Shown: in pieces, positions 1 to 64,000 of the stretch
How positions within the stretch are numbered: the stretch's first letter is position 1
How the letters are laid out: the number at the start of each line of letters is the position of its first letter
From: Hysterangium stoloniferum
Taxonomy: Eukaryota; Basidiomycota; Agaricomycetes; Hysterangiales; Hysterangiaceae
Assembly: GCA_015178975.1 (NCBI GenBank)
Contig: WHVD01000002.1
Coordinates: 1,736,001 to 1,800,000 of the forward strand
DNA length: 64,000 bases
Reading direction: 5' to 3'
Notes under the pieces: model-generated
Databases searched by the model: none
What the model was told of the DNA's origin: nothing
What the model saw: only the letters and a program-made list of their open reading frames with translations
Translations under genes and position numbers: made by a program

Positions 1-2
1 AT

Positions 3-119
3 GTTCTAGGGGCAACCGCAGAGGCCGGTGTAGAGAAACCGAGTGATGAATTAATTTCTCCTGGTAAAATTCAGAGGGCTCGGAATGTGCTGCAGGGACT
101 TGAAGTTGGGACTACTTGA
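3..119 (+). CDS. C-terminal tail of a gene cut by the window edge
   Basis: A plus-strand frame is open from base 3 to a TGA at 117-119 (38 codons), rich in Glu, Ala and Gly and ending in VGTT. It could be the last exon of a gene entering from the left. No family is recognised and a chance open frame of this length is possible. Bases 120-460 that follow show no coding sequence and presumably hold the 3' ends of this gene and of the minus-strand gene next to it. Confidence 0.3.
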   Translation, partial: VLGATAEAGVEKPSDELISPGKIQRARNVLQGLEVGTT

Positions 120-460
120 GAATTTTTGTTCCCCATGTTAGCAGCCGTTTCCATGGTTCTCAATCTGATACGCTCGAGATCTAGACAGTCCCTTCTGTGT
201 TTCAGTTCGATAGCATGTCTCTTACACATTTGCGAAATATGTCCCCTAAAAGTCACTGGTATGTAAGACATTGAGGAAATTAATAAAAACGACAGATTCA
301 GTGTCTTGTGAATTGGTGCCCCTTTTATATCCTAGCATTAAATATAAATCCCGTTCCTACTTGTTAGACATGCGATTTTGCGGGAGGGGAAGTGGAGCGG
401 ATCATGATAGGGATATTAAGCAGTCCTTTTAAGCCCATAACGTATAGTGTATCGTGGTAT

Positions 461-2074
461 TTACCAAAACCGGATCGAATCGTATGAGTGGCCATCAACG
501 AGGCGTCTGTGGACGATATTGCTTGACATGGAGGACCACTAACACCCAGTGAGTATTTTTTTTTTTAAATCGTAATAAATAGAAATAAAACAACTTACAC
601 CATTCCCAACAAACAATGCCGCCCTCCTCGCAATATCCATATCCACTGCCATAGAAACAGCCAACTGATCCGAATCCAACCACAAATCCGACGTAGTTGC
701 AACAGTTTCCCATCCCTCCTCAATCATCCTGGCCCTAAACGCATCCAGCCACTCCTCTTTAGCGTTAGTCATGATATAAAGTGTCTTCAATTTTTCCCTT
801 TCTTCACTACCCGTCTCCCAGTCTAGCTTCGACTCCATAATTTTCGTAACAAGCTCTTCTTCGGTAGGAAAACACCTTCGACGATACAGCGCGTAATTTT
901 CTACTGTATTTTTTCCCCAGGCTGACTCGCCTTGGACTGGAGGGCCAGAGTTGAGCGGATCGGGGAGGCCCGGGAGGAGATTCCACATATAGAACGTGCT
1001 ATTCCAATCTGCGAGATCTTGGCATGCACTGGCGTAGTCACCGCGGCGGAGATGGATTCCCATCATACCGTTAAAACGGCTAAAGGAAGAAAGGGATTTT
1101 GGAGGGAAGAAGACTTCTTCGTTATTTTTAATGGCGGCGTTGACGATTGGGGCAGTGCGAAGGAGACGGGAGACGGGAGATTTGCGGAATTCATCCCAGA
1201 GGGGGAGTATCCGCGGGGTGCTGACGGTCCTGAGTGCGGGAGTGGGGTCATTAATATGCATGGAATAATAACAAGAAAGAAAGTGGCCACACCAAAGATC
1301 AAAAGTTTGTGGAAAATCGTCTCCTTGGCCGGAAACGACGTTAATGCACCGACTAGGGTGTTCATCGAGGAGTTTGACCCAATATTCCATGACCTCATCA
1401 GCATTATGCTCCCTAACTGGATTTTTTGCTGTCACGGCTTCGATGGTGAACGTGTCCTCTGGTGGACAAGCGGTATCGAACCAGGTCTCGCTGATGGCGC
1501 GGGGGGAGGGGTCATTAGCTGACCATGGTCCACCAGCGGTAGGCCCAGCAATAAGGGCATTTAGAGGTGTATGGGGTGTCCATGTAGTCACATTCCAGGG
1601 AAAATACCATTGCCTCCATTCGTATGGTTGAAATACATACGAACGCTTTGCCCGCCATGCCAGGTGAGAATTAAGCAAACTGCAATCATAAAAAACCACC
1701 ATACTCAAAGTTGGACTAAGCATTTGATAAAGAGATACGTACACTTCGTTCAAAACATTATTCCATCCTAGTCCAACGATCTGATTAGAAAACTTAACAT
1801 ATCTGCCTGTCCTTCCTTCCGGGAATGGCAAGTCTAAATTGTGTTGTGGTAGGTTTCTCTCTGTCTTATTAATATTTCCATAAGTAGGAAGATGGAGTGC
1901 GTTCCGTCCGGTTGTTCGTGGTGGGCGCGGTGGTCGTCTTGTAGGTCTATCCTTGGCGTAGGAAAAAGCACGTAAAATTGTGAACATTACCACCAGAGTC
2001 AATACGATGAGCACAGGTGCCGTTTTGAAGCCATATATGCCCCGCCGGCGAAATGAGGACCTTGAAGACCGCAT
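461..2074 (-). CDS. O-fucosyltransferase-like type II membrane protein, paralogue 1
   Basis: Four exons on the minus strand: 2074-1743, 1679-1293, 1229-599 and 538-461, giving 475 residues. The N-terminus is basic and followed by one hydrophobic anchor at about residues 15-37 (APVLIVLTLVVMFTIL), then a lumenal domain with conserved LGWNNVLNE, GDDFPQTFDL and the sugar-nucleotide-binding motif HLRRGDY. These features belong to the GDP-fucose protein O-fucosyltransferase-like superfamily, so a Golgi or ER role in protein glycosylation is inferred; the acceptor is unknown. The ATG at 2074 is preferred over an upstream TTG because the divergent neighbour starts at the equivalent place. The first two introns are 63 nt and contain no stop, so an unspliced reading of this region stays open for over 500 codons. 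The last exon (WSSM to SIRFW) was recognised from the identical layout in the paralogue at 2996-4541. Confidence 0.85.
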
Positions 2075-2211
2075 TAGCAGCTTCAAAACCTGTTGAAGTC
2101 GTCTGAGAGTTGTGGCGCCTAATCATGTATATGACTAATCAGCGCTTCATCCTTGAGCGCTCACCTCAGTGGCCATAGCAGGATCATTCTCGTGTTGGAC
2201 TGTACGTTTAA

Positions 2212-2350
2212 TGCTGTGCTGTTCTGAAGGCTTTCCGTTTGGCAGAGGAGATGACGGTTAACTCATTGCAAGTATGACAATACATGTCTCATCCTTATAT
2301 ACCTAATAACCTGCTTATCAATCCGGTCAAACGTCCCCGGTGGTCTCAAG
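2212..2350 (+). repeat. Interspersed repeat family R1, copy A
   Basis: The stretch containing tgctgttct, ctttccgtttggcagag and gatgacggttaactcattgc matches, with substitutions and small gaps, 6384-6610 and 17152-17300. The order of the shared blocks is the same in all three. No coding capacity and no terminal repeats were seen, so the class is unknown. Confidence 0.6.
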
Positions 2351-2375
2351 CTCACAATTCTATTTAATAAATAGT

Positions 2376-2470
2376 ATTTGGCCAGTACAGGGATCGAAGT
2401 CATCAAGGATTTGCCTGGCGTGGGAAGCAATCTTGTGGGTGGCGTTACGCGAGTTTTTCAAGTACTGGAT
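2376..2470 (+). pseudogene. Relic of a GMC oxidoreductase
   Basis: One short frame reads TGIEVIKDLPGVGSNL, which matches the block just before the N-Q-D-H segment of GMC-family oxidoreductases (alcohol or aryl-alcohol oxidase type). The usual DH that follows is lost and no other part of the roughly 600-residue family is found nearby. It is a short fossil exon and not a gene. Confidence 0.55.
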
Positions 2471-2995
2471 ATTCGGCACCGGCATGCTCCTGTGTCCGGT
2501 GCACGAGCTCTCCCTCTTCGCGTAGTACAGCAATTTATGGCGCAGATATGTATCTTAGCAATTATATTCTGACCGTTGCAGAGACAGAAAATTTATTGGA
2601 CGGATGAAGGATCTCCATTTTGGGACGAAGAATTCCGCAATGAAACTCACAGGTAACCACGATCCTGCTGAAATCGATGGTCCACCAGAGCCCGTCAAAT
2701 TTCAACGGGTTTTGGGTTCACAGTGTCCAGATCTGGGGAATATTTATGTTTTATCTAATAAATATGTAAAAGGCTTGAACTTGGCCTCATAATTAGTTAA
2801 GGATACAGTAGTTATCCCAATTTCCAGATGAGAGTTTCTTGATGCAACTTGTTCTTGTATGCTGAGTCGCACAGTGTATTCATTGCAGTGTTTTTTTTTT
2901 TTTCAAACTCAGCCAAGTTCCACCGCAGCATCCTAAAATATCTCAAGAACCTTCGTTTGCAAATCAATGGCACGAACGGCCATAACATTGCGAGC

Positions 2996-4541
2996 ATGCT
3001 TTCACCATTTGGGATCCCCCTGCGACGTAGAGGAGTCCTATTGTCATTTCTTATTATTACAGCTGTTCTACTTCACGTGTTTTATTACTCCCAATGGAAT
3101 GGCTGGTTCACTCTGAATTCGACTTACAGCCCCCTCCCAGAATATAAAGATATATACGCGATGGAAAAAAATTTACCTCAACACGACTTGGAGCTGCCGT
3201 TCCCTGAAGGAAAGACCGGTCGATATGTGGTGTTTTCAAATCAAATTTACCAACTAGGTTGGAACAATGTATTGAATGAACTGTACGTGTATCTGCCTTT
3301 TCTATACCTCGCTCATTCCAGCTTCCCAGTCTGCTCTGCACTCACCTTGCATGGCGTACAAAGCGAGCATACGTGTTCCAAAATTATATGTGGAAAAAAG
3401 ATTATTTTCCTTGGAATGTTCCGTCCGCGCCATATACACCGCTCAATGCGCTCATTGCTGGCCCAACCGCCGGTGGACCTTGGTCTTCGACCGATAATTC
3501 ACCTCGTTCGATTAGTTTGATTTGGTGGAACAAAGTCTGTCCAGAAGAAGACATTGGTTATATCGATGCTGCGACTGCCAAAAACCCTGTTAGAGGCAAA
3601 GATGCTAAGACAGTCATGGACTACTGGGTCAAATTATTCAATGACATGCCTCAGAGGTGTATATACGTTCGACCGGGTAGCGGGGATGATTTTCCACAAA
3701 CTTTTGATTTAATGTATGTGAGCAGGCCGTTCCACCACCTGCGTCAGTTTGCTCACAGAATAATGCAAATTCAGGACAGTCAGTACACCGCTCATAATAC
3801 CACTCTGGGAAGAATTCCGCGATTCCCCCGTCTCACGATTGTTGCACACTCCTCCCCTCGTCAATTCCGCCATACGGCGTAATGAGCACATTTTATTCCC
3901 ACAAAACACAGTCTCCCACTTCACTCGTTACGCAGGAATGATGGCAATCCACGTCCGGCGCGGAGACTACGCAGGCGCATGCCAAAGTCTCGCAGACTGG
4001 AATAGCACATTTTACATGTGGAATCTCCTCCCTGACCTCCCCGACCCGTTCAACCCTGGGGGTCCAATAGACGGTCATGATGAAGTAGGGAAAAACACAC
4101 CTGAGAATTACGTCCTGTTCAAGAAACGGTGTTATCCGTCCGAAGAAGCGTTGATTGCGAAAATAACGGAGTCTAAACGTGATTGGGAAGCGGGTGAAGG
4201 ACGGGGGGCTGCACCGTTGACGACTCTTTATATTATGACGAATGCGAATAAGCAGTGGATGGATGCGTTCCGCACGCGGATGATTGATGAGGGATGGGAT
4301 AATGTGGCTACTACATCGGATTTGACACTTAATTCTGAACAGACGGCGGTGTCGATGGCTATAGATATGGATATTGGAAGACGGGCGGCAGTGTTAATTG
4401 GTAATGGCGTGAGCCTTTATTCTTTCGATTTCATTATTATTACAAGCTCACTTGCCGTGGCAGTGGTCATCGATGACGAGCAATATCGTTCATCGGCGCC
4501 TTGTGGACGGACATCCGTATTCGTCAGTGCGATTTTGGTAA
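2996..4541 (+). CDS. O-fucosyltransferase-like type II membrane protein, paralogue 2
   Basis: Four exons: 2996-3282, 3330-3713, 3775-4408 and 4464-4541, giving 460 residues. The protein has a basic N-terminus, one membrane anchor (VLLSFLIITAVLLHVFYY), and the same blocks as its neighbour: LGWNNVLNE, YFPWNV, LNALIAGPTAGGPW, GDDFPQTFDL, HVRRGDYAGACQ and a C-terminal exon ending VRFW. The intron positions match paralogue 1 exactly, but the first two introns here are 47 and 61 nt and shift the frame, which proves they must be spliced. This gene therefore settles the exon model of its partner. The role is inferred to be transfer of fucose or a related sugar in the secretory pathway. Confidence 0.85.
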
Positions 4542-4772
4542 CAAGAAATTATCGGGAGAGCGTAGCACGAGTTTTGAATCATAATCATTTGTATAAATAC
4601 ATCACTCTTTTTTCATATATACACGCATAAGGGACGAGATAATACCGCGGGAATGCTTTGATAACTACTAGGTTTCCTTCGCTTTGCGATTGATTTTTTT
4701 CTTTTCTTTTTTACGCGTAAACGTCATAAAAATTCTCATTATAGTTCATTACACAGATTGAGTACGTATAAT

Positions 4773-5321
4773 CTAGTGGTCGGTGGCGACCTGGGAGAGG
4801 AAGGTAACTTTGTTGGCGCCGTTCTCCTTGACAATTCTACATATAAAATTCAGAGACCACTCGGATTATCAGAAGTGAAATTGGTTCTCACGTGGCGTTA
4901 ACAACGACTTGCATGCTTTTGGTGGTAGAGCCCTGTAGGCCAACCAATTCGTAAACGGCACCGAGTTGTGTTCCCTGGCAGATTTATAAGTAAGATATTG
5001 GCGGAAAAGCTGTCTTAGACTTGGACTACCTTCTCGGAAGAAACCTCGATGAACTTTTCGAATTTAATCGTCTGGGAGTCGAATTGAACACCAGTGGTGA
5101 TCAATTCGCCCATGTAGTCCATACGAGACTTGTTGACACCGTTGTCAACGAAAGTAGCTTCCTGATAATTTAGAATGCCATTTAATACCTCTCTCTAGCT
5201 TTGATAATTTGATGAGACTAACCTGGGAGAACAAGGCATCGAACGCAGACTCGAAGTCTGTCTCGCTCTTGGCTTCAACGACAGCCTTGAGCGCAGTTTG
5301 TGACCAGTCAACAATAGACAT
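4773..5321 (-). CDS. Small 125-residue protein of unknown function
   Basis: Four exons: 5321-5223, 5161-5030, 4974-4892 and 4836-4773, each bounded by consensus GT-AG signals and joined in frame. The protein begins MSIVDWSQTALKAVVEAKSE and ends FLSQVATDH. It has no signal peptide and no membrane segment. The mix of an N-terminal helix and several beta-like stretches (TIKFEKFIEV, AVYELVGLQG, MQVVVNA) could suit a small alpha+beta fold of NTF2-like type, but this is only a guess. A TATA-like box lies 104 bp upstream. All exons are too short to show as long open frames, so the gene is easy to miss. Confidence 0.8.
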
Positions 5322-5424
5322 TATAATAACTTGATAGGAGGGAGGTAGAGAATAAGACTTAGTGCGTGTAAAAGAAGAAATGAAGCAGATGCTTTGATAC
5401 TGACTTGGTGTGCATTTCCTATGC

Positions 5425-5431
5425 TTTTATA
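5425..5431 (-). promoter_or_regulatory. TATA box for the 125-residue gene
   Basis: On the minus strand this reads TATAAAA, 104 bp before the ATG at 5321, a typical fungal spacing. Confidence 0.55.
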
Positions 5432-6383
5432 CCAGCAGTAGATTTTCTTGAAATGGATATATCATTCTCTCACAAGGTCATATTCCATGGGGATGCTAAG
5501 CGATGATGGATATCATCGGAGGTATTCCAGATTGGGCTCCGGGGAGAACTGCCACTAGGTCACTGCCCGAGTTTGGCTCCCTAATCACCTACTGCTCCCC
5601 CTGTAATGCTCTGAATAGAGCAAGATCTCCATAAATATACCCGGAGTACGCAGGATATAAGGCAACAACGCCATCTCATTGGTCGCCCAGTAATAGACGT
5701 CTTCTTTTTCTGTCTTACATCATCACACTGAGGGTACGCTGCGACAGGCCCCCACGCGATCCCCCAATCGGGGGGAGTTTTCGAATGGAATTATCATATT
5801 ATGGAAAATTCCCAGAAGTCGCTTACGCGGAAACCGCGACATGGATATACCTCTTTAGCTAGTATTCCCCATGCTATCAATCTTGTAAATTTATTTTGAT
5901 GATTTCTTCTTTTTCTTTTTCTTTTTTCTTTATGGCCTGGCCTGTGTGGGCCAGTATATGCTTGTAGCTTTTCCGGCTTCTAGCTATTACGTTATTTGAA
6001 TAAGTTTATTGTTTCCAGAAATACGACTATTATATACTAGGTGAATATATATCTTATAACAAGTTTATAAAGGGTATATAATTACATTGTAAGGGAGATG
6101 GCAATGGCGGTATATATATATATAATGCTGGTACACATCTGCAAACTCTAGATAAGTGTAGATGCATGTCCCTCTATAGCACCTGGCAGGCCGGAGTATA
6201 GGCATTATGTACGTGAGGAACCTTGCTAATCTGTTAAAACCACATAGTTGTTTTGTGCAGTTTTGATGTAACCGATACATCAGAGCATGGATAAAAAGAT
6301 CGACGTGCAGTAAATACAAAGTACAGACATACTTCTTCTGCATCTTCTGACATTCATGTCTCTATTGTTAAAATAAAAACATC

Positions 6384-6610
6384 GGTGCTATTCCTAGACC
6401 GAGTATCTTTCCGTTTGACAGAGTAGTTGACGGTTAATTCATTACAAACGGATGAGTACTTCGGTGACAATACATGCCTTATCTAATATACAGTAGACTT
6501 TCTCATAATGCATAGCGTCGGGGAGGAATTTGCTATGCATTATGAGAAAGTCAACTGTACCCAGTAACCGCTTACTAATATCTCCATATGATTTGAGCTC
6601 CTTACAGTTC
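6384..6610 (+). repeat. Interspersed repeat family R1, copy B, split by a MITE
   Basis: Blocks ggtgctattcctagaccg, tttccgtttgacagag, gacggttaattcatta and cagtaaccgcttac follow the same order as in copies A and C. A 67 bp hairpin element (6491-6557) sits between the third and fourth block. The other copies run straight across this point. Confidence 0.6.
6491..6557. mobile_element. 67 bp hairpin MITE, Tc1/mariner-pogo type
   Basis: Two arms at 6491-6516 and 6532-6557 are inverted copies; 21 bases (6496-6516 against 6532-6552) are perfect and the outer five differ at one base. The ends read CAGT and ACTG, and TA flanks both sides, as expected for the Tc1/mariner-pogo superfamily, which duplicates TA on insertion. 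Only 15 bases separate the arms, so this is little more than two terminal repeats. It is non-autonomous; no transposase is seen in the window. Confidence 0.75.
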
Positions 6611-8563
6611 TCATTACCGAGTTGCCTCAACATCTTAATGTAAGGGTATTTTCAAGGAGTGATAGGAACTCCCTACACTACGATCTGTCATGGCGTCCCG
6701 CACATTCATCTCAAACATTCCGAATGGTCACTCATCATTTATTTGTCTGCATTTCTAGATCGCTGGGTATCTTATTATCATTATTCATTAATATATTGGC
6801 ACACCGCGCTAGAATATTCCCCTTATGCCATGGATAAAATGTTGCTCGGTTCTCCTGGATGGGACCTCCCATAGTTCTGTTAATATCAACTTGAAAGTAT
6901 ACAGCCTCCGCATCCGAAGTCTCTTCCGTTGGTATCCTAGCACCAGTCCCTCTTTGAGGAATGTATATTACAGCTCACAGCCCACCAATGTCGAGTTGGA
7001 GCTTCTGAATAATTTCGTGCCACAACGCCGTAACTATCGGTCTATGTGGTGGCGGTAATTATACTCTTGAAGGAGAGACGGATGCCTGTCAGTGGTCATA
7101 ATACGTCTAACCTCCAAGTCCGTCAATTTAGTTTGTAAAATGGCAATACATGTCCATAGAACTACCTAGGGAAGACCTTCACTTGCACTCACTGATGTCT
7201 CACTGATTAGGATCACATCTACAAGCCAGTAGAATGATCCATTAAAAGTAGGATTGAGCGCCATCTGGGCTTCCTCATCTGGATGATGAAATTAGATATG
7301 TCGCTTTAACAACACGATTGATTGATTCAAGTTAGGAAGTACGGCACGAGCCACAAGTGTTTCGATAGCTTTGATTTAGGCACGGATTTGATGCAGCCCA
7401 TGGCACAGTTTCTTTAAGGGATTTATATGTAGTAAACTCTGGACGTGAGCCGCCACTTATATACATGCCACACAAAGTACGATTTCTTCCTACACTTGCT
7501 TTGGAGGACTTGTTGAATATAACTGCGTCGGCAAGATCTCAGTCCAACGCAGTCCAGTTCCTAGAACAGACAGATATCTCACGCACATCAATGCAGAGTT
7601 GCGATGATTAGATATCATCTTAGCATTAGCCTGCGACCAATGATTTCAAAAACTAAGTATAGATTGACCCCTCGTGAATTAGCGGCGTTGATTGTTTCCG
7701 AGGAAATGAGCGATGAGCTCGCACTTGAGCAGATGCACATCAAGCCAACATGAATCTGTTGGTTACTCTAGCGACCCCCAGATAAAGCGAGTGGACGAAG
7801 GCAACCTTTAAGTTGTGTGCCAATCCTGGCCAGCAGAGATAATTTCCCTGCATTCCAACTCTAGTTAAGTTACGGTGTTGTGCAGGAGTACTTCCCGTAT
7901 CCGTGGAAGAGAAAATGGAGTTACCGCATGGAACATATATTGACAGCAAACTCTACCATCATCGTGGGCAGCGTGAGTACTTTCCCTAAGCTCATAATCT
8001 TGCCTGAAAATCTAAAGAGAAAATTTCGAAACGCAACAAGACACTTGATGGGTCAGTTGTCAATCATCCTTGTTAATATTACAGTAATAAGGAATATGGA
8101 TTTTAACGACCTTGACATTCATAAGAGGTCTTCAAGGTAAACGACTAGTTTGCCGTAACGAGCGCTTCAGGTGGGTGAAAAACTGCACAGACAGGAACCT
8201 ATAAGTATTAAGGGACCAGGAACGCTAAGAGCGACGCGAAACCCTCTGCCGATGTCATAAGAACCACAAAGAACCTTGCGCATTGAACAAAGGATTCGAG
8301 ACAAGTTTCCTAAGCCCTCGCTCCTAACTCGGAAAAAAAAAGATAAAAAAACACAGGGTTATTTGAACCATAAGCCCTTTAATGAGATACTCTATTCCCA
8401 TGAACATCTGGAAGATCGCTGTCATCTAATAGACCCGCAGGGAATTGCACTTATATAATAGGCGCTGATCAACCCAACTCCGCTCCTTCTGCTACGGGAT
8501 CTAGTCCAGGGGGCCATTCGTCCTCATTGTGCTCAGCGATCTCGAGGAGGATCAGGAGCAACA

Positions 8564-11442
8564 ATGGCTCTACTCAGATGGATGGGTGTTGTTAACCCCA
8601 ATCCGAACACTCCGGATAATTCTCTCGCACCGAAGACCGGAGTCGTAAGGCAAATTAACCATGCGGACTACAAACAGTTTGGCTTAGAAAATGTGAGCAA
8701 GGATATCAACTTCATATGCCGTTCATCTCATGTGTCTTCTCCGTAAAGTTTGGGAATACTTGGTGACTGTTCAGAATAAATACTCTAATTGTCGTGTGCC
8801 TTACCATTCGAGTCCAGCTACGCAAACTCGGTACTACAGGCCCTATATTTTTGTCAGCCATTCCGCGAGCTGGTGTGCGATGCGCACGACAAGTCCATTC
8901 CGCCGATACCTCAAGCAACTCTTGCCTCCCCTCTCCAGATACCCCCAACACCTGTGCAGCGGCCGCCGGCTGCTAAAGGATTTCGGTGGCGCGATTCCAC
9001 ACTTGATACCTTTAAAGTCTCAGATGATCCATCAACGGGCGGGACCGCTCCCGGGAAACTCCTGGCTGCTCCTACAGCACCTGTCATTCCTCCAACACCG
9101 CCTACACTATTTTCTGCGTTACGGTCTCTTTTCTTACACATTGCACTCAACCCTTTGGACAAGGGAACTGTGTCACCCACGTCATTCATCGCTAAGGTCA
9201 AAAAGGAGAACGAGTTGTACAGGAGTAGTATGCATCAGGATGCGCACGAATTTCTCGGCTTCCTCTTGAACAAGATAGTAGAAGACCTGGAGGTGGAGAT
9301 GAAGAAAAGTAATGATTTGGGTGCTCAAGATTGTATGTGTTGCTCTTTTGGCTATGCTTCTGTGATGCTTAATTCGACTTTGGATGAAAGTGACTGGCTC
9401 CGTTGGATCACTTCCCGGCGCTTACTCGTCTACCTCACAGTCCAATTCCTCCGGATCACAACGCAATTGGAACTCTCAAAAGACATTCGTACATTCTCTC
9501 TTCGAAGGAACACTCACGAGCGAAACCAGGTGTCTCACTTGCGAGACGGTATCTTCCCGCGATGAATCTTTCCTCGATCTTTCAATAGACATAGAACAAA
9601 ACTCTTCAGTTACTGCATGCCTACGTCAATTCAGCGCATCGGAAATGCTATCTCAGAAGAACAAGTTCTTCTGTGATTCATGCGGGAGTCTCCAGGAAGC
9701 CGAGAAGCGGTAAGTGTGACGCCATAGGATCCTGACATTTGGTACTTAGCGCCTTCTCTTTATAGGATGAAAATCAAAAAGCTTCCCAATGTCCTCGCAC
9801 TTCATTTAAAACGCTTCAAGTATCAGGAGGACGTGCAAAAGTATATCAAACTATCATACCGAGTTGCATTCCCTTTCGAGTTGCGGTTGTTCAACACTGT
9901 AGATGACGCTCCTGACCCAGATCGGCTATACCGATTATTTGCCATTGTAGTCCATATCGGAGGGTGCGTCTTTGTTGTTTCTCTCTCTGCAGTCCCACCA
10001 TGTCTTATCTGCACCATAGAGGCCCGCATCACGGACATTACATTGCTATTGTCAAGGCACACGGTTCGTGGTATATATTCGACGACGACACTGTAGAGAC
10101 TGTTCGCGAGGGAGATATCCCCAAGTATTTCGGTGATTCGAATGGCGGAGCTGGTTATGTGCTCTTCTACCAGGCTGTGGATCTGGATTTGGCCAGTGTA
10201 GGCCTCGATGCGAGCAATGGTGCCGAGGAGGATGTTGCAGCGTCAGCACTATCTGCGCAGTCAACTGCGCCAGACGTAGTAGTTGATGGTGAAGGCGACC
10301 AACGTAGTAACGGCGCAGTACCGTCACTTACACTTTCAACCCCAACTACCAAGCCTTCCCCATTGAAAGTAAAGATCCCGAGCATTGTTGAACCTGAACT
10401 TGGTGCTGCTCTAAGTGCAACACCAACGATCACACCAAGTATGTTACCTAGTGACATCATTACATCACCTCTATCGCCATCAAATGCACCGTCGGGTGCC
10501 TCTGGAAGTTTCTTGCGTACATTAAAGCCTTCGCAATCAATGAAGATAGATAAGGAGAAGCGGCGCAAATCTGGCGGTTCAGGGACAGAATGGGAAGGTA
10601 GTAATGCCAATGGTGATTCAACCATTCCCCCTGTTCCTTCACCTCCTTTGATATACTCCAAGTCATTGAAGGGAAAGGACAGGAGCAGTGATAGCAGCTG
10701 GTTCCGGCGGAGGAGTGTAAGGGGGGAAGAGAAAGAGAGACCGCCTATTCCGACTTCTATGTCCCCATTGCTCACTCCTGTGAGGCCGAATACCATTGTC
10801 CATCCTATACCACCAAACGCAAATGCTGCGTCTAACGGACATCACACACCGTGGGTGTCGGAAGACTATCATTCTGAGGAATTGGATCCGCCTTCGTTTG
10901 GTGGTGGGTCGAGCACGTCTGGATCGTCCGTATCAATGGCGCCGACGCAATCGAGTGCACCGCTATCTACGGCACCGCCACCGATACCTCAGAAGTCTGC
11001 AGTCGGAGCTTCTCTTAGCATTGATGGCAAACCACTACCACGGCCCTCCCGGCCCTCCACTTCACCTTCCCGCTCCTCCCCAGCCGTCTCATCATTTACG
11101 AGCACTGATTTGCCACCGCTGCCATCTATCTCCCGTTCGCACGAGCCACCCCAGACACCTTCTCAGTCACGAGTCCATCCGGCGTCGCCATTGTCTCCCA
11201 CAGCATCACCTTCTGTCGAACGACCCAGGACAGCGGGCGCAAAACCTAGGCGTACATCGAGAAAGATGAGTTTGAACTCTATGCCATCAATGGCATCGAT
11301 GTTTGGGCGAAAAGATAGAAGCGTTAGTAAGGGCCAGGGTGAAGAGAAAGACTCCCCGTTATCGCCCTTGGTCCCTCCCACTCCCAAGATACCACAAACC
11401 ACGGTGTTGAATGGAAGTATGAACGAACCGCCGGTGTCATGA
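8564..11442 (+). CDS. Ubiquitin carboxyl-terminal hydrolase, UBP9/UBP13 (USP12/46) type
   Basis: Six exons: 8564-8692, 8749-8762, 8818-9332, 9391-9709, 9766-9963 and 10020-11442, giving 865 residues. The Cys box [19 protein letters not shown] places the catalytic Cys at residue 48. The His box [11 protein letters not shown] (His398) is followed by [10 protein letters not shown]. Two CxxC pairs (CLTC and CDSC) form the zinc-binding finger of the USP fold, and the QDAHEF block is intact. The catalytic domain spans about 40-440. The tail to 865 is Pro/Ser/Thr-rich and looks disordered, with many PxxP runs. Such tails are common in fungal UBP9/13 homologues, which work with WD40 partners in endocytosis or signalling. 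The second exon is only 14 nt and the intron after it splits the catalytic Cys codon (TG then C). Confidence 0.92.
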
Positions 11443-11856
11443 GTATATTTTTATGACGTGTACGGCGTGAATGGGCATTTATTGCATGAGCTTATGACGC
11501 TCATTTCCTTGTTTTATCATTTTTATACCATTTAGCCTTATCTTATCTCCTCTGTGTCTTGATTCCCTATTCCCTTGTTCCTTTTTTCATTATCCCGTTT
11601 TATCACATCGTTGCATCATTATGTTTGTTTAATTTGTGACATATGCTAGCACTGTTGACAGAGGAACGTAAAAAGGAAGGAAATACATATCACTATTGTC
11701 AGGGTAGGAGGTATCACTACAATCAATCGACCCAGTCGACTAGCCATGACACGGACACATACATCATCATCAAATACCTAAGTATACACGCATAATCAAA
11801 TAAACCCTATCTATAATTCATCATTTAATCATGAAAATAACCCCAATTATCAATCC
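11443..11856. other. Convergent 3' intergenic region
   Basis: The stretch between the deubiquitinase stop and the chitinase stop holds only pyrimidine-rich and AT-rich sequence. The two genes converge here, so both terminators must lie in it. No specific polyadenylation signal could be assigned with confidence. Confidence 0.4.
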
Positions 11857-14464
11857 CTAAAACCTGAAGGCTCGAGAGAGACGCGCGGCCGTCCCCGCGG
11901 CTTTCGGGGGGTTACCCGCAAGTGTAGCAAGGTGCACTTCAAGGAGTTCTGACGTATTAGCAAAAATGTTGAGTACTACGGCAAGATTAATCTTACCAGT
12001 TGCAGGGGTCACAACGTTGGCAGTGGTGCATGGTCCATCGTCTGTCCAGTCACTAATAATCAAGAACGTCAGTATTTCACGGCTTCGCTCTATATTTCAA
12101 TGTCCACTGACCCCGCTGAGCCGCCTGGCACATCGGCTAATATAGAGTTATACACTTGTAAGGCGGTGAATGTCAAGGATAGACTCGTACACACCTTCTG
12201 ACCACCATTTAGCAGTCCACAAGTGGCCCCCTAGAGATGGAAGAAAAATGGGGCTACATTAGCCTGAGGTGGACGAGGCGCACATGGGGTCACACTATTA
12301 ATACCTGACACTACTTGAGAGCCGCCTGGATATGGAACAGCACTACTCCACGCAGCGACGCCAGCGCAGGTGCCAGCGGATGCTGTTGGAGCTGTGCTCG
12401 ACGTGGTGCTGGAGGGCGGCGTAGAAGAGTGGCTGCTTGACGTGGAGCTAGGAGGTGGGCTGCTCGTCGTGGAGCTAGAATGAATGCTGGTCGGAGTAGA
12501 GCTTGAAGATCCAGATCCCCCGCAGGCGCTGACTAAATGGCAATGAGCGAACTTGAGCAGCCTGTCTGGGAGATTTAATGTAGTCGATGTGACTTACTCG
12601 CACTCCAGGCACTGCTGGGATCGTTTGCAGGCGGCTGGTCTGCGAAGAATTTGGCTTGCCAGATATATCTATGGGAACGGCGAGTGAAAAAATTGTGCCA
12701 GAATGATTGAAGCGAATTCACGTACCCGCCAAAGCTGACGGTGTTGCCTGCTGTGTAACTGGTCCCAGAAACGAACGGGGGGGCGGTGCATGCCGGGAAT
12801 GTAAACCCTGTGCCTCCTGCCGCTACGAGCGCGTTTTTCATTGCCTTGATAGATCACCCCGTCAGAACCTTTAATTACTAAAACGTTAAATGGTTCTTAC
12901 CAAGTCATATCGACTATTGGCTGTAGGTTGTCGATTGTGAGTTCCATGATGTCATATTTTCAAACAATCAAGGTTTACCTCGGGCTTGACTGGCATCCCA
13001 CAACATTATTCCTACTCTTTGGGTCAGCAGATTCAAGTAAAAAGCTCGACAAGTACATACCCCCGAAACTTGGGAATGAATTGCGCATCTGTTTAGCAAT
13101 GCTTGCAAGCTTATCGGGGGTTTGATACCCGCCACCGGCTGCCGTGGGGGAGCCAGGTGCACCAACATACACTTTCACATTTGGATTAGGCGAAATAGTT
13201 CGTGCCCAGTTATCCCTGAAATATTATTTAGAACTCGGTGATAAACTATTCTTCTAGAACGGCCAACTTGCCAGAGTCCGAAGTTCCAATCCTGCATGCA
13301 AAGTCAGCAACCTCATAATTAGCTTGGGATAAGTCATGTAATTACCGAGGCGATGTCGAAGTTTTGAAGGCCACATGGATTGTTGTCTGAAAATTCGAAT
13401 ACACCGTCGTGAGTGTTTGCCTCGTAAGTGACTAATTATGCCATAATATTCACAAAATTGAACGTAGACTGCATCAAACGATGCACCGTTTAAGACTGTG
13501 CCGAGAGCAGCATCGGGGAAAACACACTGAGGCGCGGCCGCTATTCAAGGCAATTAATGCATTCCTTTGATTCTGAAGACTTGTGCTCACTTATAAAATA
13601 ACTGTATACCATGCATCAAATTAATAATTTCACTATTAAATAAATAACTTACTGTTTGCTTGCGCCGTTAAAATGGGAACGAAGTTGGTTAACAAATGCG
13701 ATATATCCGGAGTTGTTGCCACCTTCAATATCGAGGTCCACGCTGTCATCAAAGAAGGCGTCGGTCATGAACAGAGTAATGAGAAAGATCAGTCTTACCC
13801 GTCTAAGATCGCCGTTCCGAATGGACGAGTAGAACTGGTTCCCCCAAGGAAGAGGTTCCAGATCTATCATAGAATTTATTATAAGTTACAAGCGCAATCA
13901 GGAAGATAAAAATGTAACCTGGTCCGCGAAAGTCACCGCTTGAGCATCAGATGAAAATCCAACGGCCCCAGTTGCGCCTCCCAAACTAAGTGTGACAATC
14001 TTTCCCTTGGCCTGACAGGCCTTAATGTCGGGTGCCAAAGCCTGACAATTGGGGAGCTCGGATCCAGGGAACGTCGCATTGTCCACGTTGTTGCACGTAT
14101 TGGCCAGGTTCATTTCGGGAAGGCCCCCTGCGGCGAAGAAGCCGTTGAGAAAGGCAACGGGGAACACATCAATTGCGTCATCGTCGCAGTAAAAACTGAT
14201 TGGCTTCTGGAAATTGGCTACATCCGTGTGCGTGGCACCATACGAGTTCTGGTGAACCTTGTGAGCGTCCTCCAGCAAAATTTGGCTCTCGACTTACTTG
14301 TCCCCAATATACAGCGACCTATATGAGTCGATTAATTACACTGTCGCGCGGGGGGCAATAAATGTACAAACATTATCGAATCTGCTGTTGTCGAATGCGG
14401 CCACCGTAGTAGCAAGACTCGCGAGACCAAGTACACCGAGCGGGAAGGCCAGTACAGGGATCAT
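11857..14464 (-). CDS. GH18 class III-type endochitinase with two CBM5 chitin-binding modules
   Basis: Nineteen exons give 530 residues: 14464-14372, 14318-14298, 14248-13919, 13863-13799, 13742-13653, 13601-13591, 13540-13454, 13386-13346, 13291-13272, 13215-13061, 13011-12979, 12920-12901, 12844-12726, 12668-12598, 12532-12305, 12230-12195, 12136-12112, 12052-11997 and 11948-11857. A signal peptide ([18 protein letters not shown]) is followed by VAVYWGQNSYGA, the GH18 strand SLGGA, and the catalytic DxxDxDxE motif [10 protein letters not shown] with the proton-donor Glu176. FITAAPQC and IMLWDAS complete the barrel. A CBM5 module (about 337-390), a Ser/Thr/Pro linker, and a second CBM5 ([12 protein letters not shown], about 438-490) follow. 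The enzyme should be secreted and cut chitin, in cell-wall remodelling or nutrition. One intron is GC-AG (13216-13271), one exon is 11 nt, and the last intron (11949-11996, 48 nt) has no stop. Confidence 0.92.
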
Positions 14465-16530
14465 TATAGCAGGAGAAGCCAGGTGCGGGGAAACCGAGGG
14501 CAATTGGGCAAGCTAAATTTCTCGCTCTTAATAGTTGTGAGTTCTAGCCATAATAGGCACCAGGAGGCACCACGTAGTTTCCCAAGTTTCAACGGCATGT
14601 AGCATTTCTCACAGACGATGGCATATACCACATGCATTCCAATTTTTTCAGATAGGTACGGTCATGGGGCTACGTCGACGTGGTAACGAAATTTTTCTCG
14701 AAAGTACTGAGACAGAGCCCAATAGCAATACTAGGTATACGGAGCGCCAAGACCCACTCACTGGACGCGGGACGTTGAGACATGTTTTTTCTTCCTCTTT
14801 TTCCCCATTTTGCATCCGTTAGGCTTTCTGGCTATGCAGGACGATCGCACCCGAGGCATTGTGCAACCATATGCACTTTCAGAGTCGCCATAAGGACAGG
14901 GGTATGCGATCTAGCTTCTATGGGTCCCGTGAAATGGGATTGACGTGTCACGTATCGCGGACGATGAGTCTGATAAGGGAAATTTCGGGTTTGAACAACA
15001 TAGGAGAGACATGGTTAACATTGTCAAGCTATTAATAGTGCGAGGAGAAGTCGAATTTCTAATTTTGTGATTCTCGGACCATGAACTGATGTGTAAGCTT
15101 CTCTGGCGTCGGAGGAGTCGGTGGGAGGGGATTCGACTACCAAAATGCAAGGACTTACTATATGTCGCAGTGCATCACTTATCATCATTGAACGATAGGC
15201 AGCGTCCCTCATCTAACAGTCTTTAGGTCGGAGATAATTACGTGGGAAGGTAGGTTCGGACATCTGGCGGATTTGGGAATCCGTATGCTTGGACTCGGGC
15301 CGCTCAAAGTTGCTGTCAGTCATCTGAGACGGAATGAAAAAATTTTTTGGGGGGGAGCCTGTAGTATCGAGTATCTAACCAAGTTTAATCTCGCTATTTT
15401 GGTTGGTAAGGAAAATTTCCCTTAGGAACAAGGAAGAAAATGAATTGACAATATGTAGTTTTTCTCTCACCCACCGCCGATTCAGAGGAAATGTTTTATG
15501 CACATCTATTGTATAGATGTAGGTACTGTGAGACTTGGTTTCCTAGTAATATACTCCAGGATTCATATAATCACTAAAAAGATCACGGGATATTTAGACG
15601 GCAGCACTTCGACTGTTAGATGGCAACACTTCGACTTTTAGACGGCAGCACTTCGGTAGCACTCCGACTTTCAGCCAACGCTTCAGGACGAGTCCAATAA
15701 CATCCGAATGGGAGTGAACAAAGGATCATTCGTTTTTAATGTACAATGGCAGCAGTCGGGTTCATAGGAGGTATCCACTTACCTGCAGCACTATTATGTG
15801 TATTTGTTTGTATGTTATTCCTTGAGAGTGGATGAGAACATTGTTTCGCTCAAGTTGGGTGTGGGGTTGACGGACGCGGCAAGTATATAGACAACCCAAA
15901 CTTTTTTTTCCTATTTATCTTGAATTAAGACATGGGCAAGCCAACTATACTAAAGTTGAACTGCTTCTTCCGAGCCACCCAGCATTCATTATCTTCCGAC
16001 CGGACTGAGGTCGTCAAATCTAATCGTGGATGTAGATCTCAGCCAATCTTTTAAACAAATGACTTGATTGTTCGGAACATTTCATTTTGGAAATTGACAT
16101 CACCACGGAGCCATTTCGAGATTCATCCCCAAAGTGGAGATTCTGCATCATGCGAGATGGCACTCATAAACATGTCCTCTGATATGTAGACGAAGATATT
16201 TTTGTTACACTTGGAGTGAAAACTTACTTCAATATCCTGAAGCTTAATGCTATGTGGGATTACACTATAGCAATCTCGACTCATGGCACAGCAGACGGAG
16301 ACAATACAGAGCTCCGACATTATTTTACCAAGCAGCTACAATGCGAGTAAACATTACAACTATATCAAACAGATAGCCAAATAGCTTCATTGACAAGAAT
16401 CAGTGGATGTGTACACAAAGTTTTATTCTGGGTAATGCTGGAATACAAAGCCTAGAAACAGAGAAAGAAGAAAATGAGGTCAGTGGAGAAGAGGACAATA
16501 TAAAGTCAGCCATTCCTCCTACCTGGTCAA
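14465..16530. other. Intergenic stretch without a recognisable gene
   Basis: About 2 kb upstream of the chitinase. It should contain the chitinase promoter in its left part. No coherent gene model was found; the open frames are short and lack motifs. A short degenerate tandem repeat lies at 15593-15672. Confidence 0.4.
15593..15672 (+). repeat. Degenerate tandem repeat, about 24 bp unit
   Basis: The unit ttagacggcagcacttcgac occurs three times in a row with point changes, followed by a shorter fourth trace (gtagcactccgactttcag). Its role is unknown. Confidence 0.65.
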
Positions 16531-16534
16531 ACTT

Positions 16535-17090
16535 TGTCTCATCAGGTGACTAACTGGGGTGTAACCATACATACAATTTCCAAAATTGTTCCTCTACTAA
16601 TGACTGTCCTTGTCATTCGCAATCAATATGGAGCTGTCAATTTTATTATGCACATTCCTATATTATTCCCACAAATGCTGATCTCTTCAATATTTACCAA
16701 TGTGTTAAACTCACCCACTGTTCTCTTTAAGGCTTTGGCCACCCCCCCTAGAATGATACAATCTGAATTACACCATTTCAAGCTCCTTCACATGCAGCTG
16801 GCCACCAACTCCTGCTTACTATGATATGGTTTTAGTTGACACTAATGGTGATGGAGAGGGCATGATAATGGAGGATAAGTTTTGTCTTCTATTTTGTGTT
16901 AAACCTAACTTCCACTAAATTTGTAGGTATTATTGTCACACAGGTGAGGGTGATCTTTAAACACCCTCATGAGCTTGGGGAGTACCTACACCAGTTGGCC
17001 TATGTTAAATATTTTACAAGTTGACATGTTGTCTTGGATGTGATTACTCATGGACTGACAACAATAAGTTGGAAAAGTGCAATAACTGCT
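16535..17090 (+). pseudogene. Broken relic of a repetitive-element protein
   Basis: Short plus-strand blocks in different frames, such as YDMVLVDTNGDG followed by RVIFKHPHELGEYLHQLAYV, resemble a protein that recurs in basidiomycete transposable-element ORFs. The blocks are interrupted many times and no intact gene remains. The exact family is not certain. Confidence 0.35.
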
Positions 17091-17151
17091 ATGTAAGCCC
17101 TTATTTGAGCAATTTATTTTTTCAGCGTATCTCCATGTTGAAGTTTTCGTG

Positions 17152-17300
17152 GGTGCTGTTCCTAGACCGAATAACTTTCCGGTTGTCTAAGCAGGTGACG
17201 GTTTAACTTGCTGTAAACGGATGAGGACTATAATACTCTTATTCAGCCGCCTATTAATATCCCCGGTATCTCGCAGCTCGCTTACTAAATCCCCAAAATT
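17152..17300 (+). repeat. Interspersed repeat family R1, copy C
   Basis: It shares ggtgctgttcctagaccga, actttccggttgtc, gtgacggtttaac and aaacggatgaggac with copy B at 6384-6610 and copy A at 2212-2350. This copy ends about 100 bp before the start of the flavin-reductase-like gene, so it lies in that gene's promoter. Confidence 0.6.
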
Positions 17301-17397
17301 CAACACTCCATCCCTTTACTACAAGATACCACAGTGAGTGACCGATAGAATTTATCCTCCAGTCGATTTTTCAGTTGCATAGCTGTAACCTTTCAAC

Positions 17398-18509
17398 ATG
17401 TCCTCATCTCAAGAACTTCCATCATTCGACTCCACTCATCCTTTTGAGTTCACTCAATCTCCGATTCCAACGTGGTCCTATGGCGATGCTCCCAGCAAAT
17501 CAGCAGTCGGAGCAGCCTGGGCAGAAGGAGAGAAGAAAGGCTGGACTATTATCGATACCGAAACGGAGGATAAGAGGTACGCCTTGACCTCTCATGTTTG
17601 TTTGTTAGGATAGTTTACTCATATACCCTGGTGCAAGAAAACTGTATGCACTGATGATTAGTGGAATTATTCCGCGACCTATCGCATTCGTTTCGACAAT
17701 ATCAGATGATGGTGTTCCCAATCTCGCACCATTCAGGTATGCTTGGGCTTTTATACAGAAATGAGATTATATTAAGCTTCATTATCAGTTGGTTTAACAT
17801 GGTGCATCGCTCATAATAAACCCACGCGACCACCAGCTGATCCCTGTTTATAAAGCTCTCAATGTATCCAGCCACAGTCATGATCTCATGCACCAATGGA
17901 AGAGGTCCAAGGGATACAGCTCTTAATATCAAAGCAAATAAGCAGTTCGTCGTCAACATAATCAGCGAAGCGTTTGCGGAAGCGGCAAACTTCACATCCG
18001 TCGACACTCCACCCGGACATAGTGAATGGCCTGGAAGTGGTCTCACCATGGCTCCCAGTGTTGGTTTTATCTATCATGTTTCTAATTTATTGTTTCAAAT
18101 CGCATTTAATTGCATAGGTCGCCGTAAAGCCGTCTAGAGTGAAGGAGAGCGCTTTCAGCATGGAATGTGAAGTATGTAGTTTTCTCCGAGTTTGAAATGA
18201 TCGAATGATTAAAAATACCTTTAGCTGTTAGAATGGTTAGATTTACGCCCTCCTGGTACCGATATAGTAACTTCAAATATTATAATTGGCCATGTCAAGA
18301 AGATCCACGTTCGAAACGATGTGTTAACGGAGACAGGCACAGTTGATCCAGCTCTGTTGCGACCTCTTGCTCGACTTGGCGACGTTTCGTATGCTACATT
18401 AGGAACTGGATTCAAATTACCTAGACCGACATGGAAGGATATTGGTGATGAGGTTATAAAGGTAGAAGAAAGGGTATCTGACGCCACTGATAAGGACGCC
18501 ATGGTGTGA
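17398..18509 (+). CDS. Flavin reductase-like protein, FMN-binding split barrel
   Basis: Six exons: 17398-17576, 17638-17736, 17789-17801, 17856-18059, 18118-18171 and 18225-18509, giving 277 residues. Family blocks are visible in order: RPIAFVSTISDDGVPNLAPFSWFNM, MISCTNGRGPRDTALNI, FVVNIISEAFAEAANF, then SAFSMECELLEW and NIIIGHVKKIHV. These mark the flavin reductase-like domain, which binds FMN in a split-barrel fold; fungal members are cytosolic and their substrates are mostly unknown. Exon 3 is only 13 nt. The intron after it (17802-17855) was chosen because the alternative acceptor nearer the next clear block gives the wrong frame. There is no signal peptide. Confidence 0.85.
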
Positions 18510-21500
18510 TATTATGCCCTTTATGTATATTACTTTGGAAATTAGAGGACACGTTAATGTATTGCGCCATCCCGTTGTGCTAAGCGCAGCCGTTGATGGT
18601 TCATGTGTCACCTTACGAAATAATGTCATTACACCATCTGAATGCCTACTCACTTTTTCCGAGTACGTCCGGCGCTCTAAAATATTCGATTTACAATAAC
18701 ACAGACATTTCTGACAGGACATACTTGCCTTGAAAAACGATACAATTTACCTAGGAGTAGGCGTCTCACTATACCTTTGAACCTTTTGTCTGTGATCTAT
18801 GCACATGACCATTCTCGCAACCGCTTGCAGAGAGGTATCAACTCAGCAGCAAGTACTTTCTAGAGTTCGTGCATGACGATTGTGATGGTATTAGTTCATC
18901 ATTGCCTCACAAATGTCTGCTATCAGCATAGTTTAATAGGTGTTTAAGCATGGGAGAAGGTCTAATGAAGCTCAAAGTTACAGAGGACAAGTCACTGTTT
19001 AACTATAGTAGTTTTGTATCTGCCATTGGTATATTTTTGCTTGGGTTGTTGGATATTTGGACAGACTGTCGAACCATAGTAGTAGAAAAGGAATGTATCT
19101 ATCAGCACGGTGCACCATAAGCGCACTGGCGCTTCGAGCACCTCAATTAAATCTCTCTTTCCAGACTGTCGACTTTCTCCAGCTCGTTTCCCAGCTTACT
19201 CTCGAAGAGGCGTTCAGAGTACCAATGGTCCTTGATAAATCTTCTGTCTGTGCAACTCTGCACGTTTGTATTACATCAACAAAGCGTTGTCATGTATTGG
19301 AACGGGCGTGTTTGAGCCTTTCTGAATTCTGAAACCATTACCTTCGAATGAACAATGACTATTAGATGCAGACACGAGAATAGGCGTCCGGCCCTATCAT
19401 CTCAATTTCCCTCTATTGTATGGCAAGATCTCCCGTTGATCATCATTTCAAGAGCGTTGTTGATTCATCTCTGTTTGATATATGAGCCGATTTGTTGCTT
19501 CGCGAAATCGACGATACCACCGTAGAGGATTGGGGAGACCCGAGCTCACTCCAGCATTTCTACGGAGGTGTAAATTTTCATTCCTATCTTCCGGGGGATG
19601 TTTAAGGTACTGAGTTGGTTGACTTGGAAATCACTATTTGTACAGGCTTTCCGGGTCCAACCGACCGTTACCCGGAACGCGTTTTCTTAGATGCAATAAC
19701 AACAGTCATGACCAAGAAAAAGGGATGGCAAGGGCATCGTATAATTGATTTAATGGGAGTGCAATGATGGTCACGGTCAATCTATAAATTATCATTTCAT
19801 GTACATGAATAAGTGTGTGATGGTTTTGCTGTCACTTTGATGGCGCATGTGCTAGGCATGTCACGAGTCAGCACACGGAAAGGATCTTTGGCTGCACCCG
19901 GGACATATCGCGTCAAAAGAAGTCGAAGGCAACTCGCGCTGATGCTACTTAAGGGGTGAATGCAGAGGTGGACTCAAAATTTTTAAGAGTGCCAGTGAAT
20001 CGAACAGAGATCCGCATACATGTGGTGCGTCAATCATGTGCCATATGAAAGGTTGCTTGGATGAGAAAGAGTAGGGAACTATCCCTAATCGCTTGATATG
20101 ACACCTAAAAGGGCAAAGTTATCGCTTATTAGTTTAACAACCTTAATCACTAGGGTGGTATATCACTAATGAGGCACAGAACTGGTTTCCGTTCACGAAC
20201 ACTCGTCGGATCTGATGGCAGAGGTTATACAAGGCACATCATGATAAATGGCAATAATATTGAGGTTAACCGTGAATTAAATGAGATTGTTTTCTGGTTG
20301 TAATGCTGAGTGAGTCACAATATGCTAGCTACATGTCAAGAGGGAGGTTCTGATTGTGGAAGTAAAAGACTTCTATCGATACGATGGTCAAGCCGGAACG
20401 TTGTGTAAACAATATAGCTTATCTCTATGCTTCAGGCTGCGTGTGCAACTGGTTTAGTATGTAACAATCAACGGGATCAAGGGCGAACAGGTGTGCATGA
20501 CTATGGCCTGTTATAAGCATCTCACTTACAATATCTGTAGTTTCTACTAGGTAGATAATAATATATCCTCAGTGAAGTTCTCACTCACTGAGAGTTTTAC
20601 TAGTTATTGTGCAATAAACTTTAATACAGATGCCTGCAGCCTCAGGCTGGCTGGCTCACTTCGTCATTAAGTTTTGAATATTATCTTCAGGCTCTCTCAG
20701 ACCCCATGGTGAATATACTTATTATATATATCATTTACCATTTAACTACCTGACATGGCAGTAAATCGAGTCTGTATCGTAAATGATAAGAGTACATCTC
20801 ATAACGCTGTGAAAATATGATTGAGGTGACTTCGGACTAGTAGTCGGTTTCTGTGTCTCATCGTTACGAGAAAAAAGGTGAAGGATCAGGCACTGATAAA
20901 TTCCGCAAATCTAACCACTGTTCGGCGACTGATGGTGAAAAACATCTCCCCCGAGCTTAGTAGGCGTGGCCAACTTGGACACTCGGTGTCTCATGAGTTA
21001 TTTAATGGCGCAAAACTGACTCGATTTCCAAGAACAGAAGGGTGTTTGATAGTTTCATGCTGAACGGGCCTGTGAAGTGTGTTCAGCCCCTCAAATGGGA
21101 GCCGGTGGCACAGAAATCCCCATTGTCCAGGAGTGCATCCAGATTGGTCGATAAAAGGACATGCCTAATACGTACCGCGATATTGCGTCTTCGCAGCCTT
21201 CTATCAGTAGTGAGCCTAAGATCTATTGTGGGCTCAATTCTAATCAGGGTATGAAATGAGATTTGAAAGTGGTCTCCCCCGGGGCCCGGCTCCCAGGCGT
21301 TCAAGTTGAAGTCGGTATCAACACAAGGCATTTGCCAAGCGAAGACGGTACGGGTACAACTTGAATACAAGAGCTTTGTAAAGACCTATTCGTGGAATCC
21401 CTCTGAATATTTTTGATAAATAAAACTATTCCTGAACTAGTAGTAGATAGCAACACCGATAATATCCTGCAATCGCAGGGAAGAATGAGAACATTCAGAG

Positions 21501-22300
21501 GCTGTCAGTGATTAAGATCAGCATCGCACTAAAAGAAACATTACTGGACTCTGACCTCGTACCTACACATTCTCACTCAGCCAGCTCACACTCGCCTTGT
21601 TTGAAGAGCGGCATCGTCCCACTATCTCACGAGCAAGTTGAATGCTCCTGCGTCAAAATTCTGAACAGCGGCTATGCTGTTGTGGTGTAATTTTAAACTA
21701 TCTCAAGCTTGGTCAGCGTTTCCTATGGAAATTTTTTCTAATCAGCTAATTTGAAATATCTTTATCGGAGGGAACACCATGATAAGCCTACATGGTCTAC
21801 AATTGTACAAACACAGTGAGGTTGTTCGAAAGGTAATAGCCATTGCCACTCCATTTTCACTGTAAGTAACGACGTCGGATGGTGTGAATATCGGATGTCG
21901 GACCACAGAAACGTCCCTCTTTTTTGGTTTTGTGGAGCGGCGGTTGAAAGGAATGGTCGCTGCCTTTCCGGCAGAGCCGCTTGCCAGAGACGCCACGCCA
22001 TTTCTATTTCATTTGGCTTTCCGACCACAGATATCTCATTTTACCTTTGTGACCCTGAAACACTTCGTTTCTCTACGTCACTACCATGGACAATTCACTC
22101 TTGGGTGGAATTATCTGGGAATGAATCAATATGGCCTTTTTTAGCAGGTAGTACTATTGAATGCCACGGGATCAGGAGGTACTGGAAATTAGAGACGACG
22201 ACTACCAGCATACCTGCCTAGGATGATATGCTTTCTTCTTTGAGATGAAAACAAATATTTGCACACTGTTCGCAGCCTCTTCAGAAGTGCGATCGACCGC
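18510..22300. other. Gene-poor stretch of 3.8 kb
   Basis: No gene could be built here. Open frames are below about 100 codons and overlap on opposite strands, with no motif or consistent splice pattern. Frames at 19057-19332 and 21083-21370 are the longest but show nothing recognisable. It may be old, decayed coding sequence. Confidence 0.4.
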
Positions 22301-22303
22301 GGG

Positions 22304-22309
22304 TATAAA
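22304..22309 (+). promoter_or_regulatory. TATA box for the Prm10-like gene
   Basis: TATAAA lies 154 bp before the ATG at 22458 in a suitable position for a fungal core promoter. Confidence 0.4.
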
Positions 22310-22457
22310 CATCCGTCGAGGCTCGGGATCTCTCATTTCCAGCGATTAGCACGCTTACATCCTGCACACATCCTGTTCTCTTTAGATTAGAATTGACACT
22401 TCAAGTGACATCAAAGTAGTGTCAAGTAGCAGATAGCACTATCCATTCAATTTTTAC

Positions 22458-25400
22458 ATGTCCAAAGACAACGTTGGTTTTGCTCCAGAAAAAGACGTCA
22501 TATTCATAAAACTACCAGCCTGCAGCGTTCGCGAAACTCCACCGGGCTCTACAATATTATGTAGAGGCTACATCGGGTTCCAAGCCCGCCCCTCGAGCCA
22601 AAAAAAGATACCTCGTTTAAGGCAACTTTACGATACTCCTACTATGCATACCAAAGCACAATCTCATGCAGAGTCTTCACGGCAGAGTGCACTAAAAAAT
22701 AACCAACGTTTCTACATTGAGGATTCCGATGATGACTTGAACCTCCCTGGGATGTCACTGCCTATTTCTCCTGGTGCTGGGGATGAGGACGAGGAAGTCG
22801 CCATTGAAGAACAGAACAATAAAGAGAAGAAATGGTGGGAGAAACGGGCACGGAATTTGGTCAAAGCCTACGGGAAACTGGGAAACGATGGGTATCAACC
22901 TCAGGACGGGTCGGCACAACCAATACCGCAGGGACGTTGGCCTTTCATTGAACAGGCCATCGGTGCACATAAAGGGGAGAAAAGGAAGCATACGAACAAC
23001 AATCTTGACGTAGAAGCCAATGCTAATAGAGACCTCCCCAACATCGAGCCATTGCCACTAGGTCACGGCCATGGTATTCTAGGTACTCTCCTTTCTCTTT
23101 ATCAGCATACTAGGAGCGAGTCAAGATTAGACCTCGCAAGCTCTGGGGCTTCAAATACTGACTTGGAGAATAAGACTGATGGTCTCCGAGGCAGGCACCG
23201 TTCTCATCAGGATGGTGATCCAACATCTCGCTTCAATCCCTGTAGTGCAAGTGAATCCCAACTATATCCCTCATCGTCTGCAATGTCACATCCAGGCCGC
23301 AGTCGCAGCGTCTCGCCAGTCACGGCTCCTGCGTCCCCGATCTCTCTCCCAGACATCTCACAGACCAGATCCTCACCGCGGAAGGAAAAGCTCAAGCTCC
23401 GTAGACCATTTTCGAGAGCAGCATATGGTCCCCACCTTCCTCTTTCAGGATTGTTGCCTACATTAAATCCATCCGACTGTCCTCCAAAGGCAGCGCGAAG
23501 TTCCGGCGGTGTAGTTGGTGCTCTTATCGCGACTACGAATAATCTCGCTGGACCGGCTGCACCAATTCCAAGCTCAGTTGGTCCGAATGTGTCGAAGAAG
23601 GGATTCAGGCTGTCGAGGTGCGTTTTCATTTGACGATTCAAGCATATTTATTCCATCTCAAAGGCCAATTGGATAGATATGAGCTATCTCCAGAAGCTCC
23701 AATGAGACGAACTCCTAGGCAGAAAAATTCATTTAGTGTGCCGCCTACTCCTGGATCGACCTTTAGCAGCACGGATCATACCTTCACTGAATGCATCCCA
23801 TCGACATCTGGCACTTCTACCCCACAGACTAGTGGCGAGAAGCCGAAGAAATCAACAATGGCAACTTTATCTGTTTCGATACCGCATACCCATCCGCCGC
23901 GCCCGCCCAATATGATTTCAGTCCCCTTTGAGAAAACTACGTCCTCGTACGAGACCAGTGGTCAAGCCTATGAAGACGGAAAGGCGCACGGGCGTCCTTA
24001 CAGAAAGGTGAAGAACGATCGACGGCGAAAGGCAGAGATCTATGTAGGCATTTTTCGTGCATGAATTTGGATACCAGATAATAAATCTGACGATTGCAGA
24101 TCACTAAGCATGTGGCAGAAATTCTTCAAAGACAGGAATTTATACTCAAGCTTGCCCGGGCCTTAATGATGTCAGCGCCGATAGCCTGTCTCGTTGACTG
24201 TTTATTTATGTCTTGTTGCTCTAGGTTTGCTGCCCCTGGTCATAGGCTTCAAGCCCAACTGAAGTCAACGGCCCGTGTTCTTGATATGGATATATCCACC
24301 GTGTACTTCCCGAATGTTCTGCTTGTTTCATTTGATGATGCTCTCACGAGTACTTCCAATGTCAAGATAATCCAACAAGGGAGCACTCTAAATATGGACA
24401 AGCTGCTCTATACTCACAGGCTCTACTGGAAAGTAGGCATTTCAAGTTCTTTCGTTCCTTTCACATGAACTGAGAACCCCCCCTTTTCGACAGGTCATAC
24501 ATGATAAAATATCGGTGTCATCCGCATCTGCCTCACTTGACCTATTAATGTGCAGTCCTCCTCGATATCGTGATTGGCAAATCGTCATTTTTGGTGGCCT
24601 TTGCTCATCCGCCATTTGTTCGCTTTCCTTCTCGGGATCGTTCGCAGACTCCTTTGTGGTATTTCCGCTCGGTTGTCTGCTAGTAATAGTACAGATAACC
24701 AGTGCGAGGAATGAATTATATTCCAATGTTTTCGAGTGAGTTGTTCTCGCCACGCATTAGATAGCTCGGCTTAAACCGCTCTAACGTATACAGGATAACC
24801 ATTGCTACCGTGTTGAGCTTCATCTCAGCCGCCCTCGCGTCCTCTCGCAAGTTTTGCTATGCCGCAATTGCATCTAGTTCTGTTGTGCTTATACTACCTG
24901 TCAGTGTTTTATTGAGTCCGTATGGAAATGCTTGACGGGAAGGAATGCAGGGATTCTTCGTGTTGAGTGGTAGCCTGGAATTAGCATCCCGACAACTGGT
25001 CAGCGGTGCCGTCAGGATATGTTTCGCAGTCATGTATGCACTATTTCTGGTAATCCTGTATCTAATCTATTCGAGATACATTATATATATTTACTCGTTG
25101 TCATAGGGTTTTGGACTTGCCATCGGCTCTGAGTTTTATTCCCGTATGACTGGGCTTCGGGTAGTGGGTCCGGACGACTACTTGTGTGGATCAGTACATC
25201 ATGCAGCGGATCCGTGGTGGCAACGCGAGGTGCCACTTTGGTGGGGTATGTGAGAGTGCTTTATTCAGAATTGTTTGTTTATTTTAAATTATCCACCAGC
25301 GTTTCTTACAGTCCCATTATACTCCTTTTCGTTGAGTCTACGCAATCATGCCAGTGTCTGTAACAAAGAAATGGTCAACTGGTTTACTGTCATACTAGTC

Positions 25401-25882
25401 TTGTATCCTTACGATCATTTTTTTGACAGCTTGTAACCATCTCCATTTCCTGTGCAGGATGGACAGCAAATCACTACGCCGGTGTGATATTCAAAGGTCG
25501 TCCTGATATTCAATCAGCCGTTGGTGCATTCGCAGTGGGGATCATCGCCAATATCTACGCGAAGTTCTTTTCTGGAAACGCATACGTCGTTATGGTAAGT
25601 TCCCTGCTCGCTGTTCATCAAATTGTCAGTCTTAACAGTCTTCCATAGATTACCGGTATTCTTTTTCAACTCCCGAGTGGCCTTGCGAATGGGGGCCTAC
25701 TGACATTTGCTGCCATCGACGATGAGAACAACCAATATCAATCGTATGAAGCGGGATTTCAAGTCGCACTTCAACTCATTGCCGTTGCTGTTGGTCTAAC
25801 AGTTGGCCTGTTTACATCTGTGGTTGTTGTTCATCCGCTGGGAGGAAGTCGGCGACGTTCTTCGGGTTTATTCAGTCTTTGA
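22458..25882 (+). CDS. ThrE/Prm10-type multi-pass membrane protein (P1)
   Basis: Eleven exons: 22458-23617, 23677-24043, 24100-24170, 24225-24432, 24494-24735, 24794-24899, 24951-25049, 25107-25245, 25300-25373, 25430-25594 and 25649-25882, giving 954 residues. The first 500 residues are hydrophilic, Ser/Pro-rich and probably cytosolic. From about 510 the ThrE domain begins (ITKHVAEILQRQEFILKLARALMMFAAPGHR), followed by about ten hydrophobic helices, the inner ones including QIVIFGGLCSSAICSLSFSG and AAIASSSVVLILPGFFVLSG. Fungal homologues include the pheromone-regulated membrane protein Prm10, and bacterial relatives export threonine; the substrate here is unknown. A later start at 22646 is possible. 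This is the only intact copy: pieces recur at 31143-33045 and 41205-41875. Confidence 0.88.
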
Positions 25883-27758
25883 TAAGCTGGCCCTCTCTTA
25901 TCTTGCATTCAAATAATGGATCCTCGCTGCATCAACCTAGATCATTAGTCATCATCATAGAACTTCATCATTAGATATACTTAGAGTTTTACTGACAATC
26001 AACGTCCCATCCCCCAGAACTGATTTATAAGGGAGAGATATATTTTAGCTACCGACATACTCCTTATTTTTCTCCTGGTGGACATCTGATTGCATCCATT
26101 TAAGTCACTTTTTTTCACTAATATTACAAGAATGCCAATGATTCTCTGATCGGTGGACAAGAAGGCTTCGAGACTGCAGGATAGAACTTGGATGTACCAA
26201 CGTGACATTCACTTTTCTCCACACAAACATTCCCGGAAGAAGGGTTACTTATTTTATTCCAGTTTATATGGACAGAATTTGCCTTTGTGAATGAAGGGCA
26301 ATGTGTTAAGCTTGATTATTAGGAAGTGCCCTACAGCAGGCACGTCGCAGAGCAATCTAATGTGGTTCAACTCTGCCTCAGTTTCAAATTATATTGATTC
26401 ATATTCACGCCTGCGGTGGAACTGGGGCGCCGAATGCCGGAAATATTTAATATAATTCTTCTTGTATGTTATCACTGACGGGCTATAATTAAATACACTG
26501 TCAACAGTATAGGCTACGATGCCGTCGTGTTTTAATTACTGTGGATCCATCCACTGCTACTGCCACTCCATAACACCGAAGATAAGAAAGTTTTTATTTT
26601 TAAGAACGCTCGTAACATCTACAACAAATACTGGTCAAGCATCCATTCTTGCAGTGCCATTGAATGTATGTCTCTTCCGAAAATTTTAGACGTTGACGTT
26701 GTGGCCCATTCGACAGCTCAACACCCTCAGCCTCTCAAGTCTGGTAGATTTGCAGGATTGCGTTAAATTAGTAGGTAACAGGATCGAACGTTTGCTTATG
26801 TTAGCCTACACGACGTGCCAAAATGCTGGTTTGAGAATATCAAGGAAAGATAATATATTCATATCCATGCGTAAAGCAAAATTGATGTGCCATGAAAGAA
26901 GTGTCCCCCAGAGCCATAATAATCGCCGCAAATTTATATCGTAAAATATTCCTGGAAACCGGCTTACTGAATGTTGATCTGAAAGGTGGCACTTTACGAA
27001 AAGAAATTCACAACACATCTTCTGATAAATCCCAGAAATAATCGTGTGGCATAGAAGAGAAAAGTTATTACAGATGCCTATCATAGTGGATGCAGAAGTT
27101 ACAGTCACATGGGGCTTCAAATGGGCACGTCGCAGGAGTGGCGGGAAAAGCCAGGGCCCGCAGGAAAAAACGGAGAGCAAGAAGGTTAATTTTTGAAAAC
27201 GCCAGTGAGTATTGGACGACGACTAATGTTACCGATGACTATAGGGACTTCCTTGGTAGTGGAGGAACAGAGGCCGGTGCGCCAGGGTAGCAGGCGTCGT
27301 AGGGATTGCACAATGCCTAAGCTCCATCGGAAGTGCGGGAAGCGTCGGAAGTGCTGGAAGCGTCGGAAGTGCGGGAAGCGTCGAAAGGGCTGTGAACATT
27401 TGCAGATTGGGGTCCAAAAATGCTATTGAGCGCCTGGCTCATCAATAAGGAAAATCACTCATCACTAGTGTGACAGAGAATGCAGCGCTGGAGTCAGATG
27501 AATGTGGAATATATACACATCATTCAAGAATGGCAATAATTGAACTAATATTAGAGCGATGCACATATTGATATAATACATACGAAGGATGGATCGACGC
27601 TCGGCTCAAGGCTGTGCCCCATATTGGTCAAGCCGCGCAGCATGAAGTCTATCAGGTGCAATTGGCGTACTGCGGCTATTGTAATTCCCAACATGTCTTC
27701 TGGATGGCACCATATAAAGTGATATTAGTATCATTCTGCTCTTCATTTCTAAGACACT
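25883..27758. other. Linker L1 between the Prm10-like gene and the hydrolase
   Basis: The left part (25900-26680) recurs at 33045-33735 and 34360-34463; the part from 26735 to 27430 recurs at 35690-36395. Small open frames on both strands are shared only in part and are broken by single-base length differences between copies, so the linker is probably not protein-coding. The hydrolase promoter must lie at its right end. Confidence 0.5.
27328..27389 (+). repeat. 18 bp minisatellite in linker L1
   Basis: The unit cggaagtgcgggaagcgt is repeated about three and a half times with one or two base changes. The matching place in linker L2 (near 36290) has a single unit, so the array grew, or shrank, after the duplication. 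Confidence 0.8.
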
Positions 27759-30549
27759 ATGTTACCCATGGTTGAAGCCACTAAGCTTCTGAGTATAATC
27801 TTGTCTATATCACCGGTATCCGCCCGTAACCTTGTTAAAAACAGGACAGTGAGTGGATTTCCTCTTACCATCCCCTTCCTTTTCTGACATGTACAGTCCT
27901 GCCTGTCCCCCCTCATATGGACCCCGTGCCCTGGAGTTCCCGATGTCGAATGCGCATCATATGAAGTATGTTATCTCTCTCATCTCGCCACACAAATAAG
28001 GCCGACACATTGCATGTCTTGTCAACTAGGTACCCTTGGACTATGCCAACCCTAAATCAGGGGTCGCAAATCTAGCAGTTGCACGGTTTAGAGCCATCAC
28101 TACGCCACGGCTAGGCACTGTCTTTGTGAACCCCGGTAGTTATCCACTTCTGGGTTAATTAACTTTCTGTTGACCGGCCTATAGGTGGACCAGGAGGTAG
28201 CGGCGTTAGTTTCCTCCAGGGGCTTGCTGAATTCACACCACTTTTTACAAATGGCCAATATGACGTTGTCTGTGTGTGGATATTCCTTCTATGACGTATT
28301 TGGCATAAACATAAGCTGCATTCTCTTCTAATCACTAGCATGGGATCCCCGCGGCGTAAACATGACAACGTGAGTCTCTCAATTCGTGCGTGCATACACC
28401 TCCCGGGAATAATGTACCCAATCTCCAAACAGACCCAAAGTAACATGTGGATTCAGCTCCATAGACGACTTCAACAATTTTTTCAGCGGTTCGGTCATTG
28501 CAAATGGAATAGAAGTACGCGGGAATTTCACCGACCAGGACGACTTGGATAATTTCTTCAGTCAAGTGAATGCAACTGACGAATTGTTGGTAAAGTTCGG
28601 GCAGAAGTGCGCGGAAGATAATGGTGCATTCTTGAAGTTTATGGGATCGGTAAGGCGGCAATGCAACTACTGGCCCATCCGTTGAACAACATATTTTTCT
28701 TATAGACGTCAGTCGTTCGAGATATGGTGGCCTTGGCCGACTGTATCGAGGGTCCTGAGAAGCCAATAAACTATTACGGAATTAGGTATTCAGCTCCAAA
28801 ATTTATATTCAGCATTTACTCACCTTCTGATCTGTTGGCAGCTACGGAACTGTTCTCGGCAATTATTTCGTAAATAGTTTCGTACCTTGTTTTATTTTTA
28901 TGTTTGATATATGACTGATGACTGGCTTATAGTGTTTCCAAAGGTGCTACATGCTGGTCGCTATGAGAGCATTGGATAAAACTAATTACATGATTGAAAA
29001 CTAGCGAGTCGGTCGTGTCATTTTAGATGGCGTTGTGGACAGCGTCATGTGGGTTTTCAAAATATTTCTCTCCTCATTCTTGAAAGTGTTTCAATACTTT
29101 ATCCAGCTGGGCAACGGAACCCTCTTTTGAGGTAGGTCAAAGACCGTTTTGATTGATCTAAATTCGGAATAACGCAAAGGGGTGGATAGACGGTTGCTTG
29201 TCTGTGGGTCTGTTCAATTTCAATATGCCAGCTAATTGTATTGTCATTGTAGCCGAGTATAGAGATGATGAACTCGCGGTGGCAGGATTCGCAGAACTTT
29301 GCGCTCAAGCAGGACCGCAGAGCTGTGACTTCGCGTCAATTAATTCGACTGCGACTTCCCTCCTCCAAGACCTGAGGGATTTAATCGATGTTAGTATACC
29401 TTTTACCTGCGCCTCTCTATACCTGATGTTAATTTCAATGAAAGTCTGCATACACTTTGCACAAAACAGGACAGTCAAACATAACTTCCTTTGATATTAG
29501 ATGTATGTTTTGAGTTTGGTTTCGAGGATGTTATAAAGCTTTACATGGAATTACTAGCATTTACGCAGACAGGACTTCGCAGCCCTACAACTTGGGCGAC
29601 ATCACTCGCCCCACAGCTGGCCTCCTGGCGTGAAATACTAACAAATGTTTCTTCATCCCTTCCATCCCAACCTGCTTCTTTACCACTGAGACGATCAAAG
29701 AGTCGCTCTGTCCCCGACCAGATCGATCCCATTCTCCAAGAGTTTGCGGTGTGCGTCATCACCAGTTCTTTTTTCAAACAATATTCACGTTTTAACTTGG
29801 GGATGCTAATATTATTCAAGAGTTATCGCAGTGCCATGCTTGGACAGCATTGATCAGGGGGACGTGACGACGAAACGAGTCTTCGATGCAGTTGTTCAAA
29901 TAACCCAAGAAGAAACACCATTGTGTGCGTCAATCTTCTAACGGTGCTTCTTCAAGCGACTTTAAACTTATAAGCTCATGAAGTTGGGGAGGTTTCAACA
30001 CAGTCGGTATGTGCAAGGATTTGTGACGCAAGGGTTTCACTCATTACATGTACTCTTGAGCAGCCACCGGGTCTGTGCCATAGATTCCCTATTCGAGCGG
30101 TGGAACGTTTCACAGGGCCGTTTAACAAGAAGTTAGCTAACACCATTCTCGTTATTGGAAATCGAGTAAGTTTCCTGCCATTACCTCTTACAATGTCCAT
30201 GTAGAAGGCCTATGAATGTTCTCAAAGGCCGATCCGATTACGCCTATCTTCAATGCTCGTAAGATTGCTACAACATTAGGTGAAAGTGCTCGTTTATTGG
30301 AGCAAGATGGATTTGGAGTGAGTCCTCTCACGTTTCCAGGCGCTTTCAGAGGACTCATCTTATCTCAGCATACCTCCATGGCTCAAAATTCCAATTGCAC
30401 AGAAGCTGTTGTTAGAGCCTATCTAGTAAATGGAACAGTGAGTTCTTGATTATGTCTACTAAGGTTCGGATGAGATATTCTGCACATGACAGTTGCCCAA
30501 CAATGGCCAAATTTGCCCGGTGGATGATCCCCCGTTTCCCTCCCATTAG
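27759..30549 (+). CDS. Secreted TAP-like alpha/beta hydrolase (T1)
   Basis: A signal-like N-terminus (LLSIILSISPVSA) is followed by VPLDYANP, the oxyanion-loop motif GGPGGSG, and YDVVSWDPRGVNMTTP. The nucleophile elbow is GISYG, the Asp lies in ILVIGNRADPITP and the His in DGFGHTSMAQ, so the full Ser-Asp-His triad is present. This pattern belongs to the tripeptidyl-aminopeptidase (TAP)-like proteases of the alpha/beta hydrolase fold. Clear exons are 27759-27848, 27897-27965, 28030-28135, 28185-28271, 28339-28369, 28433-28649, 28706-28785, 28842-28876, 28933-28943, 29005-29048, 29107-29135, 29253-29393, 29501-29750 and 29821-29924. The exon before HRFPIRAVERFTGPFN is unresolved. The last exons end at a TAG at 30547-30549. 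The catalytic Ser codon is split by an intron. The near-identical copy T2 lies at 38136-40929. A role in external protein digestion is inferred. Confidence 0.82.
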
Positions 30550-31140
30550 TGGCCAGGTTTCTCGTGCTGATAAGACAGAAGAATGAATTACCAGTCCGAG
30601 CTACCTCAATAATGTTTGAAAAATTCAATTATATATATTTGTGTTTTAGGATGCACGGACGTTATTTACTGTCATAACGGCTTTACGTAATGATAGCACA
30701 CTAAACATACAATATACTCACGTGCGATAAGATATCTGGAACCCAATTTGCTAAAATGAATCTGGTGTACTCAGCCAAATTAGCCCAAAGGTGTAAGTCA
30801 CGCCTGAATAATTGTTACTTGGAATATATTTTCCTTTTCTGAGTACAGGATCCGCCGGCTTTGTTTCGACAGGACAGCCTAGCTATTGGAAAGTCTTCCT
30901 CCTAGCCCCTTGATTCAAGCTTGGACCATGATTCCTATATAACCTTAGGGTCTAAGTGATGTCCAGGCGACACCTAGTAAACATAACAGAAGGGAACAAT
31001 CAGGAAAATCTTGAGATGCATAACGTTCTGGGTCTTCAGAAAACAAGGAGGAAAATGTTTAGCGGTAAGAATTAGTTCCAAAGATATAGAAACTGGGAGG
31101 AGAGGCTCTCCAATTTTTTAATACAATCTCATCTATATTT
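30550..31140. other. Spacer between duplication units 1 and 2
   Basis: The first 100 bases are shared with the downstream flank of T2 (41076-41205). The remainder shows no gene, repeat or motif. Confidence 0.4.
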
Positions 31141-31142
31141 TG

Positions 31143-33045
31143 TTGCGACCACGAATAATCTCGCTGGACCGGCTGCACCAATTCGAAGCTCAGTTGATCC
31201 GAATGTTAAAGGGATTCAGGTTGTCGAGGTGCGCTTTCATTTGACGATTTAAGCATACTTATCTCACCTCAATGGTTGATTGGATAGATATGAGCTATCT
31301 CCAGAAGCTCCAATCAGACATGCCTTTACCCAAAAAACATCATTTAATGTACCGCCTACTCCTGGATCAACCTTTAGCAGCACAGCTCATACCTATAATA
31401 AGAAATTGAAGAAATCAGAAATGAGAACATTATCTGTTTGGATATACCCATCCGCCTCATATGATTTCAGTCCCCTTTGAGCCCTCGTACGAGACCAGTG
31501 GTTCAAACCTATGGAGATGGAAAGGCGCACGGGCGTCTTTACAAAAAGGACCGGTGGCGAAAGGTAGAAATTTATGTGAGTATTTTTCATGTATAAATTT
31601 TGCACGATATAATAAGTCTGACGATTGTAGATCACTAAGCTTGTGGCGGAAATTCTACAAAGGCAGGAATTTACACTCAAGCTTTCCCGGGGATAATGTG
31701 AGCGCCAATAACCTGTCTCGTTAACTGTTTATTTATGCTTTGTTGCTCTAGGTTTTCTGTCCCTGGTAATAGGCTGCAAGCCCAACCGAAGTCAATGCCT
31801 CGTGTTCTTGAGATGGATATATCCATCGTGTCCTTTCCGAATGTATTTCATTTACTGATGCTCTCACGAATACTTCCAATGTCAAGATAATCCAACAAGG
31901 GTACACGTTAAATATGGGCAAACTGTTCTATACTCACAGGCTCTACTGGAAAGTAGGGATTTCAAGTTCTTTCTTTCCATTCACCATCAATTGATCCTCC
32001 CCCCCTTCGTCCGGTCATTCACGGTAACATATCGGTATTATCTGCATCTGCTTCATCTTGTCATTTTTGGTGGCGTTTGCTCATCTGTCATCTGTTCGTT
32101 TTCCTTCTCGGGATCGTTCGCAGAATCCTTTGTGGAAATTCCGCTCGGTTGTCTGCCACTAACAGTGCAGATGACCATTGCGAGGAATGAACCATATTCC
32201 ATTGGTTTCCAGTGGGTTATTCCTGCCACGTTTGTTTTGGATAGCTCTTCTTCACTTCAACACACAGGATGACTATTGCTAATGTGTTGAGATTCACCTC
32301 GGCCGCCCTCGGGCGTCCTCTCGCAAGTTTTGGTATGCCGCAGTTGCATCCAATTCTGCTGTGCGTATACTACCTGTCAGTATTTTATTGTGTTCTTATG
32401 GGAGATGGTTGACAGGAAGGAATGCAATGATTCTTCGTGTTGAGTGATAACCTGGAATTAGCATCCCGACGGCTGGTCAGCGGTGGTGTCAGAATATGCT
32501 TCGCAGTCATGTATGCTCTATTTCTGCGAATCCTATATCTAATCTATCGGAAACACATTTTATATGCTGTCATAGGGTTTTGGACTTGCCACCGGCTCAC
32601 AGTTCTACTCCCGTATGACTGGATTTCAAGTGGGTCCGGGTGACTATTTGTACAGCACACCATGCAACGGATCTGTGGTGGCAACGTGAGGTGCCACTCT
32701 GGTGGGGTATGTGGGAGTATTTTACTCATAATTGTTTGTTTATTTTAAATTATCCACCAGCGTTTCTTACAGTCCCATCTCCTTTTCGTTGAGTCTACAC
32801 AATCATGCCAGTGTCTGTAACAAAGAAATGGTCAACCGGTTTACTGTCATACTAGTCTTGTATCCTTACGATCACTGTTTTGACAACTTGTAACCATCTC
32901 CATTTCCTGTGCAGGATGGACAGCAAATCACTACGCCGGTGTGATATTCAAAGGTCGTCCTGATATTCAATCAGCCGTTAATGCATTCGCAGTGGGAATC
33001 ATCGCCAATATCTAGGCGAATTTCTTTTCTGGAAGGGCATACGTC
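31143..33045 (+). pseudogene. Prm10-like pseudogene (P2)
   Basis: It matches P1 from 23530 to about 25585. The whole N-terminal third is missing. Inside, the coding part carries several deletions (for example the PSTSGTSTPQTSG segment is gone and the CSPPRYRDWQ segment is lost) and stops. The 3' end is also missing: after FSGRAYV the sequence jumps straight to the downstream flank, dropping the last exon and its intron. It cannot make the transporter. The introns are still recognisable, so this is a DNA-level duplicate and not a retrocopy. Confidence 0.85.
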
Positions 33046-33732
33046 TACATTCAAATAATGGAACCTCACGGCATCAACCCAGATCATTAGTCATCATTAT
33101 AGAATTTAATCATCAGATATACTTAGAGTTTTACTGACAGTCAACCCATCCAGAACTAATTATAAGGGAGATATATATTTTAGCTCTCTTATTTTCCTTT
33201 TGGTGGACATCTGATTACATCCATTCAAGTCACATTTTTGACTGATATTACAAGAATGCACAATGATCCTCTGATCGGCGGACAAGAAGGCTTCGAGACT
33301 GCAGGATAGAACTTGGATGCACCAACATGACATACACTTTTCTCCATACAGTCATTCCTGGAAGAAGGGTTACTTATTTTATTCCAGTTTATATGGACAG
33401 AATTTGCCTTTGTGAATGAATGGCAAATGTGTTAAGCTTAATTATTAGGAAGTGCCCTACAGCAGGCACGTCGCAGAGCAATCTAATGCGGTTCAACTCT
33501 GCCTCAGTTTCAAATTATATTGATTTATACTCACGCCTGTGGTGGAACTCTGGGGCGCCGAATGCCGGAAATATTTAATATAATTCTTCTTGTATGTTAT
33601 CACTGACAGGCTATAATTATGTAAATACACTATTAAAGGTACAGGCTACGATGCCGTCGTGTTCTAATTACTGTGGATCCATAACACCGAAGTTAGAAAG
33701 TGTTTATTTTTAAGAAAGCTCGTAACGTCTGT

Positions 33733-34343
33733 CACTAGTGATAGACTAGTGAGCTTGGTGGATGCTCTATTGTGCTGTTGACACTGTCTGTCATCGATTC
33801 AAGGATTCCACTTTGGAGTTTTTGCGTCGACAAATAGACCTGAATATTGAGTTATATTAATCGCCTTCTTTTGTCAAAGCTGTCTTTCACCAACTTCTAA
33901 CCCTTTAGCATATAAATCACATATAAGCTACTAGTACACCCTATGTTAAGAATTCATTCTTAACTTCATCGAGTGTACATGTTTCAATTACCGAAAGATT
34001 ACACTAATACTGATATTTCCTTTTATTAGCGTGACTTTACTTTACAACAGTTGCACCTGCTGTCATATATTAATCAGGCATTTGGGAATGCCTATGCCCT
34101 TTATGTAGACTCCCTAGATTCCTTAAATCTATAGTCAATGTTTATACCAGCCAGTAAATACGAATCTCGAGTTAGTGTGTCTAGCCGAGTCTGGCCAAGC
34201 TAGCGAATTCTCCTAGATGGCTCTAGACAATATATATGGCATACTTACTGATTTTCCCAATTTTCTGATGCTCTTTCCTATCCTCACAACATAGGGGCAA
34301 CACTGCACCGGGCAACAACAAAAATAAACGATGAAAGACCGCT
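33733..34343. other. Block present only in unit 2 (insert A), contains a MITE
   Basis: In unit 1 the text runs from gctcgtaacatct directly into acaacaaatactgg. In unit 2 about 610 bases separate the same flanks. The block is AT-rich, has no gene, and includes a copy of the 200 bp MITE at 34071-34272. Either it was inserted in unit 2 or lost from unit 1. Confidence 0.65.
34071..34272 (+). mobile_element. 200 bp MITE family, copy a
   Basis: It begins near atcaggcatttgggaatg and ends near ttcccaattttctgatg, imperfect inverted ends, and shares the inner blocks gtgtgtctagccgag and gatggctctaga with copies at 50553-50753 and 60231-60437. It has no coding capacity. Confidence 0.7.
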
Positions 34344-34734
34344 GAACAACAAATACTGGTCAAACGTCTATTCTTGTAGTGCCATTGAATGTATGTCTCT
34401 TCCGAAAATTTCAGACATTGACGTTGTGACTATTTCGACAGCTCTACAGCCTCAGCCTCCTCGTATATGATACTTCTGGCATTGTGGAGATAATTTCCGC
34501 CCTAGATGGTCTAGCAGTTCACATATAGAACATTTATAAAATCAATCACATATATGAAAGTAATTCAGATTTAGACTTTATTTAGACCTCTGGAACCTCA
34601 GGCTGATTAGGAAGGATATCTACAACTTGGGAGCGAATTGTGCGGCGCTTGGTATTTCCTGATTCGTAACTGAAGAGCGCATGTGTACTTTTTTCCGTTC
34701 GTGATATACTGTAAGGTGATCTCCGTCGAACGCA

Positions 34735-34741
34735 TATAAAA
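34735..34741 (+). promoter_or_regulatory. TATA box for the small secreted-protein gene
   Basis: TATAAAA lies 83 bp before the ATG at 34818. A pyrimidine-rich stretch (tcccctcatttttct-like) follows before the start, as in strongly expressed fungal genes. Confidence 0.6.
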
Positions 34742-34817
34742 CGTTAACGAGATTGTGAGCTATTCATTATTTCTTAACAATCCCTCATTTTTCTGAACCT
34801 AACACCTGTTCTTCGCA

Positions 34818-35303
34818 ATGGTTTTTAAAGCTTTGTTGTTGATAATGACCTCGATATCCCAGGCTGTAGTGTCTCATCCCGTTGATGCTCCCCAACCCAC
34901 ATTCCCAGTCCTTCCGGCGTTACCTCATGCCGCCCCACCCGCCCTCCTGAGCATTCCTGAACATCCCGACGCTCTCGCGGACCTTCCTATTATAGGAACC
35001 ATCCCTGAAGTTGAGGGTCTTCCCATCGTCGGTCCGCTTCTGGGGGGTCTTTGCCTCAGACACGGTGCCAATGAAGCCCCCCCTTCGATTCCCTCTGGTA
35101 TTCCGGACCTCAACGGAATCTCCTTACTCCCACCTGCGCACGTTCTCCCTTCACTTCCAGTCAATGACATTCCCGTCGTTGGACCAATACTTGGGGGACT
35201 CTTGCCTGTATTAGGCTCCGGCTCGCTGAGGGATGCTGTGCCGCCCATATCACTCACGGTCGATGCGGTGCTGTCGGCATATAACCCTCGGTCCACAGAA
35301 TAA
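34818..35303 (+). CDS. Small secreted proline/glycine/leucine-rich protein with internal repeats
   Basis: A single exon encodes 161 residues. The N-terminus MVFKALLLIMTSISQAVVSHP looks like a cleavable signal peptide. The mature part has no cysteine pairs worth noting (one Cys) and repeats a motif of the form LPIxGxIP / LPIVGPLLGGL / IPVVGPILGGL, about three times. It is rich in Pro, Leu, Ile and Gly. No family is recognised. A secreted wall-associated or effector-like role is only a guess. The gene lies in a block that unit 1 lacks. A possible short intron near the LGGLCLRHG junction was considered, but the open frame runs through. Confidence 0.7.
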   Translation: MVFKALLLIMTSISQAVVSHPVDAPQPTFPVLPALPHAAPPALLSIPEHPDALADLPIIGTIPEVEGLPIVGPLLGGLCLRHGANEAPPSIPSGIPDLNGISLLPPAHVLPSLPVNDIPVVGPILGGLLPVLGSGSLRDAVPPISLTVDAVLSAYNPRSTE

Positions 35304-35689
35304 TTATCTACCTGTAGGCGTATCTCGTTCATGTTCCCAATCGTCACGTGGATTAATCTAAAATATAGTGTGTCATCCGTGCTAGTCACAAACGAGCTCG
35401 TAATTTCCCCTCACGACTCGGTTCGAGCTAATCCGATTGCATGTAGTACTTCCATTGTTATTAGTCACATTTCTTGTTTCTTCTGACCTGAAATAGTATT
35501 GAAAGTCTTGTTTAATGTATAGCAGACACGTTATTGCTTCACCTGGTTCTCTGGCAATCTTATCGGACTATCATTTAACGTCGCTCACTGTTCACCTTTG
35601 TGATTAAGATTGGCTCGCCATTCATTCACACTTTCATTAAACTCTGACGTTTGATCCCCCATGCGTAGTTCCATTCAAGTTGCAAACAT

Positions 35690-36400
35690 CTCTCAAGTCT
35701 GGTAGATTTGCAGAATTGCATCAAATTAGTAGGTAACAGGATCGAACGCCTACCTATGTTAGCCCACACGACGTGTGGAAATGCTGGTTTGACATTTTCA
35801 AGCAAAGACAATAGATTCATATCCATCCATAACGCAAAATTGATGTACCATGAGAAGTGTCCCCCGGAGCCATCATACGCCGGAAAGTTATATTGTAAAA
35901 TGTTCCTGGAAACCGGCTTACTGAACGTTGATTTAGAAGGGCACTTTACGGAAAGAAATTTACAACAGATCTTCTGATGAATCTCGTATAATATAGAAGA
36001 ATACAAATGTCACTACAGATGTCTATCATAGTGGATGCAGTAGTTACAGTCACAAGCGGTTTTACAGACGGGAATGGGCACGTCGCAAGAATGGCGGGAA
36101 ATCCAGGACCCGCAGGAAAAAATGGAAAGCAAGAAGGTTAATTTTTAAAAACGCCAGTGAGTATTGGACGATGACTACTGTGATCAGTGGCTATGGGACT
36201 ACCTTGGTGGCGGAGGCACAGAGGCCGCCCCCCGGTGCGCCAGGGTAGCAGGCGTCGCAGGGATTCACAAAGCCTAAGCTCCATGGGAAGTGCGGGAAGC
36301 GCCGAAAGGGCTGTGACCATTGGCAGATTGGGGAATACAAAAATGCTATTGAGGGCCTGGGTCATCAATGGGAAAGTCACCCATCACTAGTATGACAGAG
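35690..36400 (+). repeat. Linker L2, copy of 26735-27430
   Basis: It shares long runs with L1 (for example taggtaacaggatcgaacg, and aacgccagtgagtattggac). Length differences of one or a few bases between the copies break every shared frame, which argues against coding. Confidence 0.75.
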
Positions 36401-36419
36401 AATGCAGCGTGAGGGCCAG

Positions 36420-37850
36420 ATGAGGATGCTCCCAAGTTAAGATATCATGACTTTCATATCCTGATCAGAACTTCAGGAAAGTATAAAGTGAAGTCTATTA
36501 CAGAATGTGGGTTTGTGGTGATCCGCTGCCTGTATGAAATAGAAAATAGAAGATACCGTTGACCTTGTAAAAGTTCATACTGAGATGCTTCCGAATTTCA
36601 ATGTTTCCAAACTCTTGCAGGTGCTTACTTCATGCAAAGGTTGGCGTGCGAGAAAAAGCGCTTGATATCCGAAACGTCCTGTATAAGCAAGCCTATCTTC
36701 AAATCTTTCTCTATACAACCTGTCAGAAAGGCGTTTATTATGCATAGCCTTATCTACATTTGAATACAGATGGAAATACTCATGCTACCATATCACATCT
36801 CATCGCATCGGGATTACCAAAGCTCTGTTTTGGTTTCTGCTGTTGGCCATTTCCCCTATCTCAATTTAGTGTCACCTTGTTTGTGATGCTTTCGATTGTC
36901 ATACAGTGAGTGTAAATAGTTCTATCTTAGTGATTAAAATTCATAAGATTGATACAAACGTTAAGTTTTCTATTTTCTCAAAATATTGTAATAGTACCTT
37001 GGACAATATATTATATTTTTAGCAAGTTTTTCACAAATTGAAACTCGGAAAATTTGATGTTTTCCAAGGGACTTCCATGTGTCTTTTGAGTTCAAAAATT
37101 TGGACCTCCACCCTACGATACTCTCGTCAATGATTATCCAGCTGAACAATGATTGTGGCCGCAAACCCAATTCTATGTATGAATGAGGAAGGATGGTGTC
37201 GGGATTTTGGTAGTTTTAACAGAGGAGGCTTCCAGCTCGGCTGTTGCCTCATACTAATGGTTTTGCATTGTGCGTAAACACATTTCTTCGGATGGACGGG
37301 GGGCTGCGCTTCTGTCACCTATGCCTAAGACTTCTACCTATTCTTCCTATTCGGTACCTACCATAGCCACTTGGCCAGCTACATGTGTCTCAGCCTATAT
37401 CGCTCACAAAAAAAAAACTCGTCATAGGCGCCTATTCAGATTCTTTGTGGCGCTGGGGTGAGCTGCTTTTGGTGCACTGCAAAGTCCTTCCCGAGGAGAT
37501 AAAATTTTAAGAAATGAATTTTATTTTGTACTAAATATTACTTAAAGTAGATATTTTACGTCATACAAAAGTGGAATTAAAGGTAACCTTTAGGTTGAAT
37601 GTAGCTTGGCAGTAAATATCACATTTAGCTTCACTATTGTGTATGCCAAAATGTTAAAAATCAAGACCCTAATATAAACTAGAGTGTATAAGTATTTGTA
37701 AGTGACGGATTGAGGGATAAACCAACTCACCTCAGTCTCGTATACACGTATAACGGGCTGAGGTGATACTACTATTGCCTCTAGTTTATATATTTTACCG
37801 CATATGTTACCAGGCACCGCCAAAGTGATACCGGGCGCCCATGCCGAGGA
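36420..37850. other. Extra sequence in unit 2 without a recognised gene
   Basis: About 1.4 kb that has no partner in unit 1, where only some 90 bases separate the matching flanks. It is AT-rich. Frames are short, with no motif, splice pattern or terminal repeats. It may be an inserted element that is no longer recognisable. Confidence 0.45.
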
Positions 37851-38135
37851 TTAAGGTACGAGAAGTTTCGATGGTGTTTTCCAACACTCAGTGCTATATT
37901 CATATGATACATAAGAAAGATGGACTCCTATGAAGCGACAGATGGACAGATTGCAAGGCACGTGACAATCCAACCATACCTGGTTCAACGCTCGGCATGG
38001 CTGTGCCGCATCTTGGTCAAGCTGCGCAGGTGCAATTGGTGCACTGAGGTTACTGTTACTGTAATTCCCAACGTTTATTCTTAATGGCATATAAAGTGAT
38101 ATTAGTATCATTCTGCTCTTAATTTCTAAGACACT

Positions 38136-40929
38136 ATGTTACCCATGGTTGAAACAACTAAGCTTTTGAGTATAATCTTGTCTATATCACTTGTATCCGC
38201 CCGTAGCCTTGTTGAAAAGAAGACAGTGAGTGGATTTCTTCTTATCATCCCCTTCCTTTTCTGACATGTACAGTCCTGCCTGTCCCCCCTCATATGGACC
38301 CCCTGCCCTGGAGTTCCCGATGTCGAATGCACATCATATGAAGTATGTTATCTCTCTCATCTCGCCACACAAAATAAGGCCGACACATTGCACGTCTTGT
38401 CAACTAGGTACCCTTGGACTATGCCAACCCTAAATCAGGGGTCGTAAATCTAGCAGTTGCACGGTTTAGAGCCATCACTACGCCACGGCTAGGCACTGCC
38501 TTTGTGAACCCCGGTAGTTATCCACTTCTGGGTTAATTAACTTTCTGTTGACTGGCCTACAGGCGGACCAGGAGGTAGTGGCGTTAATTTCCTCAAGGGG
38601 CTTGCTGAATTCACACCACTTTTTACAAATGGCCAATATGACGTTGTCTGTGTGTGGATATTCCTTCTATAAAATATTTGACATAAACATAAGCTGCGTT
38701 CTCTTCTAATAAATAGCATGGGATCCCCGTGGCGTAAACATGACAACGTGAGTCTCTCAATCAGGGTGTGCATACACCTCCCGGGAATAATGTACCAATC
38801 TCCAAACAGACCCAAATTAACATGTGGGTTCAACTCCGCAGACGACTTCAACAATTTTTTCAGTGGTTCAGTCATTGCAAATGGAATGGAAGTACGCGGG
38901 AATTTCACCGACCAGGACGACTTGGATAATTTCTTCAGTCAAGTGAATGCAACTGACGAATTGTTGGTAAAGTTCGGGCAGAAGTGCGCGGAAGATAATG
39001 GTGCATTCTTGAAGTTTATGGGATCGGTAAGGCGGCAATGCAACTACTGGCCCATTCGTTGAACAACGTATTTTTCTGATAGGCGTCAGTCGTTCGAGAT
39101 ATGGTAGCATTGGCCGACTGTATCGAAGGGCCTGAGAAGCCAATAAACTATTATGGAATTAGGTATTTAGCTCCAAAATTCATATTCAGGCATTTACTCA
39201 CCTTCTGATCTGTTGGCAGCTACGGAACTATTATCGGCAGTTATTTCGTAAATAGTTTCGTACCCTGTTTTATTTTATGTCTGATATATGACTGATGTGC
39301 GGCCTGTAGTGTTTCCAAAGGTGCTACAGGGTGGTCGCTATGAGAGCATTGGATAAAACTAATTACATGATTGAAAACTAGCGAGTCGGTCGTGTCATTT
39401 TAGATGGAGTTGTGGACAGCGTCATGTGGGTTTTCAAAATATTTCTCCCCTCATTCTTGAAAGTGTTTCAATACTTTATCCAGCTGGGCAACGGAACCCT
39501 CTTTTGAGGTATGTCGAAGGCCGATTTGATTGATTTATATTAGGAATAACATAAAGGGACGGATAGACGACTGGTTGTCAGTGGGTTTTTTCAATGTATA
39601 TGCTAGCTGATTTTACTGTCATTGCAGCGGAACTTAGAGATGATGAACTCGCGGCGGCAGGATTCGCAGAACTTTGCGCTCAAGCAGGACCGCAGAGCTG
39701 TGACTTCGCGTCAATCAATTCGACTTCGACTTCCCTCCTTCAAGACCTGAGGAATTTAATCGATGTTAGTATACCTATTTACCTATGACCCTCTATACCT
39801 GATGTTGATTTCCATGAAAGTCTGCATACACGTTGCACAAAGCAGGACAATCAAACATAACTTCCTGGGAGATTAGATGTGTGTTTTGAGTTCGGTGTCG
39901 AGGATATTATAAAGCTTTACATGGAATTGCTAGCATTTACGCAGACAGGACTTCGCAACCCTACAACTTGGGCGACATCACTCGCCCCACAGCTGGCCTC
40001 CTGGCGTGAAATACTCACAAATGTTTCTTCATCCCTTCCGTCCCAACCTGCTTTGATACCACTGAAACGATCAAAGAGTCGCTCTGTCCCTTCCGACCAG
40101 ATCGATCCCCTTCTCCAAACATTTGTGACGTGCGTCATCACCAGTTCTTTTTTCAAGAAATATTTACGTTTTAACTTTGGGGATGCTAATATTATTCAAG
40201 AGGTATCGCAGTGCAATGCTTAGACAGCATTGATCAGGGGGACGTGACGACGAAACGAGTCTTCGATGCAGTTGTTCAAGTAACCCAAGAAGAAACACCA
40301 TTGTGTGCGTCAACCTGCTAACTGTACTTCTTCAAGGGATTTTAAACTTACGAGCTCATGAAGTTGGGGATATTTCCACAAAGTTGGTATGTACAAGGAC
40401 TTGTGACGCAAGGGCTTCACTCAGTACATCCACCTTTGAGCAGCCATCATTTGTGTGCCATAGATTCCCTACTCGAGCGGTGGAACGTTTCACAGGGCCG
40501 TTTAACAAGAAGTTAGCTAACACGATTCTCGTTATTGGAAACCGAGTAAGTTTCCTGCCATTACCTCTTACAAATGTCCATGTAGAGGTCTATGAATCTT
40601 TTTAAAGGCCGATCCGGTTACGCCTATCTTCAATGCTCGTAAGATCGTTACAGCATTAGGTGAAAGTGCTCGTTTATTGGAGCAAGATGGATTTGGAGTG
40701 AGTCCTCTCACGTTTCCAGGCGCTTTCAGAGGACTCATCTCATCTCAGCATACCTCCATGGCTCAAAATTCCAATTGCACAGAAGCTGTTGTTAGAGCCT
40801 ATCTAGTAAATGGAACAGTAAGTTCTTGATTATGTCTACTAAGGTTAGGATAAGATATTCTGCACATGACAGTTGCCCAACAATGGCCAAATTTGCCCGG
40901 TGGATGTTCCCCCGTTTCCCTCCCATTAG
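38136..40929 (+). CDS. Secreted TAP-like alpha/beta hydrolase (T2)
   Basis: The exon layout is the same as T1: start MLPMVETTKLLSIILSISLV, then VPLDYANP, GGPGGSG, WDPRGVNMTTP, the nucleophile elbow GISYG, RADPVTP and DGFGHTSMAQ. All catalytic residues are kept, the splice signals checked are intact, and no stop was found inside the exons followed. It ends with LPNNGQICPVDVPPFPSH and a TAG at 40927-40929. Differences from T1 are mostly single substitutions, such as GTVLGN to GTIIGS after the elbow. Both copies could therefore make active enzyme, perhaps with slightly different substrates. The exon between QEETPL and the FTGPFN block is unresolved, as in T1. Confidence 0.78.
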
Positions 40930-41075
40930 TGATTAGTTTTTGTTGGAGTCTGCGAGTCATAGAAGCTGCTCGACTCCCGTGTTGTCTCAGATGATTGATT
41001 GATTATGGGGTTGAATGAGTAAATTTGGGTATATAGAGGTCATGTATTTAGCATATACAATAGTGTGCTTTGCTC
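40930..41075 (+). other. Block of about 145 bp inserted after T2
   Basis: T1 is followed by cccattagtggccaggtttctcgtgctg. After T2 the same flanks are split by about 145 bases beginning gattagtttttgttgg. No terminal repeats were recognised. Confidence 0.6.
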
Positions 41076-41204
41076 ACAGTTTTCTCGTGCTGATAAGACA
41101 GAAGAATCAATTACCAATCCGAGCTACTTCAATCATGTTTGAACAATTTAATGATATATATTTGCGTTTTAGGATGCACGAACGTTATTTACTGTCATAA
41201 CGGC

Positions 41205-41875
41205 TTCATGACGATGGAAAGGCGCACGGGCATCCTTACAGAAAGGTGAAGAACGACCAGTTGGCGAAAGGCAGAGGTTTATGTGAGTATTTTCATGTAT
41301 AAATTTTGGAAATAAGTCTGACGATTGCAGATCACTAAGCCAGTCGTGAAAGTTCTCCCAAGACCGGAATTTATACTCAAGCTTTCCTAGGGATAATGTG
41401 AGCGCCGATGGCCCGTATCGTTAACTGTTTATTTATGCTCTGTTGCTCTAGGTTTGCTGCCCTGGTAATAGGCCCCAACTGAAGTCAATGACCCGTTTTC
41501 TTGAGATGGATATATCCATCGTGTGCTTTCCAAATGTATTTCATTTTCTGATACTCTCACGAATACTTCCAATGTCAAGATAATCCAACAAGGGTACACG
41601 TTAAATATGGACAAACCTTTCTATACTCACAGGCTCTACTGGAGAGTAGGCATTTCAAGTTCTTTCTTTCCATTCGCCATTAATTCATACTCTTCCCTTT
41701 CGACAGGTCATACACGGTAGCATATCGGTGTTATCCATATTTGCTTCACTTTGTCATTTTTAATGGCGTTTGCTCTTCTGTCATCTGATCGCTTTCCTTC
41801 TCGGGATTGTCGTAGACTCCTTTGTGGTAATTCCACTTGGTTGTCTGCTAATAACAGTGGAGATTATCATTGCGT
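41205..41875 (+). pseudogene. Prm10-like fragment (P3)
   Basis: It matches P1 from about 23970 to 24700 (GKAHGHPYRKVKN to the helix reading VVIPLGCLLITV). Several short deletions and substitutions have broken it. It starts directly after the T2 downstream flank and ends abruptly in the T3 fragment. Confidence 0.8.
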
Positions 41876-42720
41876 ATCGAGGGTCCGGAGAAGCCAATAA
41901 ATTATTATGGTATTAGGTACGTCTCCCAATTTTCTATTGAGGCACTTATTCGGTATTCTGATCTGTCAACAGCTATGGAACTGTTCTCGGCAATTATTTA
42001 GTGAACAGTTCGTACCCTGATTTATTTTATGTTTCGTAGATCGCTGATGGGTGGCGTATAGTGTTTCCAAAGGTGCTGCATGCTCGACGCTGTAAGAGCA
42101 TTCGCTGAAACTGATTACATGATTGAACCAGCGAGTCGGACGTGTGATTTTCGATGGTGTAGTAGACAGTATAATGTGGGTTATCCTTCAATCCCTTCAT
42201 TCTTGATAGTGTTTGATGGCGTTATTTTATCTAGTTGGTCGAGGGAACCCTCCTTTAAGGTACGTCACAGACGTCAGTTCCATTTGAATTCAGGCTGATA
42301 CAAATACATAACCCATGCGTTTAGTGCTCTGTGGGTTTTCCCAATGTCGATACACCAGCTAGTCGCACTGTCATTGCAGCGGAATTTCGAGATGTTGAGC
42401 TAGTGGCTGCCGGATTCGCAGAACGTTGCGCTCAAGCGGGACCGTAGAACTGTGCCTTCGCGTCAACTAACTCCACGTTAACTTCCATCCTTCAGGACTT
42501 CAGAAGTTTAATCGATGTGAGTTTGCCTATTACCTGTGGTACCTATATTTGACGTCGATTCAATGAAAGTCTGCATATACTTTGCACCAATCGGGTGGTT
42601 CAAACATATCTTCCACTGAGGTGTGCCTAAAGTTCAACCCCTGGGGCTATTTTGAACCTTCACATGGAATTACTAGCTTTGTACAGGCGGCGCTTGCCCA
42701 GCCCACAATTTGGGCGACAG
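41876..42720 (+). pseudogene. TAP-like hydrolase fragment (T3), joined to P3
   Basis: It matches T1 from about 28745 to 29625, from the exon leading to the GISYG elbow up to the PTTWATSL block. It is more diverged than T1 from T2, and stops are present in the exons. The left edge is the direct junction with P3 near gcgtatcgagggtcc; everything that lies between P and T in unit 1 is missing. Confidence 0.8.
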
Positions 42721-42756
42721 CTGGACGAGGCAAAGGGAAAGCTATAGTGAACCAAG

Positions 42757-42885
42757 TGTGGGGCACCGCGGGCAGTGACACCATGGTCAGGGATACCGAT
42801 AGCGGGATGCCAGTGGGTGAGAAGGGTAAAACAAGGTTTCAGGGGGCTGAATGACTGGGATCCCAACAATTTTCCAGACTATCTG
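42757..42885 (+). repeat. Repeat shared with 63300-63420 (inverted)
   Basis: The segment with ggcagtgacaccatggtc and gggatcccaacaattt matches the reverse complement of 63300-63420 with scattered changes. The right-hand copy lies just before a Ty3/gypsy-like fossil, so this may be a piece of the same element family. Confidence 0.6.
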
Positions 42886-44040
42886 ATGAAGTCCTGTTTG
42901 GCTCTTGTCTCTTTGTGTCCCATATTATTATAATCATCTTGTTGTGTATCTGATTTGGTAGAGGAATAACTTTGGAACCTATATTATCCATGTAGAAAGA
43001 TAGTTACAAACTAATCTGAATATTCACTTAGGCTTGTCTACCATTTGTCTCTCTTTTTAATCTCAGGTCCCAATAATACTGTTATTCTCTGACTCAACTT
43101 CTATTCCTCAGATTGCTCTCAGCTCTTCAGAATATGCTAAGTATCTACCTATTTGAAATAAAGGACAACTGAGTGGTTTGTGGGGGTGCAGCACTGAAGC
43201 CAAGTCCTACTGCTATTGATCAACCTTCAGTTCCTGACCATACCTTAAGTGTAGACTTCAGTATCTTAACATTTTACTCATGGGCAGCCAAAGCTCCATC
43301 ATGTGACCCACTTCAGTCCACTTTACATTGGCAGTAAACTGTGCTCACTGTGGAGCATGTCACAGTGACATCGGCAACACTTCACAGACACTTTGCTGAA
43401 GCACTACCACTAAACCCTTGGATTCTTAACCGAATTTGACTCGGTTAAGGATCTGACGTGTGATTGATGGGGTTTATATCACATTCAGTCTGCACAAAGG
43501 ATCCTTCGTTTATTTGGATCCAGGTCCCCTCCTGGTGAAACTAACCAAAACTCGGAACTGTGGAGGGTATGAGGAGTAAAAGTCGAGGCGAGGATACCAA
43601 AAGCAACCGGAGTACTGAGAGAAGTCCGAATTATTGAGGAAGAGACAGATATGAGAGTAGACAGAAACTAAGTTGATATGCAAATTGGTTTGCAGTTCCA
43701 TTTCTATGAAGAGTATATAGCATTCTCCATTGTTGTACTGCTACAAATGGTGATATAAAAAATATGTGCATAAGGTTTCGATACATTAAAACAATAATAT
43801 GTGAATATGGTCTGTGGTCTGTATACACGGCACTCGTCTCTTACGACGTCATATGCTACGTTCATTTTCTTGATGATCCATGTACTATAGGAAGTCGCGC
43901 AAGACCACACAGACCCTAGAAGTACCGGATCGTACCGGGTCTTTAACATGAGTCAACAGTGAACATTAAGGAACTTGTGTATACATTGTTTACAAAATAT
44001 ATCCGGCCCCGTGCAATGGCTAATAGTATTGGTGATGTAT
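42886..44040. other. Stretch without a recognised gene
   Basis: AT-rich sequence with short frames only. A small hairpin (ttaaccgaatttgactcggttaa) lies near 43425-43450. The right part serves as 3' flank of the minus-strand gene at 44041-45732. Confidence 0.4.
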
Positions 44041-45732
44041 CTATCGATAAGATCTAAGCGGAAGCACTCTCACCGGCCCCTTCGCCCAAAACTCAACGCG
44101 TCTCCTTGCTACAAGCGATACAGTAGAGCCAGCGGTACCAATAAATGCCTTCGAAAACGAGAGCGCGGCTGAATCCAGGATAATAGGATACCTACACAAG
44201 CACTGAGAATTAATAAGACCTATGGGCAAGCTATCTCGAATTTTACCATGCCCCGTAAAGCTTTGCTGTTTGCTCGATATCATGGTTCATGGTCTTCCAA
44301 CCGTGTGCTCGGACGTCATCCCACCATGTTTGATTCTTCTCATCGCTCGTGATAAGAACTTTATCGATTACAAGGCCGTGATCTCGGGATAGCACTTGTT
44401 GAAGCTCCGTAACTTGTTCTGCAAGGGTTGATATCGGTGGAAAACAGTGTTTGTCGCCGCAAGAGAGTCCGAAGTCTCCATGCCTAGCGTGAATGCCAAT
44501 GTACTGAAATACTGTCTTTAGGAACTTGTCAGATCAAAAGTATAAGTTCGCACTAGAGGAAAAGGATCCGATGGCGAGAGATCAAATGCTTTGAGCACGT
44601 ATGATCGAGTTAAATTTACAATCACGGGGGTAAAATCGATGTATTTGCCTATCCTATTCCAGGATGGGCTCCATATCTTGTCCCATTCATGTTCAGCATT
44701 AGTCCCCACTAACGTTATAGTGAATGGGGTTCGTCGAGAAAACAGAATGGCGACGAACCATAGTACAAGTTGTCAAAACAAAGCATCTGCTCATCAGGAG
44801 GCATCGTGTGTTTGTGGATAGGGCTGGGAGAAGTAGTAACGCCACGAAGCGCTTCTTCTCTCACTTCTGGCCATCCTAGTGAGGCGAGTGATAATACACT
44901 TATTATAAAACGCCCTGGACCAAGCGACAATTTTACCGAATCTGGCACTCTTGTGAGGGAAACATCTACAGAGAGATGGAGAGGATAAGCCTGGGATAAC
45001 ACTTTCAGACTCAATTCAAAAAATACCTAGAGACCAATCCCGTTCACCAGAAAAATGTGGTTCATTGCCAAATCTAGTTTTCCAAACCGACCAACATCCA
45101 ATATCTTCAAACTTCTCCGATGATACATTTTTTATCTCCTGCCAATCCAATACTGGTCTTTGAAGTCGAGTGACAACCTTCGACAAATCAAATACTTCTG
45201 AAAAAGCTAATTTCCCAGAGTTTTCGTCGGCCATCATATGTCTTGACCGAACGAAGCTCGGAAGCACTGGTATTCGATCTGCCAAATCTGCCAGATACAA
45301 AAGGTTGACCTGAGCGATGAACTGGTTAGCTGAATAAAACGGACGTCACATGAAGTTCGGTTCGTGCAAGGTGAATTCACGTACTAAAACCTTCTATGGG
45401 CCATGCTGTCACGTATCTCCCATCGTCCACAAGATTTTCTATCCAGTCCTAAGTCAATTATCATACGTTCGAGGTACATAGGAACAAAGATTGCCTCGAA
45501 ATAAATCAGATGGAGTATGCCCCGTAACAGATGACGATTGATTGGTGTCTTGAATGGTATCTTGAATGTGTATTGGCGAGTGGAACAGCGCGAGGCGATT
45601 GAAGCCATATATGTTCCCTACAGCCAAATACACAGCAATGCTTGCAATGATAAGCAGAAAGATGCATGAGAATAGATAACGTGGTTCCCTGTTGAATTTG
45701 AACTGAAATCCTGCAAGAGAAACACCAACCAT
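44041..45732 (-). CDS. O-fucosyltransferase-like type II membrane protein, distant member
   Basis: Seven exons: 45732-45478, 45448-45385, 45329-45027, 44965-44759, 44708-44554, 44503-44247 and 44191-44041, giving about 463 residues. A membrane anchor at about residues 15-38 (LFSCIFLLIIASIAVYLAV) precedes a lumenal domain. GFTNQFIAQVNLLYLADLAD matches the acceptor-side start of O-FucT-like domains, and YIGIHARHGDF is the donor-binding motif. FIGTAGSTVSLVARRR near the end is the usual closing block. The first intron is uncertain: the simplest joint leaves only 29 nt, and an earlier donor after QSSS is possible. The family assignment is firm, the acceptor unknown. It is clearly separate from the pair at 461-4541. 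Confidence 0.82.
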
Positions 45733-45802
45733 AGTCGTCTATGGGCTGTGATTAAAAGCTGTGTGAAGCTTTCGTGCCAGGTTTTATGACAATTGTGGGA
45801 AA

Positions 45803-46749
45803 GACACTAAGCCCGGACAACCTTTTTTCGTCTAGCATCGGAAATTAAGTCGGCAGAAATGACGGACTTTGAATTTACAAACAAAATATAGTAGTAAGGC
45901 TGTTGGTATCAGCCTCACTCGGTAGCGGACAGGACTAGGTTTTCTCTGTTGAGTATTCGCAGCTAGTGTAAGATACAAATATCGACATAATTATCCTTGA
46001 TCAAGAGTTATATACCTTCGATGGGCATCTGATACCGGCGTGATGAACCCAGGGTAATTGGGGCTGTGCTGTAGGTTAGGAAACAGAGGGCGGTCCGGTT
46101 GAATTAAGAGGCGGTCTGATGGATGGAAAGGAGGGTTGTGTGAGTCCATGTGGAACTGATTGATGATGTGTGCTTGTGGTAAGACGACCAGGATTACAAC
46201 TGCACCTCAACATCTAAACAGCTCACCCCAAAAATCAACCTCCACAAAATATCTTTCGCAATGTAATGCTAATTAATGATACCCAAACCATTGATATTAT
46301 TACTAGGAGCCTTGAGTTGGAAGTTGTCAATAATTAATAAAATTCGTAACTACAGCTAGGGCGGGGATTCGGAAACATTTGTCGCCATAGAAAAAAGAAA
46401 AGTCTATATGTAGCAATAAAATTCTCCCGAACTAGCGGGACGGGTGGGGGCTAAGGTAGGACAGCGCAAAAACAAGGATAGGGCTCACGCTTACAGATAG
46501 AAAGTGGTAAGTAAGAGAAGTGTGCATTCAAAGGAAGGTCCACAATCGAGCACCCATGCATAGTTACATGCGAAAGATATTTTTTGGAAGTTGATTTTTG
46601 GGGTGAGCTGTTTGCTTGGAGTTCGACGGCATAGATATTGAGTGCATCATACTATATTTTGTTTTTATGTACATTCAAAGTCCGTCATTGCTGCTGACTT
46701 AATTTCCGATGCCAGACGAAAAGGAAGTTCGTTGTCCGGGCTTAGTGTC
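45803..46749. repeat. Interrupted inverted repeat upstream of the O-fucosyltransferase-like gene
   Basis: Bases 45803-45893 match the reverse complement of 46650-46749 (shared gacactaagcccggacaa and cggaaattaagtc). Further in, 46216-46261 matches the reverse complement of 46568-46613 (shared cagctcaccccaaaaatcaa). The left arm holds about 320 bp between the two matching parts and the right arm only about 36 bp. No gene lies inside. The left arm begins about 70 bp from the start codon at 45732. Confidence 0.75.
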
Positions 46750-48660
46750 CTTGTGGGAACCGTGTCCCAAAACGGGTCGTTGCATCCAGCAAAACATATC
46801 ATATTCAATGCACAAGGGTACAATAGCTGACGGCAGACCCGAATGGCGCGCACTGGTAATCAGGGCTTACACTTAAGGGAACCAAAGCAGAGCTTTGGTA
46901 ATAAGTCCGGCTCTGACCTATCAAACTGCGTCATATATATAAGCTGAAGAGGTTTCCCTAATAGTTTTTTTTTTTTTAAGGGCAAGACCCGACTGTTTTT
47001 ACGGCGTGCCGGTCTCCCTTCAACTGCCAGGCTAACTACTGAAATAGGTGGCAGCGTCGACTGCAAATGGAGGCCTTTTCATACAAATCCAAATCAACAA
47101 TGAAGATTTTGAAGCTATCTTTGGCTCGTATCAACCCCCCTCTGATAGCAACTTGCCAAAGTAGGGGGATGTCTCGATCGACTGATTCTCAAATAAACGA
47201 AACTGGTCACCCTATTCCCAAGCCTTTTTATTTTATTATGAGCTCTCCTTTTGCTTTGGGTTCAACTCCTACCTTGATTCTTCAAATACACCTCGATTTT
47301 CCCGAAGTAATAATATCAGACACGCTACGCTTGTGTAATAAAATACCACTGTATCGACTCAGAATTTAAAAGTGATTGCTTTGTCTAATTCGGAATATCT
47401 CTGTGCGAGGAGCTGTAGGGTTGGGTAGTGGGAGAGCGTTAGCTCTCCGCGTATGCGTGGGAAGACCCCCGCTCGAGAGGGCGGGTCTCCTTATGCATTT
47501 ACAACTCTCGCTTTACTATTCCGCTATATATATTACTCGTTTACATTAATTCTAAGAATGATGCTTGCTTTACTACTACTGTCATCAACCTGAAGGCGAG
47601 GGTAGGTGGGTAAACTAATTAGATAAACTTTATAAGAGTGTGAAGACCTCAGTGAACGAAAATTCTAAAAGACTGCAAATCGACAGAGTCGTCATAAGAG
47701 AAACAAAGGCGTGAGACTCCTCCTCCTTACGCTCGGCTTGACGTTGAGTGCTAGAGATCGTGCGGCACTCGTCACTATGAAAAACGACGCTAATGACACG
47801 TTGGTTTATCTGGAGATGCGAACGTATATCAGAACTTTAACAAACATCACATCAAAATTAACGCCGTGTATCGCTTCGCGTAGCGAGCTCAGCCTTCACC
47901 CCCACACGTATATATAAATCCTCTCTTCGGCAACAACTGAGGTGAACACTCTGTTGAGGTTTCCTTTATAAATTAGTAAATTGATGTACTATAGCGCAGA
48001 CATTGGTTTCCCTATCGTATATTTTGTCAACTGTTCCACTCGCAGCTATCCAGAGACAGCTGGACCAAGCTGATATCAGGATGATTGATAATCAGTCAAA
48101 TGAAAAGAATACTTCTGATTCCTGTCCAGCCTTTTCTATGTCTAACCCGGTACCTGTCTAATACATGCCGTATTGCCAGCTCAATTATCTGTCTAGTACG
48201 ACTTGACTAGTATCACTGGCAATTGTGCCAGCGTCGCGGACTGACCGCCACCTGACGTGCTGATGATCTTACATATGATATTTGATATCGAATCAGGAGC
48301 GTTCTATCCACTGCCACCGGCCCCTTGTGAGTGGCTGTGGAATCACAATGGAGACCTGCTATCACTTAAACAAGGACGCGAAGGCCCCCTCGCTATATTA
48401 AAAAAACCTTCACATCTTTCATTTCCCTATAGACATTCCTTCTGTTGGAAGGATTTAGTCATTTCGTGCCATGCCCAATCCCGTATTGCTATATCTCTCT
48501 TCCTTCTTAGGTAAATTGTCTTCCGCGGTAAGCCCCTCCCCACCAAGTTAAGACATTATAGGACTAATGTCCGTTCGCCGACAGTATGTTAATTGTAGGT
48601 TGCATGATTGGCCTTCTGATATTTGAATAACACAATTTACAAGCCATTGGTATATTCCAG
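46750..48660. other. Gene-poor stretch
   Basis: No gene model could be supported. A cluster of hairpins occurs at about 47425-47495 (gggagagcgttagctctcc and a GC-rich stem around ctcgag), but it does not fold as a tRNA. The right end must hold the promoter and first exon or exons of the membrane-protein gene that follows. Confidence 0.4.
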
Positions 48661-50259
48661 CTGCAACCCTTACTATCATTGTGAGCAGAAGAAAACTTTA
48701 GAATTTAAAAAAGGCGTAGTAGTCATGTCATACAGCTCTATGATCACCTGATAACTCTGAACACGGAGATACAGTTGGTCTGGCCTCTCCCCCGGAGTTT
48801 AGGAAGAACTCTTTATTTCATCAACTCCTACTTGGTATTTATAAATGTGATCCTATCTATCATTGGTGAGCAACATAGTGGATATGGCCGTACTTGTCGG
48901 TGACCTTGTGGAATGATAGATGCCACACAGGCCGTGTCCCCATCCTGGTGCGCAATCTTACACAACACTTCATTTGGTGTGTGTTGGCCTTATCTAATGG
49001 CCAACTTTCGAACAAATTGCTTAATATTAAATTTTAGCGCTGGTGATACCTGAAATATTTGTCTCAGAGGGTGATTCCCATTTTTTTAAGAATCCACATC
49101 TTAACTGAATTGTGCTACACGCAAATTTAGGGGCACTTGTGTACCGAACTTGGATTATATGGCAGCGCAGCAAAACCATTCTTATACTGCTTTTGGTCCT
49201 CGCGACATATACCGGAACATGTGCGATTGCACTTGCAGCGATCTCTCTGGGGAGAACATCCGGTACAGTCCCGAAAGTTTGGTTTGAGACCGATTTACAA
49301 AGCAACCAGTTCGTCACTAGCATTGCCCCAAAGGCTTGTTATTCCCAAATCCTGGTCGCAGTCAGGCGTTTGTTTGATCGTCAACACAGAGGTACACCCT
49401 CTTATTTACATAGGTTATATAAATCTGGTTATATTTCAATTCAGTAAATAGCCTTCTTTCTCTGTTTATGATTAAGTCCAATAATTGCATACTAGTACTC
49501 CTCGTTCTCACCTATTATAAGGCCAAGGAGCTCTGTATGCGCATTACTTCCGTAACAACCTTTATAGCTAGTACTAACGACAAGAACCAACCCAGTACGT
49601 AAAAAGCCTTCAAAATTTCTGGCTGCAATTTATGAAGATGGTGTGTCAATTTATAGTCTTTGATAGATGAGAGATTCATCCTCTGGTTTGCAGGCGTGCT
49701 ATATTATGTCTATATGCTAGGTTTGCTATCTCACTCGTAGCTGACGGCAACTCTAACGCAAAAATAAGGGTTTTCGATTACGAATGTCATTCTACTATAT
49801 CTGGCGCCAGTCAGTTAACCCCCTGGCTCACACTTTGTGTTATACTAACAATCTACTCACGGGACGATAGCCTGGTAGAAGAACAGTGCTACTTGTGTGA
49901 GCAATCTTCATAAACCGCATACATGGCACATCACTCAATGTACTCCCAATAGCACGCAGGGAATATTCCACTCGCTCCTCACAAAACGCATCTTGTTGAA
50001 CCTAAGGCTGGCGATAGCTAAAGACCGGGGTGATTTAAACTTTACGACTCCCATTGATATGCTATCAAGGTACAGAGTCTCAGAGATGGAGGGCACATAT
50101 ATGACAGTGGATGTGGGTGTGTTGTCCAGTGTAGTCTTTGGGGGTGACGAGTGGCGGTATGCGGATTCAAATGTAGATCCGGTTCAAAATGTATCAGAAG
50201 ATGAGAACGTCGAGGCCCGCATCACACACGAGGTTCATGATGCTGTCCAAGAACACTGA
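48661..50259 (+). CDS. DUF6533-like multi-pass membrane protein, partial model
   Basis: Clear exons are 48661-48680, 48736-48865, 48920-48976, 49038-49070 and one starting at 49131; they join in frame. The blocks LYDHLITLNTEIQLVWPLP and RTLYFINSYLVFINVILSII match the N-terminal helices of the DUF6533 family, common in Agaricomycetes. ALVYRTWIIWQRSKTILILL gives the next helix pair. The C-terminal exon ends with LTKRILLNLRLA and a hydrophilic tail to a TGA at 50257-50259. The first exon and the joints between about 49245 and 49915 are not resolved, and that middle part may be damaged. The function of the family is unknown; the several helices suggest a receptor-like or sensory role. Confidence 0.6.
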
Positions 50260-50552
50260 CATATATACGGCGATCATATACCTATGTTTTAGATTCCCTT
50301 TTTATCTTTTGTAAATATCTGGGACCCTCGTTATTGTGGCCAATTCTGTTCCGCAGACTCGGACGTGCCAGCAATAAAAAGGTTCCAAGTTATAACTCCC
50401 GATGCCTGCAGCCTCAGATAATTTCGACCATAATTTATTCAATAGGGAGTGACTAAATGAACTGACGCATGGAATGGGAAGGAGTATCATTCACCAAATC
50501 AAAGATCGGCTCAAAAAAGCTGATGGGAGTAGTAGGAAGTGGCGTAACACTG

Positions 50553-50753
50553 CCTTACATCAGGAAAGTGGGAAGATCAGTAAGTATGCCGTCTATATTA
50601 TCTAGAGCCACCTAGGAGAGCTAGCTATCTCGGCTAGACACACTTCTTTCCCAAAATCTCTATTTACTAGTCGGTATAAAAGCTTACTATAGATCTAGGG
50701 AGGCTAGGGATTCTACATAATGGGTGTAGACATTCCCAAATCCTGATGTAAGG
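50553..50753 (-). mobile_element. 200 bp MITE family, copy b
   Basis: The ends read ccttacatcaggaaagtggga and, inverted, tcccaaatcctgatgtaagg: imperfect terminal inverted repeats of about 20 bp. This is the best-preserved copy, and shows the family is a non-autonomous DNA transposon and not a solo LTR. It is inverted relative to copies a and c. Confidence 0.8.
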
Positions 50754-50962
50754 AGATTTCTTTCGATTATCCCGATTCGGGAACATCAGGAAAATTTTGT
50801 CTGTCCTTATATACCTTGAATGCACTTGAAAAATGTTAGTAGATTTAAGGGAAATTTTGGTAAGGTTGACCTGGCTTGTGGCAAGGACTTTGGATCTTAA
50901 AACTACCTTGAAAAGCCCTGGAATGCCACTTACCCCAAGGAAATAGACGTGGATGTAAGGAG

Positions 50963-51080
50963 TGTAAGGAAAATACCTTACAGCTGAGGGGAGTATAAGG
51001 AAGATACCTTATTGCCAAGGATAGAATAAGGGAGGTACCTTACCCCCAAGGGAGCATAAGGAAGATGCCTTCCGGTCAAA
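50963..51080 (+). repeat. Tandem array of about 31 bp units, each with a small palindrome
   Basis: Four units follow each other, each containing taagg - about six bases - cctta (for example gtataaggaagatacctta). The palindromic core is better kept than the spacers. The role is unknown. Confidence 0.7.
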
Positions 51081-51339
51081 AGGTGAATAACAGTGCTTGT
51101 ATATTAGTGATGTTTAATAATTTATTTTTCATTCACATAACACTACAACCATGCCCAATATAAATATGACTTCAGAGGTGGCTGCCAGTGATACTCAACC
51201 TAAATAACCATTGTACTACTAGGTAACTGCACCAATGCCAATAGTGATGCCACCAGTGGTAATGGTGCTAGGTCTTTTTGGATGAACAGAAAATTTCATA
51301 ATGTAGTGCATGCATTTTTCATAGACCTACTATGTGTCA

Positions 51340-52090
51340 AATATGGTGAAATCAGCTGTGATCAATTGTCAGCTGGATTCCAATCCCATTAAGAGACATC
51401 CCATCTCATTCTGAAAGCTTGACCAGTGCCGATACTCCATTGTGCTGAAAGGAGTTGTCAGTGTCCTTCAAAAGTATGACAATGTCAGAAATGGCAATGG
51501 CGGTTCGAAATTTGTCCTGAACCCGAGTCAGCACACTTACCAAACACATGGAGAGTAATGACCACCTGTGCAACTCAGAGAGCCAATTTCCCTTCATGCA
51601 CTCTAAGGGTTGAAGCTGGGTAAGGATTTGTCCCAGTGATGCAAAAGTGTAGTGATCCCAGGAATAATATCCACAATTGCAGTTCAAAAGTCAGCCGTGG
51701 TCAAAAGGGCTGGTGGAAACTCAACTGTGGTCAGATGTCACTTGGATCCCATCCCATTATGTGGCACTGTACCTAGTTCAGAAAGCTTGACCATGGTAAT
51801 TCACCATTTGATTGAACAGTTGCATTGGAGTCTCTCAAAAGCATGACAATGTTGGGCACAATGGCAGGTTGAAATTCAGCTGTGACCAAATGTCAGCCAG
51901 ATTCCCAAACCATTATGATGTACCGCACCTTGCTTTGAAAGCTTGGTTGGGCCTGATACTCCATCTGAGCCAACAAGGTAGGAAGTGTACTTCAAAAGTG
52001 CAACTAGTCTGGAATGCAGAAAAAATTTGCCTGTGGTCAAATGTCAGCTGGGTTCCAATCCCATTCACTGCCACTCCATTTACTCAACCA
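51340..52090 (+). repeat. Degenerate satellite-like array
   Basis: Blocks such as gtggtcaaatgtcagctgg, attccaatcccatt, gaaagcttgacc and cttcaaaagtatgacaatg recur in the same order about four times at intervals of roughly 170-200 bp, with many differences. There is no coding sequence. Confidence 0.65.
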
Positions 52091-52779
52091 TTTCATGCTC
52101 CATCCTTCACTGGTGCAGTTTACTGACACATGCAGGTCGTCATGGTCTTTGAACAAGACCCAATTGGCATAGGAATATTTCAACAACCTGCAAGCCAAAA
52201 ATGAGGTACAGTAATACCGATATTCCAAATCGTGTACCAATAAACCATAACAAAATCAGTTTCTTCTACAACAACTTCGTAAACCTTCCTCTCTCCTGAC
52301 ACTGTGTTAGAATTTTCCATGAATGATGATGTGAGCATCATATGGAAGTAGTAAGATTGACGGATGAGTATGTCAGAATGCACATATATATGTTGCTTAC
52401 ACGTTTTTGGCTGTGTGGTGAAACTAAATCTGGAAGTTTCTGAAGAGGAGTGATGGCTATTAGGACTAATGGGTACCAAAGGAGATGGCGGGGTAGAGGC
52501 AGATGGAGGTCCCTTTTCAAGGCAGATAGGGATGACAAACAGACTTAAAAAACAAAAGGTTCATGATGAGTATATCATATTATACCCATTTGAATGGTGT
52601 TTATTGCCATTGTTTGACTGTGATGATGGTGACGAAGTGGGACTTCGTAGAGAAGGATAATTATTTAAAGTGGAGATTACTTACCATGTAGTGGAGCTTT
52701 AATTATAACAAAAATTCGACCATAAGTCGACCAATCTCATTCCAATCGAACGACCGGGGAGCTATCTGAACATTATTAG

Positions 52780-53900
52780 GTCATGTTTGGTGAGTGTCTG
52801 TCAGGAACTGGAAAACCCGCCAGCCTCCAGGCCCCCAGACCCCGTCCTACATGCTCCTGACCCTCTATATTGTATAGTTACAACCGGAGTTCCTGCCGGA
52901 GCCCACACGTCAACTTGTTTATGCCTGACTCTGTATGCACCCCACCTGTCTGTACCTAACCCTCTGTGTCTCATACACCAGTCCTCGGACTCCACCCTAC
53001 ATACACCCGACACTCTGTGTCTTATGTACCAGTCACTGGACTCTGACTGGACTCCCGGAACCCCTCTAACAGAGCATAAAACCCCGCTCCTGTTATGATC
53101 TGTCTCTGTGTCTCACACACCAGTCATCAGAAAACCCACCGGACTCCATCAGACCTCCTGCACATCAAACCTGTCTATACCCGACACTATCTTGTGCACC
53201 AAGTCACCAGACTCCAACCGGACTTCCGGAACCCCTCTAACTGAGCCCTGCTCCAGTTATGGTTAAATGACCTGTCATGATTCGTTCTCCACTCCCGTTC
53301 CATTCCATCCCTAATTCCCAGTTTAGTATTTACTTGTTTCATTTTATGTTTAATAGTTCTGCCTCTCATTAATACCAGATTTGGTATTATTACATTTCAC
53401 AGTCTGCATAAGTCTGCTATATTCATGTACTTAGAATCCAGTTTCAATCTTGAACTGGTTTTCCCCCGAACAAGTTTGACCCTTGAACAAGTTTCCCTTC
53501 AATCCCAGTCTCTAGTCCTCTTGTCTGTCTGCATGCTCGATTCCCGGAACTCCCATGGGAACTCCAGAACCTATATCTCCTTGCATGCATTCTGTCAGTT
53601 TGAAATATGGATGCCTGAATGAGTGTACGAGGGCGCAGCCTATAAGCTGAAGCCAAGTCCATCTCAGTCATACCCATTCTCTGGTAACTATTCTGATACG
53701 ACACTCCCTTGTACTACTAATATTCCCAGAAACTCCCCGGACCTATTACCCGGGGAGTCCATGGGACTATTACCTGGAAAGTGTGTGTTCGGAATATAGT
53801 TACCGGAGAAACCTCCGTGGGACTATCCGTGGAGCTTTGTTCGGGAACTTAACAGTGTCACTCTTAGCAGCCTGCCCAGGGCCTCCTCCCCACCTCTGAA
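52780..53900. repeat. Degenerate repeats rich in C and T
   Basis: Phrases such as ctctgtgtctcatacaccag, cggactccaccgg and cggaacccctctaac recur several times with changes between 52880 and 53250; a set of ccggg/cccgg words recurs at 53720-53850. It resembles old transposable-element sequence, but no domain could be named. Confidence 0.4.
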
Positions 53901-54369
53901 ACTCTTCTGTGATGCATTACAGCTCCCTAAGACTCTAATAGTCAACAGCATTTCCTCTGGCAGAGATTTCCTATCCCTCCAGCTCATGATACACCTGTTG
54001 GGCTGCCATCCTTAGGCTTGACAACTCTGGAACATATCTTTGGCACCTCCGTCAGCCAGGTCATCACAGCATTATTTGGAGCATATTCTTATGTGCAAGG
54101 GATTGCATCAAATGACACGTGAGGTGAGGACAATTGACAGCGTGCAATTTAATAACTGCTGATCTTATGCAGCTTCACACAGTGGCATCAGGTGGTGATT
54201 CTGACAAAACATTGTCCAGCCAGGGTAACCAGTGGCTCTCTGGGATGTGCTCACATTAAGACTCCACCGCCTTCACAGGTGGGGTCCATAACCTGTTGAA
54301 TGTGAGGAGTTGTCGTGTTAATATATTCCCTACTCACATAGTTCTTCGAGCTCACCAAATGGATCAAAA

Positions 54370-54600
54370 AAAAAAGGCAGGTATCTTTTGAGTCGACCGT
54401 TCATTCCTTTCACTTATTGTTCAAAACTACAGGGAAACCAACTAATAAGGAACAAAAATGAAGTGAGTATCATTTGAGTCGACCCTTCATTCCTTTCCCT
54501 TATTATTCAAAACTACAGGAGCAGTCAATGATCATGAACAAAGGGTAAGCATCCTTTGTCTTTACCATCTGTTCCTTTTCTTATAATACATCTTCTCAGA
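54370..54600 (+). repeat. Tandem repeat, about 85-90 bp unit
   Basis: The unit holds tatcttttgagtcgaccgtt, cattcctttcacttattgtt and caaaactacagg. Two full copies and a third partial one are present. Confidence 0.75.
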
Positions 54601-54629
54601 CATGTCAGGTGCGTATCAAACAAGAGAGG

Positions 54630-54722
54630 GGTGCGACGGCTAAGTGGTGTATGTTGTCAATCCTGGTCTCGCGTTATGCTGACCGCTTGTTCAGGTAGTG
54701 GGTTAAAATCCCACAAAGCCAC
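54630..54722 (+). other. tRNA-like sequence, possible SINE head
   Basis: An A-box-like ggctaagtggt lies near 54638, and a perfect T-arm-like hairpin (five-base stem, seven-base loop ttaaaat) at 54698-54714. The length of about 93 bases fits a long-variable-arm tRNA, but the acceptor stem pairs only partly. It is directly followed by LINE-like sequence. A true tRNA gene is unlikely. Confidence 0.4.
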
Positions 54723-55261
54723 CAGGGAGTTTTAGTAGATATTACACTTGGCGTGGAGCCCCACAGTACCTGCATTGGGTCTGCATCACTGCATTTCTTC
54801 CTGGCCATGTCCACACATGTGTCATATGGGCCATCTTGGGCCATGGCTTCTTCAGAGCCTACTACCAATGTTTCCTCCCTGACCTCCCACCTCCTGCCCC
54901 TGTGGCACAAAAGACATCCAGTCCCGCCTCCACATCCTTTCTGAGTGCCCCCTTCACAAGGAACACCACCACACCCTCCACACTGCCTCTCAAGACATAT
55001 CACTCCCCATTATCCTCGGCACCCACAAGGGCCTTGAAGCCCTAGCTGAGTTCATCGCCACCTCCGATGCTTTCCAGAAAGCATAACCGGCCCACCATCC
55101 CCACCCTCCCCTTCCCTACATTTGACCCTCTTGCCCATACCAACCAGCTATATACATATCCTGCTGCCCCCCCACCTACCATTAGGGTACTTTTTCTCCC
55201 AACCGCTATGTATCTTAGTTATGCGATGCAGTATATAAATGTATTAAAATAATAATAAAAA
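54723..55261 (+). mobile_element. 3' end of a LINE-like (non-LTR) retrotransposon
   Basis: One frame reads HILSECPLHKEHHHTL and continues ILGTHKGLEALAEFI to a stop at 55084, the typical end of ORF2 in basidiomycete non-LTR elements (a zinc-knuckle-like C...H...C segment and a closing LGTKKGL-type block). Upstream coding sequence is in another frame, so it is broken. A 3' tail of 175 bases ends in an A-rich run (aataataaaaa) at 55261, as expected for target-primed insertion. The reverse transcriptase is absent, so the copy is 5'-truncated. Confidence 0.7.
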
Positions 55262-57184
55262 GATGGAGGCACATGATATATGACAATGCTCAGTCTTTGA
55301 CTGCGTGCATCTGTAGACATTTTGATTGGTCTGGTTTTCACAGTCTAGACCTGGTTGAACATTTTTGTATGTATATACTTACATACCTTATGCATGCTGA
55401 ACTTCTACCTTAGACCTGTACTTGAGCGCTCTTACATATCAAATATACATTATTTGCCATTTTCTTCTTACTCCGGCTTGGAGCCCTTGAAATCAGTATG
55501 TTGCCTTAAATTACATGAATTGTACTTGCAGTGAAAATTTTCAAGGGCATTTCAAGTGCGAAATGCGGCTTATTCACCTTATTCACCTTAAATATGATTA
55601 AGTGCAATAAGGGAGATCAAGTACCGAAAACATTTTCCTGATGAATTAGTTGATGATTCGACCATAAATTGTCAATTTTGGGTCGAAACGGTTATTCAAA
55701 CACACTGCTCTTCGCATTGGACTTTCAATCGTGAAAACGAGCTGTTTGGAATGAATTAGTCTTACTTATATTGTGATGATTTCCTCCTTCAACATTTAGC
55801 GAGGACCTTAGGAAACTTTAATGTCGTTACTGAAAGATGTTACAGAGAGCTGCTTCCAAACAGTAATGTATCTTCTCGAAACTCAACTTCACTGTGGATA
55901 AGCGAACAACATACTCTGGCTAGCTTGTATAATAGGTATTTCAAAACGCCAAGTAGATCTATCTCAGGTGTCTGCCAGCTAGCCTGAGCTTGAACTAGAT
56001 GCCCTAGGACCACTAGGAAGATCTGTCGTTATTTGTAATATTTTATATTGAGTTGTTTTCTTATATACCTCCAGACCGATCAAGCTACGCGGTTTAACAT
56101 ATAGTCCACATTGAACTCGTCACATGTCTAACTGGTATCCTCGTTGGAAGCGTTAACTCAACATGTACACTTCCCCTCTGATCCTTCGTATTCCCGTTCA
56201 AAAGAAGATGCTCCTATGAAGATTACTCCGTCCCACAAATATGTGCACGCTGTATATGATAGCTCCTCTCCACTGATTCTTTTAAAACATACTTTTCCCG
56301 AATATTAGCCGTGGTTCTGTTGGGCATGAACTGCGCCTCTCGTATTTCTTCCTTTGTGTCACATAAGCTCATTATTTTCATAGCCCCGAACGCTTGGTAT
56401 GAACAATACTTTAGACAACTTTAGACAATCACCCCACGATGAATATAATTCTGAATACGATCGGGGAACCAGTTAAAAATTATTGTGCAATTTTGAACCC
56501 GAAATGGTAACTGGCGAGTTTCCCGGGCACTACAAAACTTCTATTATTATTTGCTAGCCATGGTTGCACTGTATCCTATCTAGATTTTTTAGTTTAAGCT
56601 GGAACGGACTAATTTCATTAGTCCGTGTTCTTTGTAATGGGAGTGTTTCCCCTTTTAAGCTCCGCCATCGTGGTGTCAGCTCCCGCCGCCTTTTGTCTCT
56701 TGCCACCATCGTCTGAGTGGCCGGCCCTCAAGGATTGCTCAGCCTTTCCTTGAGTCTTTTTCTTTTTCCCGCCATCCCACCCTTTCCTGCTCCTTTATTG
56801 CCCTAAAACTTGTAGTTTAGATAGATTTCTCATGTATTTACTATTAGTTTGGCATGCTGCTGGGGCTCGCTCATGTCCCCATCAGCATGTTTTGCGCAAT
56901 GGAGCCTGCCGCCCCTGGATTCGCTTCCACCAGGGGTCCGCTCACCCAAACATGAACAGAGACAAAGAACCACATGCTGCGAGCTCTAAAATAGCCTAGG
57001 ACCAAAATAAACCGATCCGGTGCAATGGTACCTTGCTATTTTATTAACCATGTTTCAACCCTGGGTTATGTGACAACTCAGTTAATAATTACCCCGGAAT
57101 CGAAATGGTATCGGTTCTTCACTACATCTCGGTTGCATCTCAGGGACCGAATCCCGATCGTGGAAGACGTTATTCATTTGAGCG
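55262..57184. other. Stretch without a recognised gene
   Basis: Mostly AT-rich. Between about 56590 and 56960 the composition turns GC-rich with several short hairpins; this block is listed separately. Confidence 0.4.
56590..56960. other. GC-rich block with three hairpins
   Basis: Three stems are visible: ggacta/tagtcc near 56606-56625, a longer one joining catgctgctgggg to ccccatcagcatg at about 56852-56890, and cctgg/ccagg near 56915-56937. The base composition differs sharply from its surroundings. No open frame fits. It may be a fragment of a mobile element or a structured RNA; neither can be shown. Confidence 0.35.
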
Positions 57185-57250
57185 CAACATGAAAATGGGA
57201 AGATCAGCAAGTGCTATATATGCTGTATATACTGTCGAGAGTATATCCTG
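57185..57250 (-). mobile_element. Partial copy of the 200 bp MITE family
   Basis: Only one end is recognisable (gaaaatgggaagatcagcaagt), followed by a diverged stretch. The other end is lost. Confidence 0.45.
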
Positions 57251-57292
57251 TCGACAAACCGTCTGGATTAATTAACAAAGGCCCTTGAAACG

Positions 57293-59053
57293 ATGGCAAG
57301 ACAGATACTTCCCCCCCCCCACACAGGAGGCCTTTTTTTTTTCTGGAGATACAGCGTCACATATGTTACCCGTTCTGACAGCCGTGACAGCTTGCTGAGT
57401 GACGCACGTTTGTTATACAGCCAAGTCGCAAAACTCATCGCTGCTTCTTCGGGCGATCGCCTTCTGCATGTGGATGATACCAAGTGTCGATTTGACTCTC
57501 TTTTAACTCAACCAGGCAAGCAGTGAATCCTTGCGCCAGTTAGCCATGGACCAGCAACCACCCTCATTCTCAGAGTCTCCCATTCAAAACGGTTTAGATT
57601 CTGAACATGATCTCCCTCTATATATAAATAACGTGGCAAACGATGAACTGTGGCACCGCTGGGCCACCTCCGACCGGGCAAATCAGAGGATAATGGAGCT
57701 TGAGTCAGCATTGGCTGAACTGGAGTCTAAGTTGCAGTCACAAACGAAAGAAATTGAAAGATCGAAACAGAAAAGGTAAAGGCAATTTCACGATACACCC
57801 AAGGAACTGCCAAATCTAACTTCTCACCTCAGCTCGAATATTTTCAGCCAACTGTGCGGTACCCCCGTGAGGACACAATCGTTTATTCGACTAGATGTCG
57901 TGAGTGTCGTTAAACGTGTCCGCTCACAAAGCGAGTCGAATCCGAGGGAAAGACTACAGCGAGAATTTTACTCGGCAATAGAGGCGGAGACAGCAGCAAT
58001 GAGACAATTGGACACCTTGCGGGACACAGCCGAGTCCTTAAGAGCGCAAGTAAGTGAAAAATAGATGACCACGGCTTTGTGAGTTATTACCCACCGTTGT
58101 GTCCAGATACAAAGCAATAGCTTCACAGCAAGTGAAGCTGACCAACTCTTTGAAATATTAAAAGCGACCGTAGCTCATTATACACCAAATGGTGCAGTAT
58201 TCACATAGAGTTTCTCTGTCCAATTTGAATTTATTGGTACTCAGGACCCTCACATACCAGAATCCTTGAAGACGACCTTGTGCGCCTGCAGGCATCGTAT
58301 GATAAAGTACTCATATTTCTTTTAAAGTACCCAGGATTCTCAGCACTCATGAAGTTTAGGCCCAAAAAGTGCTTACAGATCTCGAGCGTGCTCGCATTAC
58401 CGTACAACATGCACATCATTATTACTCGATGACTCTCAAAAAACTGGACGACGTTCGGGGTGTGGCATTTTCATGGGGTGGGGCAGTGACCAAAATCAAA
58501 TATCAAGGTAAAAATTACGATTAAAGCACTATAATAACGTACTCACATCACCCTCGTACATGATATAGCCGCCGTAGAAATAGCCATCAAAGCAGATACC
58601 TGTCTTAAAGAAACAATACGAGTCTTAGAACCACATCTAAGCACCATACCCAAAGCTGTGCTCGTCGATTTTGAGGAATTACAAACAATGGGTCTTCTAC
58701 AGGCATCGGAGATATATACTCTGATGTATGGTGCAGAGCGTGACGCACCTGGCGTTAGCAGTACATCTGTTTCTTTACTGCCGTGATGGGTTACCTCTGA
58801 TAAATTAGCAGAAACAATCAAATTGCTCTTCCAAGACCAGGAGACCGCTTTCGTGTCACTAACACGTCTGGCAATTTGGGTTCAGGAGCGGGTTCCGTTT
58901 GTTGCAGCTGACCTACGAATGGCCCGAGCAGGACGGGATGGAGGGAGACGTAATCTGATAATAGCATGGAAAGCCCAAGTCCAAATGGGGACAGATGGTT
59001 TGCCTAATTTCGATAGTGCGACTGCCACTACTGAGCCGACATCGTATGGGTAA
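57293..59053 (+). CDS. Coiled-coil protein of unknown function
   Basis: Eight exons: 57293-57469, 57516-57775, 57833-58049, 58107-58191, 58245-58306, 58360-58507, 58569-58730 and 58809-59053, giving 451 residues. All joints from 57516 onward stay in frame with good signals. The first exon is less sure: its start region is simple sequence, and translation may instead begin at the ATG at 57546 (382 residues). Long charged helices (RIMELESALAELESKLQSQT, RLQREFYSAIEAETAAMRQL) predict coiled coil; there is no signal peptide or membrane segment. No family is recognised. The pattern suits a scaffold or cytoskeletal protein, which is only inference. Confidence 0.7.
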
Positions 59054-59536
59054 GGATCTTCACGATCCGTTGATGTAAGAAAGCTTGTAAACTATGTTTT
59101 TGGATATTCGAGCCAATCTACAATATTCGGTATCGAATTATCAGACCTATCGTTCGAACTGACTGCCATTCGAGCCGACATTTCTCAAGCTCAAGAGACA
59201 ACAGATTTGGATTTTGTGCCTTGTATAATATACCACTGTGGGAGTGACCGTCTTTTGTCTAAGAATAGAACTTGTCAGTCAAACCCCCTGCTTGAGGCAA
59301 AGAGTGTTTCACACTGACCTCCTGTCAGCGCGACGGTTAGGGGTTTCATATAAACACTTTGAACACAATGTCAAAGGGAATTGCCATCAAACTGGGAACA
59401 AGGCATCCCTTACGTAAGCCGGTTCATCGTTCCGCAATAGCGATCGCTTCGCTTAGAAATGAAGGAAAATACCCCGGCATTATTGTGTAGATTCAGTTTA
59501 TTGTTTTCTGTATATTTATATTTATCTCCGGTCGAG

Positions 59537-59593
59537 TTTTTTTTGTTTTTTTTTTTTTTTGTTTTTTTTTGTTTTTGTTTTTTTTTTTTTCAA
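59537..59593 (+). repeat. Long T-rich tract
   Basis: About 57 bases are almost all T, broken by single G or other bases at irregular intervals. This could be the inverted poly(A) end of an old retro-insert or simple slippage. Confidence 0.7.
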
Positions 59594-60230
59594 TTTTTTC
59601 AACTTCTCTGGTGGTTGTGAATTTCTCCGGTCGTTGGGAACTTCTCTTGGGGTTGTGGCCGCTTGATTTTTTTTGGGTCCCATAGGGTTGTTTGGGCGCT
59701 GATAATTTCTGAAGGTAAGTAAGTAGATTACTCCCTGGCTAATAAGAAATTGAATGCGTCAAACCGCAGACATCAAAGAAGTGTATCAGGCGTGCTTCCT
59801 CGGCACCCGAAATTGGTCCCTCAGAATCGAAATGGGTGCTTGAACGATGTTCCGCTTCTTGAAATAAAACAGCACGGTTTGCATCAGCTTATGCTTATGA
59901 CGCTTATCTACGCGCCCATGTTGCCTTGTGTCGCTGTCGCTGTCTTGTGATGGCAACTTCCAAGAACTCACGCGAGATCAATAAATCGGTTTTGATCCGG
60001 ATGGCTCCCGGAGAAGTCCCCCAAAGGTAGGATGGGCACCCTGGGGCATCCCAGGAATATTTGCTTGCTGAAGATCATTTTACTGATGCAGTCACGGAAA
60101 AAATATTATCGAAGAGAATAAAAAATGAGGCGGAAGCGGAAATCTAATATGCATTCCCATGTAAGTAAAATGGTTTATATTTTATACTCATATTGTTTTC
60201 ACTGGCATAATGTACCTCTTTCAAGCTTAT

Positions 60231-60437
60231 AGCATCAAGGATTTGGGACTGTCTAGGCCCTTTATATAGACTGCCTAGACTCCCTAAATCTACAGTAAAC
60301 TTCTATATTGGCCAGTAAATAGAGATCTTGAGAAAGTAGTGTGTCTAGCCATGTTTAGCCGAGCTAGCGAGCTCTCTAGATGGCTCTAGAAAATATATAC
60401 GGCATACTTATTGATCTTCCCATTTTCCTGATGAGGG
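60231..60437 (+). mobile_element. 200 bp MITE family, copy c
   Basis: It starts catcaaggatttggga and ends, inverted, tcccattttcctgatg. Internal blocks (gtgtgtctagcc, gagctagcgagctc, gatggctctaga) match copies a and b. Confidence 0.75.
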
Positions 60438-61162
60438 TCCAGCTATGAATATAGGTACCTGGCACCTGCGGTGTACTCTGTGAATGCTCGGTTCCTTGAC
60501 GGTGCCTTATTTTTGCCTTATTCGGAACGAAGGTAGGGAAACACGTTGATTTTTCCTAAATTAAACCGCTTATCACCCCTTTTCCTCCAAGTTTCACAAA
60601 AATAGCCATTAACATTATAATTCAGTGGAGAATTAAATGATATCCTGGAGAACCAGCTACGCAATGGTGCACATACGTATTTCCTGTTGAGGAAAAAATA
60701 GAACATGCGTCACGTGAGGTGATATCTTACCTCGTCGACGCTAGGAAAAGCCCCGGAGTCAAAAGATTCGAGGATTTTCTGAAGAAGCCTTGGGTGTGAT
60801 ACAAATTCTGTCAATCACGTACAGTCTTTGTGACTTAAACCTTGCAACTCCCTGGTTTATTTCGATGAGTGGAGTGGTTAGAAGCAGACCCTTGCTTTAT
60901 TAGTTGCTTTTTGCTTTATCGGCACGAATTTCGGCTCGGCTACGATGACAGAAGGAAGACCTTTTGATGCCTTTCCGCCCGGTATCCTGCGCTCAGATCG
61001 CACGCGAGCTGATTACACCTCCCTCGCCAATAGCAATATGGACACGATTGCGTGAGGGCACGACCCAATGGTGTCGGTTATATATGTAACAAAAATCGCA
61101 TCCCGAATACGATCTTCCTTCCCTTCCCCTTTGGTCCCCCTCACTACCCTTCCCCGTTATCA

Positions 61163-62592
61163 ATGGGAGATATAGCTGCTGACAAGGCTGAATTAATTGG
61201 CTTTTTTGTAGAAACATTACTTTATGGTAAGATCTTTCTTTCCGGATGATTCACGCTAACGTTGCGCCTCCCTCGTAGGGATTTTCGTCTCCGTTTTTCA
61301 CCAATCTCTTCGCATCGTTCTCGGTAAAAGGTCAGGTTCTGACCACAGCCGGTTACTCCTCTTGACATCCATCGCTATCTTCCTTGCTGCGACTGGTGTA
61401 AGTCAAATTTTAATTCTTATACCCCTCGAAATTAATGCAATATCCCTTTCAGCATCTTATCGTGAGACTTTTGCGCGCCTTAGAAGCCTTCGTGGATCAC
61501 AAAAATAGAAGTGGGGGAGCTGTAACATACTATGCAAACCTTCATACCGCTTTAGAAGTTTGTCAAGCAAGCTTCCAAACGGTCATGTGCATTTTGGGTG
61601 ACGCTATGGCGGTAAGTGTCTCAAATAAAGCATAAGAGATTTTCGCATTTACTCTGCTCGAAATGTGTCTTAGGTCTATCGTGTGTTTGTGGTGTACAAT
61701 CGAAGCCCCATCGCAATCTTTATACCTTTTCTCTGTCTACTTGGTAACATCGGTGGGAATTATCCTTCCATACATCTTACATATTGAATTGACGTCCGAA
61801 TCAGTGACTACAGTTGGAACCATAGTGGTCATAGGGCAATCGTCTAGTTCAGAAGCTACGCCCTTCTACTTTCACAAGCTTGAAATGTGGTTGCCAGCAT
61901 TCTTGTCATTCACATTCTGTACATCAATCATTTGCTCAGGTATGTTTTGTATCTTGGTCCGCAATCCTCATGAGCGGTTGACCTGAGGGTTTATCTGCAC
62001 TAGGGTTAATCGCTACTCGTATCTGGTATATCACAGAACGAATTACAGAGTTCAGTGAGACGAAGGGAAGGGGCAAAATGAGGTCGGTTCAGAGGATTTT
62101 CATCGAATCCGCTGCGATGTACGCAGTAGCTATGCTTATCTATTTGAGCACCTATTTGGCCAAGACGAATTATAGTATCATTGCGGGTGATACGGTGAGC
62201 GGAATTCCTCCCCAAACACGTTGGTTGGCTCTCACTCCTATGTTCGTCTTTAAGATCTCACCCATCATAGGCATAGCATTTTCTCTTAGTACGTATATCG
62301 GATGCTGTTCTGAGCTCACCGCATTTACAATAATGTAGTCACCATCCGTGTCAACGATACATTCTATTCCGCTCCAACGACCTTTACCTTGGCCACACAA
62401 TCTGGTCCTCTCGCATTCCGCGCCACTGGTCAATCAAATAACAGAAGCGCACTGTCTGGTGTACACAGCGTCGAGCAGAGTGATATACAGATGAAAACCA
62501 TGCCGTTATCTATAAATGTCCATCACTCCACAGAACATGGCTCCGATCAGGGTTCGGAGCAAAAAACGAGGACGTTTGACCAACTTTCATGA
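61163..62592 (+). CDS. Multi-pass (seven-helix type) membrane protein
   Basis: Eight exons: 61163-61226, 61279-61397, 61453-61611, 61674-61752, 61814-61939, 62004-62194, 62255-62288 and 62339-62592, giving 341 residues. It starts MGDIAADKAELIGFFVETLL with an extracellular-like N-terminus, then hydrophobic segments including LLLLTSIAIFLAAT, VYRVFVVYNRSPIAIFIPFL, LPAFLSFTFCTSIICS, IFIESAAMYAVAMLIYLSTY and ISPIIGIAFSL. About seven helices can be counted. The last exon gives a hydrophilic tail of some 80 residues. Proteins of this layout are abundant in Agaricomycetes and are often annotated only as transmembrane proteins; a receptor role is possible but unproved. Confidence 0.85.
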
Positions 62593-63299
62593 CTCGGAGG
62601 GATGCTGTTGTATACCCCAATATGTACGATGTATAGGATGGAATATCGCTTTCGTTTGTTAAGGTCCACTCATAGGCCAATGTAGTAAGGGAGTGGAAAT
62701 GCGTCGCCATGGTTGGCACTCGAAAGTTTTCTCGATGACAAAATGGTGAGAAAACCGTGATAGCTTGCACGATTTTTACCAATATTTGATATTGGGCTAA
62801 ATTATGGAAAAATTATAAATTTGATCAGGGTTTTGGTCTTGCAAGGAAATCCTGATCAAATCTATAGTTTTCTTACATTTTAGTTAGAAATAAAGAGTTG
62901 GCAAAATTTGCTGGATTATAACATTTTTTTCATTGTCTTATCACCAGAAAAAACTTTCACAGCGGGTGACAGTGGTGCCGTTAAGACCCAACTATTGAAA
63001 ACTTAACTAGATATCCGACAAAGTTTCTGCACCTGTGGACATGATAATTCCGAAAATATTTTCCTACAAAAGTATAGTTCGCTCATAATGTAATGCATGG
63101 CCAATAAAAATATTGTCGATTCGTGTTCTGGTGCAGGTTACTAGGGATAACCGGAGAAATAATATTAAGAACTTTCTGAGAGTCTTCCGAGAGATAAAAA
63201 GTACTTTATAAAACATCATTAAGACCACTTCATACATTTAGACCTTTAAATATTGGTGAAGTTCAAAAATTGATATCTATATGTGTTTACTCTGTAGGA
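62593..63299. other. Intergenic, AT-rich
   Basis: No gene or repeat recognised. Confidence 0.4.
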
Positions 63300-63420
63300 A
63301 ATTGTTAGGATCCTATCATTTTGGACCCCTGTAACTTGTTTTTACCCTCATAACCCTCTGGCACACCACTATCAGTATCCCCAACCATGGTGTCACTGCC
63401 TGTGGCACCCCAACACCTGT
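63300..63420 (-). repeat. Repeat shared with 42757-42885 (inverted)
   Basis: The reverse complement holds ggcagtgacaccatggtt and ggatcctaacaattt, matching the copy at 42757-42885. It lies a few hundred bases before the gypsy-like fossil and could be part of it. Confidence 0.6.
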
Positions 63421-63689
63421 CCCTCTGTAGATTACCCCTTTGACCATCCCATCCCATCTCCATTCTGATGTTTCATTTGCCACCTCACAACCTTTAGAAT
63501 ACTTGTGTCTCATCACATGTAATCTTAGTTTGATCCTGGAGAAGCTACCTGGGAAAGGGTGGAGTCTTATGGGTTCCAGGGTATATGAGAAGTGTCTAGT
63601 TGTGGGCAGAATATCTGACTGGGGACTGAGGTAAAGGTACTTGAGGGATGAGGGTCAGGTTCTAGTGGATTCTGGATATTTACACTAGT

Positions 63690-64000
63690 CCAGAAGATGG
63701 TTCAGAACCTGATATTGTATTTAGAAAAATACACCATGGAGTTCCCAGGAATGGGTCTTCATAGAGGGGTCTTTTATGCTGGAAGCTGGAGCTCATTGAT
63801 GTATGCATTATTATTTATCTGGACAACATCCTTATCTGCTCTGAGGACCCCACCCTACATGATGAACAAGTCCATGAAGTCCTTTAGAGACTCCATCAAC
63901 ATGGTCTTTTGCAAATTGTAAAAAATATGCTTTTGACATGGACTCCATGGAGTATCTGGGTTTATTATGGGGCCCAATGGACTCCACATGGATGAAGCCC
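63690..64000 (+). mobile_element. Ty3/gypsy-like LTR retrotransposon fossil, reverse transcriptase region, runs off the window
   Basis: Short blocks of similarity to the palm and thumb part of a Ty3/gypsy reverse transcriptase are visible on the plus strand, and continue past base 64000. The copy is broken, with about three or four interruptions in this short stretch. No LTR was recognised inside the window. It looks like an old, inactive insertion. Confidence 0.65.

Follow-up and report, generated by a model that had tools for sequence, protein, structure and literature searches.

The window, meaning the whole 64-kb stretch of DNA that was analysed (C112:1736001-1800000, within a 111-Mb assembly of 554 contigs), contains direct tandem repeats of a multi-gene unit built from a Prm10/ThrE-like membrane protein gene (P), a linker (L) and a TAP-like hydrolase gene (T) (Table 1). 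Unit 1 is composed of an intact P1, the linker L1 and an intact T1. Unit 2 carries a dead P2, a linker broken by inserts (L2) and an intact T2. Unit 3 is a P3 fragment fused to a T3 fragment, both of them truncated.

Table 1. Features of the P-L-T array (positions in the window).
Feature	Positions	Strand	Basis
P1, intact Prm10/ThrE-like membrane protein gene, 10 exons, 966 aa	22458..25882	+	open frame, GT-AG introns, PF06738
L1, unit 1 linker, noncoding as far as seen	25906..27501	+	repeat of L2
T1, intact TAP-like alpha/beta hydrolase gene, 21 exons, 545 aa	27759..30549	+	gene model, PF08386 + PF00561
T1 downstream tail, repeated after T2	30554..30683	+	92% to 41077-41206
P2 5' part, old dead P copy, sister of P3	31145..32730	+	exon indels, noncoding divergence; right edge by eye
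P2 3' part, recent copy of P1 3' region, since broken	32731..33045	+	change point at P1 25269
L2 first block	33048..33730	+	self-comparison
Dispersed repeat of about 200 bp inside L2	34073..34270	+	also 50558-50748, 60234-60433
L2 middle block	34346..34459	+	self-comparison
161-aa ORF in L2 insert	34818..35303	+	open reading frame
L2 last block	35690..36423	+	self-comparison
Dispersed repeat of about 200 bp in insert before T2	37452..37652	+	genome DNA matches
Dispersed repeat of 220 bp in insert before T2	37668..37887	+	<=95% identity to other copies
T2, intact TAP-like hydrolase gene, 21 exons, 546 aa	38136..40929	+	gene model, PF08386 + PF00561
T2 downstream tail; 145 bp between T2 and tail, absent after T1	41077..41206	+	self-comparison
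P3, truncated dead P fragment, sister of P2 5' part	41208..41874	+	repeats, site patterns, lesions
T3, truncated dead T fragment, old T	41874..42719	+	repeats, site patterns, intron distances, lesions

Self-comparison delimited the repeats between units 1 and 2: P1/P2 (23529-25588 versus 31145-33045, 80% identity), three linker blocks (25906-26620 versus 33048-33730, 87%; 26621-26734 versus 34346-34459, 89%; 26732-27501 versus 35690-36423, 80%) and T1/T2 (27590-30551 versus 37981-40931, 92%). All of them take in introns and intergenic DNA, repeated in blocks of 80-92% identity, meaning that the array arose by tandem duplication at the DNA level, as a preliminary description of the locus had proposed. 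P3 corresponds to P1 23970-24706 and adjoins T3, which corresponds to T1 28743-29601 and is 73-74% identical to T1 and T2. The same comparison found no linker between P3 and T3. The three direct P-L-T units first described are thus found as units 1 and 2, with L2 split by inserts, and not in unit 3, where P3 abuts T3. A tRNA scan returned no genes, and a plasmid search with 22458-25500 gave no match.

The gene models of P1, T1 and T2 were computed and edited by hand, without transcript support. Many short GT-AG introns, as found here, are typical of many filamentous fungi. The frame of P1 is open over its 10 exons. The ThrE N-terminal domain (PF06738) occupies residues 553-779 (161.7 bits versus a cut-off of 26.3, E 2.7e-47) and is preceded by about 550 aa; the second ThrE domain (PF12821, residues 815-947) scored 26.7 bits, just under its cut-off of 27.0. 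The single-exon ORF 22458-23630 matched no Pfam family. In a study of Colletotrichum scovillei (PMC12941471), CsPRM10 is reported to regulate conidiation, and a second ThrE domain is reported in the orthologs of S. cerevisiae, S. pombe, A. nidulans and C. neoformans. P1 resembles these fungal PRM10/ThrE-like proteins in having a ThrE-like N-terminal domain, and a second ThrE domain is suggested.

P2 and P3, as well as T3, carry frameshifts and stops, so that P is indeed intact in unit 1 alone. The 5' part of P2 has 13 exon indels, eight of which are frameshifts, and P3 has six exon frameshifts. Both copies lack the same 4, 7 and 44 bp (at P1 24161, 24317 and 24538); all three deletions shift the frame and lie in P1 exons, and they make up three of the six exon frameshifts of P3 and three of the eight in the P2 5' part. 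A TGA at P1 24172 is common to P2 and P3 as well. These common lesions mean that P was broken once, in the common ancestor of P2 and P3 before their separation, and the idea that P was lost separately in each of the two units is rejected. The P2 3' part has been hit by a single frameshift, by a TAG at P1 25556 and by the loss of an acceptor; P2 also lacks the last stretch of about 317 bp (P1 25589-25905) that precedes the linker. This recent part broke after it was copied.

The T1 and T2 models (545 and 546 aa, 21 exons each) have no internal stops and all their introns are GT-AG, in line with the initial view that T is intact in units 1 and 2. Earlier models of 567 and 568 aa had included a 57-bp intron and a 9-bp acceptor shift, and were corrected by means of an exon of a paralog on contig C539, whose rough gene model was used for that exon and for reading off a paralog only. 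The Pfam, PDB and genome protein searches were run on these earlier models. PF08386 and PF00561 scored above cut-off in T1 (62.5 and 34.5 bits) and in T2 (64.2 and 39.3 bits), and the solved relatives of T1 at E <=0.001 comprised six distinct sequences, Hip1 and other hydrolases. Both T1 and T2 keep GISYG at 225, DP[IV]TP at 476/477 and FGHTS at 503/504, and the motifs of the earlier T1 model align with GYSYG, DPATP and QHT of Hip1. We take these Ser, Asp and His motifs to be the catalytic triad. T1 and T2 thus have, in matching places, the motifs of Hip1 (7sfm) and carboxylesterase A (5bkm), with which they share an Abhydrolase_1 domain plus a C-terminal TAP-like domain; they differ from these enzymes by their 20 introns and their length of 545-546 aa. 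A hydrophobic N-terminus, MLPMVEATKLLSIILSISPVSA, was seen by eye in the TAP-like hydrolase. The products of T1 and T2 are probably serine hydrolases of a peptidase or esterase type that leave the cell and, judging from their sequences, P1, T1 and T2 are predicted to be working genes.

We then looked at which copy is sister to which. Over the 657 ungapped columns of the P overlap, P2 and P3 agree against P1 at 60 sites, P1 and P2 against P3 at 42, and P1 and P3 against P2 at 28. Over the 835 columns of the T overlap, the agreement against the third copy is 162 sites for T1 and T2, 30 for T1 and T3, and 27 for T2 and T3. These counts were made without an outgroup, and their reading rests on the intact P1 and on the intron distances. 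Since the sisters are P2 and P3 on one side but T1 and T2 on the other, plain copying of whole units cannot produce the array. A fast-evolving T3 that would be the sister of T2 is ruled out by the same counts (27 sites with T2 versus 30 with T1).

The intron K2P distances on the old side are consistent across genes, with 0.301 for P1/P2 over the whole 5' part (0.319 in the region overlapping P3), 0.291 for P1/P3 and 0.340 for T1/T3. The K2P distance is 0.13 for P2/P3, and the intron distance for T1/T2 is 0.103 in the T3-overlap region and 0.086 over 19 introns (earlier model). A one-step triplication is ruled out by these two classes of age (0.29-0.34 versus 0.09-0.13). The preliminary description had held that the duplications were not simultaneous and had proposed to compare the introns; the comparison bears it out, P1/P2 and T1/T3 being old and T1/T2 recent. 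It had also called unit 3 the most diverged, which is true of T and not of P, P3 being no farther from P1 than P2 is.

The ages also change within unit 2. When units 1 and 2 are compared along their noncoding sites, the p-distance falls from 0.243 on the side ending at P1 25268 (n=354) to 0.089 over 25269-30683 (n=2971). No break other than P1 25269 was found in these sites (permutation p 0.002, the lowest value reachable with 500 permutations; 2lnLR 63.2); with coding sites added, further breaks appeared at 25523, 26687 and 27704. The divergence thus steps down within P, a gene common to both units, where the segments join, meaning that P2 is made of an old dead 5' part joined to a recent P1 3' end, with a recent L2 and T2 next to it. 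P3 stops short of the breakpoint, and the evidence for its being sister to P2 covers the 5' side alone.

The best reading of these data, to which we give a probability of about 0.8, is a two-step tandem duplication whose second step was an unequal crossing-over inside P. In the first, old step (neutral distance of about 0.30-0.34), a P-L-T block would have been duplicated in tandem, after which P and T of the old copy would both have decayed while P1 and T1 stayed. In the second step (neutral distance of about 0.09-0.13), misaligned copies would have recombined within P near P1 25269, and this crossover would have joined the 5' part of the dead P to the fresh P1 3' end, the linker and a copy of T1. 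The outcome would be the order P1-L1-T1, chimeric P2-L2-T2, then P3-T3, the last being the remnants of the old unit, later shortened by deletions. After the second step, dispersed repeats and further inserts would have entered unit 2, and short tracts of conversion probably passed between T1 and T2. Because a dead P was copied together with a fresh T, an intact T found twice and an intact P found once follow from the position of the crossover. The lesions common to P2 and P3, the late T2 and the dead T3 amount to one loss of P and one loss of T, so that the unequal decay needs no selective contrast, and the apparent preference for keeping the hydrolase would be mostly a by-product of the mode of copying.

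Gene conversion could give a similar array if units 2 and 3 were already sisters and the sequence of unit 1, from P1 25269 to the end of the T tail, replaced that of unit 2. P2 and P3 differ at 79 of 657 sites (0.120), which makes them somewhat older than the fresh noncoding part (264 of 2971, 0.089; p 0.016), as this alternative would have it. It would also fit the patchy identity of T1 and T2, whose longest identical run is 167 (p 0.0025) and whose variance was reached in 0 of 2000 shuffles. However, it calls for a single tract some 5.4 kb long, or for a large number of tracts, stopping exactly at the end of the homology (30683/41206), and for two extra events versus one. We thus consider it unlikely, and the single loss of P holds there as well. 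The crossover within P is itself not sufficient to account for every distance, among them the P2/P3 excess just given. The middle and last linker blocks together with the region upstream of T differ at 111 of 976 sites, versus 136 of 1811 in the first linker block, the T introns and the tail (p 0.0008, for a grouping picked after the data were seen). The fresh segments therefore appear unequal in age though one crossover predicts equality, and extra conversion would be needed; if units 1 and 2 had undergone conversion afterwards, this would account for the uneven ages and the T1/T2 patchiness alike.

The preliminary description had pointed to another explanation, in which P decayed independently twice in three similar units, T was kept by selection or dosage, and the transporter and the peptidase may cooperate. 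The count of intact copies, P once and T twice, fits this view, and so do the signs of constraint on T. The T1/T2 dN/dS is 0.049/0.088, a ratio of 0.55 (final models; 0.37-0.85 over 500 bootstraps, 0.2% of which reached 1 or more); the earlier models gave 0.052/0.090. The ratio climbs along the protein to about 0.87 in the last third (0.065/0.075), and, taken by itself, the overall value is also compatible with one copy under constraint and the other free. The exons of T1 and T2 differ by a single indel, which is in frame. At the intron rate, 12.8 indels would be expected with both copies free (p 4e-5) and 6.4 with one free (p 0.012), and these expectations rise to 22.4 and 11.2 (p 4e-9 and 2e-4) once linker indels are counted in the rate. 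At the protein level, 51 of the 545 aligned residues differ. These values favour both T copies having been maintained for much of the time, or recently homogenised, and give moderate support to the maintenance of T2 as a coding gene. Nevertheless, the lesions common to P2 and P3 show a single P loss, T3 is dead too and T2 was born after P broke. We thus find repeated loss of P with repeated retention of T by selection very unlikely.

The distribution of P and T in the genome gives no support to a functional pairing. P DNA was found at three places and P protein gave 13 matches, all at the locus. The T1 DNA gave 10 matches, all on C112, and 25 of the 37 T1 protein matches listed lie on C112, the other 12 being on C539, C410, C217, C486 and C58 (weak on the last three, with E 3e-6 or more). 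The T1 protein counts are lower bounds, the family being large. A protein search found no P match on any of these five contigs, which leaves adjacency as the sole support for the proposed partnership of transporter and peptidase. As for the literature, no title on a PRM10-TAP pair was among the matches listed, which does not prove its absence; searches on tandem duplication, unequal crossing-over and pseudogenes in basidiomycetes gave no title on P or T genes, and none on TAP-like proteins in tandem in mushrooms was found.

Many tandem gene arrays are known in which unequal crossing-over and gene conversion have acted together with birth-and-death evolution. The locus resembles them by its direct repeats, its live and dead copies side by side, its mosaic ages and its recombinant junction gene, and differs in having a two-gene unit and a chimera of dead 5' and fresh 3' parts that preserves the order of events. 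The processes are ordinary and the scar is the interesting part; neither a new system nor a transporter-peptidase partnership is established. When neighbouring genes of a tandem array survive unequally, the difference can be misread as selection: a second duplication that starts in a dead gene copies it along with its live neighbour, and counts of intact copies are then not counts of independent losses. The preserved chimera with its sharp divergence step would make a clear worked example.

Elsewhere on C112, fragments of the T 5' part occur at 1603, 1630 and 1657 kb, and a shorter fragment occurs at 1590 kb. The three longer fragments stand at a K2P distance of 0.085-0.104 from T1 and T2, and the short one at 0.093-0.099, when T1 and T2 are 0.059 apart over the matching stretch, meaning that the fragments split off somewhat earlier or evolved faster. 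Over 7.9 kb, the copies at 1630 and 1657 kb match each other at 99.96% identity in inverted orientation, possibly an assembly matter at that place. That the array itself would be an assembly artefact or uncollapsed haplotypes of a dikaryon is scarcely credible, given intron p-distances between units from 0.08 (T1/T2) to 0.27 (T1/T3) and differing inserts in units that all lie in one 2.0-Mb contig.

The C112 fragments also indicate that DNA was lost from unit 1. The unit 2 stretch 34280-34377 is matched at C112:1607902 and 1644689, its last 32 bases being found in L1 as well, and 37886-38022 is matched at C112:1606861 and 1633113. The parts 34280-34345 and 37887-37980 are missing from unit 1 and present on C112 (1603-1645 kb), so unit 1 must have lost DNA too, a loss that the two-step history has to include. 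A weak 34-base match to unit 1 (27513-27546) directly upstream of the 37886-38022 stretch in L020 suggests such a loss there.

Finally, we examined the linker and its inserts. A known structured RNA in the linker is ruled out by the absence of Rfam matches at the gathering score in the 64-kb window. Unit 2 holds at least three dispersed repeats; 40 of 538 first-look candidates were scored for the one inside L2, and 40 of 237 for the insert before T2. The 161-aa ORF is absent from units 1 and 3, has no relative elsewhere in the genome and matched no Pfam family (34818-35300). It is doubtful that the broken unit 2 linker hosts a new gene here, which would form with T2 a locally born pair of exported proteins. 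Seen by eye, the ORF has a hydrophobic N-terminus and two similar (L/I)P(I/V)VGP(L/I)LGGL stretches.

The 145 bp directly 3' of the stop codon of T2, the intact TAP-like hydrolase gene of unit 2, may have been either inserted there or lost after T1, its intact counterpart in unit 1. The inverted remnant upstream of P1, the intact Prm10/ThrE-like gene of unit 1, is probably another old T relic; its protein match is weak. The two ubiquitin carboxyl-terminal hydrolase ORFs, each matching a different part of PF00443, are probably a single gene.

Features in the window and, where prefixed C112, on the whole contig (self-comparison, a; Pfam search, b)
Feature	Position	Strand	Remark
3' of T2	40932-41076		absent after T1 (a)
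Inverted repeat pair	461-1851; 3174-4541		67% identity (a)
O-FucT PF10250 ORF	539-2086	-	weak, under family cut-off (b)
PF00443 ORFs	8789-11442	+	(b)
T-like remnant	21003-21114	-	75% similar to T1 30072-30183 (a)
Single-exon ORF, 161 aa	34818-35303	+	in insert of L2 (unit 2 linker)
T 5' fragment L021	C112:1590785-1590974
T 5' fragment L020	C112:1603503-1604034
T 5' fragment L019	C112:1630232-1630762
T 5' fragment L018	C112:1657193-1657723

For the 161-aa ORF, the genome search found no relatives and the Pfam search no family; by eye, its N-terminus is hydrophobic and two similar stretches read (L/I)P(I/V)VGP(L/I)LGGL. The distant T fragments are flanked by stretches similar to 52799-53833 and 2520-2916, and two of them (1630 and 1657 kb) lie within inverted copies sharing 99.96% identity over 7.9 kb.
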